64,000 nucleotides of DNA from Exophiala sp. HKRS030 (lineage: Eukaryota > Ascomycota > Eurotiomycetes > Chaetothyriales > Herpotrichiellaceae): assembly GCA_023897205.1 (NCBI GenBank), contig JAHWDD010000003.1, positions 3,227,665 to 3,291,664 on the forward strand. Reading direction: 5' to 3'. How positions within the stretch are numbered: the first letter of the stretch is position 1; each line of letters starts with the position of its first letter. The notes under the pieces are model-generated. The model was not told where the DNA came from, made no database searches, and saw only the letters and a list, made by a program, of their open reading frames with translations. Positions 1-64,000 of this stretch are shown piece by piece. The position numbers and the translations under genes were made by a program.

Positions 1-970
1 GAATCTGCGACTAGTTGTGGTTCGCACTGGGGCATTGCAACATGTCGATTGGCTCGAGTCAATCAATCATCGCGAAGAGTCTGAGGTTGTACCTGGAGTC
101 TGACACATTCGATCAAGCTTCCTTCGAAGCCCGTTGCATCGATGGAAATGTTGGCCAGAATGACCTGCCTTGCACGGTTAGCCTGGCTTCACCGTTCTTA
201 AATTCTCGACTTGTGAGATACTATCATACTATTGCTACTACTGCCTTCGGACACCCCAGCAGAGATCCTTTTTTTCGGCAGATTCAAAACTGGTTCGCTT
301 TCTGGAAAATGGCACGCCTGATCCCGACGTTTCCACATCGAGAATACTGGATCTTATACTCATGTCCACATTACCACTGACGGCATCCTATATCCTTCAC
401 CTATTTAGCCTTTAACGGCTCTCAGGCCGTGGAGGGGACCAGATCGCCGGTGGAATCCCGGGTGATGGATGCCAATTCAATTGAATTTAAGTTCTTACGT
501 GGTCTCACGTGGGTAGAAGGTTTCCAAGAGGCACAAACAAAACCCTAATCACTGATCATTGACGAAGAGGCTATTTGACTTTTCGACCATTCGAGCCGAT
601 TCATCCTGGATACACAAACACGCATACGCACGCGGACACGCAATCCAGAACTCATAGAACTCTAATAACCCCATCAGTGTCAGACTCCACGCACACCAGA
701 GCGCAAAGATTAGGCCGGCCCAGGCCGTAACTCTACCAGGCGAGGCAACCTTCAAGGAAGTAGGATGAAGGTTCGGTAGCAGCCTTGGTCCGTCGAAACC
801 TTAATACGCCGGCGAACGGGTGCTCGCCAAAGTAAAAGAGAAAAAAACTTTTGCCGGCATAACTGCTAAACTGGTCATTCATTAGCTTTCCGCTACGCTT
901 CATGACGGGCTTTTTGTTTAGTGGTTACAGGTCACGCGAGGGACTCGAGACGAGGCAAGCGAGACCTCGG

Positions 971-1004
971 CGGGAGGGAGGGAGGGAGGGAGGAAGGGAG
1001 GAGG
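971..1004. repeat. (GGGA)n simple repeat
   Basis: Imperfect tandem GGGA/GGAA tetranucleotides, purine-only on the plus strand. Ordinary microsatellite. Confidence 0.85.
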
Positions 1005-2017
1005 TTCGATGGAACGCAAGAAAAGGGGCCGGTCTAGCGGTGAGTAATGGCTTGAGTTCTGATCATCAAATTCGATTTCGTTTTGAAGGGACTCCTTCCA
1101 GCTCTCCGAATCCACACACGACGTGTCAACTGGAGAACGGGGCTATGATGCCGCAATTTTCCAGCTTCGTCCGCTCTGGCAGGCCAGCCCCTGTGGATGT
1201 GAGAATGATGTTGATGTTGTTGATGATGATGATCTCGGCAAACAGTCTCGTAGACAGGATGCGTTTCGAGAACAACGGCAGTGACCTGGCCTTTAGAGCA
1301 GAAGTGCCGAACGAACAAACAAACAGATGAGTGAGTGAATGTGACTTGAAAGATGGAACCGATGAAATCGATCAGTGGGTTGACCGCTGGAGTCACTCGC
1401 TCTCATACCACAGCCTCGCTGCCGGCAGGCACCATGTAGGGGATGTTTTGTCGGCCGTTGCGTTATACCTTCTGCAGACTCTCCAAGCTGCTTCACCTTC
1501 GGGCCTGTGTCCATCGCTGTCTACTAAGTTACAGATTCTACTATAGGCAGTGAGTGGCCGCTGAGTGTCTTCAGAAGATCCAGAAGACCGTGGGTCGACA
1601 TGTAGCGTCGCTCTAACTCTGCTGTCCCCGACCATGTCCCTGTCTAATGTCTCAGACCCTGCCCAGTGGATATACACCCTCCTCTGTATCGAGAAATATC
1701 ATATACACATCCCCACACATCCACATCCACACAAACATACGGTCGACATGCCGTCCTTGGAAGCATCTAATTTAGCCCGAGACAAGATTTACGGGGCCTT
1801 GCGCGCACCTCTTTTGGAGATGAGATGAGATGGGAAGATCCTAACGGACTTCTCACGCGTCTCCACGCAGTCAGTTAGGAAGGTATGTCGGATACAGAAA
1901 GCAAAACAGTCGCGGATTCGAGTAGTAGACGTACGGGCGAGCGCGCCTGGACAATGTTTACACGTACGCCGGATAGACTTGTCCAGTGTACGTGTACGTG
2001 TAGGACGGTTGTCATCA

Positions 2018-2040
2018 CAGCTCAGCTCAGCTCAGCTCAG
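2018..2040. repeat. (CAGCT)n simple repeat
   Basis: Four and a half uninterrupted CAGCT units. Ordinary microsatellite. Confidence 0.9.
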
Positions 2041-2533
2041 ACGAGGCTTCCCAAGGGCTTTATAGACCTACAGAGCTCGAAAGGATTTCTAGAACATTCT
2101 TCACTACGCTACTATCCATTGTATCGAGCCTCGAGACACTCCGTGAAATGGAATACAATACTAAGGGTCTAAATTTAAGAAATTCTGGAATTCGCAGTCA
2201 CGCTCGCGGTAAAAAGCAGTGAGTGATACATCCGCTCTCCGTCAGTCATATGGGCTTCGTGTGCTTTCACTGTGCCAGAATGACCTACGGCAGGTCGACT
2301 ACGTGCGTGCGTTATATCGCGCTGTGCTTGTTTGTATAAGTGTATATGTGTATTTTTCAGATGATGACCTGTTGGGTCGTAGCGAGCTAGATTACCTGAG
2401 GGATATAGATAGATATCAATGATACCCCTACCCCTGGTTCTCTCCCCTTAGAACGCCGGCGTATATTGTGAAAAAAAATGCCCCCCGAAGATTGTCAAAT
2501 GGCCCTCCATTGCACCCTATCCCATCCCATCCA

Positions 2534-2596
2534 CTTTCGTTCCGTTTCGTTTCACTTCACTTCACTTGATTTCATTTCATTTCATTCCGTTTCATC
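2534..2596. repeat. (TTTCA)n/(TTTCG)n pentanucleotide repeat
   Basis: Imperfect tandem pentanucleotides (TTTCG, TTCAC, TTTCA) just downstream of the stop codon of the minus-strand gene that ends at 2679. They probably fall in its 3' UTR or the intergenic spacer. Confidence 0.8.
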
Positions 2597-2678
2597 CAAC
2601 TAGACCCAGTCCAACCCTATCAAATCCCACACCTTCATTTCGCTGGCACAGGACGCTCTTCTCGTGGCAACCAACCCA

Positions 2679-4548
2679 CTAAACCTCAAAATGAATACTT
2701 CCACTACCCAACTCCCTGATCTCGACCGAGTGGGCGTCGCCAGGGTTCTCGCCCTTCCAACCCAGTAGATCATGACCGCTGCGGCGCTCGATCTGCAGAC
2801 CGTTGCCGGTAGCGGTGATGCTTCCACTCCCCTTCTGGTCGATATACAGCTGACCCTCCCACTCGGCCGGGTATCTGAGGTTGATGCTGCCGGAGCCTGT
2901 GGTGCGGTGGAGGGCCTGGATGGCTCGGACGGCGGGGATGGATGCGCGGCCTGTTGTTGTGGTGGTGGTGCTGGTGGTGGTTGATGCAAATTCCGGACTG
3001 ACGATTCGGATGTTCTGGCTGCCGGAATTGGTGTTGGTGGTCAGTTTGGAGACTGGGTCGGACGCCGATACGCCTGTCGTGTAGATGCTGATGCTGATGC
3101 TGCCGGCCATGGTGGAGACGGAGGTGGAGCCGCCGTTGCCGTGGACGATGTTGCCGCTGACGCTGCCGGCTTTGCTGGACAGGTCGTTGATGAAGGTGCG
3201 GTTGAAGTTCTTGGTTTTCTCGTCGGTCGAGTCTTTTGTCGAGTCTTTGTTGCCTGGTTGCAGCCAGTTGAGCCAGCGCCAGCTGCTGCCTGATGATTGA
3301 ACCATACGGACGTTGATTGAGCCGGCCGTCGTGGCGAGCCGTAGTCTGGCTGGTTGGTCGCCTGGTTGGACGTCGACGGTGATGGAGATGCTGCCTGCTG
3401 TTGTCGAAAGGTCGAGAAGGTCGTACAGTTTGTATGTGCCGCTGATCGAGTGGTAGGTTTCGTGTTGATGGTATTCGCGGCTAGGTGGTGGGAAGGAAGT
3501 TCCTGGAGGTTTGGTTGTGCCGGTGGTAGGGACTTCGGTGTTGCCAGAGTTCTAGAGACATCACAGAATGGTTAGCAAGTTTCCCATTGTTTGATATCAT
3601 TGAGTGCATAAGGGGATGGACAAGTGCATATCAGTAAAGGTTAATTACATCGGCGTAAGACTTGCACAGGCCCGGGATCATTAGCCATAGACATGCAAGT
3701 AAACTGAGGATGAAGCAACAAGAACGTTTGAATCGTTGAGCTCTGGCTTTTCTGCCTTCGGATGAGTAGGGAGGTCCATGATTGTGCCAGTGACGGTGAC
3801 GACGTGAAACACATCCTCGACCTTTTCGTCTCCATGAGTCGCACGGCGAATCAGAGCCATGGCGTGTATGTCCAGCCGTCCCCGATGATCTTCGCCGCTC
3901 GTGTCGACGAGAATGTTGGACAGGCTCTGGGAGTGAGGCAGAATAAGGATCGTCCAACTCATCGATGCCTTGCCCGTGTTCATTTTCATCATCGTCATCG
4001 TCATCGTCTGAAGACGAACCAGGATATTGACGTTCAGATGGATGTTGCTGCTGGTTTGGAAGCAAGGGAGAAGTGGTATTTGGAGTATCGCTTACTCGCT
4101 GATAATGATCATTATCGTCAATCATGGCCCTCATAACGACTGGAGAAGAGGTAGGAGACGAAGTTTCTGCCGGAGTGTACAATGGTGGTGGATCTAGTGG
4201 ATCTGCTTCATCACGCTGTCGGCGATACTGCAATCTCGGATTTCGATCGTCATCGTCGTCGTCTCCATTTACAGTCGATGCATCAGGAGTGAGATCTGTT
4301 ATAGGAGTACCACCACTCAAACGATCTCCCCAGGAGCCCATTGAGCCTAGTCGTCGGGCTTCTGCTGCCGCTGATCTAGATTTGTCCGAATCTCCCGTTG
4401 GCTGATACGAGGTTGGTGATTGATACGCTTGAGAAGGATATTGAGATGAAGAGTCTGCAGAAGAGAATGTATTGTAAAGGCGAGACGGTTGTTGTTTGCG
4501 TTTGGTCATATTGAAAGACCGCAGCCAGGCAACAACGAGGTCGGTCAA
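2679..4548 (-). CDS. Single-pass membrane protein with beta-rich C-terminal repeats (hypothetical)
   Basis: Two exons. Exon 1 is 3649-4548, the intron is 3552-3648 (GTAATT donor, GCTAACC branch, CTAG acceptor), and exon 2 is 2679-3551. Splicing is in frame (..SYAD|NSGN..) and gives about 590 residues from the upstream ATG. A second Met at residue 14 (MTKRKQQPSRL) is an equally good start. The N-terminal half is low-complexity, Ser/Pro-rich and acidic, with two poly-Asp runs. A single hydrophobic segment lies near residues 272-293. The C-terminal half repeats short beta-like phrases (TTAGSISI, TTAGSINV, GSGSINL, GSGSITA, GSGSIHF), as in DUF4097/adhesin-type solenoids. I infer a membrane-anchored protein with a beta-solenoid; orientation is not determined. 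Function is unknown. Confidence 0.75.
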
Positions 4549-5617
4549 TGGTTCTTAGCAACGATGAATGATGACGATGCGGGGTTCAATTTGGTGGCAC
4601 CAAGGCAACCGATGGATGAATGACAGCTCAAGCCTCAATGGACCAGGGCAAAGTCTGCCCAGATCGAACGACAAACCTTGGTTTTGACAGAAGGACACAG
4701 TAGTAACAGGCAGAAGTAATTCGATGAAGATGGATTGGAGGTATGAGATGATTTCACTCCACAGATGGAATTGGACAAGCTGAAGTCGGTGATGTGGTGT
4801 GAGGAAAGGAACTAGAAAGGAGCCCCCAGAAGATGGAACTGGAGATGGTCCAGGCAACTCTCAATTGACCAATTGCTCATATGAAGAAGGTCAAACGGCA
4901 CGACGACCCTGTCCATTTGGGGCCAGGCGTATCCGTATTCACGGCATCATCAAGTCCAATTGGAGGGTTGACAGGGTGAGGAGCACGATAAGGCCTCCCG
5001 CGGGTTTGACGCTTGGGGAAAGATGTACAGAGGATATGTCCCCATCACTTACTTCTTTACAGTCATGGTCTCGCATTATGCAAGGTGAAATCGCAACATC
5101 AATCTTGGTTGTTTATGTCTTCGTCTTCGGTCATGGACTTCCGGCCACCGAGCGGACGTAGAAGGGATGGTGAAGCAATGCAAAGAGATTTCATCAAGAC
5201 AAAAGTCCCAAAGTCAACGTGCTTACACAGACAGTAGTATTGTGGGTTGGGAAGCTTATCTCTATCATGTACTCATGTACTCGAAGACTTGTCATCGCCG
5301 ACATGGCCCATCATCCTAGTCATATCCGAGCACATCTCCCCTTGAAGAACTCCTCAATCCATCTCTCACTGGCTGTCATGACCTCGACTCCCAGGTATTT
5401 GTGGTATCTTTGAAAATGAATGAATGAATGTACATACGACACCCACATGACAACTCCCACGCTGATGCTTCGCTAACTGACTTGTCAATTTTGAATGGCT
5501 GAAAATTCAAGATCTCGCTCAAGACTGTGCAAAGCTGTTGCCGTGTCAACACCGTCGACCGGCACATGATAAAACATTTCTTGCAACTCCCCTCTTTCTC
5601 GCTTTCTGCTCTCTTGA
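4549..5617. other. Intergenic spacer, no gene supported
   Basis: This lies between the start of the gene at 2679-4548 and the stop of the gene at 5618. It should hold the promoter of the former and the terminator of the latter, both on the minus strand. Open frames up to 120 codons exist but match nothing I recognise and have no matching splice structure. Confidence 0.5.
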
Positions 5618-7399
5618 TCATTTGGAAAACCCCAGGTTGTCGAGAATGGCCTTGGCTTCGTTCTGTGGAAGACCTGCTACACCCATGGCTCGAACTTGTG
5701 TTCCTCGTCGAAGTCGTTGCAGTCCGACGGCCACTTTCCATCCTTCACTCTGGGAAAGAATGAAGACGTATTTTCGACCTTCTTGATCGCGGATGCTGGC
5801 ACGAAGAATGTGCATCCCACTTAATTCGCAGCTCTGTGTCACCGTCTCGTCAGTATCATTACTCCAAGTTGACCGGGCAGAGGAAAAAGGAGACGTCGAA
5901 GCCGAACTGGTCGATGGAGAGGCTTTGCAGTTGATGACACATTCATTCACAAGTCTTGCCATGAAAGAATTTGATTCATTCTGCGAAGGTGACGGATTTG
6001 CTTTGGGCCACTTCCAAGTCCAAGGGAGAGTTTTCGTCTGGGTTCACCTGTTTTGCCTGGGGTAGATTGGGGCACCATACCTCTGCCAATTTCATCGTCC
6101 ACGCTTTAACATCCCATTCTCTCTGGGCAACACCTCGTACATCGTCGTCAATAAACATTCCTTCCGTAGTAATTCGAAGAATCAGGCCATCTGTGACATT
6201 TCCTTGGCCCGAAACCAGTTGTGAAATGGGGGTCCGGGTGAAAGCATTGTTGAAAGAGAAAACGCCTTTGATGATGATTTTGTCCGGGTCATTGGTTGAA
6301 TACGGACCACGAGTCGTCGGTGGAGGAGTCGTCCTTGCCGTGCTGACTGAGGGTGCATACGAGGACTCCGAGTACATTGACGCCGCCGAGTTGGCTTTGT
6401 GAGTGCGTCTAGGTCGATCATAAGGGCGAAAGGAGTAAGCATCGTCATCTCGTTCTGTAGCCGCTGTGGGCATGGGCGGACGTTTGGGAGACGATGGCGC
6501 CTCTGTCCTTGCTCTGGCTTCAGCTTCAGCTTGAGCCTTTGCTCGTGCTGCTTCTTCAGCCGCCACTCGAGCTCTTTCTTTTTCCGCCTGTGCAGCGGCT
6601 GCAGCTGCAGCAGCATTGGCTTTGTCTTCTTTCTCCTTCTTCTCCTTGCGTTCTCGCTCTAGTCGTTCTAGGACATCCTTTTCTCTCTGCTTCTGCCTCT
6701 CCTTCTCCAGCTCTTCCCTCCGCTTTTTCAATTCTTCCGCTCTCTTACGTTCTTCTTCTTTCTTGCGCGTCTCCTCTCGAGCCTTTTCCCAGCTCGACTT
6801 TGCATTGGCCGTGTTGGCCTTGGTATTGGCCTGAGGTGATGGTCTTTGCCATGATGAATGTGGAGGAGGTTGTTGTGGGGAGGGGATTGGGGCGGCGGCG
6901 GCGGCGGCGGAGGAGGAGGAGCACTGGTCCCATGATTGGGCGGTGGAGGTGGCGGCTGTGGAGGAGGAGCGGTATTGGTATAACTCGACCCTGTGGAACG
7001 AGGATGGCCTCCGGGTCCTTGATCAGATCTAGGGCCATTGGCAAAGCCTCCTTGTGACCATTCACCTTGTGTCTTGCCAGTAGCCCAAGCAACGACGGCT
7101 ATTCCACACATGAGCATGAAAACACCACCTCCTCCCCCGTTGACTGTTGTGATCAACCATTCTTTGACGACGGGGACGGCAGTGGTGTAGATGAAAAAGG
7201 ATGCAGCGGTACAGAAGCATCCAGCAAGAAAGGAATTGCGTTGTGTCTGTAAGGAAGGCAGATAGAGAAAGCCTGAACCGGCAGAGTGTGGTGGAACAAC
7301 AAAGATGTCATATTTGCCATCAGGAAGACCACCGGTCCTACCACCGCCTTGACCAGGATTTGTTCCATGCGGCGGTGGCGGCGGAGGTGGTGGCTCCAT
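5618..7399 (-). CDS. Conserved fungal proline-rich / coiled-coil protein, with one frameshift
   Basis: Exon 1 is 6048-7399, the intron is 5981-6047 (GTGAAC..CGCAG, phase 0), and exon 2 is 5618-5980. The N-terminus is poly-Pro, then a block beginning DGKYDIFVVPPHSAGSGF and a hydrophobic segment (FFIYTTAVPVV) plus a second (GGVFMLMCGIAVVAWATG). A Pro-rich linker follows, then a long charged coiled coil (EKAREETRKKEERKR onward, with a poly-Ala stretch). The C-terminus has the conserved blocks ISQLVSGQG, DDDVRGVAQREWDVKAWT and GWKVAVGLQRLRRGTQVRAMGV. The layout matches a hypothetical protein I recall as widespread in Pezizomycotina; its function is unknown. The coding length is 3n+2: the frame breaks between about 6877 and 6892 (poly-G runs on the plus strand, poly-C in the gene), and one additional C would reconnect it to about 571 residues. 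This is either an assembly indel or a real mutation. Confidence 0.8.
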
Positions 7400-9571
7400 G
7401 AGAGCAAGAGCCCTCTAGAGCGGGTGGGTAGACTTCAGAGAGCCAAACAGAGGGTGGTGGAATGTGGAAGATGTCGTAGGGCTCTCTTTTTCATGTTCAA
7501 GGGCAAACTGCGCTGAGGGCAGTCAGGGTGCCGTGCAGAGGGTCTAAGCTCTGGGACCGGCTCGACCGACAGCGTTGAGGATATGACGTGTGAATTCGTA
7601 GTTTTTGGATGTTGGAAAGAATTTTGTCGGATGTTGTCGTCGGTATGGAATGATATGAGAGTTGATCGGAGGGGGAGTCAGCTGGGTGACGAAGGAGAAA
7701 AGTCCAGAGTAGGTCAACGTAGGTCAACTTCGGCGGCGAGCCTTACTGGATTGGAAGACGTGGAAAGTAGCCCAAGGATCCAGCAGAAAGAAGATGGTGT
7801 GGTCGGTGAATGCGTGGAGACCGTCTGAAGGAAAATAAGTGACTGTGACTCTTATGAGGTGATAGTACTGGGGTGCTTTGTTTAGCCTTGGGTTGGGCGC
7901 TAGAAACGAAGCCAGCGTGAGGGAGGTTGAAATTGGCAAGTCCAGGACCAGGCACTGGCACTGACACTGGTACCAGCGGTCGCACTGGCGCTGACTCAGT
8001 ACGACAGTGACTTTGGGAGTTTGAGGATTGGTTTCGGTTGTTGTCAATACTGGGCAGGGTCAGGTGGACTGATGTTGTCGTGGATGAAGTGAGATAGATG
8101 AATGTGAGGTTTCTGCCTGTTCTGTGATTCCAGAGGCAAGAAGACCCTGACGCCTGGAAGATGCCCGGAAGTATAAGCCTTAGGAGGCTGTTCTGTAGCC
8201 TGTAGGTCGTTTGTAGGTGCTAATTAGTTAAGGCAGTTATTGTTGCAATGGTTAACCGATGAGGCCTAAGGCGTATCCAAGCAGCCCCGTAGCCCTTTAG
8301 CCCCTCGGCCAGTCCCGTTTGTCAGTGGTAACAGCGCCAGTCTGCCACACAAAGAACCACGATATTTTGTCGATAAGAAATTCAGAAACTACGGAAACCC
8401 ACGTTGATAAATATGACCCTGGCCCTGGGTCATCCGAGGATTTAAATCTACGCGACCGTTACATGAAAAGTTTGGTTGTATTTAGGATTGATTTGGTTTA
8501 TTTGCAGCTGCAGAGATGCTGCAAAACAAGGTCGTCTCAGACCAATCAGGCAGCAAGTCGATCACAGGCTGATGCGATGGGCTCAGAGAAGAGCCTGAAG
8601 CCAGCGAATAAAACGTGCAGGGTGAGAGGTCAAGCTGCTGATAGGACAGACTGGTTGAGAATCACTATGCGCCGTGGCTCTAGGCGACTCACGATTCTTG
8701 ATAAGTACAGTATATTGCAGGGCGGTGAAGCGAAGAGTGTGATGGGGACGGGGGACAGGAACAGACAGGGTCATCACTCTCACCATGACTTAGTTCTTTC
8801 TCCCTTCATACTTACGAACGATGGATCCAAGGCCAGGGTTGTAGAAATTAGGCGAGGATGCGAGGATGAGAGGATGGGAGAAGAAATGTTTTTTCCCTCG
8901 TGTCTCACAGTAAACAACGCGAACCTGGTCCTCGGGTTGCTGGGTAACACATGCCTAATTTCTAGGCTAAGCCACCTAAGGAATAGGGGCCGTCGGGTGA
9001 CCGTAGCTAGTGGAGACAAGCTAACAATGCGTGCCCACCCACTGCCACCTTTAACCAACAGCATCCAAAGGCACGCCTAGAATATTGCCTCCCGCAGCCC
9101 ACGTCGCCCGGAAGGAGATTTCTAGCGGCCATCCCATCATCCCATCCCATGATCCACGTACTCCATCAGGCCCAATTGCGGATGGCCACATGATATCCCT
9201 CTCCCTCCGTTGGCTCTCAGACTCTGACATGGACCAATCGACGGTATCAAGCACTTCAAAATACTCCGATCCTACCACAGAGTCCTTGGATATTTGCCTT
9301 TCGAGGCTCGTGCCGCTGCATAATGATCTCATCTGTTTTCAAAACCTATGTATCTTCCCCAATGGGCCCAGGCATTCGTTCGGCCACGCGCTGCGAGCAA
9401 ACACCATCCGTATCGTAGGTATCAGGCTGTGAGACCATCATTGACTGAATAATGGGAACCTGTCATGTGGTACAACTTGAGAATCTTATAACGTTCGCGG
9501 TTTCATAGTGTCGTCCGACTGTTGTCGTCTGAGACTCGTGGCACGTGACATCTGACCCTTTGCAGCGTCTA
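7400..9571. other. Intergenic; one unexplained 253-codon open frame
   Basis: No recognisable gene. A 253-codon frame is open at 8319-9080 (plus). Its composition (scattered Arg/Ser, no hydrophobic core or motif) looks like chance translation, and I do not call it. The region includes the promoter of the gene starting at 7399. Confidence 0.4.
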
Positions 9572-9788
9572 CAATGGTCTACCCTTGAAATTTTACTCCC
9601 TGTCGTTTTAGCTCGGTGGCGCGAGGTTGGGGTAATGAATAGCCAGGTAAAGTGGCAAGTAATATTCTGCCTAGTATTATATTACTAGACTGTACCTTGA
9701 TAGCCTTGGCGGTCTCTGAATCGTCAATAAGAGTAGCAAGACCCCACTAAAAATCGACAGGGAGTAAAATTTCAAGGGTAGACCATTG
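9572..9788. mobile_element. MITE, Tc1/mariner-like, 217 bp
   Basis: The left end 9572-9605 and right end 9755-9788 are perfect 34 bp inverted repeats, beginning CAATGGTCTACCCTTGAAAT on each strand. The inverted similarity extends imperfectly inward (TTTTAG against CTAAAAAT). TA dinucleotides at 9570-9571 and 9789-9790 flank it, as expected for a Tc1/mariner/pogo target-site duplication. The 149 bp between the terminal repeats contain no credible coding sequence, so the element is non-autonomous. Perfect ends suggest recent mobility or a sequence too short to attract RIP. Confidence 0.85.
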
Positions 9789-9933
9789 TACGACTCCGTG
9801 TTTTCAGACACATTCTCTCCCGGCATAGGCACGGTAAGAAATACTGTACGATAGACCAACCGTGGATACATCTCCTTGTCATGCACATATCAAGAGTCTC
9901 GCATTAAGATCAAACCTCAGACTACCCCCAAAA

Positions 9934-11616
9934 TCAAAACTTCAACTGATATCTCTCCCTAATCCTCCCACCATAGTAATAAAACAACAGCGGACTGGGA
10001 GCAATCAAGACCGACAAGAACCCAAAACAACTGATTCCCCATCCATAACCCAACTTGTCAAACAACATGGGAGCAAACAACGGCACCAGCCCACCGAGAA
10101 GACTCCTAAACACCGACCCACCCGCAATCGCCGACGCCGCATACTCGGAGAACGAGTCGATATAGTAATTCTGCACCGTATTGAGAATCACCACCTGCCC
10201 AATCCCGTAGAAGAAAGTCGCCGCGATGCTCGCCGTCCAATGCACGCGGTATTCGACCGTCCAGGCAAACCAAAACAGCGACACGGGGATCAGCACGCTG
10301 CCGATATTCGCCAGCGGTAGACGGAATTCCGGTACTGAGACCCCATCGTTCTTGGCCGTGAGCCGGTTAAAGACGGTGTCGATGCGAGGGACGAGGAAGC
10401 GCACCGACACGAGGAATCCCAGTCCTGGTCCGAGATACAACAGGCCGATCTGCTCGGAATTCATGCTGTACGGCTTGTCGGAGTAGATGTTCTGCATGTT
10501 GGTATAGATGCTGTATGTGGTGCCGAAGATCAACGCCTGGTAAAGACTCATGATGAGCACGATCGGTTGCACGAAGATGACGAATGGTCGCTTCATGCTG
10601 TGTCGCAGTTTCTCCACCAGCGGACGGTTGTCTTCGCCTTCGAAGTGGAATTTGGCTCCTTTGCCCGCGTCTTTCTGTAGACGTTGTTTGCGTCGAAGCA
10701 GAAGCACGGGCGCATAGCTCTCTTGGAGGAAAAGATATCCCACCCCGGTGTTGAGCGCGCACACTATCGTCAGAACCTAGGAGCTCTCAGTTAGTATATT
10801 TGCAGGTTCCATCAACGACACCGCACCATCTGCACAGCGTCCCTCAGCGGCAGAACTCACCCAGTAGATCCATCTCCAGCCCAATCGCGTTACAATGACA
10901 CCTCCCAGAAGAGGACCCAGCGTCGGGCCCATCAAGGGACCCAAAAGATACCAGCCAAAGATGCCCGCCCTCTGAGACGGCTCGTACATGTCGTTGATCG
11001 TGCCACCACCATTGGCCACTCCAACACCTAATTCCAACCACAGGAGCCCAGTCAGCAAACCAAGTTTCCACGCCACGGCAAAGCAAAAGAAGAAGAGGGA
11101 GAGATACTCACTCCCAAACAACCCCGACACAGCCCTAACCGCAACCAAAACACCAATTCCCGGCGCAAGGGCACTCGCCGCCTGCAAGACAGTAAAAACC
11201 GCAAAACAACCAATATACAACACGCGCCGACCAAACGTCTCAGACAGGGGCGCGAGGAACAACGGACCCAGACCCAAACAGATGACAAACCCCGTTGTCG
11301 TCGCAATCACCGACTGCTCGTCCGTGTGCAAGTCGGCGGCGATCTGCGAGATTCCTGGCGTGAACATGGAGCTTGCCAACGGGCTGAGGATCGACATCAG
11401 TGCGATGATGGCCACGTTGGTCATCTTCTTGCGCGGGCTCCATGTCCGTGGGTTGTCGGCGTCGCCGTCTGCTGAGAACTTGATCTGTTGCGTTTCTTGG
11501 CTCGTGATGCTCGAGCGTGAGCGAGACGATGAGGAGATGGAGGAGGTGGTGGTGGTGGATTGGAGGAGGGGCGTTTCTTCATCTTCTTGTAAGTGTTGGC
11601 GGTGAGGCGGCGGCAT
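9934..11616 (-). CDS. MFS multidrug/H+ antiporter, DHA1-like
   Basis: Three exons: 11112-11616, 10861-11027 and 9934-10776. The introns are 11028-11111 (GTGAGT..ATTAG) and 10777-10860 (GTGAGT..CTAACT..CCTAG). Both junctions are in frame (GLFGS|VGVANGGG, IYW|VLTIVCALN), giving 504 residues. After a Ser-rich hydrophilic N-terminus come DNPRTWSPRKK and twelve hydrophobic segments. The loop-2 signature is LAPLSETFGRRVLY, followed by GLGPLFLAPLSE and LGPLMGPTLGPLLGG (motif C-like, antiporter type). A charged central loop follows, then a second half ending LFYYYGGRIRERY. This is the usual layout of fungal DHA1 proton-coupled drug/polyamine exporters in the plasma membrane; the substrate cannot be told from sequence. 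No biosynthetic cluster lies beside it. Confidence 0.92.
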
Positions 11617-12117
11617 TGTTGAGGGTTTTGGGTTGTATGAAGGAAGGGGAAAATGGATGTTGTACAGAGAGTCTTGGGTATTGTTACATGGTGTAGATTC
11701 TTACAATAAAGACTTTTGGTTTGAGATTGAGTTGATGCACGATCTGGGGGTGGAATGGCCAGTAAATGGTCACGGGTGGTCAAATCAATGACGACCATGT
11801 TTTCAAGTGGAGATCACAAAGAACGGACTTGTATTCCGCTCTCAAATCTTCCCCCCCTCCACGTTTGGATCATATTCCTATGTTGTAACAGTCCTTTTTA
11901 TTGTTACATGAGTTGAGATTCGTCATTCGACACGCTGAGCATTCCCATCGCTAGCCAGCACGAAACATGTAAAGCGTACAGATCTCCAGCCATTCCAAGC
12001 ACGCTCCCTGACGACGTCAAAGCGCGCAATCCGAGTGCACGACTAAGACCACCGACTGCCACATTGCATGTCAATTCTTCAATGAACAGTCACAGATCGA
12101 CTGCTGCGTAGGAACAT
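11617..12117. other. Intergenic spacer
   Basis: Upstream region of the DHA1-like transporter and 3' flank of the broken gene at 12118. No gene or strong motif seen. Confidence 0.5.
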
Positions 12118-12714
12118 TTAGCTCTGCTTCAAGCTGGGGATAAACTTGTCGTTCCAAGTAAAATCACCTTCGTCCAAGTCGCCCGCAATCTCACGTGAGA
12201 GACAATTGTCACATAGCTGGCCTCTTTTGCATCGAATCCTCCAGACGTAGGCCATAGTCGCGATGATGAATAAGATAGGAATGGCTGCACGCATCAAGCA
12301 GAAGAAGACAAGGTCTGATGGTGACATAATCTCTTCCGTTGCTGCCTTGGATAGATCAGTTGCCTGTGCTAGGAGCGGGTTGGAAGACAAGACGGGTTGC
12401 ATTTCCAGATGATGAGCTGGTAGATGGGCGTCTGGTGATGGTCTTGAAGTTGACGGTAGCCTGAAGAGTCGTCGATCTCGATGATGCCGTGCAGGAATGT
12501 TGGAGGCTTGGATTTTTCAATCTTGTTCCCGAGAGAGATCTTGAATGTGCGAGATAGGTTCTTTGCTTGGCAAATTCATGCGGCGAATTCACCTTGTCTC
12601 ATCTCAAGTTCTGCACAGTGACCGACACGGGACTCGAAGCTTAGTCCACTCTCAATTCAGCGGCAGCGGTGACATTCAGCTCCGGAAAGCGTCTGGTGAT
12701 GTCTCTCGCCATTA
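12118..12714 (-). pseudogene. Broken small single-TM protein with a CxxC tail
   Basis: Three adjoining minus-strand frames each look protein-like but do not join cleanly. One (from about 12712) begins MARDITRRFPELNV. A middle frame, about 12380-12590, includes KPPTFLHGIIEIDDSS and TPIYQLIIWK. A last frame, 12118-12402, has a hydrophobic segment (RAAIPILFIIATMAYVW) followed by CKRGQLCDNC and an acidic tail. A single missing base near 12400 would join the last two. I found no splice-site pair that would. Either the gene is decayed or the assembly has indels here, as in three neighbours. Family not recognised. Confidence 0.35.
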
Positions 12715-12787
12715 TACCACATTGCCTCCGCTTCTTGAATAGTCTTCATCCGTGCTTCCAAGGGCCATCGCGCTCCGGAGACCAGCT

Positions 12788-13428
12788 CTATCTCTGCTGA
12801 CCTCTCTCATTAACCTGTGCTGCCCTCGTTCCACGAGCTTCCTTCCTCTCCAACACAGTAGCCATCCACTCTTCAAACTCCTCTTCAGCATCCTTTTCTG
12901 ACTTGCCTGTCCCATCTACCCCCAGCCCACCTCTCAAAACCCTCCTGGCATCCGCCATATTATTGATATCCAGGTACCACATGGCGCCGCCCGTAGCAAC
13001 CATTGCCAAACTAACGACATTGATTGTCGCGATATTCAAAGCTTCCAACGCCTCCATAGCTCCACTAACTTTCTTTGCCTGCTCAGCTTGAGCCTCGGGG
13101 CATTGGCGTAGAAGGCAGGATTGGCCAGACGCTTCCGCGCGAAGGATCGTTTCGTGATGAGTAGTGAGAAGCCGAAGAAAGCAAGGCCGGCGCCGAAGAT
13201 GATTTTATTTCGGTTTGGGTTCACTGCTTGGGGGGAAGGACTTGAATGAGGCGCTATGGAGTGTTGTTTCTCCTCTAGGCGTTGCTCGATTTGCACGACG
13301 GGCTCTGGTGTTGGCTGTGGTTCTTCAAGAAGACGAGACCTTGATTCGGTCGTTGCGAAAGTGCTCGCCGCAGCAGGTGAAGGTGTTGCAGCCTTACCCG
13401 ATGAGAACCAGGAAGAGAACCACGACAT
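12788..13428 (-). CDS. Conserved fungal two-TM small membrane protein, with one frameshift
   Basis: Starts MSWFSSWFSSGK at 13428. A Pro/Ser-rich stretch is followed by the first membrane segment (IIFGAGLAFFGFSLLIT), the basic KRSFARKRLANPAFYANAP and an amphipathic AEQAKK segment. Then come EALEALNIATINVVSLAMVATGGAMWYLDINNMADARRVLRGGLGVDG (second membrane segment and conserved RRVLRGGLG) and an acidic tail. The first and second frames overlap at a CCCC run (plus-strand GGGG at 13097-13100). The coding length is 3n+2, and one more C gives an uninterrupted 213-residue protein that matches the order I know for this fungal family. Basic residues between the two TMs suggest an organellar inner membrane (inference); AIM11-like is possible but not shown. 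Confidence 0.75.
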
Positions 13429-14093
13429 GGCTATTGTGTGTATCCTGGCGGGTCAAGACTCGCAAGACTGTTGTGCGAAGGTGCTTTATACTGGTAGATA
13501 TTAGACGGAGTGCTTCATCTTTACGAAAAAGTCGCAGGCCATTAAAAAGTCGTTTGGCCAAGTCAGAAATTACGGAGGAGTGTGGCTGGACTCGGGTGCA
13601 GAAGTACTCTACCGATCTCCGAAGGTGGATTCCCGAGGAAATGAAAGGTATATAAATTAATAACATCTACCACTGGAAAGTGTATCGTCTAACAATGTAG
13701 GATGTATCGTCTGCCAACAGTGGAGAATATTAAGATTAAATGCATATGAGGCTCTCTTTCCTGCGATACCTTGTGACAATAAACGTGGACGTTATGGTTG
13801 ACGGCAGCGGAAATGCGCGGAGAAGAAAACACAATGTGTCACTATTCTGTCTATCACAATCACATTTCTTCGATTAGATCCTAGATCAGAGTATGATTTC
13901 GCTTCATATTTGCTGTCTTGACTTTCGTTGGGTCTTAAAACCTCCACCAGCTTTTGTATATCCAGGTTCTCCAATCCCATGCTGCCCTATTGCAAAAATG
14001 CCATGAAAGTTGGTGGACAAAACTTCTCGGGAGTTATAGTCATTTCTTGTCGACAAAAGGGTTGGTGCGTTCCTGCTTGATCAATAGCCACTA
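13429..14093. other. Intergenic spacer
   Basis: Nothing recognisable. It separates two minus-strand genes and should hold the 3' end of the sugar porter and the promoter of the two-TM protein. Confidence 0.5.
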
Positions 14094-16093
14094 TCACTTT
14101 TTAGCCGTCGCGGCATTTACATGAGCAGTATTAGCCTTCTCTGCATCCGTTGGTACTCCGGCTTCAGTTGCAACTCTGTGAACGTGTGTATCGTGTTCTT
14201 CAACCACGAGTTCGTGCGTGTTATGGTCGACATGCAGGTCCGCTTCATACACTGCAACTTCGTCACCAAACAACTTGGCCATCTCTTCCAATGGAATATT
14301 CTTGGTTTCTGGGAGATAAACCCAGACGAAGATTGATCCCAAACCAGACAGGATGATGAATACGAGATAGAACTTCCAACCAATGTTTCGAAAAGCCTAA
14401 TATAGACGTTAGCTGGTACTTTGTAGAGTGTGTAACACCATAATCACTGCTTACCTGAGCTGCAACCTGCAAGTAGACAAGATCGGTGACCGCGATGACA
14501 CCAATGGACAAAGCGATTCCTTTTGCTCTGCAAGCATTTATCAGCGTCATATCATTGCAATCCTGCGTCGATCTTACCTGAGATGATTGGGGAAAAGTTC
14601 AGAGTAAAACACAACACCAGCGACATCGATACCAATGCTGTAAATAAGGAGGAAAAGGTATGCAGCTGCGACGCCCATACGAAGTCCAGCTGCATTTGTA
14701 GCTTCCTCGGCGAATGAGGCAACCATTGCTGCTTCCAGGATCAAGCAAATACAACATCCAGCGACACCGGCAAAGAGTAGTGGCTTTCGACCTGTCCAGT
14801 CCATAATCAAGGCACCGATCAGATTACCTATGATACCGACGGAAATCCATCCACATTGGAAAATGAGCTGATACAAGGTATCGTATCCGAGCGCAGCATA
14901 AATCGTGGGACCTGAGCCAAATTAGAAGGGATTTTCTCGAGCAAATTCCACGACCACGACGACAAGGAGAACACACCGTAATTATTGAGGACCAAGACGC
15001 CAGTGGATTGGCCTATGAATGCGAAGCCCATGGCCATGATGGTTCGCTTTCGATAAGACGGACGACGAAACATCTCGAGCTGGAGAGTATAAGCATACGA
15101 GTGAAGCATTTTGATCACGTGACAACATACCCAACCAGGTTCCATGGTGCGATCGAGTTCAGCTTGCTTTGACATCTGGTAGAATTCGCCTCGTGCAAAC
15201 TCCTGATCAGGATCACCCTTGACGGAGTGTAATTTGAAAACGACTGCTCGTGCTTCCTCTACCCTTCCTTTCATGAGGAGGAAGCGAGGGCTCTCGGGAA
15301 TGATGAAGCAAACCAGGATCATCATAAACGGCCAGATCAGGGCAATTCCGAGAGGTGCCCTCCATTGAGTTTCTCCATACGGAGTGTAGTAGAAAGCCAA
15401 CCCCTATGGACCGGGTCAGTATGAGTTGAATGTGATAGTGTACCAAATCTCGCCTCTTATTACTTACCATGTATGACGCAAGTCCGTAACCTAAAGCAAT
15501 ATTGACACCGTTCATTCCCACCATGAGTCCTCGCAGATCTGGAGGTGCTAATTCTGCGCTATATATTGGAGCTGATTCCGTAAGCATACGGTGCGCCTTT
15601 CATAGGGAACAAACAACTCACTGATGGCAAGGAATCCCAGCTTCCGCCTCCGGCAAAGAGACGTGCAATGATGAACATTGTAGAATTGACAGATCCGCAT
15701 AACAAGGCACCGCCGAGGAGAGAGAGTGCTCCGCAGTAATGAAAAGCCCATTTGCGACCCCATCTATCGGCCACATAGCCTGCAAGGAAGACGTTGATGG
15801 CTGCACCGGCTTGAAAAACCTAACGCGAAATTTAGCAGATGAAAAGAAAGTGAACTATTTCCAAATGGAATGCTCACTCCCGACATGGCTCCAATCAGCT
15901 GGTCAGCATCAGCAGCAAGTGCTGGAGGATCTTGAGTAATGTCGAGCAATCCCATGTAGACAAGGAAGGAAGGTTGAGCCAATGTGACACCAATGATGGA
16001 AGCTGGGTAACCAAAAGCAATTTGTCCCAGGGAGACCATGAAACAAATGAAGAAGTTCCAGCCATTCCACTGTCTTTTGGATCCGAAAGCCAT
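14094..16093 (-). CDS. MFS sugar porter (hexose/quinate-type), with one frameshift
   Basis: Eight exons: 15878-16093, 15622-15819, 15468-15571, 15131-15403, 14977-15079, 14578-14911, 14455-14527 and 14094-14396. All seven introns are 50-65 bp with GT..AG ends. The start is MAFGSKRQWNGW. Family landmarks are YVADRWGRKWA (loop 2), YSAELAPPDLRG, GVNIALGYGLASYM, PESPRFLLMKGR, MDWTGRKPLLF, YSELFPNHLRAKG and VYLPETKNIPLEEM. The last is the usual sugar-porter terminus, followed by a His/Glu/Val-rich tail. Exons sum to 3n+2. The break is in exon 2 at the GGG of ..GSWG.. (plus-strand CCC 15636-15638). One more G restores the family phrase GSWGFLAITPIY across the next intron and gives about 534 residues. 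Plasma-membrane proton symport of sugar or quinate is inferred; substrate unknown. Confidence 0.88.
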
Positions 16094-18879
16094 ATTGACG
16101 ATTTGTTGGGAGTTCGCAATGTAGCAAAAGCAAAGGAGACTTGGTTGAGCATTCAAAGGAACCTTTTCACAGACGGAAATGTCTTTCACTTAATAGATGT
16201 CCGAGGCCAGACGTAAGTATCAGGACGCGTGTAGTCCTACCTTGGGAACTTCTTCGATAGACCGCGGTTATCCTAATTCATACATGGCGTATTAGATCAT
16301 GTCCTCGGGCTAGCAAGGTTGGGTGGGTAAACAGAGGCGACTCGTTTGGTTTGACTCCGCATGCTCTCGTGTCGCAATTTGTCCCGAGATTCTGGGAAGG
16401 ATTTTAGCCTTGCAGGTCAATGCGTCCATGGATGGGCAGACCTTGAAAGCCGGACACCCATCCTTTGTTTTCTCGAGAGCTATGTCTTTGTTTTGTCTCG
16501 CAGGAGCGAAATGCTGTCTCGGGCTCTTCATGAACTAGAATCGCATGCCAGGCATAGCTTCGTTGTCGAGAAGTTTGAAGGAGATATCTGTGGGGTAATG
16601 GATCATCCCCAGCAGAGGAAATTCCTGGGGAAGCTCTCCGCGATAGTGGGGAATCAGTTCCTAAGCACGACAAGAACGTATTGGTATCCTTCTTCCATTT
16701 TGGCTTCAATTTACAGCCCGAGCGTGGGGAGCTCGCAAAGCTTAGGTACTTCGTAGAGTTTCCAAATCTGGAGAATCCTTACCAGCCATCCAGCCATGTA
16801 GCTCACGATGATGAGCTACAATCCCAAGTACTGGACCGCGTCTTATCCACTCACATTGCTCCATGCTTGTGATTCGACTGAAGTACTTTGCAAGCTTTAG
16901 TCGAGATTGGCGATTATTGGTTATATTCCCAAACTATGACAGTCCGAACACGAGACAGACGAACATTGGGGCAAGATTAAACTTTCTGACTCAGGATGTC
17001 TTCAGCCACATGAATCGGATTGTCAGGAAAAGTCCCATCTGGGTTTGGTCCTCGACAATGGGGATTCTTTTGATTGGAAACACGGTTGGCATTCTTCCGA
17101 GGTTGGTAGCCGGAGCCAATTGAGTCTTGAGTTTGGACCGCCCAGGTAATTTGACCACAAGGACCTGACGTTATCGAACTCGTACTCTACTGCCGCATCA
17201 ACAAGAGTACAGACAGATCTAGCACATGGACCATCCGTCAAGCCGACTCTGAGGCAGAAAACATGGAAGCTGGAGAGACAATATGTTTGCCGAAATAGTA
17301 ATGGAGAAAGCCCAAGACTAGACTGTGAGCACGGTGGGAGGTTGCAGCGACTGGATCTTCCTGTAAGGGTCATGATTCGCACACGTCAGGTTTGTTTGTA
17401 TAGCCATGTACCTTAAGCCAGGCCCAGGAGCTGACGCACTTGCTTCTGTCAGGTAGGATACAGTGCAGTACCTGGACAATCTAGTCCAAGGCCCTTACCG
17501 TCGCAGTCCGTAATTGACCTCTGGGAGTCTGGAGATTGGATCGATGTCCGCGGACTGCGGTTGGGAGTTTCTTGGGAGGGATTTTGGACAGATTTGCGGG
17601 GTAGACCATAAAGAGGCCGCTCGAGACCCTCGGCCCGCCCACAATAAAGCCTTGAAAATAACGGTACCGTGAATTCTTGCCTTTCAGAGGAGCCCTCGCT
17701 ATCACGACGGCCTTGGGCACCTTGTGGCTCGAATCATCATGCAAGCAACGAGAAAGGGAACAACCGAAACAATGAGCGTGATCAAGAACACGTGGTCAAC
17801 AAGATGAAGAGAAGAGAATCTCGTGGCTCGGCAGCATTTCGGATAAATGATTCTCCCTCTACGGAGGACAAGTTCTCAACCACCACAACGCAAGAGTCCT
17901 TGGTAGGCCCACGTAGGCCGTAGATCAAAGTGGCCAGCCAGCAAGATCCCAGTGTGTCTACAAGACCAAGCTGGCACTATTAGATGTCAATGCACATGTT
18001 GAAATGAAACCAGGATAATTGTCCCGTTGTCTTCGTTCCACCAAAACCCTTGTTCCGAAGTATGTGCACCACGGGACGAGGAGATTTCCCATCGTGGTGA
18101 GTTGTGGTTCCCAAAATGGAAATGAAGGCAACATTTCATGTGCCAGAATCGGCTACGAAGCGACCTCTAAGCGACCATCAACGTTGGAAGCGAGCTTCAG
18201 AAAGCCTGTCAGAAGGTTTGGGATAGGCTGAACAACTCGTACCGAACTTCATCTGTGGAGCCGACCGTTACACTTGTCAGTGACAGTGACAGCTCCAAAT
18301 ACGGGCAATAATAACGCCCAGTCGGGGAGTGGGTGGGCAAACGATATAGCCAGTGCATTCTGATTTTCTACGTGTCGTCGTGTGAGTTGAAGCAAAAACC
18401 AGAAAGCAGAAAGGCGATTGTCAAGAATGGTGATAGAGATACCTATGTCAAATTTGCGGGGATTTGAGGCCAGGAGAAAAGAGCTCACAGGGCATATCGT
18501 AGGCAGGTAATTATCATGGGAGCGCATGTGGCACAGATTGCGCCGACTGAGGATTTGTCAATTGCCAGTCTCAACCTCGCTTAAATGCTAGACGACATTA
18601 GAATCACCATATCACTACGGAGTACAAATTTTCTCAACAACTCCCAAGGTCCAGCCTCCCACCTCTCTTCAACTCATACAGAACCTGATTCAAAGGTGCC
18701 TATGACCTGTACTATTCGAACCTTTCCAAACTCATCTACCTATGCCGACATTAGCATAATTCAAGTCCACAAGTCCAGAAATAAAGACTCTAGCATGTGC
18801 AAAATCCATAGTAATACCAGCGTTTCCACGTTAGAGCAAGGATGTTCATGGTGAAGAATTCCACGTGCATGGCAGGGTG
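16094..18879. other. Gene-free stretch, 2.8 kb
   Basis: No frame with recognisable content. It holds the promoter of the sugar porter at its left, a 24 bp palindrome at 16797-16820 (TGTAGCTCA, six bases, TGAGCTACA) and, at 17144-17166, a 23 bp word nearly repeated at 56818-56840. It ends at the left LTR of the retrotransposon block. Confidence 0.5.
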
Positions 18880-19002
18880 TGTGGTATTAGCGCCAGACTA
18901 ATATCTTGGCACGAACGGTAGCGATGGATTACAGATAAAAGCGGCCTCACTCCCTAATAGACTTAGTAGCTAGTCAATCCAATTTTTGCCGCTACAACCA
19001 TA
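18880..19002 (+). repeat. Left LTR of outer element, 123 bp
   Basis: Matches 35940-36062 at all but three positions: C/T at 18894, A/G at 18956 and T/C at 19001. Each difference is a CpA-to-TpA change on one strand, as RIP makes. Many unmutated CA and TG dinucleotides remain, unlike the interior. Confidence 0.9.
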
Positions 19003-19909
19003 GATAGTAGCAACGACTAAATAGCCGTACTAACGCGGTCGTAAGCGTTCGTACTGGCCGGTATCCGTTTATAAGGAATAGTAACGGACCGCTAATTATC
19101 GATCTCTCTTATACGCTCTACCTACTATCAAAATACTCGACGACGACCCTCGACGGTAATATTTAGAGAAATATAGCTTTCCCCTATAACTAGCGATAAA
19201 GAGATTCTATGACGATAGACCGACAACGGCGACGAAGGGACACCCCTCTCTCTTAGTAACGAGTTACTACAGTAGTTAGCTCTTTATTATATATAAAACC
19301 CTATTCTACTAGACTACTACGAATATTTATAGGACGAACTATAACTAGTAAAAATATCGCATATAAGAACGAGTAGTTACATTCTAATTCGATAGTTTAT
19401 AATAGGAAAATCGCGCAGTACTCGCACCCCGAATATACTCTATAGTATATTTCCGGTAACGTAGGGTATTACTCGTAGAGGAAAGTTAGTTATATAGACT
19501 CTAGTAAATCCTAAAGGAATACTATCTCTAGACTAATTATAAATTTACCTTACAAGAGAATACGGAAGTACTTAAAGGTCGTATTCTATTATTAACGATC
19601 GAAAGGGAGGATAAGTCTAAAAATAATTCTACTATAGAGATAGATTCCTCTATAGCCCTAGGCTTTACACTATAAACTTCCGACTTAACGGAGTAATAGC
19701 GAGAACTAGATTTTACCGATATTCTATAGCGTCTATCGATATAAACCGACGCTAATACTAACGCTATAACCTAGATGGGGTAACTCTTTTAAGCCTATAT
19801 AGAGTAAAACGAAGGACGATAAGCTAACGCGACTATTAGCGTTAGTTAAGGGCCGAAGGTTCGCGAACCTCGACCCTATAATAGCGATCGAACTAATAGT
19901 TAACTTAAC

Positions 19910-20106
19910 GATTATATACGGAACATTACGAACTAGATCGATTTCTACGATCGTAGAGAGCACTAGAAGACCGAGAAGGAAAAAATAGAAATAGTTATAG
20001 TGTACCTTACCGAACGAATATACCGTATATATCTCCTATCTTCCGATTTAATTACTACCTTTACGAAGTATATCGAATAGTTACGAGAAACCTTTAAGGA
20101 CCCGAA
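19910..20106 (+). pseudogene. Decayed gag fragment of outer element
   Basis: A plus frame ending at the insertion point reads, with RIP-type stops, to a phrase close to FTKYIEQLRETFKDPN. This resembles the LRETFGDPD region of gypsy-type Gag. It is cut by the 5' LTR of the first chromovirus. The rest of Gag is not recognisable at 34760 onward. Confidence 0.55.
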
Positions 20107-20534
20107 TATTACAGGTCGACCATATTATAGCTATTACGAGGGATCTTATTTAACTAATTAACCATATTAGCCGAGAGAGGAAGGTAGCCCGATAACTTAG
20201 CATAAATACTAGGGCGCTAGATAAGGCTAGGGTACATAATAAGGCTTTAGTAATATATTAGTATATTAGTATAGAGTATATTAATATATTAATATATTAA
20301 TATATTAAGCTAAGATACGGTATAACTACTATTATATAGTAAGAGCCGTTCCCTATAGAAGGAGCGACCTATAGTTAACTTAGTTTATTATCCTACCCCT
20401 ATATTTTAGGATTAAGAATAGTTCGCTATTAGCACCTCGTTTATACTATATACTTCTTAAGACTACTCTATAATACTGCCCTCTTCTAAGGAGAACCTTA
20501 GCGACTTATAACCTTACGGGAGCGAATCGTAATA
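20107..20534 (+). repeat. 5' LTR of chromovirus copy 1
   Basis: 428 bp. Aligns in the same orientation with 27074-27381 and in inverted orientation with 27382-27811 and 34330-34759. Confidence 0.85.
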
Positions 20535-20899
20535 CTTTAACTACTATCCTTAACGGAGTATCGATACGATATCTTCCTCTAAATAACTAGTACGATTACT
20601 ATTACCTACCGGATCGGTCCGATTCTATATACTAACCGCTATTACGAGATAACCTATAATTCGTTAGGTAGTAGATCGTAGTAAGGATATACCTAAGATC
20701 GAACCCTACTATAGGAATAGAGTAAAGCTAGGTATATTTATAGTATAACTAATTACTATATTTAGGTTAGATTCGACTCGCTATTAAATATACGCGAATA
20801 AAGTACTACTTATAGGAATTAATATAAGGGGCTTAGCTTTTTACTAGTTTAAATCTATTATAATAAACTACCTTATATATATAGAAGAGGAGCGTAACC

Positions 20900-23800
20900 T
20901 AGAAATACGGGATATCTTTAACGACTTCTTAATATTTATAGAAAGGATTAAGTAGATTTTTAAAACCCTAGGAGAGGAGTAATCTATAGCCTAGCGAATT
21001 TATTAAATTAAATAAACTTAATCTACGGCCTAATATTACGTACTATTTAAAAGATTATAGAATAAGCTCGACTAAAATAATAATACTTACGCTATAGCCT
21101 ACTATATAGGGCTAAAAGAGTTAATTAAGCGAGAACTAGGACCTAATAGACTAATAATATATAAAGAATTAGTAGATAAGTCTATTAAGATCGATAACTA
21201 GCTATACGAGAGGAGGTTAGAAAGTAAAGGGTACTAAGGAAAAATATTAAATAGATTCTTTAAGAAAAATAGTTACTAATAATCCTATAGTAACCCTATA
21301 GACCTTAATAATATAGAATATAGTAAATCCTTTAAGGATAAGAAATATAACTTCTATAAGGGGCTATCTAATCGCGAGAAGAAATAAAGGAGAAAGGAAA
21401 AACTATACTATAATTATAGAAATCCCGAATATCGAGTAAGAGAATATAGTATAAAGGCTTAAGGACTATATATAATAGAATAATTAACGGGTATCGAAGA
21501 AAAAAAGGCCGATACTTTAATAAAGAAAGAACTCTCTAGCCCTTAGAGTAATAGGAAAGCTAGCTAAGGAGAGAAAGTATAGAAGGAGTTAGGTAAGACT
21601 CCGAGTAACTAGGAGGACGCTTACGACCCCGTACTATAGGGGATAATAAAAGAAGAATATACTTATAGACTACTTTTATAGACCGCGTATTATAACGACG
21701 ACTACTATATATACTATAGTAAAAAGGACGGCTCGGAGTAGTTCCCGTAGTAACTAAAGAAGCGACGAAATAAGAAACGAGGCTTAAAGGGAAAGATCTA
21801 GGCCCTAGATTTAGACTCGGAATCTAGTACCGAATATGCGCTTAATAACGTCCTAGTTATAAAAGTAAAAGAAGTACCGTATATAGATAAATACTATATT
21901 ATATACTATATAGGGGATACTACGATAATATAAATAAAATACTAGGTCGAGGTTCTAGGAAGAGAGTTAGGGAAGAGGGAGTACGAAGATAATTATATAC
22001 TCTTTAACTCCTACGGGGAAGAATAAAGTAGAGTAAGGATAGTTATAATAGTAAGATACTAGGAGTACGAGGACCTACTACTATATATATACGATATAGA
22101 GGGAGAAGATAGTACCGAAGCGCTATTCCTAAAAAAGGGATATATAATCTTAGAAGTACGAAATACTTATATAAGGGTAATAACGCGCTTCTAGAAATAA
22201 ACCTATTATTAGATCCCGTATTTCTACTTACGGACGTATAACGAATATAACCCTAGATAAGGATAATACTAGTAGAAGGAACGAGAAGTAACCTTCTAGA
22301 GATATTATAATTATCCTAAAGAACTACTATATACGTACCTAATAGATAGGAGCCGAATAGAGATACCTATTATAGAAGGGAACTCTATAAGCGAAGAAGA
22401 AATCAAGGTATACTACCGTATATATAAAGAGACTAATAACGCGTTATATATTTAGACTTACTTCTATTAAGAGGATATAGATACTAAGGAGATATACTTT
22501 AACCTAACTATCGGTTTATAGCTAAACTATATCTATAGAATAATTAGACTCGATAAATATATAAAAGGTACCTACGAGAAGAGGGGCCTAAAGTATATAT
22601 ATAATATTATTAAATAAAGGATATACTACCTAGAGCCTATTAGTAATAAACTACTAACGAGGAAGGAGTTCGTTAGAGCGCTCGAATTTAATAACGATAA
22701 GGAATAGGATAAAGTCTAAGACCTTATACTAATAGAGTAATAAAGACTAATACCCTATAATAAGTAGATAAAAATAATTAAAGATAAGGAAGATTCGAAT
22801 AAAGAGGTTAAGTTCGTTATTAATAAAGTATTACGAACTATAATCTCTATATAAACCTACTATTAGAATTACGAACTTTATACGAGAAGCGACTACCTAG
22901 GAATATAGTACTTATATCTTATATTTAACTCTAGAACGATACGAAAGATAGTTAAAATACTAGTTAGAATACTTTTCTATAAGAACGATAATTATAACTA
23001 TACGAACTATATTTACTTATATAAAGGACCTCTAAATAGTTTCCCTATTAAAATACCGAATTTAATTACTCTTATAGTTTTCGGGAAAACTAGTCTAATA
23101 ACGAGAGATATACTAAAAAACGACTAGGAGTAGCCCTTATTAGGTAAAGGCTTACTCGACGAAAGAAAAAAGTATAAAATAGCCTATTAGTAATAGATAT
23201 AATATAACTAAGATTACTAGTCTTTAAGACTAATATCGGCGGTAAGAAGGCTAACGCTATAATAGACTTAGGAGCTAATTAGAACTATATATTACTATAT
23301 ATAGCGAAATAATTTAAAGAATATTAACGGAATAAGGAAGATCTATACTAACTTAATATAGCTAACGGGAAACCGATAAAATATAACGATAAATAAATAT
23401 AAAAAGAGATACGATAAATACCTATAGAAATAGGAGAGTACTAGGAAAAGATTATACTAGATATCTCGCTAATTAAGTTTAACCTTATTCTAGAAATAAA
23501 GTAGTTAAGAGAATATAACCTAAAAATTAATTAGAAATAACGTAGTATTACCTTTCTAAATTATAGTTATAGAAAAGGGAGTAGAGAAACGGAGTAGATA
23601 TACGGGATTTAGGTCCGCCCTTAGCGTACTACTATTACTTATATAGAATAGACGGTTCTACTAGAATATAAGGACTTTACTAATCTCTTTATAAAGAAAG
23701 AGGATAAAGCGGCGCTACTAGAATATAAACTATAGGACTATAAGATTATACTTATACTAGAACTAGAGCTAAATTACTTAGGCTACTTACTTAGGTTCTT

Positions 23801-26440
23801 AAAGGCGAAGGAGGACTACCTATAAGATTATATATAAAAGTATCTAAAGAAGAGTTTTATTAGACTATCGAAATCTAATACCGCTTATAGAGTAGTATTC
23901 GCGAAAAAGAAAAGTAGAGAGCTTCGAGTATATATTAACTTTAGACTATTAAACTTTAGGATAATTAAGAATTAATATCCTCTACCGTATATTAACGAAC
24001 TATAGGATAAATTATTAGATATAAGGTACTTTACGGTACTTAATATACGAGATATCTACTATCGAGTATAAATAAAGCTAGGCTACGAGAAATATACGGC
24101 CTTTAAGATATAATTCGGACTATTCGAGTATTTAGTTATACCTTTCGGATTAACTAATACTCTAGTAACTTTTTAGGAACTTATTAATAATACGATTCGA
24201 GAATATTTAAACGACTTTATAATAGCGTATCTCGACGATATACTAATATTCTCGAAGATATATAAAGAGTACGTTTAGTACGTACGTAAAGTATTAGCGA
24301 AACTTAAAGAGAAGGAACTTCCTCTAAAACTTAGTAAATATAAGTTTTATTAATAATAAATTAAGTTCCTTAGCTATATTATTTCTAATAATAGAATTAA
24401 AATAGATTCCGATAAAATAAAACTAATATAGGAGTAGCTAGAGCCGGAGACTATTATAGAGATATAAGCCTTTATAGGACTTATAAACTATATTCGTAAA
24501 TTTATTAAGGATTTCTCTAAGATAGTAGCACTACTTACTAACCTTATAAAGAAAGAGAATCGTAAAGGGTAACGAATAAGATTTATAGACGAGTATAGAG
24601 AAGCGTTTAAGAAATTAAAATTAGCTATAACGACTACGCCGGTACTCGCGATATACGACCTAGAGCTACCCGTAGAGATAGAAATAGATATATCGGATAG
24701 CGCTATCGGGGCTCGCCTTACGTAGAAATACCCTAACGGTAGAACTAGAACGATAGTATACTACTCTAGGAAAATAACTCTACTAGAACTAAATTATAAT
24801 ATCTACGATAAGGAATTACTTATAGTAGTCGAGGTACTTAAAGAATAGAGAGTTTACTTCGAGGGTATAAAATACTAAGTATAGGTATATATAGACTATA
24901 AGAACCTTCTTTACTAGATAATAACGAAATAACTTAATAGAAGATAGGTACGATAGGCTAAAATACTAGTACTATATAACTTTAAGATATACTACGTACG
25001 AGGAAAAGAGAATATAGTCGTAGACGCATTAAGTTAAAGAATAGACTATATAAAAGATATATAACCTAAGCTAGTAGTGATACTAAGGGTTAATAATAAC
25101 GAGTTCTTATCCTATATTAAACTATAAATATAATACCTTATAACGATAGACGTCGAACTAACTTAAGAATAAAAATAAGAAGTTATTAGGATAAGGTATA
25201 ATAATAAAATAGCTAGATACCCGGGAATAGAAAAGACTATCGAGTTAGTTACGAGAGATTTTACCTAAAAAGGACTTAGGAAGGACGTAACGGAGTACGT
25301 TAGGAATTACGATATATACTATAAGATAAAATATATAAGATATAAGCTATATAGATTACTATAGATACCTATAATACTAGAAGAGGTATAGTATATAATA
25401 GTACTAGATTTTATCGTTAAACTACTAAAATCTAAGGAACCTATAATAGGAGTAACTTACGATAGTATCCTAGTTATTAACGATATCCTTACTAAGTACG
25501 CCTACTTTATACTATATAAGGAGGCGTTAATAGTAGAGGACTTAGTATATACGCTATATAAGAATATAATATTAAATTACGGAGTACTAAGAAAGATACG
25601 CTCGAATTAAGATAAGCTATTTATATTATAGTTTTAGTAGTTACTAATAGATCTAATAGGTATATATTAGAAGCTATTAATAGTATATTACCCGTAGTTA
25701 GATAGATAGATAGAAAGAACGAATTAGATACTAGAATAGTATCTTAGAGTATATATTAACTAAGAATAGAATAATTAGGTATAACTACTACTAGTAGCCT
25801 AGTTCGTATTTAATAATAGTATAGCTACTATAGGAATATTACTATTCTATACGAACTATAATATATACTTAAATATTAATAGATAAGAAAGAGAATTAAA
25901 ACCTATAGTAGAAAAAGTAAAAATAATAATTAATAGAATTAAGGAACTATATAAGAAACTATTAGAAAGAATAATAGAAATAGTAAAGAAAATAATAAAA
26001 ATAGCGAATAAAAGAAGGTCTAAAGGACTAGACTTTAAAGAGAGAGAGGTAGTATACCTATTTAGAAAAAATATAAAAATAAAGAGGCCTAGTAATAAAC
26101 TCGATTATACTAAATTAGGGTTATATAAAATTAAGAAAAAGAAAGAACTAGTAATATTTAAACTAGAACTACTAAAAATAATAAGAGTTTATAGTATTTT
26201 CTATAAATTACTATTAGAAAGAGCTCCTAAGAATACTAGACTAGAACTAGTAGAAATTAACGAAGAAATATAAGAACTAAGATATAAGATTAAAGAGGTC
26301 CTAGACTACTAACCTATTAACGATAAAAAGTACTATCTAGTTAAATAGTTAAGATATAATTATTCGGAAAATATATAGGAACTAGAAGAATACCTTACCC
26401 GTAAGATAATTTAGGAATACTATTTAAAATCTTATTCTAG
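20900..26440 (+). pseudogene. Gag-pol remnant of chromovirus copy 1
   Basis: Not translatable: TGG and CAR codons have become TAG/TAA throughout, and Cys codons TGY read as Tyr TAY. Landmarks still visible are: a CCHC zinc knuckle with Cys positions now Tyr at about 21405-21455; a protease-like AIIDLGAN at about 23255-23280; RT YLDD at 24228-24239, followed by ILIFSK; an RNase H core EIEIDISDSAIGARL at about 24676-24720; integrase near 25405-25560 (DFIVKLLKSKEPIIGVTYDS); and a chromodomain at about 26281-26392 ending ..YNYSEN.. with W-to-stop changes. The order is standard for Ty3/gypsy with a C-terminal chromodomain, which in intact elements steers integration to heterochromatin. Confidence 0.88.
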
Positions 26441-27010
26441 TTAACGAGGTCTATTATTACTATACTATTATAAATAAACTTAGGATTAGTAAAAGCTATA
26501 GAGAAGGAAGGCTCGATAGCGTTAAGAATACCGAGCGCTTATATTTTATACTATAGTATATAGTCGGAGCGGCTATTTAACTCGGTAATACTATCCGCTA
26601 AGGAAGAGTCTTCTTTCTCCGTAGACGCTAGAGCTAGTTACGCCTCCGCGAGGGCGCGACGGAGCCGTTAAACCTCTTTCTATTTTCGCCTAGACTTTTC
26701 CTAGAACTCTTTTTTCTAGTCGGCTACTTTTCGGAATTCTTCTAATAAGAAAGTTTCGTTATAAGACCGCTAATACCGTAGATATTTAGTATATTTTATA
26801 GATTACTCCCTATTATAATAATATACTACCCTATAATTTATATATTTAATATAAGCTACTATAGCTATATTTTTAGGGCGAGAAATCGAGGTTATAAGCT
26901 CGTCGCGACGTTTCTTTTAAGATTTAAGGGATTTAGAAGACTTTCAATACCTAGCGATAGCGGCGAATATAGTTAGCTATAGGTAGAAAGAAGAGAAAAA
27001 CGAGAAGAAT
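26395..27010 (-). pseudogene. Decayed antisense coiled-coil gene in copy 1
   Basis: On the minus strand, downstream of and convergent with the polyprotein, a frame with only TAG/TAA stops at former CAG/CAA codons ends in ..TYR-GLY-stop (26395-26397). It contains FLLEEFRKVAD, KSRRK and Ala/Leu/Glu-rich heptads. The same frame and phrase occur in copy 2 with amino-acid replacements (VSD for VAD, KRK for KQK). Its stop lies inside the 3' end of the polyprotein frame, so the two genes overlap tail-to-tail. Start not determinable. Family not recognised. Confidence 0.6.
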
Positions 27011-27073
27011 AACTTACGGGGGAAGAGTAACTTTAAGTACGTCGAGGACGATATCTAGTTAGGGAGGGGCGAG

Positions 27074-27381
27074 TATTATAGGTCGACTAGATAGTAACCT
27101 ATACGAGGGGATCTTATTTTACTAATTAACCGCACTAGCTAGAGGAGGAAGGTAGCCCGACGACTTAATATAGATACTAGGGTACCGGATAAGGCTAGGG
27201 TATATAATAAGGCTTTAGCGATATAGCGATATACTAATATACTAGTATATTAATATATTAATATATTAAGCTAAGACGTATAATATTTACTACTATATAG
27301 TAGAGGTTATCCCTTAACGAGAAATAACCTATAGTTAACTTAATTTATTATCCTACCCCTATATTTTAGGATCTAGGATAG
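27074..27381 (+). repeat. 3' LTR of chromovirus copy 1, truncated
   Basis: Begins TATTATAGGTCGAC like the 5' LTR. It stops at ..ATCTAGGATAG, where the end of copy 2's LTR begins abruptly. The last ~120 bp are missing and do not reappear beyond copy 2. Confidence 0.85.
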
Positions 27382-27811
27382 TATTACGATTCGCTCCCGT
27401 AAGGTTATAAGTCGCTAAGGTTCTCCTTAGAAGAGGGTAGTATTATAGAGTAGTCTTAAGAAGTATATAGTATAAACGAGGTACTAATAGCAAACTATCC
27501 TAGATCCTAAAATATAGGGGTAGGATAATAAACTAAGTTAACTACGAATTATCCTTCTATGAGGGATAACTCTTACTATATAGTAGTAATATATTACTCC
27601 CTACGTAATCTCGGGTCGATATATTATTATACTAATATATCCTATATTAATATATTAATATATTAACCTAGCCCCGTTACGTAGCCTAGCCTCGTCTAGC
27701 GCCCTAGTATCTATACTAAGTTATTAGGCTACCTTCTTCCTTCGGCTAGTATAATTAATTAGTTAAATAAGATCCTTTCGTATCGGTTACCTTTATAACC
27801 GACCCGTAATA
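27382..27811 (-). repeat. 3' LTR of chromovirus copy 2
   Basis: Ends TATTACG..CGTAATA on the plus strand. Fully RIP-mutated across its length. Confidence 0.85.
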
Positions 27812-27889
27812 CTCGCCCCTCCCTAACTAGACGTTATTCTTAATATACTTTAAGGTTATACTCTCCGTAGGTCGACCCTCTATCTTCTT

Positions 27890-28469
27890 CTTCTTCTTTT
27901 GCCTATAGCTAACTATATCTACTACCGTCGCTAGGTATCGAAAATCGTCTAAGTTCCTTAAGTCCTAAAAGGAGCGTCGCGATAAGCTTATAACCTTAAT
28001 CTCTCGTCCTAAAAATACCGCTATAGTAGCTTATACCGAATATATAAATTATAGAGTAGTATATTATTATAATAGGGAATAATCTATAAAATATACTAAA
28101 TATATACGATATTAGTAGTCCTATAATAGAACCTTCTTACTAGAAGAGTTCCGGAAAGTTAGCGACTAGAAGAAAGAATTATAGGAGAAGTCCCGACGGA
28201 AACGAAAAGAGATCGCTCGTCTTTATCGTTTACTAGCTAATTTAGAAGAGGAGAACGTCTAGGTATAAGAGTCTCTAGCTAAACTAGAGCGTTAATCTAA
28301 GAGTATACTCCGTCGCGAGATATAGGCGTTAGGTATTTTTAGCTCTTCCGGACCTTCCTCTTTCGTAGCTCTTACCGAGCTCGATTTCGTTTTTAATAAT
28401 ATAGTAGTAATAGACCTCGTCGACTAGGATAAGATTTTAAACGATATTCCCGAATTATCTTACGGGTAA
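27890..28469 (+). pseudogene. Decayed antisense coiled-coil gene in copy 2
   Basis: A long plus frame has only TAG/TAA stops, each fitting a former CAG/CAA, until a terminal TAA at 28467-28469. It reads basic N-terminal blocks (SSKFLKS, ERRDKLITLISRPKNTAIVA), then an Arg/Tyr-rich block and FLLEEFRKVSD. Next comes a predicted coiled coil (KKEL, KSRRKRKEIARLYRLLANLEEEN, ESLAKLER), and it ends ILNDIPELSYG. Matches the copy 1 frame at protein level. An accessory gene of the element, function unknown; the start is approximate. Confidence 0.65.
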
Positions 28470-31400
28470 GGTACTCCTCTAGTTCTTATATATTTTCCGA
28501 GTAATTATATCCTAACTATTTAATTAGATAATATTTTTTACTATTAATAGGTTAGTAGTCTAAAACCTTCTTAACCTTATATCTTAGCTCTTATATCTTC
28601 TCGTTAATCTCTATTAGGCCTAGTCTAGCGTTTTTAGGTACTTTTTCTAGTAACGACTTATAGAAAATACTATAAATTCTTATTATTTTTAGTAGTTCTA
28701 GTTTAAATATTACTAGTCCTTTCTTTTTCTTAATCTTATATAGTCCTAACTTAGTATAATTAAGTTTATCGCTAGGTCTCTTTATTTTTATATTTTTTCT
28801 AAGTAGGTATACTACCTCTCTCTCTTTAAAGTCTAGTTCCTTAAACCTTCTTTTATTTACTACTTTTATTATTTTTTCTAATATTTCTTTAATCCTTTCT
28901 AATAACTTCTTATATAATTCTTTAATCTTATTAATTATTATTTTTACTTTTTCCGCTATAGGTTTTAATTCTCTTTCTTCTCTACTAATATTCGAGTAGA
29001 TACTATAGTTAGCGTAAAATAGTAATATTCCTATAATAGCTATACTATTATTAAATATAAACTAGGCTACTAGTAATAGCTATACCTAGTTATCCTATTC
29101 TTAATTAATATATACCCTAAGGTATTATTCTAATATCTAATTCGTTCTCTCTATCTATCCGTCTAACTATAAATAGTATACTATTAATAACTTCTAATAT
29201 ATACCTATTAGGTCCATTAATAATTACTAAAACTATAATATAAATAACTTATTTCGGTCTAAGCGTATTTCCCTTAATATTCTATAATTTAATATTATAT
29301 TCTTATATAGCGTATATACTAGATCTTCTATTATTAATACTTCCTTATAGGGTATAAAGTAGGCGTATTTTATAAAAATATTATTAATAACTAGAATACT
29401 ATTATAAGCTACTTTTATTATAGGTTCCTTAAATTTTAGTAACTTAACGATAAAGTCTAAGGCTATTATATTCTACGCTTCTTTCGGTATCGTAGGTATC
29501 TATAATAGTCTATATAGCTTATACCTTATATATTTCGTTTTATAGTATATATTATAGTTCTTAATATACTCTATTATATCTTTTCTAAGTCCTTTCTAGG
29601 TAAAATCTCTTATAACTAGCTTAATAGTCTTTTCTATTCCTAGGTATCTAGCCGTTTTATTATTATACCTTATCCTAATAACTTCTCGCTTCTATTCTTA
29701 GGTTAGTTCGATATCTATTATTATAAGTTATTATACTTATAGTTTAATATAGGATAAGGATTCGTTATCGTTAACCCTTAGTATTACTACTAGTTCTAGT
29801 TATATATCTTTTATATAATCTATCCTTCGACTTAGTATATCTACGACTATATTTTCTTTTTCTCGTATATAGTATATCTTAAAGTTATATAGCGCTAGTA
29901 TTTCGGCCTACTATACCTATCTCCTATTAAGTTATTTTATTATTATCTAGTAGAGAAGGTTCTTATAGTTCGTATATACCTATACTTAGTATTTTATACC
30001 CTTAAGGTATACTCTCTACTCTCGGAGCGCCTTAACTACTATAAGTAGTTTCTTATCGTAGATATCGTAGTTTAATTCCGGCGGAGTTATCTTTCTAAAA
30101 TAGTATACTATCGTCCGAATTCTCCTATTAGGGTATTTCTACGTAAGGCGAGCCCTAATAGCGCCGTCTAATATATCTATTTCTACTTCTACGAGTAGTT
30201 CCGAATTATATATTACGAGTACTAGCGTAGTTATTATAGCTAATTTAAGTCTTCCGAACGCCTCTCTATATTTATCTATAAATCTTATTTAGTCTCCCTT
30301 ATAGTTCTCTTTTTTCGTAAGGTCGATAAGTAGTACCGCTATTTTAGAGAAGTCTTTAATGAATTTACGAATATAGTTCGCGAGTCCTATAAAGGCTTAT
30401 ATTTCTATAATAGTCTTTAGCTCTAGCTACTCTTATATTAGCTTTATTTTATCGGAATTTACCTTAACTCTATTACTAGAAATAATATATCCTAGGAACT
30501 TAATTTATTATTAATAAAACTTATATTTACTAAGCTTTAGAGGAAGTTCCTTTTCCTTTAGCTTTACTAATATCTTATATATATACTAAACGTACTCTTT
30601 ATATATCTTTAAGAATATTAGTATATTATTAAAATATACTATTATAAAGTCGTCTAGATATTCTTAAATTATATTATTAATAAGCTCCTAAAAAGTTACT
30701 AGAGTATTAGTTAATCTAAACGATATAACTAAATACTCGAATAGTCCGAATTATATCTTAAAGGCCGTATACTTCTTATAGCCTAGCTTTATTTATACTC
30801 GATAGTAGGCGTCCTATATATTAAGTACTATAAAGTACCTTATACCTAATAATTTATTCTATAGTTCGTTAATATATAGTAGAAGATATTAATTCTTAAT
30901 TATTCTAGAGTTTAATAGTCTAAAGTTAATATATACTCGAAGCTCTCTACTCTTCTTTTTCGTAAATACTACTCCGTAAGCCGTACTAGATTTTAATAGT
31001 CTAATAAAATTCTTTTTTAGATACTTCTATATATAATCCTATAGATAGTCCTCCTCTATCTTTAAGAACCTAAATAAGTAGCTCGAGTAATTCGGCTCTA
31101 GTCCTAGTATAAGTATAATCTCGTAATTCTATAGTTTATATTCTAGTAACGCCGCTTTACTCTCTTTCTCCGTAAAGAGATTAGTAAAGTCTTTATATTC
31201 TAGTAGAATCGTCTATTCTATATAGGTAATAGTAGTACGCTAAGAGCGGACCTAGACTCTATATATCTACTTTATCTCTCTACTTCCTTTTCTATAACTA
31301 TATTTTAAAAAGGTAATACTATATTACTTCTAATCGATTATTAGGTTATACTCTCTTAACTACTTTATTCCTAGAATAAGATTAAACTTAATTAGTAAAA

Positions 31401-33960
31401 TATCTAGTATAATCTTTTTCTAATATCCTCCTATTTCTATAGGTATTTATTATATCTCTTTTCGTATCTATCTATTATTATATTTTATCGGTTTTTCGTT
31501 AGCTATATTAAGTTAGTATAGATCTTCCTTATCTCGTTAGTATTCTTTAAATTATTTCGCTATATATAGCGATATATAGTTCTAATTAGCTTCTAAGTCT
31601 ATTATAGCGTTAGCCTTCTTACCGCCGATATTAGTCTTAAAGACTAGTAATCTTAGTTATATCGTATCTATTACTAATAGGCTATTTCGTACTTTTTTCT
31701 TTTGTCGAGTAGGCCTTTACCTAATAAGGGCTACTCCTAGTCGTTTTTTAGTATATCTCTCGTTATTAGACTAGTTTTCCCGAAAACTATAAAGGCGATT
31801 AAATCCGATATTTTAATAGGGAAACTATTTAGAGGTCCTTTATATAAGTAAATATAGTCCGTATAGTCGTAATTATTATTCTTATAGAAAAGTATTCTAA
31901 CTAGTATTTTAACTATCTTTCGTATCGTTCTAGGGTTAAATATAAGATATAAGTACTATATTCCTAGGTAGTCGCTTCTCGTATAAAGTTCGTAATTCTA
32001 ATAGTAGGTTTATATAGAGATTATAGTTTATAATACCTTATTAACGACGAACTTAATCTCTTCTTCTAGATCTTCCTTATCTTTAATTATCTTTACCTAT
32101 TTACTATAGGGTATTAGTTCTCGTTATTCTATTAGTATAAGATCTTAGACTTTATCCTATCCCTTATCGTTATTAAATTTAAGCGCTCTAATAAACTCCT
32201 TTCTCGTTAATAGTTCGTTACTAATAGGCTCTAGGTAGTATATCCTTTATTTAATTATATTATATATATACTTTAGGCCCCTTTCTTTATAGGTACCTCT
32301 TATATATTTATTAAGTCTAATTATTCTATAGATATAGTTTAGCTATAAACCGATAGTTAGGTTAAAGTATATCTCCTTAGTATTTATATTCTCTTAATAG
32401 AAGTAAGTCTAAATATATAACGCGTTATTAGTCTCTTTATATATTCGGTAGCGTACCTTAATTCCTTCTTCGTCTATAAAGTCTCTCTTTATAATAGGTA
32501 TCTCTATATAGCTTCTATCTATTAGATATATATATAGGAATTCCTCCGAATAGTTATAGTATCTCTAGAAGGTTATCTCTCTTTCCTTCTTCTAGTACTA
32601 TCCTTATCTTAGGTTATATTCGTAATACGTCCGTAAGTAGAAGTATAGAATTTAATAGTAGGTCTATTTCTAGAAGCGTATTATCGCTCTTATATATATA
32701 TTTCTCGCTTCTAAGATTTTATACCTCTTTTTTAAGAATAGTACCTCGGTATAGTCCTCGCCTTCTATATCGTATATATATAGTAGTAGATCCTTATACT
32801 CCTAGTATCTCGCTAGGGTAACTATTCTCGCTCTACTTTATTCTTCTCCGTAGGGGTTAAAGAGCGTATAGTTACCTTTATACTCCTCTTACTCTAGTTT
32901 CCGTCCTAGAACCTTAACCTAATATTTTATTTATATTATTATTATATTACCTATATAGTATACGATATAGTATTTATCTATATATAGTATCTCCTTTACT
33001 TCTATAACTAGGATATCGTTAAGTATATATTCCGTACTAGACTCCGAGTCTAAATCTAGAGCCTATATCTTTTTTAGGCCCCGTTTCTTATTTCGCCGCT
33101 TCCTTAATTATTATAGGAACTATCTTAAGCTATTCTTTTTACTATAGTATATATAATAGTTATCGTTATAGTATACGGTTTATAAAAGTAGTCTATAAGT
33201 ATATTCTTCTTTTATTATTCCCTATAGTACGAGGTTATAAGTATTCTCCTAGTTACTCTAAGTCCTTTCTAACCCCTTCTATACTTTCTCCCCTTAGCTA
33301 GCTTTCCTATCGTCCTAAGGGCTAGAGAGTTCTTTCTTTATTAAAGTATCGACCTTTTTCCCTTCGATACCCGCTATTTATTCTATTATATATAGTCCTT
33401 AAGCCTCTACGCTATATTCTCGAGCTTAGTATCCGGAATTTCTATATTTATAGTATAGGTCTTTCTTCTTCCTTCGTTTCTTCTTATAATTAGATAGTTC
33501 CTTAATATTAAAGTTACGCTATTTACCCTTAAAGGGTTTACTATATTCTATATTATTAAGGTCTATAGGATTACTATAGGCTTACTAGTAGTTAGATTTC
33601 TTAAAGAATCTACCTATCGTCTTTCCTTAGTATCCTTTACTTTCTAATTATCTCTCGTATAACTAGTTATTAATTTTAATAGATTTATTAACTAATTCTT
33701 TATATATTATCGGTCTATTAGGTCCTAGTTTCCGCTTAATTAATTCTTTTAACCCTATATAGTAGGCTATTATATAAGTATTATTATTCTAGTTAAGCTT
33801 ATTTTATAATCTTTTAAATAGCGTATAGTATTAAGCTACGGATTAGGTTTATTTAATTTAGTAAATCCGCTAGGCTACTAACTATTCCTTCCCTAGAGTA
33901 CTAAAAATTTATTTAATTCTATCTATAAATATTAAGAAGTTATTAAAGATTTCTCGTATC
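28440..33960 (-). pseudogene. Gag-pol remnant of chromovirus copy 2
   Basis: Same domain order as copy 1, read from 33960 leftward, with the chromodomain remnant near 28480-28600. RT lies around 30625-30655, where the catalytic Asp-Asp now reads Asn-Asn (YFNN), a direct consequence of G-to-A change. Stops are present throughout. More degraded at RT than copy 1. Confidence 0.85.
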
Positions 33961-34329
33961 TTTAAATTACGCTTCTCCTTCGCGTACGTAAGATAATCTA
34001 TTATAATAGGTTTAAACTAATAAAAGGCCGAACTTCTTATATTAATTCCCGCGAGTAGGACTTTATCTATATATATTTAGTAACGAGTCGAATCTAACCT
34101 AAATATAGTAATTAGTTATACTATAAATATACCTAGCTTTACTCTATTCCTATAGTAGGGTTCGATCTTAGGTATATCCTTACTACGATCTATTACCTAA
34201 CGAATTATAGGTTACCCTATAATAGCGGTTAGCGCGTAGGATTAAATCGATCTAGTAGGTAATAGTAATTATACTAGTTACTTAGAGAAAGATATTATAT
34301 TAATACTCCGTTAAGGAAGGTAGTTAAAG

Positions 34330-34759
34330 TATTACGATTCGCTCCCGTAAGGTTATAAGTCGCTAAGGTTCTCCTTAGAAGAGGGTAGTATTATAGAGTA
34401 GTCTTAAGAAGTATATAATATAAACGAGGTACTAATAGCGAACTATCCTAGATCCTAAAATATAGGGGTAGGATAATAAACTAAGTTAACTACGGATTAT
34501 CCTTCTACGAGGGATAACCCTTACTATATAGTAGTAATATATTACTTCCTACGTAATCTCGGGTCGATATATTATTATGCTAATATATCTTATATTAATA
34601 TATTAATATATTAACCTAGCCCCGTTACGTAGCCTAGCCTCGTCTAGCGCCCTAGCATCTATGCTAAGTTATCGGGCTACCTTCTTCCTTCGGCTGGTGT
34701 GGTTAATTAGTTAAATGAGATCCTTCCGTGTCGGTCACCTTTATAACCGACCCGTAACA
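34330..34759 (-). repeat. 5' LTR of chromovirus copy 2
   Basis: Same 430 bp as 27382-27811. The outermost ~120 bp (about 34640-34759) keep unmutated CA/TG (for example GGTGTGGTT, GTGTCGGTCACC, CGTAACA), while the inner part is saturated with TA. Confidence 0.85.
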
Positions 34760-35939
34760 CGACTCTTATCGACGTATATCTGATTTATACGAATATTATC
34801 TACTATTAGTATATATTATATTTACTCCTATCGATAGTCTACGAGGTCTACCGACCCGCCTATAATCACTATTATTTATCGTTATTTATCGTTATCTATC
34901 GCTAAAGTCCGTATTTTAGTTATCGCCTTAGTATTCGCGGCTACGAACTCCTTATTAATATTTTCTATCGATTATTAGCGATATCTACCTAATAGAATCG
35001 GCTACTTACGATAGTTAATAGAATACTTTATACCTCGCTACTAGAAGAGGTAACTACTATAAGCTATATTAATTAGTTACGAACTACTATAATAATTTAC
35101 TACCTACTATTATTAGCCTCGGAACTAATCGAAATATACTTAACGAATAGACTAGAATTTTAACTATATTAGCGGTAGGCTATCGATTATTAGCGATAAC
35201 TATTAAGGTCTAACTACTACTTACGAGGGATATTAGTTTTACCGAATTTATTTACTAAGTACCCTTTAATATAGGATAGACGAGCTATTACGATAGTTAG
35301 TAATAGTTAATAGGTAAAATTAGACGATACTTACTATTTAAGGTTTTATCGGATTAGCTCGGTTTAACTCGCTAGATTACCTCGACGCCGGACTTACTAT
35401 TATTAGTCGTAAGGATTCGCTTAGTTCGTCGACTATCGTAATAGATCGAGATTAGATAGAGAATATTATAAATACTCGTAGAGGTAGGAGGATTATCGGT
35501 ATTAGTCGATTTCTTAGGAGGATTATCGGTAACGGTCGTATCGGCTAGGGGATTATCGTTATTAATCGAGGAGGATATAGTAGAGGATTTACGAGATCTT
35601 ATAACCTTTAACGATAGTTATCTATCTTTTATAAGGAGAAGAATCTTTTAGTCTTTTAATAATCTATTTATAGATTCTAACGATAGTTAGTAATCGTAAG
35701 CTAGAAAAGTAGAAGCTAAAACCGTTAAGCTACGAGGGCTCGATACTTATAGATTAATAGAGTAATTTTCGGGGCAAAAAGTATTAAAGGGTTAATTTTC
35801 TATGTTTTAAACTAAGGTTCTTTGAGAAGGTTATAGTATTATTTAGGTCTATCGCGAACCGTCGTATTCCGCTAGTTTCTATCGGTAACTATCGGTATAA
35901 AAAACGGCTAGAGGACGTTTTATTTTAAGTAGAGAAGGA
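34760..35939 (+). other. 3' remnant of outer element
   Basis: RIP-mutated, with several internally repeated words such as GATTATTAGCGATA and GGAGGATTATCGGTA. No domain recognised on either strand. RIP becomes incomplete in the last ~150 bp before the right LTR. Confidence 0.5.
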
Positions 35940-36062
35940 TGTGGTATTAGCGCTAGACTAATATCTTGGCACGAACGGTAGCGATGGATTACAGATAAAA
36001 GCGGCCTCACTCCCTGATAGACTTAGTAGCTAGTCAATCCAATTTTTGCCGCTACAACCACA
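35940..36062 (+). repeat. Right LTR of outer element, 123 bp
   Basis: Direct repeat of the left LTR. Begins TGTGGT and ends ACCACA, and is preceded by a purine tract at about 35931-35939. Ends 277 bp before the GPI2 start codon. Confidence 0.9.
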
Positions 36063-36339
36063 GGTGCTCCACGGGTGTTCATAGCAATGCTTAGTGGAAG
36101 TGTTGCTCAAGCGTGTTGATTTAGCAAGCCTTGTTGTGATAGACGATCTAAGACGGAAACTCCGCCGAAACATCTCCAAATCATGTGACTTTGGATTTCC
36201 TCGCATCCGAACCGATCAAAGTAATGATCCGGAGAGACCAGTACAAGATCAACCAGCAGCCACTAGATGTTGGTTCCCATCGATCAGACCAGAAACATAC
36301 GACTAGAGATGATCTTGAGGTAACGACACGAGGCGCATC

Positions 36340-38166
36340 ATGGCGCCGCCTCCTACATCTCCCACTACTTCAACCACGACGACTAATACGACCACTCCAA
36401 TTCCATCTCCTGCTCCCTCTCCCATCCCTCCACCGGTTCCTGTAGAGACACATCCCAATCGTGGGAAACCTCAAGCGGTAAGGCTACTTTCAGACCCTAG
36501 TCGTCTAGCCCCCGAAGATGCCTACAAGCCATTTTCTCCCCCTCGTCTGAGGCCTGTTCATGAAATCAATGGATCAGCGGCTGCCTCTTTGGCTGCTGCG
36601 GCTCTTCGGCCGGCCGTCGCATCACTAAGAGCACCTCCCGCCATTCCCCCTGTTGCCGCTAGGTTAGCCGAGGAGAAGAGGAGGGCAGCTAGCAGAAGAA
36701 GAAAGCAACCACACGTGTGGAAGAAGTTACTTTGGATCAAACAACATGGGTTTCCAGACAACTATACCGATACCGAGACATTCCTGGATCATCTCCAGAG
36801 GAATCCAAGACTGAGGCCGTATGACTTTTGGTCCCTCGTCGCAGATTCAGCTGTCATTGTTCAACATGTCTGCTCCGTGGCCATCTACATCTGCGCTTAC
36901 GCGGGAATCTATCAGGATAGATTGTCTCCGGTTGCGGTAGTGACATGTGGCACTGTTGCGACCATCGTCGGTTGGATATTGTGGGATCGTTGGATTGGGC
37001 AGGAGGAGATGGAAGAGTCGGCAATCAAGATCAAAAGCAAGCGACAATCACTCGATGTGGACGATCGTTCAAGCACCAGCTCAGGTGACTTGACCAAGCC
37101 CACCCTCAACGGTAATGGTCACTTGAATGGTTATGCGAATGGTGATTTGAATGGGTATTCGAATGGGGCCATGAGCGGACGTGGAGTTGGTCTGAGACTT
37201 TCCACCACCAACCTTGCTGTCAAAGAGCATGAGCACAAGCTTGCCAGTAAGCATACACAATCACTCTCTAAATCCTCATTCCAGTCAATATCTCCTATCG
37301 ATGCGTTGAGCGAAAACGCTACAGATTCTTTTGCCAACCTCGGAGCATCTGTGTCTTTACCGCAACCACCTCAATCACCTGTTAGCGTCCACTCCCGCAG
37401 CAATCTATCTCACCGCTCGCAAGCGCGGCGGAAGACGTTGAAATCAGCGTCGCTCATCTACTTTGCCTTGCTCGGCTTATCTCCAATCCTCAAATCACTA
37501 ACCAAGTCAACATCATCTGATTCTATCTGGGCTCTCGCGACATGGCTTCTGATCATCAACATCTTCTTCTTCGACTATGGCAGTCTGTACGTACCCACCA
37601 AATCTCATTTGGAGCCAACATCACCTGGAGCATCGACTGCACTCTCATCGAATACGTCCGCGGCCCCTTTCCCTAACTCCCTTCGAGCTGCACCGTTCCC
37701 ATCATCATTGTCAACCAATGCGGCGTTGATGGCAAGTACCGTGTTGGCATCACGACTCCTGACAACGACTGCAGTGTTTAGCTTATCATTGTTTTCTATC
37801 CAAGTGTTTGGACTCTTTCCGGTCTTTCGACGGCACCTCAGGCACAAATCTTTCAACTCGCATCTACTTCTTACGGCGGGCTTGGTGGTCATGTCAACCG
37901 CGGGACTTGGACTCATTTTGTCTCAATCTTACACACATACATATGGAGATTGCGGATTCTGCTTAGGCTGGATATGGCATGTAATATTAAGAAGCACAAT
38001 AGGACTGTCGGTGGGTGGATTCAGCACAGCATTTGTAATGGGCGGATGTTCGTGGTGGTTGATTGGATTACAGCGATACAAGAATGTGGTTATAGGTCCT
38101 TGGGATCCTGCTAAACCTGTTCTGGCCGGTGGTGTGTATGGAAGAAGTAGAACAGGGACAGATTGA
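36340..38166 (+). CDS. GPI2: GPI2 / PIG-C, GPI-GlcNAc transferase subunit
   Basis: 608 residues, no intron. Family blocks are: VWKKLLWIKQHGFPDNYTD (about residues 127-144), LQRNPRLRPYDFW, VADSAVIVQHVCSV, WILWDRW, LIYFALLGLSPILKSLTKSTSSDSIWALATW, NIFFFDYG, NAALMASTVLASRL and FGLFPVFRRHLRHKS. Several hydrophobic segments are spread along it. The protein is a membrane subunit of the GPI-N-acetylglucosaminyltransferase that transfers GlcNAc from UDP-GlcNAc to phosphatidylinositol at the ER, the first step of GPI-anchor synthesis. It is much longer than yeast Gpi2 because of a Pro/Ala-rich N-terminus, a hydrophilic insert after WDRW containing repeated Asn-Gly phrases (about residues 225-360), and a Ser/Pro loop after FFFDYG. 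The promoter is squeezed between the retroelement and the ATG. Confidence 0.95.
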   Translation: MAPPPTSPTTSTTTTNTTTPIPSPAPSPIPPPVPVETHPNRGKPQAVRLLSDPSRLAPEDAYKPFSPPRLRPVHEINGSAAASLAAAALRPAVASLRAPPAIPPVAARLAEEKRRAASRRRKQPHVWKKLLWIKQHGFPDNYTDTETFLDHLQRNPRLRPYDFWSLVADSAVIVQHVCSVAIYICAYAGIYQDRLSPVAVVTCGTVATIVGWILWDRWIGQEEMEESAIKIKSKRQSLDVDDRSSTSSGDLTKPTLNGNGHLNGYANGDLNGYSNGAMSGRGVGLRLSTTNLAVKEHEHKLASKHTQSLSKSSFQSISPIDALSENATDSFANLGASVSLPQPPQSPVSVHSRSNLSHRSQARRKTLKSASLIYFALLGLSPILKSLTKSTSSDSIWALATWLLIINIFFFDYGSLYVPTKSHLEPTSPGASTALSSNTSAAPFPNSLRAAPFPSSLSTNAALMASTVLASRLLTTTAVFSLSLFSIQVFGLFPVFRRHLRHKSFNSHLLLTAGLVVMSTAGLGLILSQSYTHTYGDCGFCLGWIWHVILRSTIGLSVGGFSTAFVMGGCSWWLIGLQRYKNVVIGPWDPAKPVLAGGVYGRSRTGTD

Positions 38167-39036
38167 GGTTCGGGCTCGGGAGGTGTTACTCCGTCCCTAC
38201 CCATTGTCGTCCGATCACGGCAAAGAGTCTTGTATGACCAAACTTTGAAGCTATGGATATGTTCTCCAGAGTTGTGTGGCACGTTCCGATTTCCGCGGCT
38301 CTCGAAAGAACATGCTTTCATCTCGGAAAGTAGAGGGCCTGAATCGGCGAAGGGACCGAGAAACTGAGTGCACAGTTGAGTTAGTGCTAAATACCACAGA
38401 ATGTTCATTGGCTAAGACTGCAAAAGCATATCCACTTTTTTCTCGAAAATGATGCCGACAAGCAACTCGAGAAGGAGGGGTCGGGATGAGGACGGATACG
38501 GTAGGCAGCCTGGAATGTGAGACTTTGGGATATGAACGAGGGATGCACGGAGGTGGAAGTGGAATGGGCGATGAAATTGAGATTTGAAAGTGGGGGGGGT
38601 GGAAGGTGGAAGTGAGGAGAGAAGAACGAGCACCAAAGGAAGGCACGCATTTGCACTCGTGGCACCACTGTACGGAAGGTGCGAAGGTGCGTTCGTCCTC
38701 TTTCGTCTCCTGCCCTCTTGCCTATTGCGGGGTTTCCGTCCCTCACCCTCAACTTCTCCGCATCAACACCGAGGGACATGGTGAGATACGCATTTTATAT
38801 TGTGAACATTGATACCAAAAAAGCTGTGGCGTCGTCATTTCTCTCTGGCACTCATAGTTCTCCGGTCCCGCCTGATCTTTGATCAATCATACATCATTTC
38901 TTGCTGTGCAAAATCTTCCTTCTACATCCTTTCGTCCTGGTTGTCACGCTCTCGTCCATCTCAATTACCTTCCCGAACTACTGTCCTATTCATTCAACAC
39001 TCCACCCCTTCCAATATCTTGCCACGCCTTACGGAC
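38167..39036. other. Intergenic and 5' leader of the dehydrogenase
   Basis: No gene. The frame upstream of 39037 is open to 38809 but encodes no conserved residues, so I treat it as leader sequence. A mitochondrial presequence from that extension is possible but not favoured. Confidence 0.5.
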
Positions 39037-40671
39037 ATGTCTAAACCACAGCTGCCCTTCGAACTCCAAGACCCAGACTTGTTCCATCAAGATTCGTACC
39101 TTGACGGACAATGGGTTCAATCCAAGTCTGGCAAACGATTCGATATCATTGACCCCGGATCCGATAAAACGTGGGCGTCATGTCCAGACAATGCAGTCGA
39201 AGATGTTGACGCCGCCGTGCAATCCTCATATAAGGCTTTCAAGGAATATTCAATTGTCAATCCACGCAAGAGAGCCCAACTACTCATGAAATGGCACGAA
39301 CTCATCACAGCCGCTCGAGACGACCTCGCCAAGATTCTGACCTACGAGACAGGAAAGCCTTTGGCCGAAGCGTACGGAGAAATTGACTATTCTCTCGGTT
39401 TTACATGGTGGTTTGCAGGTGAAGCAGAACGAATTCAAGGATCTGTTTCTGTGCCCAGTGCGCCCAATAGACGCACCTTTGTCATCAAACAACCCATTGG
39501 AGTTGCTGTCGCTCTTGTACCATGGAATTTCCCCATCGCCATGATCCTTCGTAAGGCAGGGGCGGCATTCGCTGCAGGTTGCACTATGATTGTCAAACCC
39601 AGTCCAGAGACCCCGCTGACTTGTTTGTCCTTGGCCCACCTTGCCACAAAAGCCGGGTTTGCCCCTGGTGTCTTCAACGTGCTCACCACGTCCCTCCAAA
39701 ACACCCCATCACTTTCGGAAGCTCTGATTCTGCACCCTTTGACCAAGAAAGTCACATTCACCGGCTCAACCCGTGTTGGTAAACTCGTGGCTGGTCTATG
39801 CTCCAAGAACCTCAAGAAATGTACCTTGGAGCTTGGAGGGAACTGCCCCTTCATTATTTTCGACGATGCCAACCTCGAGCAGGCATTGGCGCAATTCATG
39901 GCGTTGAAGTGGCGTCATGCAGGTCAAGCGTGTATCTCGGCAAACCGGCTCTATGTTCAGAGCGGCGTGTACGAGAAGTTCACTCAGATGCTAGTCGAGA
40001 AGACCAAAGCTTTAAAAGTCGGCCATGGTGCGGCAGATGGGACCACTATGGGCCCTGTGACGACTCCAAGAGGTCTTGCTAAGGCGGAAGAACAGGCGGC
40101 TGATGCCGTCAAATTGGGTGCCAAACTCGTTTTGGGAACTGGTAAGGCTTACAAGAATTCGAAAGAGGAAGAAGGCAGTGGTCTTGGAAAGGGTGTTGGT
40201 GGTTATTTCATGGACCCGACCATCCTCACTGATATGTCGGAAAAGATGTTGCTATCCCGAGAAGAGACATTTGCACCAGTTTGTGGAATTTTCAAGTTTG
40301 AAAAGGAAGAAGAAGCTGTCAGGTGGGCCAATGATACTAGTATGGGATTGGCGAGTTATGCTTTCACCAAGAATGTCGATCGTGTATGGAGAATGTTGGA
40401 GAACTTGGAGGCCGGTATGATCGGATTGGTAAGTTTTTTGTTCTTCTTGTGTCAACGTTTGCCTGAATCCAGAATCGCCGACACTGTCTTGATGATGTTG
40501 GTGATCGAAGCTAACAAGCACCAATAGAACACAGGCAATGCGTCGGCAGCAGAATCGCCTTTTGGTGGCATCAAAGAAAGCGGATACGGCAAGGAATCCG
40601 GCAAAGACGTCGCCGTCAATGAATATCTGATCGCCAAAACCGGTACATTCACCATTGAAGGTCAATATTGA
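39037..40671 (+). CDS. Aldehyde dehydrogenase, succinate-semialdehyde type
   Basis: Exon 1 is 39037-40428, the intron 40429-40527 (GTAAGT..GCTAACA..AATAG) and exon 2 40528-40671; together they encode 511 residues. The start is MSKPQLPFEL. Motifs: PWNFPIAM (about 162-169) and KPSPETP for NAD(P) binding, FTGSTRVGK, the general base Glu265 in LELGG, the catalytic Cys299 in GQACISANR, EETFAPV, and SPFGGIKESGYGKE at the C-terminus. The block order matches ALDH5-type enzymes, which oxidise succinic semialdehyde to succinate in the GABA shunt. WWFAGEAERIQG also fits this group. The upstream frame is open, so an N-terminal extension cannot be excluded. SSADH is likely; a related aldehyde substrate is possible. 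Confidence 0.92.
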
Positions 40672-41305
40672 GTCAATTTATAAATGAATTCTTGGACCAA
40701 CAAATATGAAATTCTTAAGCCAAATCTGTAAATTTCGTGATTCGCCTCTCTGACCATAATCCAGGACGTGGATGGTCTGCTGCTCAGTCCATACCGCCAT
40801 CAATACTTTCTAAGACCAATATAGTAAAAGCACGTCCTTTCCCTCCTCCCCTACTCGGTGTTGAGTGAGTAGTAGTTGCGTTGTACGTTCCAGGACACGC
40901 CCAAGTTCTCAAAGACGGTAGGTACAATCAGTCATGTAACACGCGGAGCAAGGATCAAGGACTGGAGGGCGGTCATGCTCTGTAACTCTACAGTGGTGAT
41001 TCTGGTGTGGGGGTGAGGGTATAGGTTTATACAGGGAGGATATGCAAAGGGAGGACATACACGCTGGGTGGGTTGATATGCACAGGGACGATACACTACT
41101 AGTAACAAGGAAACAGGAAACACGTGTAGGAATGTATTTCAGATCTTAGACTCCATCGATGGCCCAAGGGGGAATGTAGGATTGCTCGTTGATTCGGACA
41201 GAGGGAAATGTGGACTGTATGGATGGAACAGAAGCACTTGGGTCGTGCGGTCATGATATTGATTCTAACTTGTATTTTCCACTTGATAGTCGGAGTACTT
41301 TGCAT
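40672..41305. other. Intergenic, convergent 3' regions
   Basis: Between the stop of the dehydrogenase and the stop of a putative minus-strand gene. Short frames only. Confidence 0.5.
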
Positions 41306-41934
41306 TCATTTCGCTGATGCTGTTCTATTTCTAGGGATCAAGACCCGGTTGATAGGTCGATTGGGGTTCCCGGCATGTATGGTGTTTGCTTGCCTGGACG
41401 CCCAATTTGCAGATTTGACGCAATGCCGGCAAGCAGGGAATACGCTCGTATTGATCTCATGTAGCTGAACCAGGGGGCTAGATCGGTCGTTCTGCCTTAC
41501 GTCGTCACTGGAGAGACTCGCGCTATATCCTTTGAGAATATCATTTGATGCCGAGTCGATGCAGCAGGGTTTTCTGAGTGTGCCGTGAACATATTGGACG
41601 AATGGGCAGAGATCATGCAGTAAAAATCGGTGGCCATTGACCAGTGTTGGTGAAGCAATGTGTGCAACAATCGATGCCCATATCATTAGTGTCCAATACT
41701 TGCCACGACAAGATGGCCATTTGTTGGACTTGCTCACATAAGAGGTCACCAGCTGAATCGCTCGTTCCCCAACCCAAGTTATCGTCAAGTGCTAAGACGA
41801 GAAATACCTGACTGAGCACGACAAACGACCAAAACCTTAGCAGCAGTACCAGCTGAAAGTATGGTCGGCATTGGAGGCATAACCTGGAAAATTGCCTCTA
41901 CCACCCAGAGGATGATAGCAATATTGACTTGCAT
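41306..41934 (-). CDS. Putative small membrane protein (model uncertain)
   Basis: The best-supported piece is an exon 41306-41752 with an upstream intron 41753-41807 (GTATTT..ATTCAG). Upstream of it a hydrophobic segment LVLLLRFWSFVVLSQ runs into LVTSYVSKSNKWPS and WTLMIWASIVAHIASPTLVNGH. A start at 41934 (MQVNIAIILWVVEAIFQ) fits only if a 31 bp segment is also removed, which is short for an intron, or if there is an indel. At least two membrane segments are implied. Family not recognised. It may belong with the signal-peptide frame at 42105-42398 as one gene. Confidence 0.35.
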
Positions 41935-42104
41935 AGTAGGATTTCTCCTGTATGATGGGAAATTCACGAGGCCAAGATAGCGTCTAATATGTGTGGATGT
42001 TTGGTGGAGGAATTCATCTGAGGATGTTGTTTAGACTGTTTTTGATTTGGTGGTCCTGAATCGCGATGTGTCGTTTCAAAATAAACCCCGCGACAATGCT
42101 ATTG

Positions 42105-42398
42105 TTATCGGTCATGGTCTTTGACTGGACGAATCAACAAATGAGTGTGGACTGATGGTGGTCCTGTTTGCACGCCATCTGCATCGACGGGAATTATCGT
42201 TGGATAGTCAATCCGTATAGGGACGACTTCACCGTCATGCAGATTATGATCGAGTGTAGGCTTGACAAGATCGTGGGCCCAGGCAGGTAAGTGGTGTAAG
42301 TCGTGGGCGTGGAGAGGTGCCTGCAATCTTGTCGGTATTGAAAATGCTCTAGAAAAGAACGAAAGGAAGAGCGTTAAAACGCTGAGGGTCTGAGGCAT
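42105..42398 (-). CDS. Putative small secreted protein
   Basis: 97 codons starting MPQTLSVLTLFLSFFSRAFS, a good secretory signal with cleavage near the Ala-Phe-Ser. A His/Pro/Asp-rich mature part without cysteines follows. Not recognised. It could instead be the first exon of the membrane protein to its left. Confidence 0.35.
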   Translation of the reverse strand: MPQTLSVLTLFLSFFSRAFSIPTRLQAPLHAHDLHHLPAWAHDLVKPTLDHNLHDGEVVPIRIDYPTIIPVDADGVQTGPPSVHTHLLIRPVKDHDR

Positions 42399-42885
42399 GA
42401 CGACGGCGTAAATGTCAACGATCGAAGAATAGATGAAGTATTGAAAGCCCTAAATTCTTGCGGCGGCGATGAGACAATTCTTGTAGTTCTAGGGTGAAAA
42501 TGATGCAAAGGGGTCCATGACCAATGGGATCTAAGAGACAAGCATCGTGAGCACTTTCAAGTGAGAAGTTTGGTGAACCTTGGTTGACCTTCTAAACCCC
42601 TTTGGAATGCTTGTTTGAGACTCTTTCGGTGTGGGATTCTGGGGTTGGGCAACCAACCAATCCTTTTGGAGGCGAATGAACGTGTTAGAGTCCCACTAAT
42701 TAGTCGAAGCAGAGGGGTGGCTTGCGACTTGATGGCCCTAAATGGGCCGAAGGAGCCTCGACCAACTTGGGCCCGCATCCTTTAAGGATTGGAAATTGTG
42801 CCCCGTTCTCATCATCCACTTTGAAGTCTTTGACCTCGGGACGCCTTTCATGGCATTTTGTACACTCCTTCATGTTGTGCGTGGC

Positions 42886-44910
42886 TCAGAAAAAGGTCGG
42901 GTTTCTTTCGATATCATTGCGAGGAAGTATCCAGGATTCAGACTCTGTCAAGTACTTTTTGACTGTTGTAAATCGCTGAATCTCACTGTTGATTCTTCTT
43001 TGCCCAATCCAGCTCTGACGATGCTGATAATTTCGGTCTCGATGTTTGGTGGTAAGTATTGTTTTTACTCCCTCCCGCCTCACCTCCCAACACATGGTGT
43101 CTACTTCTATCATTGGAGGAATCGCGGCGATGGATAGCATTTGCAGAGATGGACACTTTTTGCGTAGATGCTCAAACAATCTGATGGCTTGATCGTCACT
43201 CACTGGGACGCAAAGTGGGGCGTCACGGTACGATCTCTGCTCTCCTCGCGGCACAAATGGTGGGAAGAGTCGAAGAAAACGCAATCGACGAAATTTGGCG
43301 ATTGCATCAAGAAAAGAATATTGTTCGACATCGACATCAACTCCGGGAATGGCAGTTGGATGCCACAAGTTATCTATGTAGCCAATGTCGAGTTCAAGAC
43401 GTTCCAGGTCAGGTGCCCTTCGTGCCGCTTCAATGATATCCGCTGGCGATCTCTGGTGTCGTGAGCTAAACGACCATTGTAGAGCACTTTCGCAGTGTAT
43501 GCGCAAGTGTCTGAGCCCCGGAGCCACCAATGTCGTGATGGGGACATGATTGCACTTGCCATCAAGTTCGAGCTCTCGAAGTTCTTTCATCCCATTGAAG
43601 TCGACTTCAAACTCTCGATTGTCGAGCATAACGGGGAGCACGTTGGGTGCAGGACGTCCTCGATTTTCTGAAAAGAACGGTTGAAAGTGGTCAGCGCGCA
43701 ATCGCAGGGCTTGAAGTTTGGTGAGCCTTGGTACGATGTCGTGCATGAAGTGATTTATGGGAACTCCGGCACCCCAGTCGATGGATAATCTTTGCAAAGT
43801 CTCCCACCGAATTGCAGCATGAATTTCAGCTGTTGATGGAGTTCTCATTTGATCGATACTCTTGACTCGCAAGCGAAGCTCCTCCCAAGCATGAACCGGA
43901 CTGGGAGATGGAAGATGGCTTGGCGATATTAGAGAAGCTTCCTGTTGGTCTTGATGCTGGGGAAATAGCCACGCGACATGGAGATCAATTGAGGAAGCGT
44001 CTGAAATGACCTTCTGGACGGCGTGCACTGCCATAGGATCTCGAGGCGGGGCTTTGCCAAATATGCCTAAGGCAATCTTGTGATTTCGAGCAACCGCCGC
44101 CAACTCTCCAGCAACGGCTATTGGAGTAGAACGACGTAATGAGGGATAAATACGATCTAGGATAATCTCAAACTCGCGATCGTCAGGCAGAATTTCGAGA
44201 ATATTAAAAACCATGTCCGCAGACGATTCAAAGCTAGAGCAAAAGTCAGGAGTCACTCAAAGCCGGGCGTAGTTGGGATCATTGTGGCGAAGGTGGGTTA
44301 GGTTGAGACCTCTGGGATATACAACAAAGAGATTGAATGGAACTCACCGTATCTGCCGAAGCACTGGCATCTCATGCAATGACTTGCGCAACTTTTCGAG
44401 ACCTGAGAGGTGATTCTCTTGGGTTACAGAGGCATTGGTTCCGCGGTCCTGATCTTGACGTTCGAAAGGCATCGAAATCACCAGAGTCTGCACATGACAT
44501 ATGAGATGTGATTTTCCAATCAAATATCGCAGGCTTCCGCTAGGTGACGGATCCAAGCCGTCTCTCATTGCGTAGGAAACCTGGTTGAAGAGGAGTGGTA
44601 GGGCGGATTGCCTGAAACGATGAGACACAGAAGCAAAAGAGGTCAAACTATCTATTTGACCCAGACCGTCATGGAAAAGATGAGTGGCAATGATATCCAG
44701 TATCTCGACAGGCATTTGTGTTATACTCGTTCTCGGCTCGTTGGCGTAGGGAGCCATCCGCCTTGACTTTAGGGAAAGCATTGTGTCAACTGCCAGGGAC
44801 AAGATGGTGTCAGATGTGATCGAAGACTTGAGCAACCAAATTTTATAAATCGTCTTCCATGGATCAGAATAAATACCCCTGTGCATCGTGCTCAACCGAC
44901 CTGTAAACAT
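42886..44910 (-). CDS. F-box / leucine-rich-repeat protein
   Basis: Exon 1 is 44348-44910, the intron 44234-44347 (GTGAGT..CTAACC..CTCTAG, 114 bp) and exon 2 42886-44233; the junction is in frame (RQIR|FESSADM). The reading frame from 44910 gives 636 residues. The Met at 44781 (MLSLKSRRMAPY) is a better-looking start and would give 593. The F-box is at MPVEILDIIATHLFHDGLGQ..DSLTSFASVSHRFRQSALPLLF. The remainder holds irregular leucine-rich repeats (LQALRLRADHF, LRELELDGK, LRHLRIHCES, LERLELDIGY, LRFLRLFPP, LQMLSIAAIPP). Such proteins usually act as substrate receptors of SCF ubiquitin ligases; the target is unknown. The N-terminus before the F-box is not conserved in appearance. Confidence 0.85.
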
Positions 44911-45308
44911 TTTACTGCCTTGACTCGTGAGCGAGAAGACAGCTCCGGAGATCGGAGTTGGTGGACAAAATGGGGGTCAAGTTGAACCAATGATCGCAAG
45001 TCGCTTGGGTCATTCCACCAGAATCAAGTAAATGGCTTGCATTGGGACAGACACGACGGGTTGTTCCAAGTATGAGTCTATCATTAACGAAGGGATTTGA
45101 GGATTTCGGAGGAGGTAATGGAGACATGAATACTGTATACTTGCTAAGTTGCCTAAATTATGGATAAAGTTCAAGTTGCACGTGCTCGATGCCTTAATTG
45201 GATTCATTGCAACTTGGAAGGAACACTCCAGTGCCCCTCGGCCGCCCGCACCTGCCATTCCGGATCTCGCGGTGGCACTTTCCATTTTGGCCTCTACTAT
45301 TTCAACTT
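44911..45308. other. Intergenic spacer
   Basis: No gene seen. Holds the promoter of the F-box gene and the 3' flank of the endonuclease gene. Confidence 0.5.
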
Positions 45309-46460
45309 TCAGGTACCTTCCTCCTCTGAGTGGACAGCCTTGGCGGGATGAGAGCCTCCTCCGCCTTTGATCTGTGATTCATCAATAGCTAACCACAAGG
45401 GGACATGATCACTGTGACCACGGTCTAGAGGAGTGTCACAAATGTCGGTGTCGACGATTGCATCTACCAAAGTCCCACTGACGATGATGAGATCAACTCG
45501 ATCACAACTCTGGCCCCAAGGTCTCCCACGACCATGGTAAGTGTATTTCCTCTGTTGGCCTTTGATGTGTCTAAAGACGTCTATACCACGCATTCCAGAC
45601 GGAGAGTCGAAGAACTTGTCATTGAAGTCGGCTCTATTCTTGACGTGCTGAACTGGCGACGTACGGAGATTGGGATGCCCGTCGAGCCGTGACCTGGCCA
45701 CATTCATATCACCGACCAAGATGACATGTCTGCCATGTGCCTGAAGATGCAGCACCTCGTTCAGCACTTGGTGGTGGAATTGCAGCTTATAGTCATGTCG
45801 GGTTCCTTTTATACTGCCAGTAGTGGGATCACGATAAGGATTTGATGTTCCATTGACCCAATAGCCATTGATGACCACTATGCCATTTCTCATTTCATGT
45901 ATGAGCAATCGTCCCTCCAGACTCCAAGAGGGTGTTCTTGTGACACTGACCCGTGGTAGGGTATCATTCCGGATCAAGGTTGCAACGCCATGTACTTTCC
46001 CGCCGAAACCGGTGGCATTGTGCTTGTCTGTCGGTAAAGAGAAACAGACGGTGTAGATATGCTCGTTTGATGCGGCACCGTGATTTGCAGCAACCTGAAC
46101 CAAGCGTTGAGTGGCTGCGTCCTTGGTGGCGATTTTGACCTCCTGCAGACAAAGAAATTGAGGCCATCGATGGCGTCGAAGAAATACTCTCAATGGAGAC
46201 AATAAGACAGAACCTGGTTGAAAGGACAAGTTCTTCTGAAGCAAGGGTCCGACACCATTGACATTCCAACTGAAGATTCTGGTCGACTGGATCTCAACAC
46301 ACGGATGCTTCGTGTCAGAAACCACGCGTACTTCTAAGGACTGTGACAATTTCCGGCGAACTGCAGGAGGGCTGATAGAGCGAGTGGTGGTACTAAGAGC
46401 ACGTTTGGATCGCATGGGCATCGTGCAACATGACTGGCATGCCTTTTGTGCGACGTGCAC
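45309..46460 (-). CDS. AP-endonuclease-like (exonuclease III / EEP family)
   Basis: Single exon, 383 residues. Catalytic blocks appear in the family order: FSWNVNG (Asn), FLCLQEVK (metal-binding Glu), GFGGKVHGVATLIR, VINGYWVNG, the GDMNVARSRLD loop (Asp and Asn), the FRHIKGQQRKYTYHGRGR segment, DRVDLIIVS (Asp) and SDHVPLWL (Asp-His). These are the residues of class II AP endonucleases, which cut the backbone 5' of abasic sites in base-excision repair. No C-terminal zinc finger as in Apn2 is present. The N-terminus is Ser/Thr/Arg-rich and could be a targeting sequence. Later Met codons at residues 14 and 16 are alternative starts. A non-repair EEP phosphodiesterase role remains possible. Confidence 0.88.
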   Translation of the reverse strand: MHVAQKACQSCCTMPMRSKRALSTTTRSISPPAVRRKLSQSLEVRVVSDTKHPCVEIQSTRIFSWNVNGVGPLLQKNLSFQPGSVLLSPLRVFLRRHRWPQFLCLQEVKIATKDAATQRLVQVAANHGAASNEHIYTVCFSLPTDKHNATGFGGKVHGVATLIRNDTLPRVSVTRTPSWSLEGRLLIHEMRNGIVVINGYWVNGTSNPYRDPTTGSIKGTRHDYKLQFHHQVLNEVLHLQAHGRHVILVGDMNVARSRLDGHPNLRTSPVQHVKNRADFNDKFFDSPSGMRGIDVFRHIKGQQRKYTYHGRGRPWGQSCDRVDLIIVSGTLVDAIVDTDICDTPLDRGHSDHVPLWLAIDESQIKGGGGSHPAKAVHSEEEGT

Positions 46461-47854
46461 TGCCGATTGTATGACAAGATTCTGAGTGTTCTTGTTGGGG
46501 TAGGTGCTCTAGTCACGACTTGGAAGAAATGAGGTGAGATGGCACATGGGTGGATGAGGAGTGGATGTACGGAGGAGGCATGGACATGGACACGAGCACG
46601 GGCACGGGCACCCACAACGTCACCACTCACCATCTACCACTTCTTTCTCTCACCGTGCGCCGGTCCGAACCGGTTGCATGGACTGTGGTCAGCATCGCGT
46701 TGGACTCTGAAGTTTTGGTCCCAAAGTTTACAGACTTGGACTTGGATGGGTTGACACAAATACCTGGTAACTACCCCAGAAGGTAAAGATATCCGGTGCA
46801 GGTGTGGTAGAATAGCCAGGCAGTTGTCAGTCCGGCATAGAGGATCTCATCGTTCTTGAGATATAAGCTGTCTGGGGCTTTGAGTGTCATACTCTGGTCA
46901 AAGCCCACAATATTACTCCACGTCGGGGAAAGACGTTTCAAGCGTGTTTAACCTTGTCTGAGATGTAGAGGGGCAAGCATTGATTCTCCAGTCTTTAGTC
47001 TTGGGGATCTAGGGCATCTGATGTAGCGTAGTTGTAAGACCAGATTGAATTGGGATTGATGGTGTTTTGGTCAAGCTCTAATTGAGCTCTATCACCGGAG
47101 TGTCCAGGTCCAAAGAACGAAGCAAGTATAATGTACATGGTAGATGTTTCTCCCCTCCCTCTCCACGTGCCAGTGGCCGTTTTGTTCCTATATAGCTACT
47201 GTGAGACAGAGAGTGTCTGTGAGAGCTACCTTACCCAGGTACCTAGGTCGGTAGATAATCAGGAGTCTGACCTTGGACGCCTCGGACTTTGTGCGGAAGC
47301 CAAGAAGTCATTTATTTACGCGTCTCCTTTGGTCTGACGCAGTGGATCCCAAATACGTGATATGATATTATCTATCGTCCATGATATATCTCATCCACCA
47401 CTCACAAATCCCAACTACTCTGTACTTACAACAATCCATCTCAAGCCAACTTTACAACGTCGAGAGCACTTTTCCTCGCATTGGCTAAAGCTCTGGGGAA
47501 GGTCACCACCGTCTGACTCCAACTGGCAGCAGCTGGTAGTGCCATTTACCACCTTTGTCGTTTGGTGAGAAGCGAACGAGCTATCGATAAAGATCGGACC
47601 ATCCCTCCACCCACTCCGACTGCGTCCTTCTGCTTTATCACTCTCAGCATCTTCTCGGCCTAATCTCAAGAAGTCGTCCAAACTCTTGACAGATACTGTT
47701 GTGCGCTCGTGTGGTAAGACTGTCACAGATGCTCATCTGCAACACTCTCTCCTGAAATATCGGCCAAATTCCGGCCACCATCACATCCTTCGATGCGCCC
47801 TCACTGACAGTTTCAACTCAGATTCCATATATCCCTCCCTCTCTATCCCCTTCA
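46461..47854. other. Divergent intergenic region, 1.4 kb
   Basis: Lies between the start of the AP-endonuclease-like gene (minus) and the start of the FluG-like gene (plus), so it should contain two promoters. Pyrimidine-rich stretches just before 47855 suit a fungal 5' leader. No other gene supported. Confidence 0.55.
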
Positions 47855-50785
47855 ATGGCACCGCAGCAACTTTATTATCCTCATCTCCACCATGTCCTCG
47901 ATCTTGAGACTGCCACCATTCAAGACCTCCAACTCACCATCCAGACCTTCCCCATCATTGACAATCATGCGCACAACCTTTTAACCGACGAGAATGCTTA
48001 TGGCTCGCCCGACTATCCCTTCGAGTCAATCACATCTGAGGCTCAGGGACATGCCTTACTCGATCATGTCCACACCTCTCTGCCTCACATCCGCGGAATA
48101 AAACAACTCGCAGAATTCTACCAGTGTCCAGACACCCTCCAGGATGTCAAATCTGCTCGATACGAATGGATTCGTCGCGACTATCCTGCCCTGATAAGAA
48201 GGTCACTAGAAGGTACACACGCAATCATGATGGACGACGGTCTGTCGCAAGATATCATATACCCTTACAAATGGCACCGCCAATTCGTACCTACCGTCTC
48301 GAGAATAGTGAGGATCGAAACAATTGCTGCCGATCTGCTAGAGAATCTTGCCCACGCTGCTGGCTTTATGAGAGTCGGTCTCGATGCCGATTGGGACATC
48401 AGCCAGACTGAAAGCTTCCTTGTCCGTTTCAACACCGTCTTTCGCAATCAGATTCGCACCCTGGCCAATGACCCCGATGTAAGGGGTTTCAAATCTGTCA
48501 TTTGCTATCGAACCGGTCTAGATGTGTCCCTAGACAGCCGCAAAAACTTCCGACCTCAACAGTCCCTGACCGAGTCAAATCTTCTCCAATCCTTCCATGA
48601 CTTTTTACAACGTGCTGTCCGAGACCATAAATACCGTATCCAACAGAAAGAGGTCAACGACTATCTCGTCGTGGCCGTTTGTGATGTCTTGGAAAAGCTC
48701 ATCGACACAGACGGCGAGAATGTCCCTTTTCAATTTCACACCGGCCTAGGTGACGCCGATCTAAATCTCATCAAATCAAATCCTGCCTATATGCAACCTC
48801 TAATCGAAGCATTCCCCAATGTTGATTTTGTTCTTCTCCACTCTGCTTACCCCTTTACCCGAGAGGCTGGATTCTTGGCCACATCCTACTCCAATGCATG
48901 GTTGGACATCGGTGAGGTCTTTCCAATGTTGTCCAGAGACGGAGAGGACTCGGTTCTTCGTCAAGCTCTAGAGATCACTCCAAGTTCCAAAATCTTGTGG
49001 AGTACCGATGGTCACTTCTATCCTGAGACCTATTGGCTGGCCAACAAACAATTCCGCGAAACATTACAGCGGCTTTTGACATCGTACGTCGCAGCTGATG
49101 ATATAACTGTTGCTCAAGCTATCAATATGGCTGTCGATATTCTGTTCTGGAACTCAAACACACTGTACAAGCTTGACGAAGAGCGTCGATTCCCCGAACT
49201 GCTCCAAGCCTGTGGCCGAGCCACCGCGGAGAGCCTCCGCACTCTGACCAACGGTAGTTCTAAGCCCGCTTCATTCAGGTCAAATGCAAGCACCGCTGTC
49301 GCTATGGCCGGTCCCTCTGGCGATAGGAGGCCATCTGCGTCTCTCTTGTCGCTGCCAGGAGCCTCTGGCAGCCAAGCTGTCCGGTCGGGCAGTATTGGCG
49401 GTGCTACCACCCAGTCGGCAAACACTGTTTCCGCCCAATCAATCACCATATTTGATACCTTCATGCAGGCTAATCCAGGTGTCAAGTACATCTGGCTTCA
49501 ATTCCTCGACTACACGGGTACCCTTCGGAATCGCATGGTGACGGTCTCACAATTCCGTAAACAAATCTCGACAGGAAAACAATCTTACGTCACCTCTGCT
49601 CTGACCAGATTACTACAGGACGATAGCCCTTCAACAGGATGCTCCAGCACAGGCCAATTCTTCCTTGAACCCGACCTATCGACGTTGCAACTCAACAAAG
49701 GAATCCCATCACCATCTGCCACGGTGCAAACATGGTGGATGGCAGACACAGAGCGGCCACCGGCGACGGAGCCGTTCGACCGATGCCCGCGTTGGGCACT
49801 GCAGTCCCAGGTCAATGCGCTTCGAGACGAGTTCGGGCTCACGACTCTGATTGGGTTTGAGATCGAGGTGGTCTTCATGCGACCCATATACAACGAAGAT
49901 CAGTCCGATTTCATTGACTTTAAACCGCTCACCATGATTCACTCGTGGTCCAACCTAACGTATAAACAACTCGACGCCGTGCCGATGGTCGAGGAGATAG
50001 TCGAAGCCCTGGGCGAACTCGACATCCACCTACCCGTGTTCCACGCAGAATCGGCTCCCGGGCAATGGGAATTTGCGCTGCCAGCCAGTGAGCCCGTCAA
50101 GGCTGTCGACGACCTATTCAAAGCCAAAGACGTGATCCGCAACATCGCCAAACGCCACGGCCTCAAGGCTACACTATACCCACGGCCCTTCAAGAACACC
50201 TGCGGCAGCGCATGCCATGCCCACTTCAGTATCAACGGGTCTAACGAGGCAGTCCAGCAATTCGAATCACCCTTCCTCGCGGGCGTGCTGGAACACCTCC
50301 CAGCAATCTTGGCATTCACGCTACCCATCGAGGCATCCTACGAGCGCGTCAACGCCGGTATCTGGGCCGGCGGCGAGTACGTTTGCTGGGGCACGCAGAA
50401 CAAAGAAGTCCCGTTGCGCAAATGCGGACCCGGCCATTGGGAACTCAAGACCATCGACGGCATCGGCAACGCCTACATCAGCATCGCCGCACTGTTGGCA
50501 GCGGGCCTGCACGGCTTGCGTGACGAACTTCCGCTCCAGCATAAAGACTGTCCAGGCGATCCCACAGCCATCGGCGAGGAAGCCCGCATCGCCCTAGGCA
50601 TCACGACAAAACTACCGAATACATTAGAACTCAGTCTGAAAGCCCTCGATAGAGACAAGGTCCTGAGGAGAGCACTCGGATATGCACTGGTCGACGACTA
50701 CCACGCCACAACGACGAGTCTGATGGAGAAGCTCAGAAACCTTCCGGAAAACCCGAGGCGTTGTTGGTTGATGAGTCGGTATTGA
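47855..50785 (+). CDS. fluG: FluG-like amidohydrolase-glutamine synthetase fusion
   Basis: Intronless, 976 residues. The N-terminal half is an amidohydrolase-2 TIM barrel: metal-binding DNHAHN at about residues 36-41, FQFHTGLGD, the VLLHSAYPFTREAG strand and WSTDGHFYPETYW. After a Ser/Ala-rich linker (about 470-530) comes a type I glutamine synthetase module. It starts IWLQFLDYTGTLRNRMV and contains GFEIEVVFM, HAESAPGQWEFALP, CGSACHAHFS, NAGIWAGGEYVCWGTQNKEVPLRKC and HWELKTIDGIGNAYISIAALLAAGLHGL. The same fusion defines A. nidulans FluG, needed to make an extracellular signal for asexual sporulation, and related plant NodGS proteins. Cytosolic. Whether this one acts in conidiation or in nitrogen metabolism is inference. 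Confidence 0.93.
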   Translation: MAPQQLYYPHLHHVLDLETATIQDLQLTIQTFPIIDNHAHNLLTDENAYGSPDYPFESITSEAQGHALLDHVHTSLPHIRGIKQLAEFYQCPDTLQDVKSARYEWIRRDYPALIRRSLEGTHAIMMDDGLSQDIIYPYKWHRQFVPTVSRIVRIETIAADLLENLAHAAGFMRVGLDADWDISQTESFLVRFNTVFRNQIRTLANDPDVRGFKSVICYRTGLDVSLDSRKNFRPQQSLTESNLLQSFHDFLQRAVRDHKYRIQQKEVNDYLVVAVCDVLEKLIDTDGENVPFQFHTGLGDADLNLIKSNPAYMQPLIEAFPNVDFVLLHSAYPFTREAGFLATSYSNAWLDIGEVFPMLSRDGEDSVLRQALEITPSSKILWSTDGHFYPETYWLANKQFRETLQRLLTSYVAADDITVAQAINMAVDILFWNSNTLYKLDEERRFPELLQACGRATAESLRTLTNGSSKPASFRSNASTAVAMAGPSGDRRPSASLLSLPGASGSQAVRSGSIGGATTQSANTVSAQSITIFDTFMQANPGVKYIWLQFLDYTGTLRNRMVTVSQFRKQISTGKQSYVTSALTRLLQDDSPSTGCSSTGQFFLEPDLSTLQLNKGIPSPSATVQTWWMADTERPPATEPFDRCPRWALQSQVNALRDEFGLTTLIGFEIEVVFMRPIYNEDQSDFIDFKPLTMIHSWSNLTYKQLDAVPMVEEIVEALGELDIHLPVFHAESAPGQWEFALPASEPVKAVDDLFKAKDVIRNIAKRHGLKATLYPRPFKNTCGSACHAHFSINGSNEAVQQFESPFLAGVLEHLPAILAFTLPIEASYERVNAGIWAGGEYVCWGTQNKEVPLRKCGPGHWELKTIDGIGNAYISIAALLAAGLHGLRDELPLQHKDCPGDPTAIGEEARIALGITTKLPNTLELSLKALDRDKVLRRALGYALVDDYHATTTSLMEKLRNLPENPRRCWLMSRY

Positions 50786-51771
50786 TCGACGGAGCGATTC
50801 CATGCTGATTCATGTACAGATGGTTTGGGAATTGGCTTGGGGTGTTTTGCACCATTTTCGGGGTAAAGGACTTACGTGCTTCTCGCAACGGAAGCGAACA
50901 TTTCAACCCGTAATACTTACTATTCGAGGGGGTGGGAGGTTCTTCGTGCTTCTACCTAACTAGTGTTTCGCGGCTTCACATCAGCTCCCAAAAGAGCGAA
51001 TAGTGCGGTGATTCGAATTGGGAATTGAAGCTTACTGGTTTTCTGCAATGGGGCTGACTAGAGCTGCTATAGGTGTGCTTGGAGCGGCTTACATTCATCG
51101 ACCGATCGACTGACATATATGTATTTTCTAAGTGTTGCTGATGATCTTTCGTACTTAGATACCTACTGTACTTAGTTATAATTTCTCTCTCACCCCCCCC
51201 CCTCTCTCTCCCTTTGTCTTCATGCATGAGTCGTATGAGTTATGGGTATATATCGGACTTGCACGTATGATAAATATACAATTCACTATCGTGTTTCTGA
51301 TTGTACGCATAATTTATCGCACTATGCATTTCAATCTCCGTGGGACGGAGAGATCAGGTACATAATTAGAGGCCTAATGTGTTTGAATGTCTTGTTCTCA
51401 AGGTTTATCTCATAGGGAGGTATTTATGTTCAATTTCTGACGTGTAGTAATAGTCGATTCGTAGGCCTGATTCATATTCACAAGTTTGATCACCATCCGC
51501 TCAGGAGTCAGAGCCAAGCACCAGGTATATTAGGATCATCGAGACAGCTCTGACATAATCTTTGATTCCCCTTCCAACTCTTAGCATTCACATTAGTGTC
51601 AGAGGATGAGCCCGCTTCGCTCTCTCTCCTCACCCACCAATCTTCCATATCTGCACCACATTTTCCGCAACTCGTGTCACTCTCTAGGGGTGTAGTGAGA
51701 CTAGATTGAGATTTATTATTGAAAGATATTCGCCCCGAGCTATCGTTCGCCGTGACTCGGCTAGGTAGAAT
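50786..51771. other. Intergenic, convergent 3' regions
   Basis: Nearly 1 kb without gene. Includes a polypyrimidine run (about 51184-51216). The genes on both sides end toward it. Confidence 0.55.
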
Positions 51772-53113
51772 CTATTTGCCTGTACGGTTCACAAAGAAAC
51801 ACGAAAGCTCTTTTAAGAATGGAGCGCGTGCTGGGGCGATATCTTGTGACGGAACAGGAGTGTGTGATTTTTGAGATGCGCAAGTGTCCATCATTGCGCT
51901 TGATCCTTTGCGAAGAGACAATTTGGTCTTCAGAGTCGATGGTCTGCGGCGGACGAGTTTGTTTGCCGGCCCACTAAATGCCTTGGATGAGGAACTGTGT
52001 TGGACGGACTGAGAGTGCACCAGATTATTCTGTCGAACCTCCTTCATATGAGCTAAACTAGGTAAGCTTGGTGTTGGTGTTGTAAGTCCTCCGTCAGATA
52101 CTCCATGTAGTGGTTCAGAGACGTTACAATCTTGTATGGAGGTGACTGCTTGTACCTTTTCTGGTTTCACCACATCCACGGCCACAGGAGATCTTGGATT
52201 TGGAAGGATCGACAAATCTAGTGTGGAAATTGAACCTGGGCCTTGCTCCAAGCCGGGTGCACTGATTGAGACTTTTCCGGGCAAGGGAATTTCTGCTTTC
52301 GCTGGCGCTGTGTTTGGAATCGATACTTGGCTAGGATTTGCATATTTCGATATCTTTTTCGCAAGAGCCAAAGTCTCGAGGTCGAACGGGGTTGTTGTTT
52401 GTGTCGATTTTGCCCTTTTCTGGGAGGGCAGGAGCGACATCCACTGCGGTTGTGGTCTGGCCTGTTGATCATGTCTGGGGGTACCAACTGGGCCTGCACC
52501 TAGAGGGTGATAGAGTGAGATCAATGACTGGTGCTCACTCAACAATCTCTTCGGTGCCTTGATCTCTGCCGAGGGTATGTGAGACGCTCTTGTGTGTTGT
52601 TCCAATCTGCCGACCGAGTCAGGATGTTGACTGCATCGTGAACATACTGGTGGATCATCGACAATGATCTCACGCTTATGGGGTCGCCCTTGGTTGTCCA
52701 AGTAGAGTGGTTGTGCTAGAGGTGACTGTTACATTGTTAGCACTGCGAATGAACCTGCGTTCGTGACTGACGGCACAGAGGAGGCATGAAAAACAGCCCC
52801 AATGCCACTAGCACCAGCCAAATCCTACTGCATCTGATCTTCTAAAGACAACTTCTCCACAACGCCAGCATATACTGACAGTGTATATCCATCTCCAGCA
52901 GTCCAAACACACGATGCGGCTTCCAGTTCCAAAGACGTATGGGGGTGTCTCGTGCTCGGCCCAACATACAGTACATATGAAGGTATATTCAGACTGTGTT
53001 CTCTTGGGCTCAGTTGTAGATTTTGAGGGCTCCCGTGGCGTCGAAGTCAAGGTCGGTGGGCTGTATGAGTATGGACGCAGGGTTGGGGAGAAAACATGCT
53101 GTGGGAATGCCAT
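51772..53113 (-). CDS. Cys-rich zinc-binding protein (hypothetical)
   Basis: Exon 1 is 52829-53113, the intron 52726-52828 (GTAGGA..CTAACA..AACAG) and exon 2 51772-52725; the junction FRRSDA|SPLAQP is in frame, giving 412 residues. The N-terminal 95 residues carry three CxxC pairs: FICTVCWAEHE, IVCLDCWRW and SICWRCGEVVF. A fourth pair, VCSRCSQHPDSV, with a nearby His, lies just after the intron. Eight Cys in regular pairs would bind two zinc ions, as in LIM or cross-brace folds. The rest is Ser/Pro-rich and disordered, ending with a basic stretch RRRPSTLKTKLSLRKGS. Not recognised further; a nuclear or ubiquitin-related role would be guesswork. Confidence 0.7.
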
Positions 53114-53311
53114 GAAAAAAAAAAGAATGTGATACGCAATTCGAACCAGGTCAATTCAATCAGAGTTGGGAAATAAGGATCTTGCTCCTGCCATAGACAA
53201 AGTGATTATGCGATTAATGTCCTCCAGAACGCCTTCCTTAATTCTGCGATGATAGAACGCCGCTCTTTTTCACATGGCAGGCATTCCGCGATGCTGGCAA
53301 GTGTCGACAGC

Positions 53312-53904
53312 TTAAAATCCCCAGTGCGATTTCGACAGCCAAGCAGCATAAGTGGACAGACCAGTAACATAAGCCAAAGTACCGAAATACCCGACTGGAC
53401 GTCCCCATCCAAGTGAATTCTTCGCCCGAAGCCCGAACTCAACATGTACCACTCGGAAAAAGAGCAAGAGAAGGAGAGCTCCAGTCAAGAAGACTGGGTT
53501 GCCACCATTTAACTCGACGAAAGAAGTGACGATCAGTGCGAGAGGGACATTTTCGACAAAGTTGCCATGGCACCTCGAGGCGACAAGAAGGCTATTTGAT
53601 TCTGTCGCAGCTTTGGCTTTGGCTTGTTTGGCGTCACCCTCCCCTTTGGCTTCGACGTTGTTGCCCATGAACGTATTGGCCTCAACTCGGACCAAGCTGG
53701 TGCGAAGAGCTAACAGAGCATAGTAAAATCCAAATGCTAGGCCCAATTAGAATCCTGTGTATCATTCGACGAGGTGAAGACATACCTGGAGCAAAGGTTG
53801 CAGTGACCGGGAGGAGTGCAGGAGTTTGTAATCCAAGTGCTTTCTAGTTTTAGCGGTGAACCTTAAGAATTTGTTTTGGACATTTATTTACCTGACAGAG
53901 ACAT
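53312..53904 (-). CDS. MAPEG-family membrane protein
   Basis: Three exons: 53892-53904 (13 nt, encoding MSLS), 53786-53839 and 53312-53736. The introns are 53840-53891 (GTAAAT..AGAAAG) and 53737-53785 (GTATGT..CTAATT..CCTAG). The joined reading is in frame and encodes 163 residues beginning MSLSALGLQTPALLPVTATF. Four hydrophobic segments fit the MAPEG four-helix fold. Characteristic parts are FYYALLALRTSLVR, SRCHGNFVENVPLALI (the conserved R-x-x-x-N-x-x-E-N pattern), LLFFRVVHVEFGLRA and GRPVGYFGTLAYVTG. The family uses glutathione in membranes. The closest type is the bacterial YecN/fungal MAPEG group; the substrate is unknown. The very short first exon explains why the start is easy to miss. 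Confidence 0.88.
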
Positions 53905-56450
53905 TTTGATGATTGTGATGATTGTTGATTTTGTGATTGCGACGGGTGACGAGGTTGAATGGATGTTGGTCAGGAGTTGCACATCACTCACCAGGACGAA
54001 GGTCCAACCATATATTTATCTTCTTAGACCATGCTATTGCTGAGTGACTTACCTTGGTTTCGTGAAAATCCTTCGAACGGGCTTGAGATCACAGCCTGCC
54101 TGAATGTCAAGCGCTGGACCAAATTTGGGCAGAGTAACGTCATTTCGACTTTCACGATCACGGACGAGAGAAGAGAGCCTGTCCACGTCGGCGTAGGTGG
54201 TTCCTCTTTCGGCCTACTTACACATTCTGCTTTGAGGATAGCTCGTTGCTGACACCAGAGGTCGAATCTGGGCCAAGAGATCCTTTGCCGGGCCGAACAA
54301 GTCGCAAATCCCTTTTACTCAAATAGCGACATACCCATCGAGAACGTCAATTGTAGCCGATGTGCAACCCCTGTCTGGGTGTCTAAGCCATCCCAAGCTC
54401 TTGGAGCCTGGGCACATGAGTTTTGGATTGGGGATCACTCCCCGACAGCCAATCATTGTAACAAGTGTCTTTGATTGCGCCAAAATTTGGAATCATAACC
54501 AGATAATAGTTGCTAAAGACAATTCTTGGTGGAGGATCCAGGCACCGATGCTACTCAGGACCGCAACGGCCGTTAATTACCTCATCGAGCTACTCTTTCG
54601 AACTATGCTTCCGAAGCACTGAGCACAAAGGTAGCCAATTTCCTAGCCGAAGTATTCGATCCAGTCGGCTGCGTTGATTGATGACTGGCTTGGTCATAAT
54701 TTAGACCAATGATAGTGAAATACTCAACCTTTGTTCCTCCCCAGTTCAACGTTCAAGGAGTGAATGCCGCACGATCTGATGTTTGCATAAAGTCATCTCA
54801 TCGTAATCCAAGATCCCCGTCTTCAAGAAACTAAGCAGCCGGTAGTATAATGAACAAATCTGTCATCGTAAAAGAACACTTCTCTGGTGGGGTGTGAGTT
54901 TGCTGTGATAATAATTCAACTGATTCAGATCCACTTTGGCAGCATTTTGGCCGCACAGAATCTACTTGGAGAGTCCACGAATATAGCCAATCTTATTCGT
55001 GGTATGTAGACTTCGAGATGACTATCACACCTGCAACGTAAGACTATAGTCATAGGGGCCTCAATGCAAGGCGCAGAAAAGGGATATCATTTTCAAACTT
55101 GAATTCCTGCTGCAACGATGGCTGTAGTTCTGAGTCGTGGTATTAGGAAAACTTGTAGCGCAGACCCGGACCCAGCCTTTTCTTCAAGCACGTTCGGCCG
55201 GGACTTCTTTCGTGTCGTGCGATGGTCTGTGAACCAATTGAATGAAGATGTCATGATCGAGACCAAGGTCTGGAGTCCTTGCGAGTTGAGACAACTTTGA
55301 TCCAGCCCTGACAATACTATGAAAGATTCGAGAAGTGTTCATGGACTAGATCTGCATCAATCCCTGAACAACGGGAATGTCATCATGCCTGGCAAACGTC
55401 TTTCCGGGGACTAAAGCCCGCAATCCGAGATTTCAAAATTCTCAGAAAATAGAATCTGAAGACACTGGATGATGCCTATATCTTCGCGTGGCGCAGTACT
55501 GTGCAGGGACTTAGGCAGAGGAAAGGGCTGATAGAAATCGTTTCGTTGGGCCACAAAGTCGAGGTTGTGCTTTGACACGCCCGACGTAACTCATTGCTCA
55601 ATGGTCAGCTGTTCCATCAAGTCACCTTCGAGCGACGTTGGACCAGAGGCTTCTATCACATGTACCATCATGCTCAAAAATTATACTGTAAAAAGTTAGA
55701 AGGACAAGACACTCGCTCCGGCTGCCTTGGAATCCTGAGGCCGACTCTAGACGCACACCAGTCATCTGATTGGCAAGACGAACGAACCAGAGCATCTTTT
55801 CGAGCGAACAAGGGAGCCGTGGTAGTAGATGTTTGAGGGATGAATGAGTCTCATGACATCTCATTCGAGCCGGCATAACATACTTCATTGCACATCTTCG
55901 CACGGAGGGCTTCCTGTCGAACACTGACTTGGAAGGGAGAAAGCGTGAGACCCTTCGAGCAAGCGATGGATATAAGGCGGTGACCGCTCGCAACTAGGTA
56001 TTGGAACACTTGTTTACAGTGCTACTTTGTTGGACACATACCTCAAAATGATCCAGCCATGATCAGACCAGTGAAGATGGCCTTGACCTCGTTGACAAGC
56101 TGTTTTTCCTGGCTGGGGCGGTTGTTCTAAAGGTGCCCACATTGCTTGGAGGTTAGACTAGTGGAGGCGGATAATGCCATAGTACAATGATCCTATTAGG
56201 CTTGGTGGTCTCAATCTATGGGTCATCGTCAACCAAAAACACGGGAGCTCCATCTTGATGAGAGTGGACCGTGGAGATGTCGCTTCGCTGGTCAACTCAG
56301 AAGCTCCAGCCATATTCTGCTTGATATTAGACCAGAAATGGGCCATTCCACGGGTTATTCAGGATCGCCCTATGGCCGCTCAGATCTGAATGGGGCCTCA
56401 AAGATATGACCGACGTCCTCCAAGATGGCATTTGATTGAAATCTGATATC
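53905..56450. other. Gene-free stretch
   Basis: Short frames (up to about 120 codons at 55622-55993 minus) without recognisable features. Composition is ordinary and no repeats are obvious by eye. Confidence 0.5.
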
Positions 56451-58723
56451 GATGCCCTTTTTGGCCCGGTTGGTCGCTGAAGATGTATCTCAGTACTGAT
56501 CATCTCAGAGAATGTACCCTGGAGTGAGTTGTGTAGAAGGAGTGTTGTAAGCGCGGTAGCACCTGATCAAGAGTTGTAGGATCTTCGTTGTCAATCCAAA
56601 CCATGACACGGCGTCCAGGTCCAAGTATAAAACCGTCAGCACCTCGTCTCGCCCTGGGACACTTCGCGGGCATGTGCATGATGAGCGTCAATTCATATCA
56701 CCGATCAATTGTGGACATGTCGCTCCATAGCCCTTAACATACGCTGGTTAGCATATATAAAGCCCATCCCACTTTGGCCCGGTCACGTGGCATCGCCTGG
56801 TTAAAGTGGCCTGGACGAGGTAACTTGACCACAGGGACCTAGAAGAGATGGATCACAATGAAGTGAGTAACAGGGTAAACAAGCTGGTTCGCCTTTCAAA
56901 GCATGGTTATAATACCCGGACACGTAGCCGTCATAAACCCGGCCGGCCACAACGGCCTACTGGATGGGTAGCAATTGATCTGGGAGGAAACGTCCTGGAA
57001 GGAATTGGCATTGCGTGGATAGAAGAAGGACCTGGCAAGTAGCCTGGTCTAGATAGGCAGCTTCCACAGCCTATGTTTCGTCCTAGAAGAGCTGCCCGGC
57101 CAGCATCGAGTAGTCTCGGGGCCGGGTAGGTGTTTGCCTGCGACGCGAGGGATTCATAGGAAGTGACTTTGCTTAAGTAGATGAGGAGCTTGTCGAGTGG
57201 TCTGAGCCAGACAATTAGCTCCCATAGCCAATGTGGTGTCCCAGAACTGTGACCCGGCCTGTAGCGAGTGGCCTGTTATGAGGCTCGCTGGCCTGGTGGG
57301 AATTGGGGATGGATGAAATGCCCTGGGTACAGATAGCGTTGCTTGGATAAATGAAGAGCTCTTTCTGTGATCTGGCCTAGACAGAACGGCTTCCATAGCC
57401 TGTGTTGTGTCCTCGACGAGTAGCCCGGCCAGTATTGGGTCGCCCGGCCAGCATCAAGTGACATGGCCTGGCTTGGATTTGACGATGGGATGGAGAGTAT
57501 GTGAACTGGTATAGTGTGACCCAGTAACTAGAGGCTTTCATGATGGCCTGGATGAGTTAGGATATCATTGAATAGCCCGCCGGATGAGTGAGTGGCTTGG
57601 ACAATCGACAGGCCCTGCTGAGGGAGTGGCCTGGTTGAAGTGAGTGGCCTGTCAGAAAGTAACTCATCCTAAGAACGAACTGTCGATCCACCAGCGACCG
57701 GGACGAGACTGCTGAGCGTCCTGGATGAGTAGTATGAGATGCTGGCAGTAATAAAAACAACCCTGTGGTGGGGCAATGTGGTGAGTGGCCCTGGCAAGGG
57801 TTCTAGGCATGAAGTCTGGGGGGAAGGGGGAGGCAAGTGCCTAAGAAGCCCTAACCGTCCTTGGCAGTTTGGCTCAGATTAGGGGTGATGAAGTGCCTAA
57901 GGAGTTTCTCCAGGCCGCCTTCAGTAGTTAAAGAAAGCGGCCTAGGCAAGACCCCTAGGCACAGATATGGCCCGGTTGACTTAGCCTGGCCAGCCATGAA
58001 GCCTGGCTTTGGCGGACTCCATTTTATCAAAGACCTGGACATTAGCCTGGTTATTCTGGACGAGATGACGTGCACTGCACAAGATCTCCTGATAGGTGAC
58101 CTGGCTGGTGGATGACTCGATGAGATGGCCTGAGCGAGATTATTCGAACAGGCGCTTCAACCACAACGTGTGGCCTAGTCTGGAGAATTCGCTTCAGCTT
58201 GGTAAGTGACCCAGAGAAGTGGCCTGGAATGAAAATATGTCTTGGACGAGATAATCAAGGTGGGCCAGGTTTGCAGGAATGGCCGTGCCTCTTGAAAGGG
58301 CCGAAGAACCCCTAAGAAAGGCCGAGCCTATGTCAATCCACATGGCCCGGGTGAATAGGATCATATGAGCGGGCGTGGCGTCGAGTGGTAAAGTTAGTTG
58401 GCATTAGGAAGAGGCCTCAAGAAGCGGTGATATTTGTCTACAAACCTACCTAACCAGACCCTTGGTAGGTGCGTAGCCTTTGGGCCCCGGGGACAGAGAT
58501 AGGGGCGAAAGACCTGGAAAAGCAGCCTAGGACGCCTGGAGAAGTAGCCTGGAACCTGGGTAGGTAAACTGGTAATAAGGAAATGGCCCGGTGTTCCGCG
58601 TAGCGACTCCTTGCACTATACAGGGTGCTGCACAGACGGAGTAGTCTCTGTAGGTTTTCAACGCAGATGGCCTAGCAGGAGAGACAGGCCTAGATGAACT
58701 CGGGATGAAATGGCGGCCGTTCA

Positions 58724-60530
58724 GGCCACTTCTAGGTACTTGATAAGAGGCCCGCAAGGTGGCCTGGAGGAGTGGCCCAGCACCAAATGGCCCATCCTCC
58801 CACACAGTGGTTCCTGGCATCAAGTTCGTCTTTGCACAGGACGAGCAGGCTCAGTAGGCATAAGATAAGTGACTTGACTCAAGAGACCGAGCCTAGATCA
58901 GTCAGGAAGGGATTATTTGCGGTCCGGCCACTTCTAGGTACTTCAGTCACTGAGTGGCCTGGCCCTATTAAAATGGCCCGGGGTCCCTGAGGGTGACTCC
59001 TGACGTTGAATCAGATTTTACACAGAACGAGCAGCATCCTCGGGCATCAAGTAAGCGAGTTAGCTCCACAGATTCGGCGTAGATAACTCTGGGGTGAGTT
59101 GGTTGCATCCAGGCCACTTCTAGGTACTTACGGGAGGTAAGTGGCCAGATACTGGTAAAATGGCCTGGCGTTCTGCACACTATTTCCAGGCATTGGATGG
59201 GGATCTGCATATAACGAGGGGCATCTCTAGGCATTGAGGCGGATGTCCTTGCTTGAGGGACTTACCCTGGTAATGTTGGTATAGGTAGGTTATATTCAGG
59301 CCACTTTTTTCCAATAAGGTACTTGAATATATGGCCTACACCAAGTGGCCCGTCCTTTACCCCAGGAACTTCTGGCGTTGGGGGAGTCACTCTAGCAGAT
59401 GGGTCACCTTTCTAAGCATAAAGTAAGTGAGCTAGCTCCTGAAACCCGGCCTGGAAGACTCGAAAGTGAGTTGATCGTATCCAGGCCACCCCTGCCACAT
59501 AGGTACCTAAGTGTATGGCCGGGGACGAGATGGCCCGGCCTCCCTCGCAGCGACTCTAGGCGTTGGACAAGCCTCGCTACAGAATAATAGGCATCCTTAA
59601 GGCATGAAGACAGTAGCTCGCCTCGGGTGACTGTACCTGGATAGCCTGGGGGTGAGTGGGATGCAACCAGGCCACTTCTGGGGCTTCGTCAGTGGCCCGG
59701 CAGCGGTGACATGGAGCTTGATCCGTGGGGCCTAAGACCTAGCCCTTGCCTAAAAGAAACCACTACGGGGGTCAGTCAGGCACATTGGTAGCCTAGAAGA
59801 TGAACTGGCCATCCCTAATTGTGGCCCGGGCCTGAAGTCATGGGCAGCTACAAATGGCCCGGAGTTCCACACATCGGACCTCAGGATTCAATATGTCCAT
59901 CCACAGAATATATGGTCTCCTTAAGGTATGAAGAAAGTAACCTGGCTCGAAAAATTAGCCTAGATGACCCATACGTAAGTAAGCTGTATCCAGGCCACCT
60001 TTGCCCACCCCAAAGTGGCCTGGCAGGTGGCCCGGCCTTCCTGACAGTGAACCCCAACATTAGGTAAGTCCATTTACAGAATATATAGCCTCCTCCAGAC
60101 CTGAATAAAGTGATCTGGGTCGAACGACTGGCCTAAAGGGCACGGACATGAGTAAACTGCATCCAGGCCACTTCTACGTAGGTTGCAGGTGGCCCCTAGA
60201 GTGGCCCGACCTTCCTTACAATGAAACCCATCGTCAGAGAAGCCTTTTTCCACAATAAATAGCCTTCCTAGGGCATGAAGGAAGGGTCGTGGCTCAAAAG
60301 ATGAGCCACTCTGACTCAAAAGTTGAGTAACTGCACTCAGGCCACTTCTACCTATCCCGCACTGGCCTGGAAAGTGGCCGGGCGGCGCCAAATGGCCGAG
60401 GACTGATCTGACTGGAAGTTCTACGGGACCGAAATTCAACCACTTGTGATGTAGCTAGTCTGAGCATATAGCACGGGCTTGGTAAGTAAGTAGGCTCGAC
60501 GAGTAAGGACCCGGCCAATTGTGCTGGCAT
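58724..60530 (+). repeat. Degenerate ~186 bp tandem satellite
   Basis: The anchor word GGCCAC starts at 58724, 58926, 59112, 59299, 59484, 59670, 59993, 60166 and 60340. The steps are mostly 173-202 bp, with one 323 bp gap. Between anchors, related phrases recur in the same order: TAGGTACTT, AGTGGCC, AATGGCCCGG, a GACTCC..GGCGTTGG part, ACAGAAYRA, GGCATCAAGTAAGYGA and a GGTGAGT..GCATCCAGGCCAC return. Units are heavily diverged. Confidence 0.75.
59112..59146. repeat. Inverted repeat in satellite unit
   Basis: GGCCACTT at 59112-59119 and AAGTGGCC at 59139-59146 form a perfect 8 bp inverted repeat around a 19 bp centre. Neighbouring units keep partial versions of both arms. Confidence 0.75.
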
Positions 60531-61470
60531 AGGCCCAGGGTCGAGTGGCCTGGCATCAACACATGGCGCGCTATCTGATAAGACGGCTCAAAAAAGAGAA
60601 GGCCTGGCATGGACATCTCTAGAGTCAGTCTGGCTTTCATTTGGCTGGCATAAAGGGCTTCATGGTACAATTGGTTTGGTGTCTGGAGTTTGATCTGTTC
60701 AGAAATAGGTGAGTCCTTAAGGGTACACATAGGCCGAGGACGTTGGACGAGTACTCTAGGGCATTAAGATGTCAAGCCTCTCACCAACACTCCCACAGAC
60801 CCTCGGGCCACATAGTCATCCACCCAGGCCACTCACTCCCCAGGCCACTCTCCAGGCGCCTCAGTCAGACTAAGTAGGCACACCTGCGTGTGCTCCTAAC
60901 GCCAGACCAGCACCTAAGCCTCCCCAAATAATTATTTAAGCCCTGGCTGCTGCCGGGCCATCATTCTGCGGCGACCCTCGAGGCCCGATGGCTGCCTTAT
61001 CCCAGGCCAAACTTCATTGCGACGTTACTCCTATCCAAAATCGTTTTCCATTGACATTCTCCCAATCTAGGTTACTTAGGTCACGTCTGGGGGCTCACTC
61101 GGACCACAACCTCACTCCGGCCACTTCCCCCAACCATTGTAACGAGACTATGTGGCCCGATCATCTCCTTGTCCCAGGCCATTGAACTATGAGACTATTC
61201 ATCTCTCTGAAATCCCTCGGTACTATCAAGCTACTGATCCGTGGTACTCAAGTCAGGCGAAACCTTCCAGCTAAGCCATAACTTGACCCGGGCCAAGTCT
61301 CCGGGCCACCTATTCAGTCAGATAAACGAGTTGGCCCGGCCACCGCAACTCGGCCATCCAGTGCAGGCCACTTCTATTCAATACTTCTACTTGATGCGTA
61401 CTGATCTATCACGCATGACAGCCATCATTTCCTTCACAGGCCAAATGGTTATGAGTTTTGGCCGGGCGCA

Positions 61471-63500
61471 TCTTTTACAGCAATCTCGTGCTTGACTACG
61501 AATAAACAACATCTCAAGGTGTACATTGACGGTCCCGAATGATCCACATGGCAGAACCAAAGAATTTGGTTAACTGGAAAATGAGTTGTTGTACTGTCGA
61601 AAGAATTTATACCTAGCAAGCCTGGATTGCACCTATAAGACAAGCCCCACGACCCCCCGTAACAATGCCAAGTAAAGAGGTCGCCATTTTGGCCATGGGA
61701 GACATCGGTGCCTCCTTTTGCCTTCAATGACCCACTAAAGCTTCATATCTGAGAGGAGAAGCTCGTTCATCAGACCACTTTCGGCATTACTAGGTCAATA
61801 ATTCAAGTGCTTGGAACTATGAGAAGCAAATTCTTCGATCTGATATCCTGTTGAGTGTTTACACACCGATATACAGACTTACCGTAAGTATACTAACAAG
61901 GGCACTACTTCATGAGTCTCTGATGCTAACCTCAAGAATTAAAACTAAGACTTCACAGGTGCTCAGATACTAAGTACGAAAGTGTTTTTCAATAGAACTA
62001 CAAGTATTACAGGATTCTGGACCACCAGATATCTGGGAGCTACACGATCTTGACCCTGAAGTCATTCTGACTGATGTCTGCTGAAACACGCCACGACATA
62101 GGGCATCCTTCTTACGAGGTTATAAGTCAGAAGAACAGTTCAACCACTAAGTACTAAGTAGTAATACTCATAATAAGCATTGGCTGCCATGTCTCCCTGT
62201 GTCTGTAAAAGAGGACAGCCAAAATCCGAAATTCCTATAGAGATATAAAGTACTAGTAGTTCATCAACAATACTCACAGCCCAAAGCTCTACTGCTCATA
62301 CTAAATATTCTTTTCGCTAAAGTAAACTCATGGAGGCGTTCGGCCTATTCGTAGACTCTACAGTATACTATCGACGCTCAAGAGGACCAGGCACGGCGCT
62401 AGTTCTTTTTCGGCATCCACAATGGCGCATTTGATGTTCCCAGCTCTGCGCCACTCCCGTTAAATTCTTTAATGCTTTCCCCTAGAATCATTTATTCTAT
62501 ATATACTGCGGCTCTAGGAACAACATTACTATGATATACTTAGTACTCATAGAGATATTAAAGTCCTGAAAAATCTGATAGCCAGTAGTAAGTACCAAGT
62601 ATATAATAATGATAACCCGGTCAATACCGCGTAGTCTCTATCTATATAGGAGCTGTATATATCAAGAATACTAGTAGTGAATAACTATCTCTGTTCAGGT
62701 GGCTAGTAACCAGCCTTAATAAGTAAAGACTACAAAAGCTTGATAAGACCTCTTGCAGTTGGCTAATGACTGTTCTAACAGGATCTTTAGACTTAGTATC
62801 AAGGTCAATCAATACTCAGTCTATACTAGTACAGTAACAAAATCTATGAAGCCTAATGGGTCTATATCTACATTATGTTCGAAGTAGCTATAAGTAATCT
62901 CTTTCCTGATATCTAACCTAGCCCAGGCGTTAGCAGCGGAGTCACAATTCATACAGATTCTTCGTAGTGGCATGCATTAAGTACCTGACAGTCTTCGAAA
63001 GGACTACCGGCAATTGTCCTTGAGCATAGGAACAACTTCTAGTTCTCTGTGAAGAAGTACTTACTAAGTACAAGTCGCGCGCCGCCCGAGGACGATTTCT
63101 TTGCAGAAGCAGCCCTGCCTCTCCGGGAAGTGAACGAGACGTATTTTCCTAAGCGGTCCTAAGTCCTCGATAACGCTAGAAAATGTCTCCTGTAGATAGA
63201 TAATAATGACAGCACACTCGCTCAGATAAGACCAGTCGAGGTATTAAGCGCTGCTTTAATATTAAGGCCCGTATACGAAGTACTTAGATTTCAGAAGCAT
63301 ACAGGAAACAAAAAAGGGACTGCCAGTATACATAATTATGGAAACGCTAAGTAAGGATTCATACAAACGGAAAAACTGATGGAGTGACGGTATGTTGTAG
63401 TATGTTGTGCATTGACCTAGGTCGAGTAACTTTCTTCTCTAGTTGACGCATTACTTTCCCAAGTTCAAACATACACCATACCACAGCAAATATATCAAAA
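61471..63500. other. Gene-free, TACTTAG/CTAAGTA-rich stretch
   Basis: No gene recognised. The words CTAAGTA and TACTTAG/AGTACTTA recur (for example about 61969, 62147, 62153, 62539, 63062, 63281), and AT content is higher than in the genic part. It may be a decayed repeat, but no ends or coding remnants were found. Confidence 0.4.
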
Positions 63501-63502
63501 TC

Positions 63503-63513
63503 AAAAAAGAAAA
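63503..63513 (-). terminator. Pol III terminator of tRNA-Arg
   Basis: TTTTCTTTTTT on the transcribed strand, beginning 14 nt after the tRNA 3' end. Confidence 0.85.
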
Positions 63514-63537
63514 GAGCATCATCATGCATCCCAGGTG

Positions 63538-63548
63538 GGACTCGAACC
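63538..63548 (-). promoter_or_regulatory. Pol III B box
   Basis: GGTTCGAGTCC, a full match to GGTTCGANTCC, in exon 2. The insert lengthens the A-B spacing within the tolerated range. Confidence 0.9.
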
Positions 63549-63553
63549 CACAA

Positions 63554-63607
63554 CTATTGACACAGTTAGTCTCAAAGGCAGCGCGTGTAATGGAGGATAT
63601 TGCTTAC
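63554..63607 (-). other. 54 bp spliceosomal-type intron inside tRNA-Arg
   Basis: Starts GTAAGC (fungal 5' splice consensus), contains ACTAACTG (CTAAC branch motif at 63565-63569, about 12 nt from the 3' end) and ends CAATAG. Its length is typical of this genome's mRNA introns. It lies between tRNA bases AGG and TT of the variable loop, at an AGG|T proto-splice-like site. It does not sit where the tRNA splicing endonuclease normally cuts. Confidence 0.8.
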
Positions 63608-63634
63608 CCTCCAGATTAGAAGTCTGGCGCGCTA

Positions 63635-63645
63635 CCATTGCGCCA
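63635..63645 (-). promoter_or_regulatory. Pol III A box
   Basis: TGGCGCAATGG, close to the TGGCNNAGTGG consensus, in exon 1 of the tRNA. Confidence 0.85.
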
Positions 63646-63652
63646 CTGAGAC

Positions 63653-64000
63653 AAACTCTCCGACGTACAAAGATGCAGTCGACGAGAATGTGGCGTCAAG
63701 TTAAGCTAAAATTGGCTGGCAAAAAATATGAAATAAAATTTTCTGGTCACGTGTGGTGCCTCTGTTTCCGGTATGTAGGCCACTTGCCAAGCCCCAACGT
63801 CAAGCTGTCTCGCAGTTGTCTCAATATATACAACTTCATATCTCTCTTCCTTGGAGACTTCTACCGTTCGCAAGCCTTGAACGTGGACCTGTTTGTACGA
63901 TCACATTGTCCTTCCATGAGCTGGAATGTCTTTAGTGCCAACGCCTATCTACTCAAGGCCAATTCCTCTGGCCAAATGTGTCATCACGATTGCGTTTGTC
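63653..64000. other. tRNA 5' flank, no gene seen
   Basis: Short open frames only. Includes one TAGGCCACTTGCC word resembling the satellite anchor. Confidence 0.4.

Follow-up and report, generated by a model that had tools for sequence, protein, structure and literature searches.

Candidate spliceosomal introns interrupting the variable loop in the two tRNA-Arg(UCU) genes detected in Exophiala sp. HKRS030

Within the 64-kb stretch of DNA from Exophiala sp. HKRS030 that was analysed as a whole and is called the window, cmscan gave a single Rfam match, a tRNA on the minus strand from 63652 to 63527. It is a tRNA-Arg(UCU) gene (63527..63652, minus strand; RF00005, 58.6 bits over the whole model, 1-71), and it is interrupted in its variable loop. 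The 5' exon of 45 nt (63608..63652, minus strand) holds the 5' strand of the acceptor stem, the D arm, the anticodon arm and AGG of the variable loop. The 3' exon of 27 nt (63527..63553, minus strand) supplies the remaining TT, the T arm, the 3' strand of the acceptor stem and the discriminator G. When the spliced exons were used as query against the genome, bases 1-45, which make up the 5' exon, were matched with 100% identity. The anticodon TCT lies at 63618..63620 (minus strand). With G-U pairs counted, 7/7 pairs are formed in the acceptor stem, 4/4 in the D stem, 5/5 in the anticodon stem and 5/5 in the T stem, and the cmscan alignment to RF00005 places the insert between the anticodon arm and the T arm. 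The original prediction of four paired stems, an uninterrupted anticodon arm and 54 inserted nucleotides separating AGG from TT is thereby borne out.

The gene also carries what we take to be the two internal Pol III promoter elements, assigned from the sequence according to their consensus motifs. These are an A box TGGCGCAATGG at 63635..63645 and a B box GGTTCGAGTCC at 63538..63548 (both minus strand), the latter also found by a pattern match together with a T run downstream. The T-run terminator TTTTCTTTTTT is located at 63503..63513 (minus strand).

The intron of 54 nt (63554..63607, minus strand) lies between bases 3 and 4 of the five-base variable loop, that is, at 46/47 in our own numbering. 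By sequence, it starts with the 5' splice site GTAAGC (63602..63607), contains the branch site ACTAAC (63565..63570, with the predicted branch A at 63566) and ends with the 3' splice site TAG (63554..63556), all on the minus strand. There are 11 nt from the ACTAAC hexamer to the end of the insert and 12 after the branch A; in a second gene described below, which has ACTAAT at the corresponding place, the distance is 13 nt. The start, the end and the branch motif were thus read correctly beforehand. The claim that exact removal of the insert leaves a standard five-base loop also held, with the break after base 3 and with the empty site AGGTT present in tRNA-Arg(CCU).

ARAGORN missed the window tRNA gene in its bacterial mode. 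In its intron mode, it proposed a 39-nt intron in the anticodon loop, which leads to a mismatched stem and a tRNA of 88 nt. This candidate was rejected because in the second gene an intact anticodon stem flanks a separate small intron at 37/38.

The second tRNA-Arg(UCU) gene (C3:1653175-1653312, minus strand) is situated approx. 1.6 Mb from the window gene, which lies on the same contig C3 of the 59.8-Mb genome (50 contigs). It was not part of the earlier note, which was made from the sequence alone, and neither were the pairing between exon and intron and the doubled genome described further below. Its insert of 58 nt (GTAAGA...ACTAAT...TTTAG) occupies the identical position in the variable loop, and the gene additionally has an ordinary 8-nt intron at 37/38. 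The acceptor stems, GTCTCAG/CTGGGAT in the window gene and GCTCTGC/GCAGAGT in the second one, differ in six of the seven pairs, five of which are changed on both sides; still, each pairs 7/7. Both genes therefore look like working genes, given that their acceptor stems have diverged and remain fully paired. As expected of functional genes from their sequence, both show a cloverleaf after removal of the insert, A and B boxes and T runs.

Between the two inserts, GTAAG, ACTAAY and TAG are kept, and much of the remaining intron sequence has diverged. The intron cores could be aligned weakly better than shuffled sequences (19/1000). A comparison of approx. 3 kb around each UCU gene gave one significant alignment (E 9e-15), namely, the tRNA itself.

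Uninterrupted copies were sought in the genome with several patterns. A 5'-half pattern (≤3 mismatches) resulted in five matches, two of them with a UCU anticodon, and these are the two interrupted genes. The closed-loop pattern GGAGGTTGTGGGTTCGAGTCCC (≤3 mismatches) matched three times in the genome and never a UCU gene: the matches are two tRNA-Arg(CCU) genes and one tRNA-Gly(UCC). The empty site AGGTT (AAGGTTGTGGG) occurs in both of the tRNA-Arg(CCU) genes. With a loose UCU pattern, 35 matches were obtained (44 with the control), and the 13 examined comprised the two UCU genes and eleven non-tRNAs. The original prediction had considered that intact intron-less UCU genes might exist elsewhere in the genome, which would point to a dead copy in the window. 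None was present among the pattern matches examined, and 2/2 UCU genes found carry the intron. As no UCU gene with a closed loop was found in this assembly with the patterns used, AGA decoding appears to rest on the two interrupted genes; the assembly consists of 50 contigs, and the genome may be incomplete. The codon is in use: five long open reading frames of the window, taken without screening for introns, contain 2953 codons, of which 187 specify arginine and 40 are AGA. The exon pattern gave no match in prokaryote contigs and IMG/VR, two sets that fungal relatives lie outside of.

Concerning other tRNAs, a pattern for the 3' part of such introns (CTAA...AG...GGTTCRANNCC) had 34 matches (36 with the control). 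A variable-loop intron was noticed only in the two UCU genes, the surroundings of a minority of matches having been examined; several of the 34 resemble tRNAs that have either a 37/38 intron or a long variable arm. In the tRNA family search, 63 of 1707 first-look candidates were scored and yielded 42 tRNAs, a number that is a lower bound. Six of them are intronless, two are the UCU genes, one is a tRNA-Cys identified by eye and 33 were given an anticodon-loop intron by ARAGORN, several of these names and lengths looking wrong and a few tRNAs having been inspected by eye. Ordinary introns at 37/38 are common among the tRNAs of this genome. Two tRNA-Arg(ACG) genes share the same body, and one of them is uninterrupted and the other has a 16-nt intron at 37/38 (L001 and L026; ARAGORN named L026 as Ala).

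The splice signals were compared with those arising in shuffled inserts. The strict set of GTAAG, CTAAY (6-18 nt after it) and AG was not reached in any of 1,000,000 letter shuffles of the window insert, and likewise in 0/1,000,000 for the insert of the second gene. A loose set (GT[AG][AT]G, YTRAY and AG) was reached by 22/1,000,000 and 8/1,000,000 shuffles for the window and second gene, respectively; in these shuffles, the ends of the insert were kept fixed, and the figures are uncorrected for a handful of registers and for the choice among many sequences. Chance is nevertheless a poor account of the signals, because the insert of the second gene, which was discovered later, shows the same ones. 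Judged by sequence, the inserts have the GT...AG ends of a U2-type intron and CTRAY at the usual distance, and these signals are kept in a diverged homologue. Among the U1 matches, the one with the highest score starts with ATACTTACCT, which fits GTAAG; it scored 59.7 bits against an Rfam cut-off of 69.5, and all four U1 matches of the genome were under this cut-off. A scan of the window for introns that join open reading frames gave nine candidate mRNA introns above the cut-off of that scan, four with GTAAGA and three with [AG]CTAAC.

Introns of this type are also found in other small RNAs of this genome. One of the two U6 snRNA genes (C5:2143871-2144024, minus strand) has an mRNA-type insert, GAGAAG|GTTCGT...AACTAAC...CAG|ATTAGC, and the other (L078) is uninterrupted. 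Both U3 snoRNA matches contain a spliceosomal-type intron near the 5' end, namely, GTGAGT...AACTAAC...CAG in the one at C16:81252-81554 and GTTAGA...GCTAAC...TAG in the one at C7:3196073-3196342, which is below the Rfam cut-off. Small structured RNAs thus seem, from their sequences, to host spliceosomal-type introns already in this genome; a tRNA would be a new kind of target.

Both UCU introns hold a stretch of 9-11 nt that is complementary to a segment of the D arm, GGTAGCGCG (63628..63636, minus strand, in the window gene). The complement in the window gene, termed the anti-D-arm element, is CGCGCTGCC (63577..63585, minus strand), which is predicted to pair with this segment with one G-U pair; in the second gene, it is CGCGTTACCAT. 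At the two positions that differ between CGCGCTGCC and CGCGTTACCAT, the pair with the D arm is kept by means of G-U. Shuffled introns were as complementary to the D-arm segment in 12/5000 cases for the window gene, a figure that refers to a segment chosen post hoc, and in 1/5000 for the second gene. Against the whole 5' exon, which is the fairer test, the values were 110/5000 and 1/5000. In the predicted fold, there is a further intron segment, CCTCCA (63591..63596, minus strand), that is the complement of TGGAGG just upstream of the 5' splice site.

The predicted precursor folds were better than folds with an enforced cloverleaf by 9.5 kcal/mol for the window gene and 10.0 kcal/mol for the second gene, and the same advantage was reached with 6/300 and 1/300 shuffled introns, respectively. 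For both genes, 0/4 pairs of the D stem and 7/7 pairs of the acceptor stem are present in these folds. The anticodon stem is predicted with 0/5 pairs in the window gene and 4/5 in the second gene, and the T stem with 5/5 and 0/5, respectively. After joining of the exons, the cloverleaf has -26.0 kcal/mol in the window gene and -30.1 kcal/mol in the second gene; the unconstrained folds have -30.2 and -34.5 kcal/mol and retain the arms in altered form along with extra pairs. According to this model, the intron would hold the precursor out of the cloverleaf, and export, endonuclease cutting and modification would wait for splicing. In each predicted precursor fold, the 5' splice site has 3/6 of its bases in pairs, and this could hinder or slow U1.

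Both predicted folds contain a hairpin of the branch site with the 3' exon, two motifs that are partly complementary by nature. The sequence TGAGAC in the window intron, which adjoins the branch site, is complementary to GTCTCA in the 5' strand of the gene's own acceptor stem; nothing corresponding to it exists in the second gene, and the predicted fold makes no use of it.

The neighbourhoods of the two UCU genes point to a doubled genome. The PIG-C protein encoded in the window is 87% identical to a protein of Exophiala mesophila, and its best named matches are from Chaetothyriales black yeasts. A partner of this gene, with 77% identity in the genome search and 76% by BLASTP, lies 9 kb away from the second tRNA gene (C3:1642456-1644282). 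It is followed by a partner of the window open reading frame 38809-40527, which reads like an aldehyde dehydrogenase. The pair of PIG-C and the aldehyde-dehydrogenase-like gene thus occurs twice in the same order on contig C3, at 36340-40527 of the window and within C3:1642400-1652000. In a PIG-C tree of 12 rows, which represents one gene and leaves three deeper forks open, the window copy grouped with E. mesophila (100/96) and its partner with E. xenobiotica (100/99). Also paired in this genome are U6, U3, tRNA-Arg(CCU), Sen2 and Sen34. Regarding the latter two, four loci with the catalytic domain of the tRNA endonuclease were found, their names being our reading of PF01974 matches. The two Sen2-like copies are 73% identical over 249 columns, and one of them appears to change frame; the two Sen34-like copies are 57% identical over 331 columns.

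From these sequences, the genome appears to have arisen by hybridisation between two Herpotrichiellaceae lineages or by another doubling of equal depth; a mixed assembly may be an alternative source of the paired genes. On the hybrid reading, the one tRNA-Arg(UCU) gene of each lineage has the intron, and the intron therefore likely predates the split of the lineages. If it is as old as this, it is expected in further members of the Herpotrichiellaceae.

In the accepted view, a protein endonuclease and a ligase take the introns out of nuclear tRNAs, and spliceosomal introns have their place in mRNAs and, among fungi, also in U6 and U3. Given the fact that 2/2 UCU genes found are interrupted, that their exons show compensatory changes and that U6 and U3 introns exist in the same genome, we consider with good confidence that the variable-loop inserts in both UCU genes found are mRNA-type introns that are most likely removed by the spliceosome. 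In the proposed course of events, Pol III would make the tRNA-Arg(UCU) precursor, whose intron would pair with the D arm and thereby leave the precursor folded without one. The U1, U2 and U6 snRNPs would then excise the variable-loop intron as a lariat in the nucleus. The joined exons could subsequently adopt the cloverleaf, which would make export possible, and in the second gene the tRNA endonuclease would cut the ordinary 37/38 intron after the spliceosomal step. Translation of AGA codons would in this way depend on the spliceosome.

Cutting by the endonuclease itself, here Sen2/Sen34, is another conceivable route: the inserts would be ectopic tRNA introns, and their resemblance to mRNA introns would be incidental. 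The available parts of the literature on ectopic tRNA introns (PMC3978253, PMC4090602) report them from red algae, nucleomorphs and archaea and treat them as a matter of the bulge-helix-bulge (BHB) motif and the endonuclease. Those of Cyanidioschyzon merolae and of nucleomorphs resemble the UCU introns as eukaryotic tRNA introns beyond 37/38; C. merolae introns have BHB motifs, and many of those in Guillardia lack a defined BHB, which lends this route some support (available parts of PMC3978253 and PMC4090602). Splice-site and branch-site signals are present in the UCU introns and, in contrast, are not mentioned for the C. merolae and nucleomorph ones in the available parts of these sources (PMC3978253, PMC4090602). 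The two Sen2-like and two Sen34-like loci and the frequent 37/38 introns show that this genome is equipped for such cutting; however, doubled Sen genes are expected from a doubled genome. No BHB was found in seven registers per precursor, with at most 3/4 central pairs and then 0/3 inner pairs. This weighs little, because the same scan also fails on the ordinary intron of 8 nt at 37/38 in the second gene (2/4 central and 0/3 inner pairs). The position of the insert in the variable loop, outside 37/38, is a stronger point: the eukaryotic tRNA endonuclease is held to measure the distance from the mature domain up to the anticodon loop, which does not take it to the variable loop. Moreover, GTAAG, CTAAY and AG are kept in both UCU genes, and we know of no role for them in endonuclease cutting. 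Removal by the endonuclease is thus regarded as very unlikely.

An even smaller probability is given to the possibility that both UCU genes are dead or that the insert is retained, with AGA being read by another tRNA or by an unassembled UCU gene. The 50-contig assembly, the share of tRNA candidates scored (63/1707) and that of loose-pattern matches examined (13/35) leave some room for it. The five acceptor pairs changed on both sides, the promoter boxes and T runs and the conserved splice signals in both genes speak against decay, as do the use of AGA and the fact that the patterns gave no third UCU gene. It is least probable, with hardly any weight, that the insert stems from a recent insertion, be it of a mobile or introner-like element or of the tRNA 5' half in inverted form, and carries its splice signals by accident. 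The window intron does complement TGGAGG, GGTAGCGCG and GTCTCA of its own 5' exon in this order, as an inverted copy would, but the third of these complementary stretches is without counterpart in the second gene. In a repeat search of window 63400-63800, in which G-U pairs were uncounted, neither an inverted repeat nor a repeat of the insert was detected. The diverged inserts at the same site and the homeologous-looking neighbourhoods argue for an old insertion instead.

Returning to the spliceosomal reading, its close parallels include mRNA-type introns in fungal U6 snRNA genes, reportedly described by Tani and Ohshima in 1989 and by Canzler et al. in 2016. They are alike in that a spliceosomal-type intron lies within a small structured Pol III RNA. 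U6, however, is part of the spliceosome and thereby exposed to reverse splicing, whereas a tRNA is not, and 1/2 U6 genes is interrupted here compared with 2/2 UCU genes found. Bhattacharya et al. are said to have found spliceosomal introns in ascomycete rRNA genes, which are similarly of the mRNA type in a structured RNA that owes its synthesis to a polymerase other than Pol II, but those genes are transcribed by Pol I, exist in many copies and include no tRNA. A variable-loop intron in a tRNA of the archaeon Thermofilum pendens was reportedly described by Kjems et al. in 1989. Archaeal tRNA introns are BHB-spliced by the endonuclease; the T. pendens intron shares the position of the UCU introns and differs from them in being archaeal and BHB-spliced, while the UCU genes were found without a BHB. 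According to the available part of a paper from 2017 (PMC5832005), no small structured RNAs other than U3 and U6 were so far known to have frequent intron interruptions. Like the UCU introns, the fungal U3 introns treated in that part (PMC5832005) combine canonical splice signals with a structured noncoding host RNA, U3 itself being a snoRNA. By analogy, the UCU intron presumably functions in the manner of the mRNA-type introns in U6 and U3. Its position sets it apart from ordinary tRNA introns, and according to the BHB scan it is not of the archaeal type either. A literature search covering titles and abstract openings, with few subscription journals, listed no spliceosomal intron in a nuclear tRNA gene among its matches.

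It is likely, as far as can be judged from the genes, that this cell needs the spliceosome for its AGA-reading tRNA, although intron removal in other tRNAs is the work of a separate cutting enzyme. Spliceosomal introns are already known from structured noncoding RNAs; the consequence would be categorically new if RNA work confirms it. The broadest form of this proposal extends to the whole black-yeast family, in which the sole AGA tRNA would have an ancient spliceosomal intron, the anti-D element would block the cloverleaf, export and the endonuclease until splicing, and AGA decoding would be tied to the spliceosome; we see the chances for and against it as evenly balanced. If true, a tRNA joins two splicing systems, and the decoding of one codon hinges on the spliceosome. 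It would also mean that an essential RNA outside the spliceosome can acquire an intron of the spliceosomal kind and keep it.

Apart from the genes described, the window contains a 16-kb block (20001-36000) with approx. 28-31% G+C, compared to approx. 46-50% in its flanks, presumably of the kind that is left by repeat-induced mutation in fungi.
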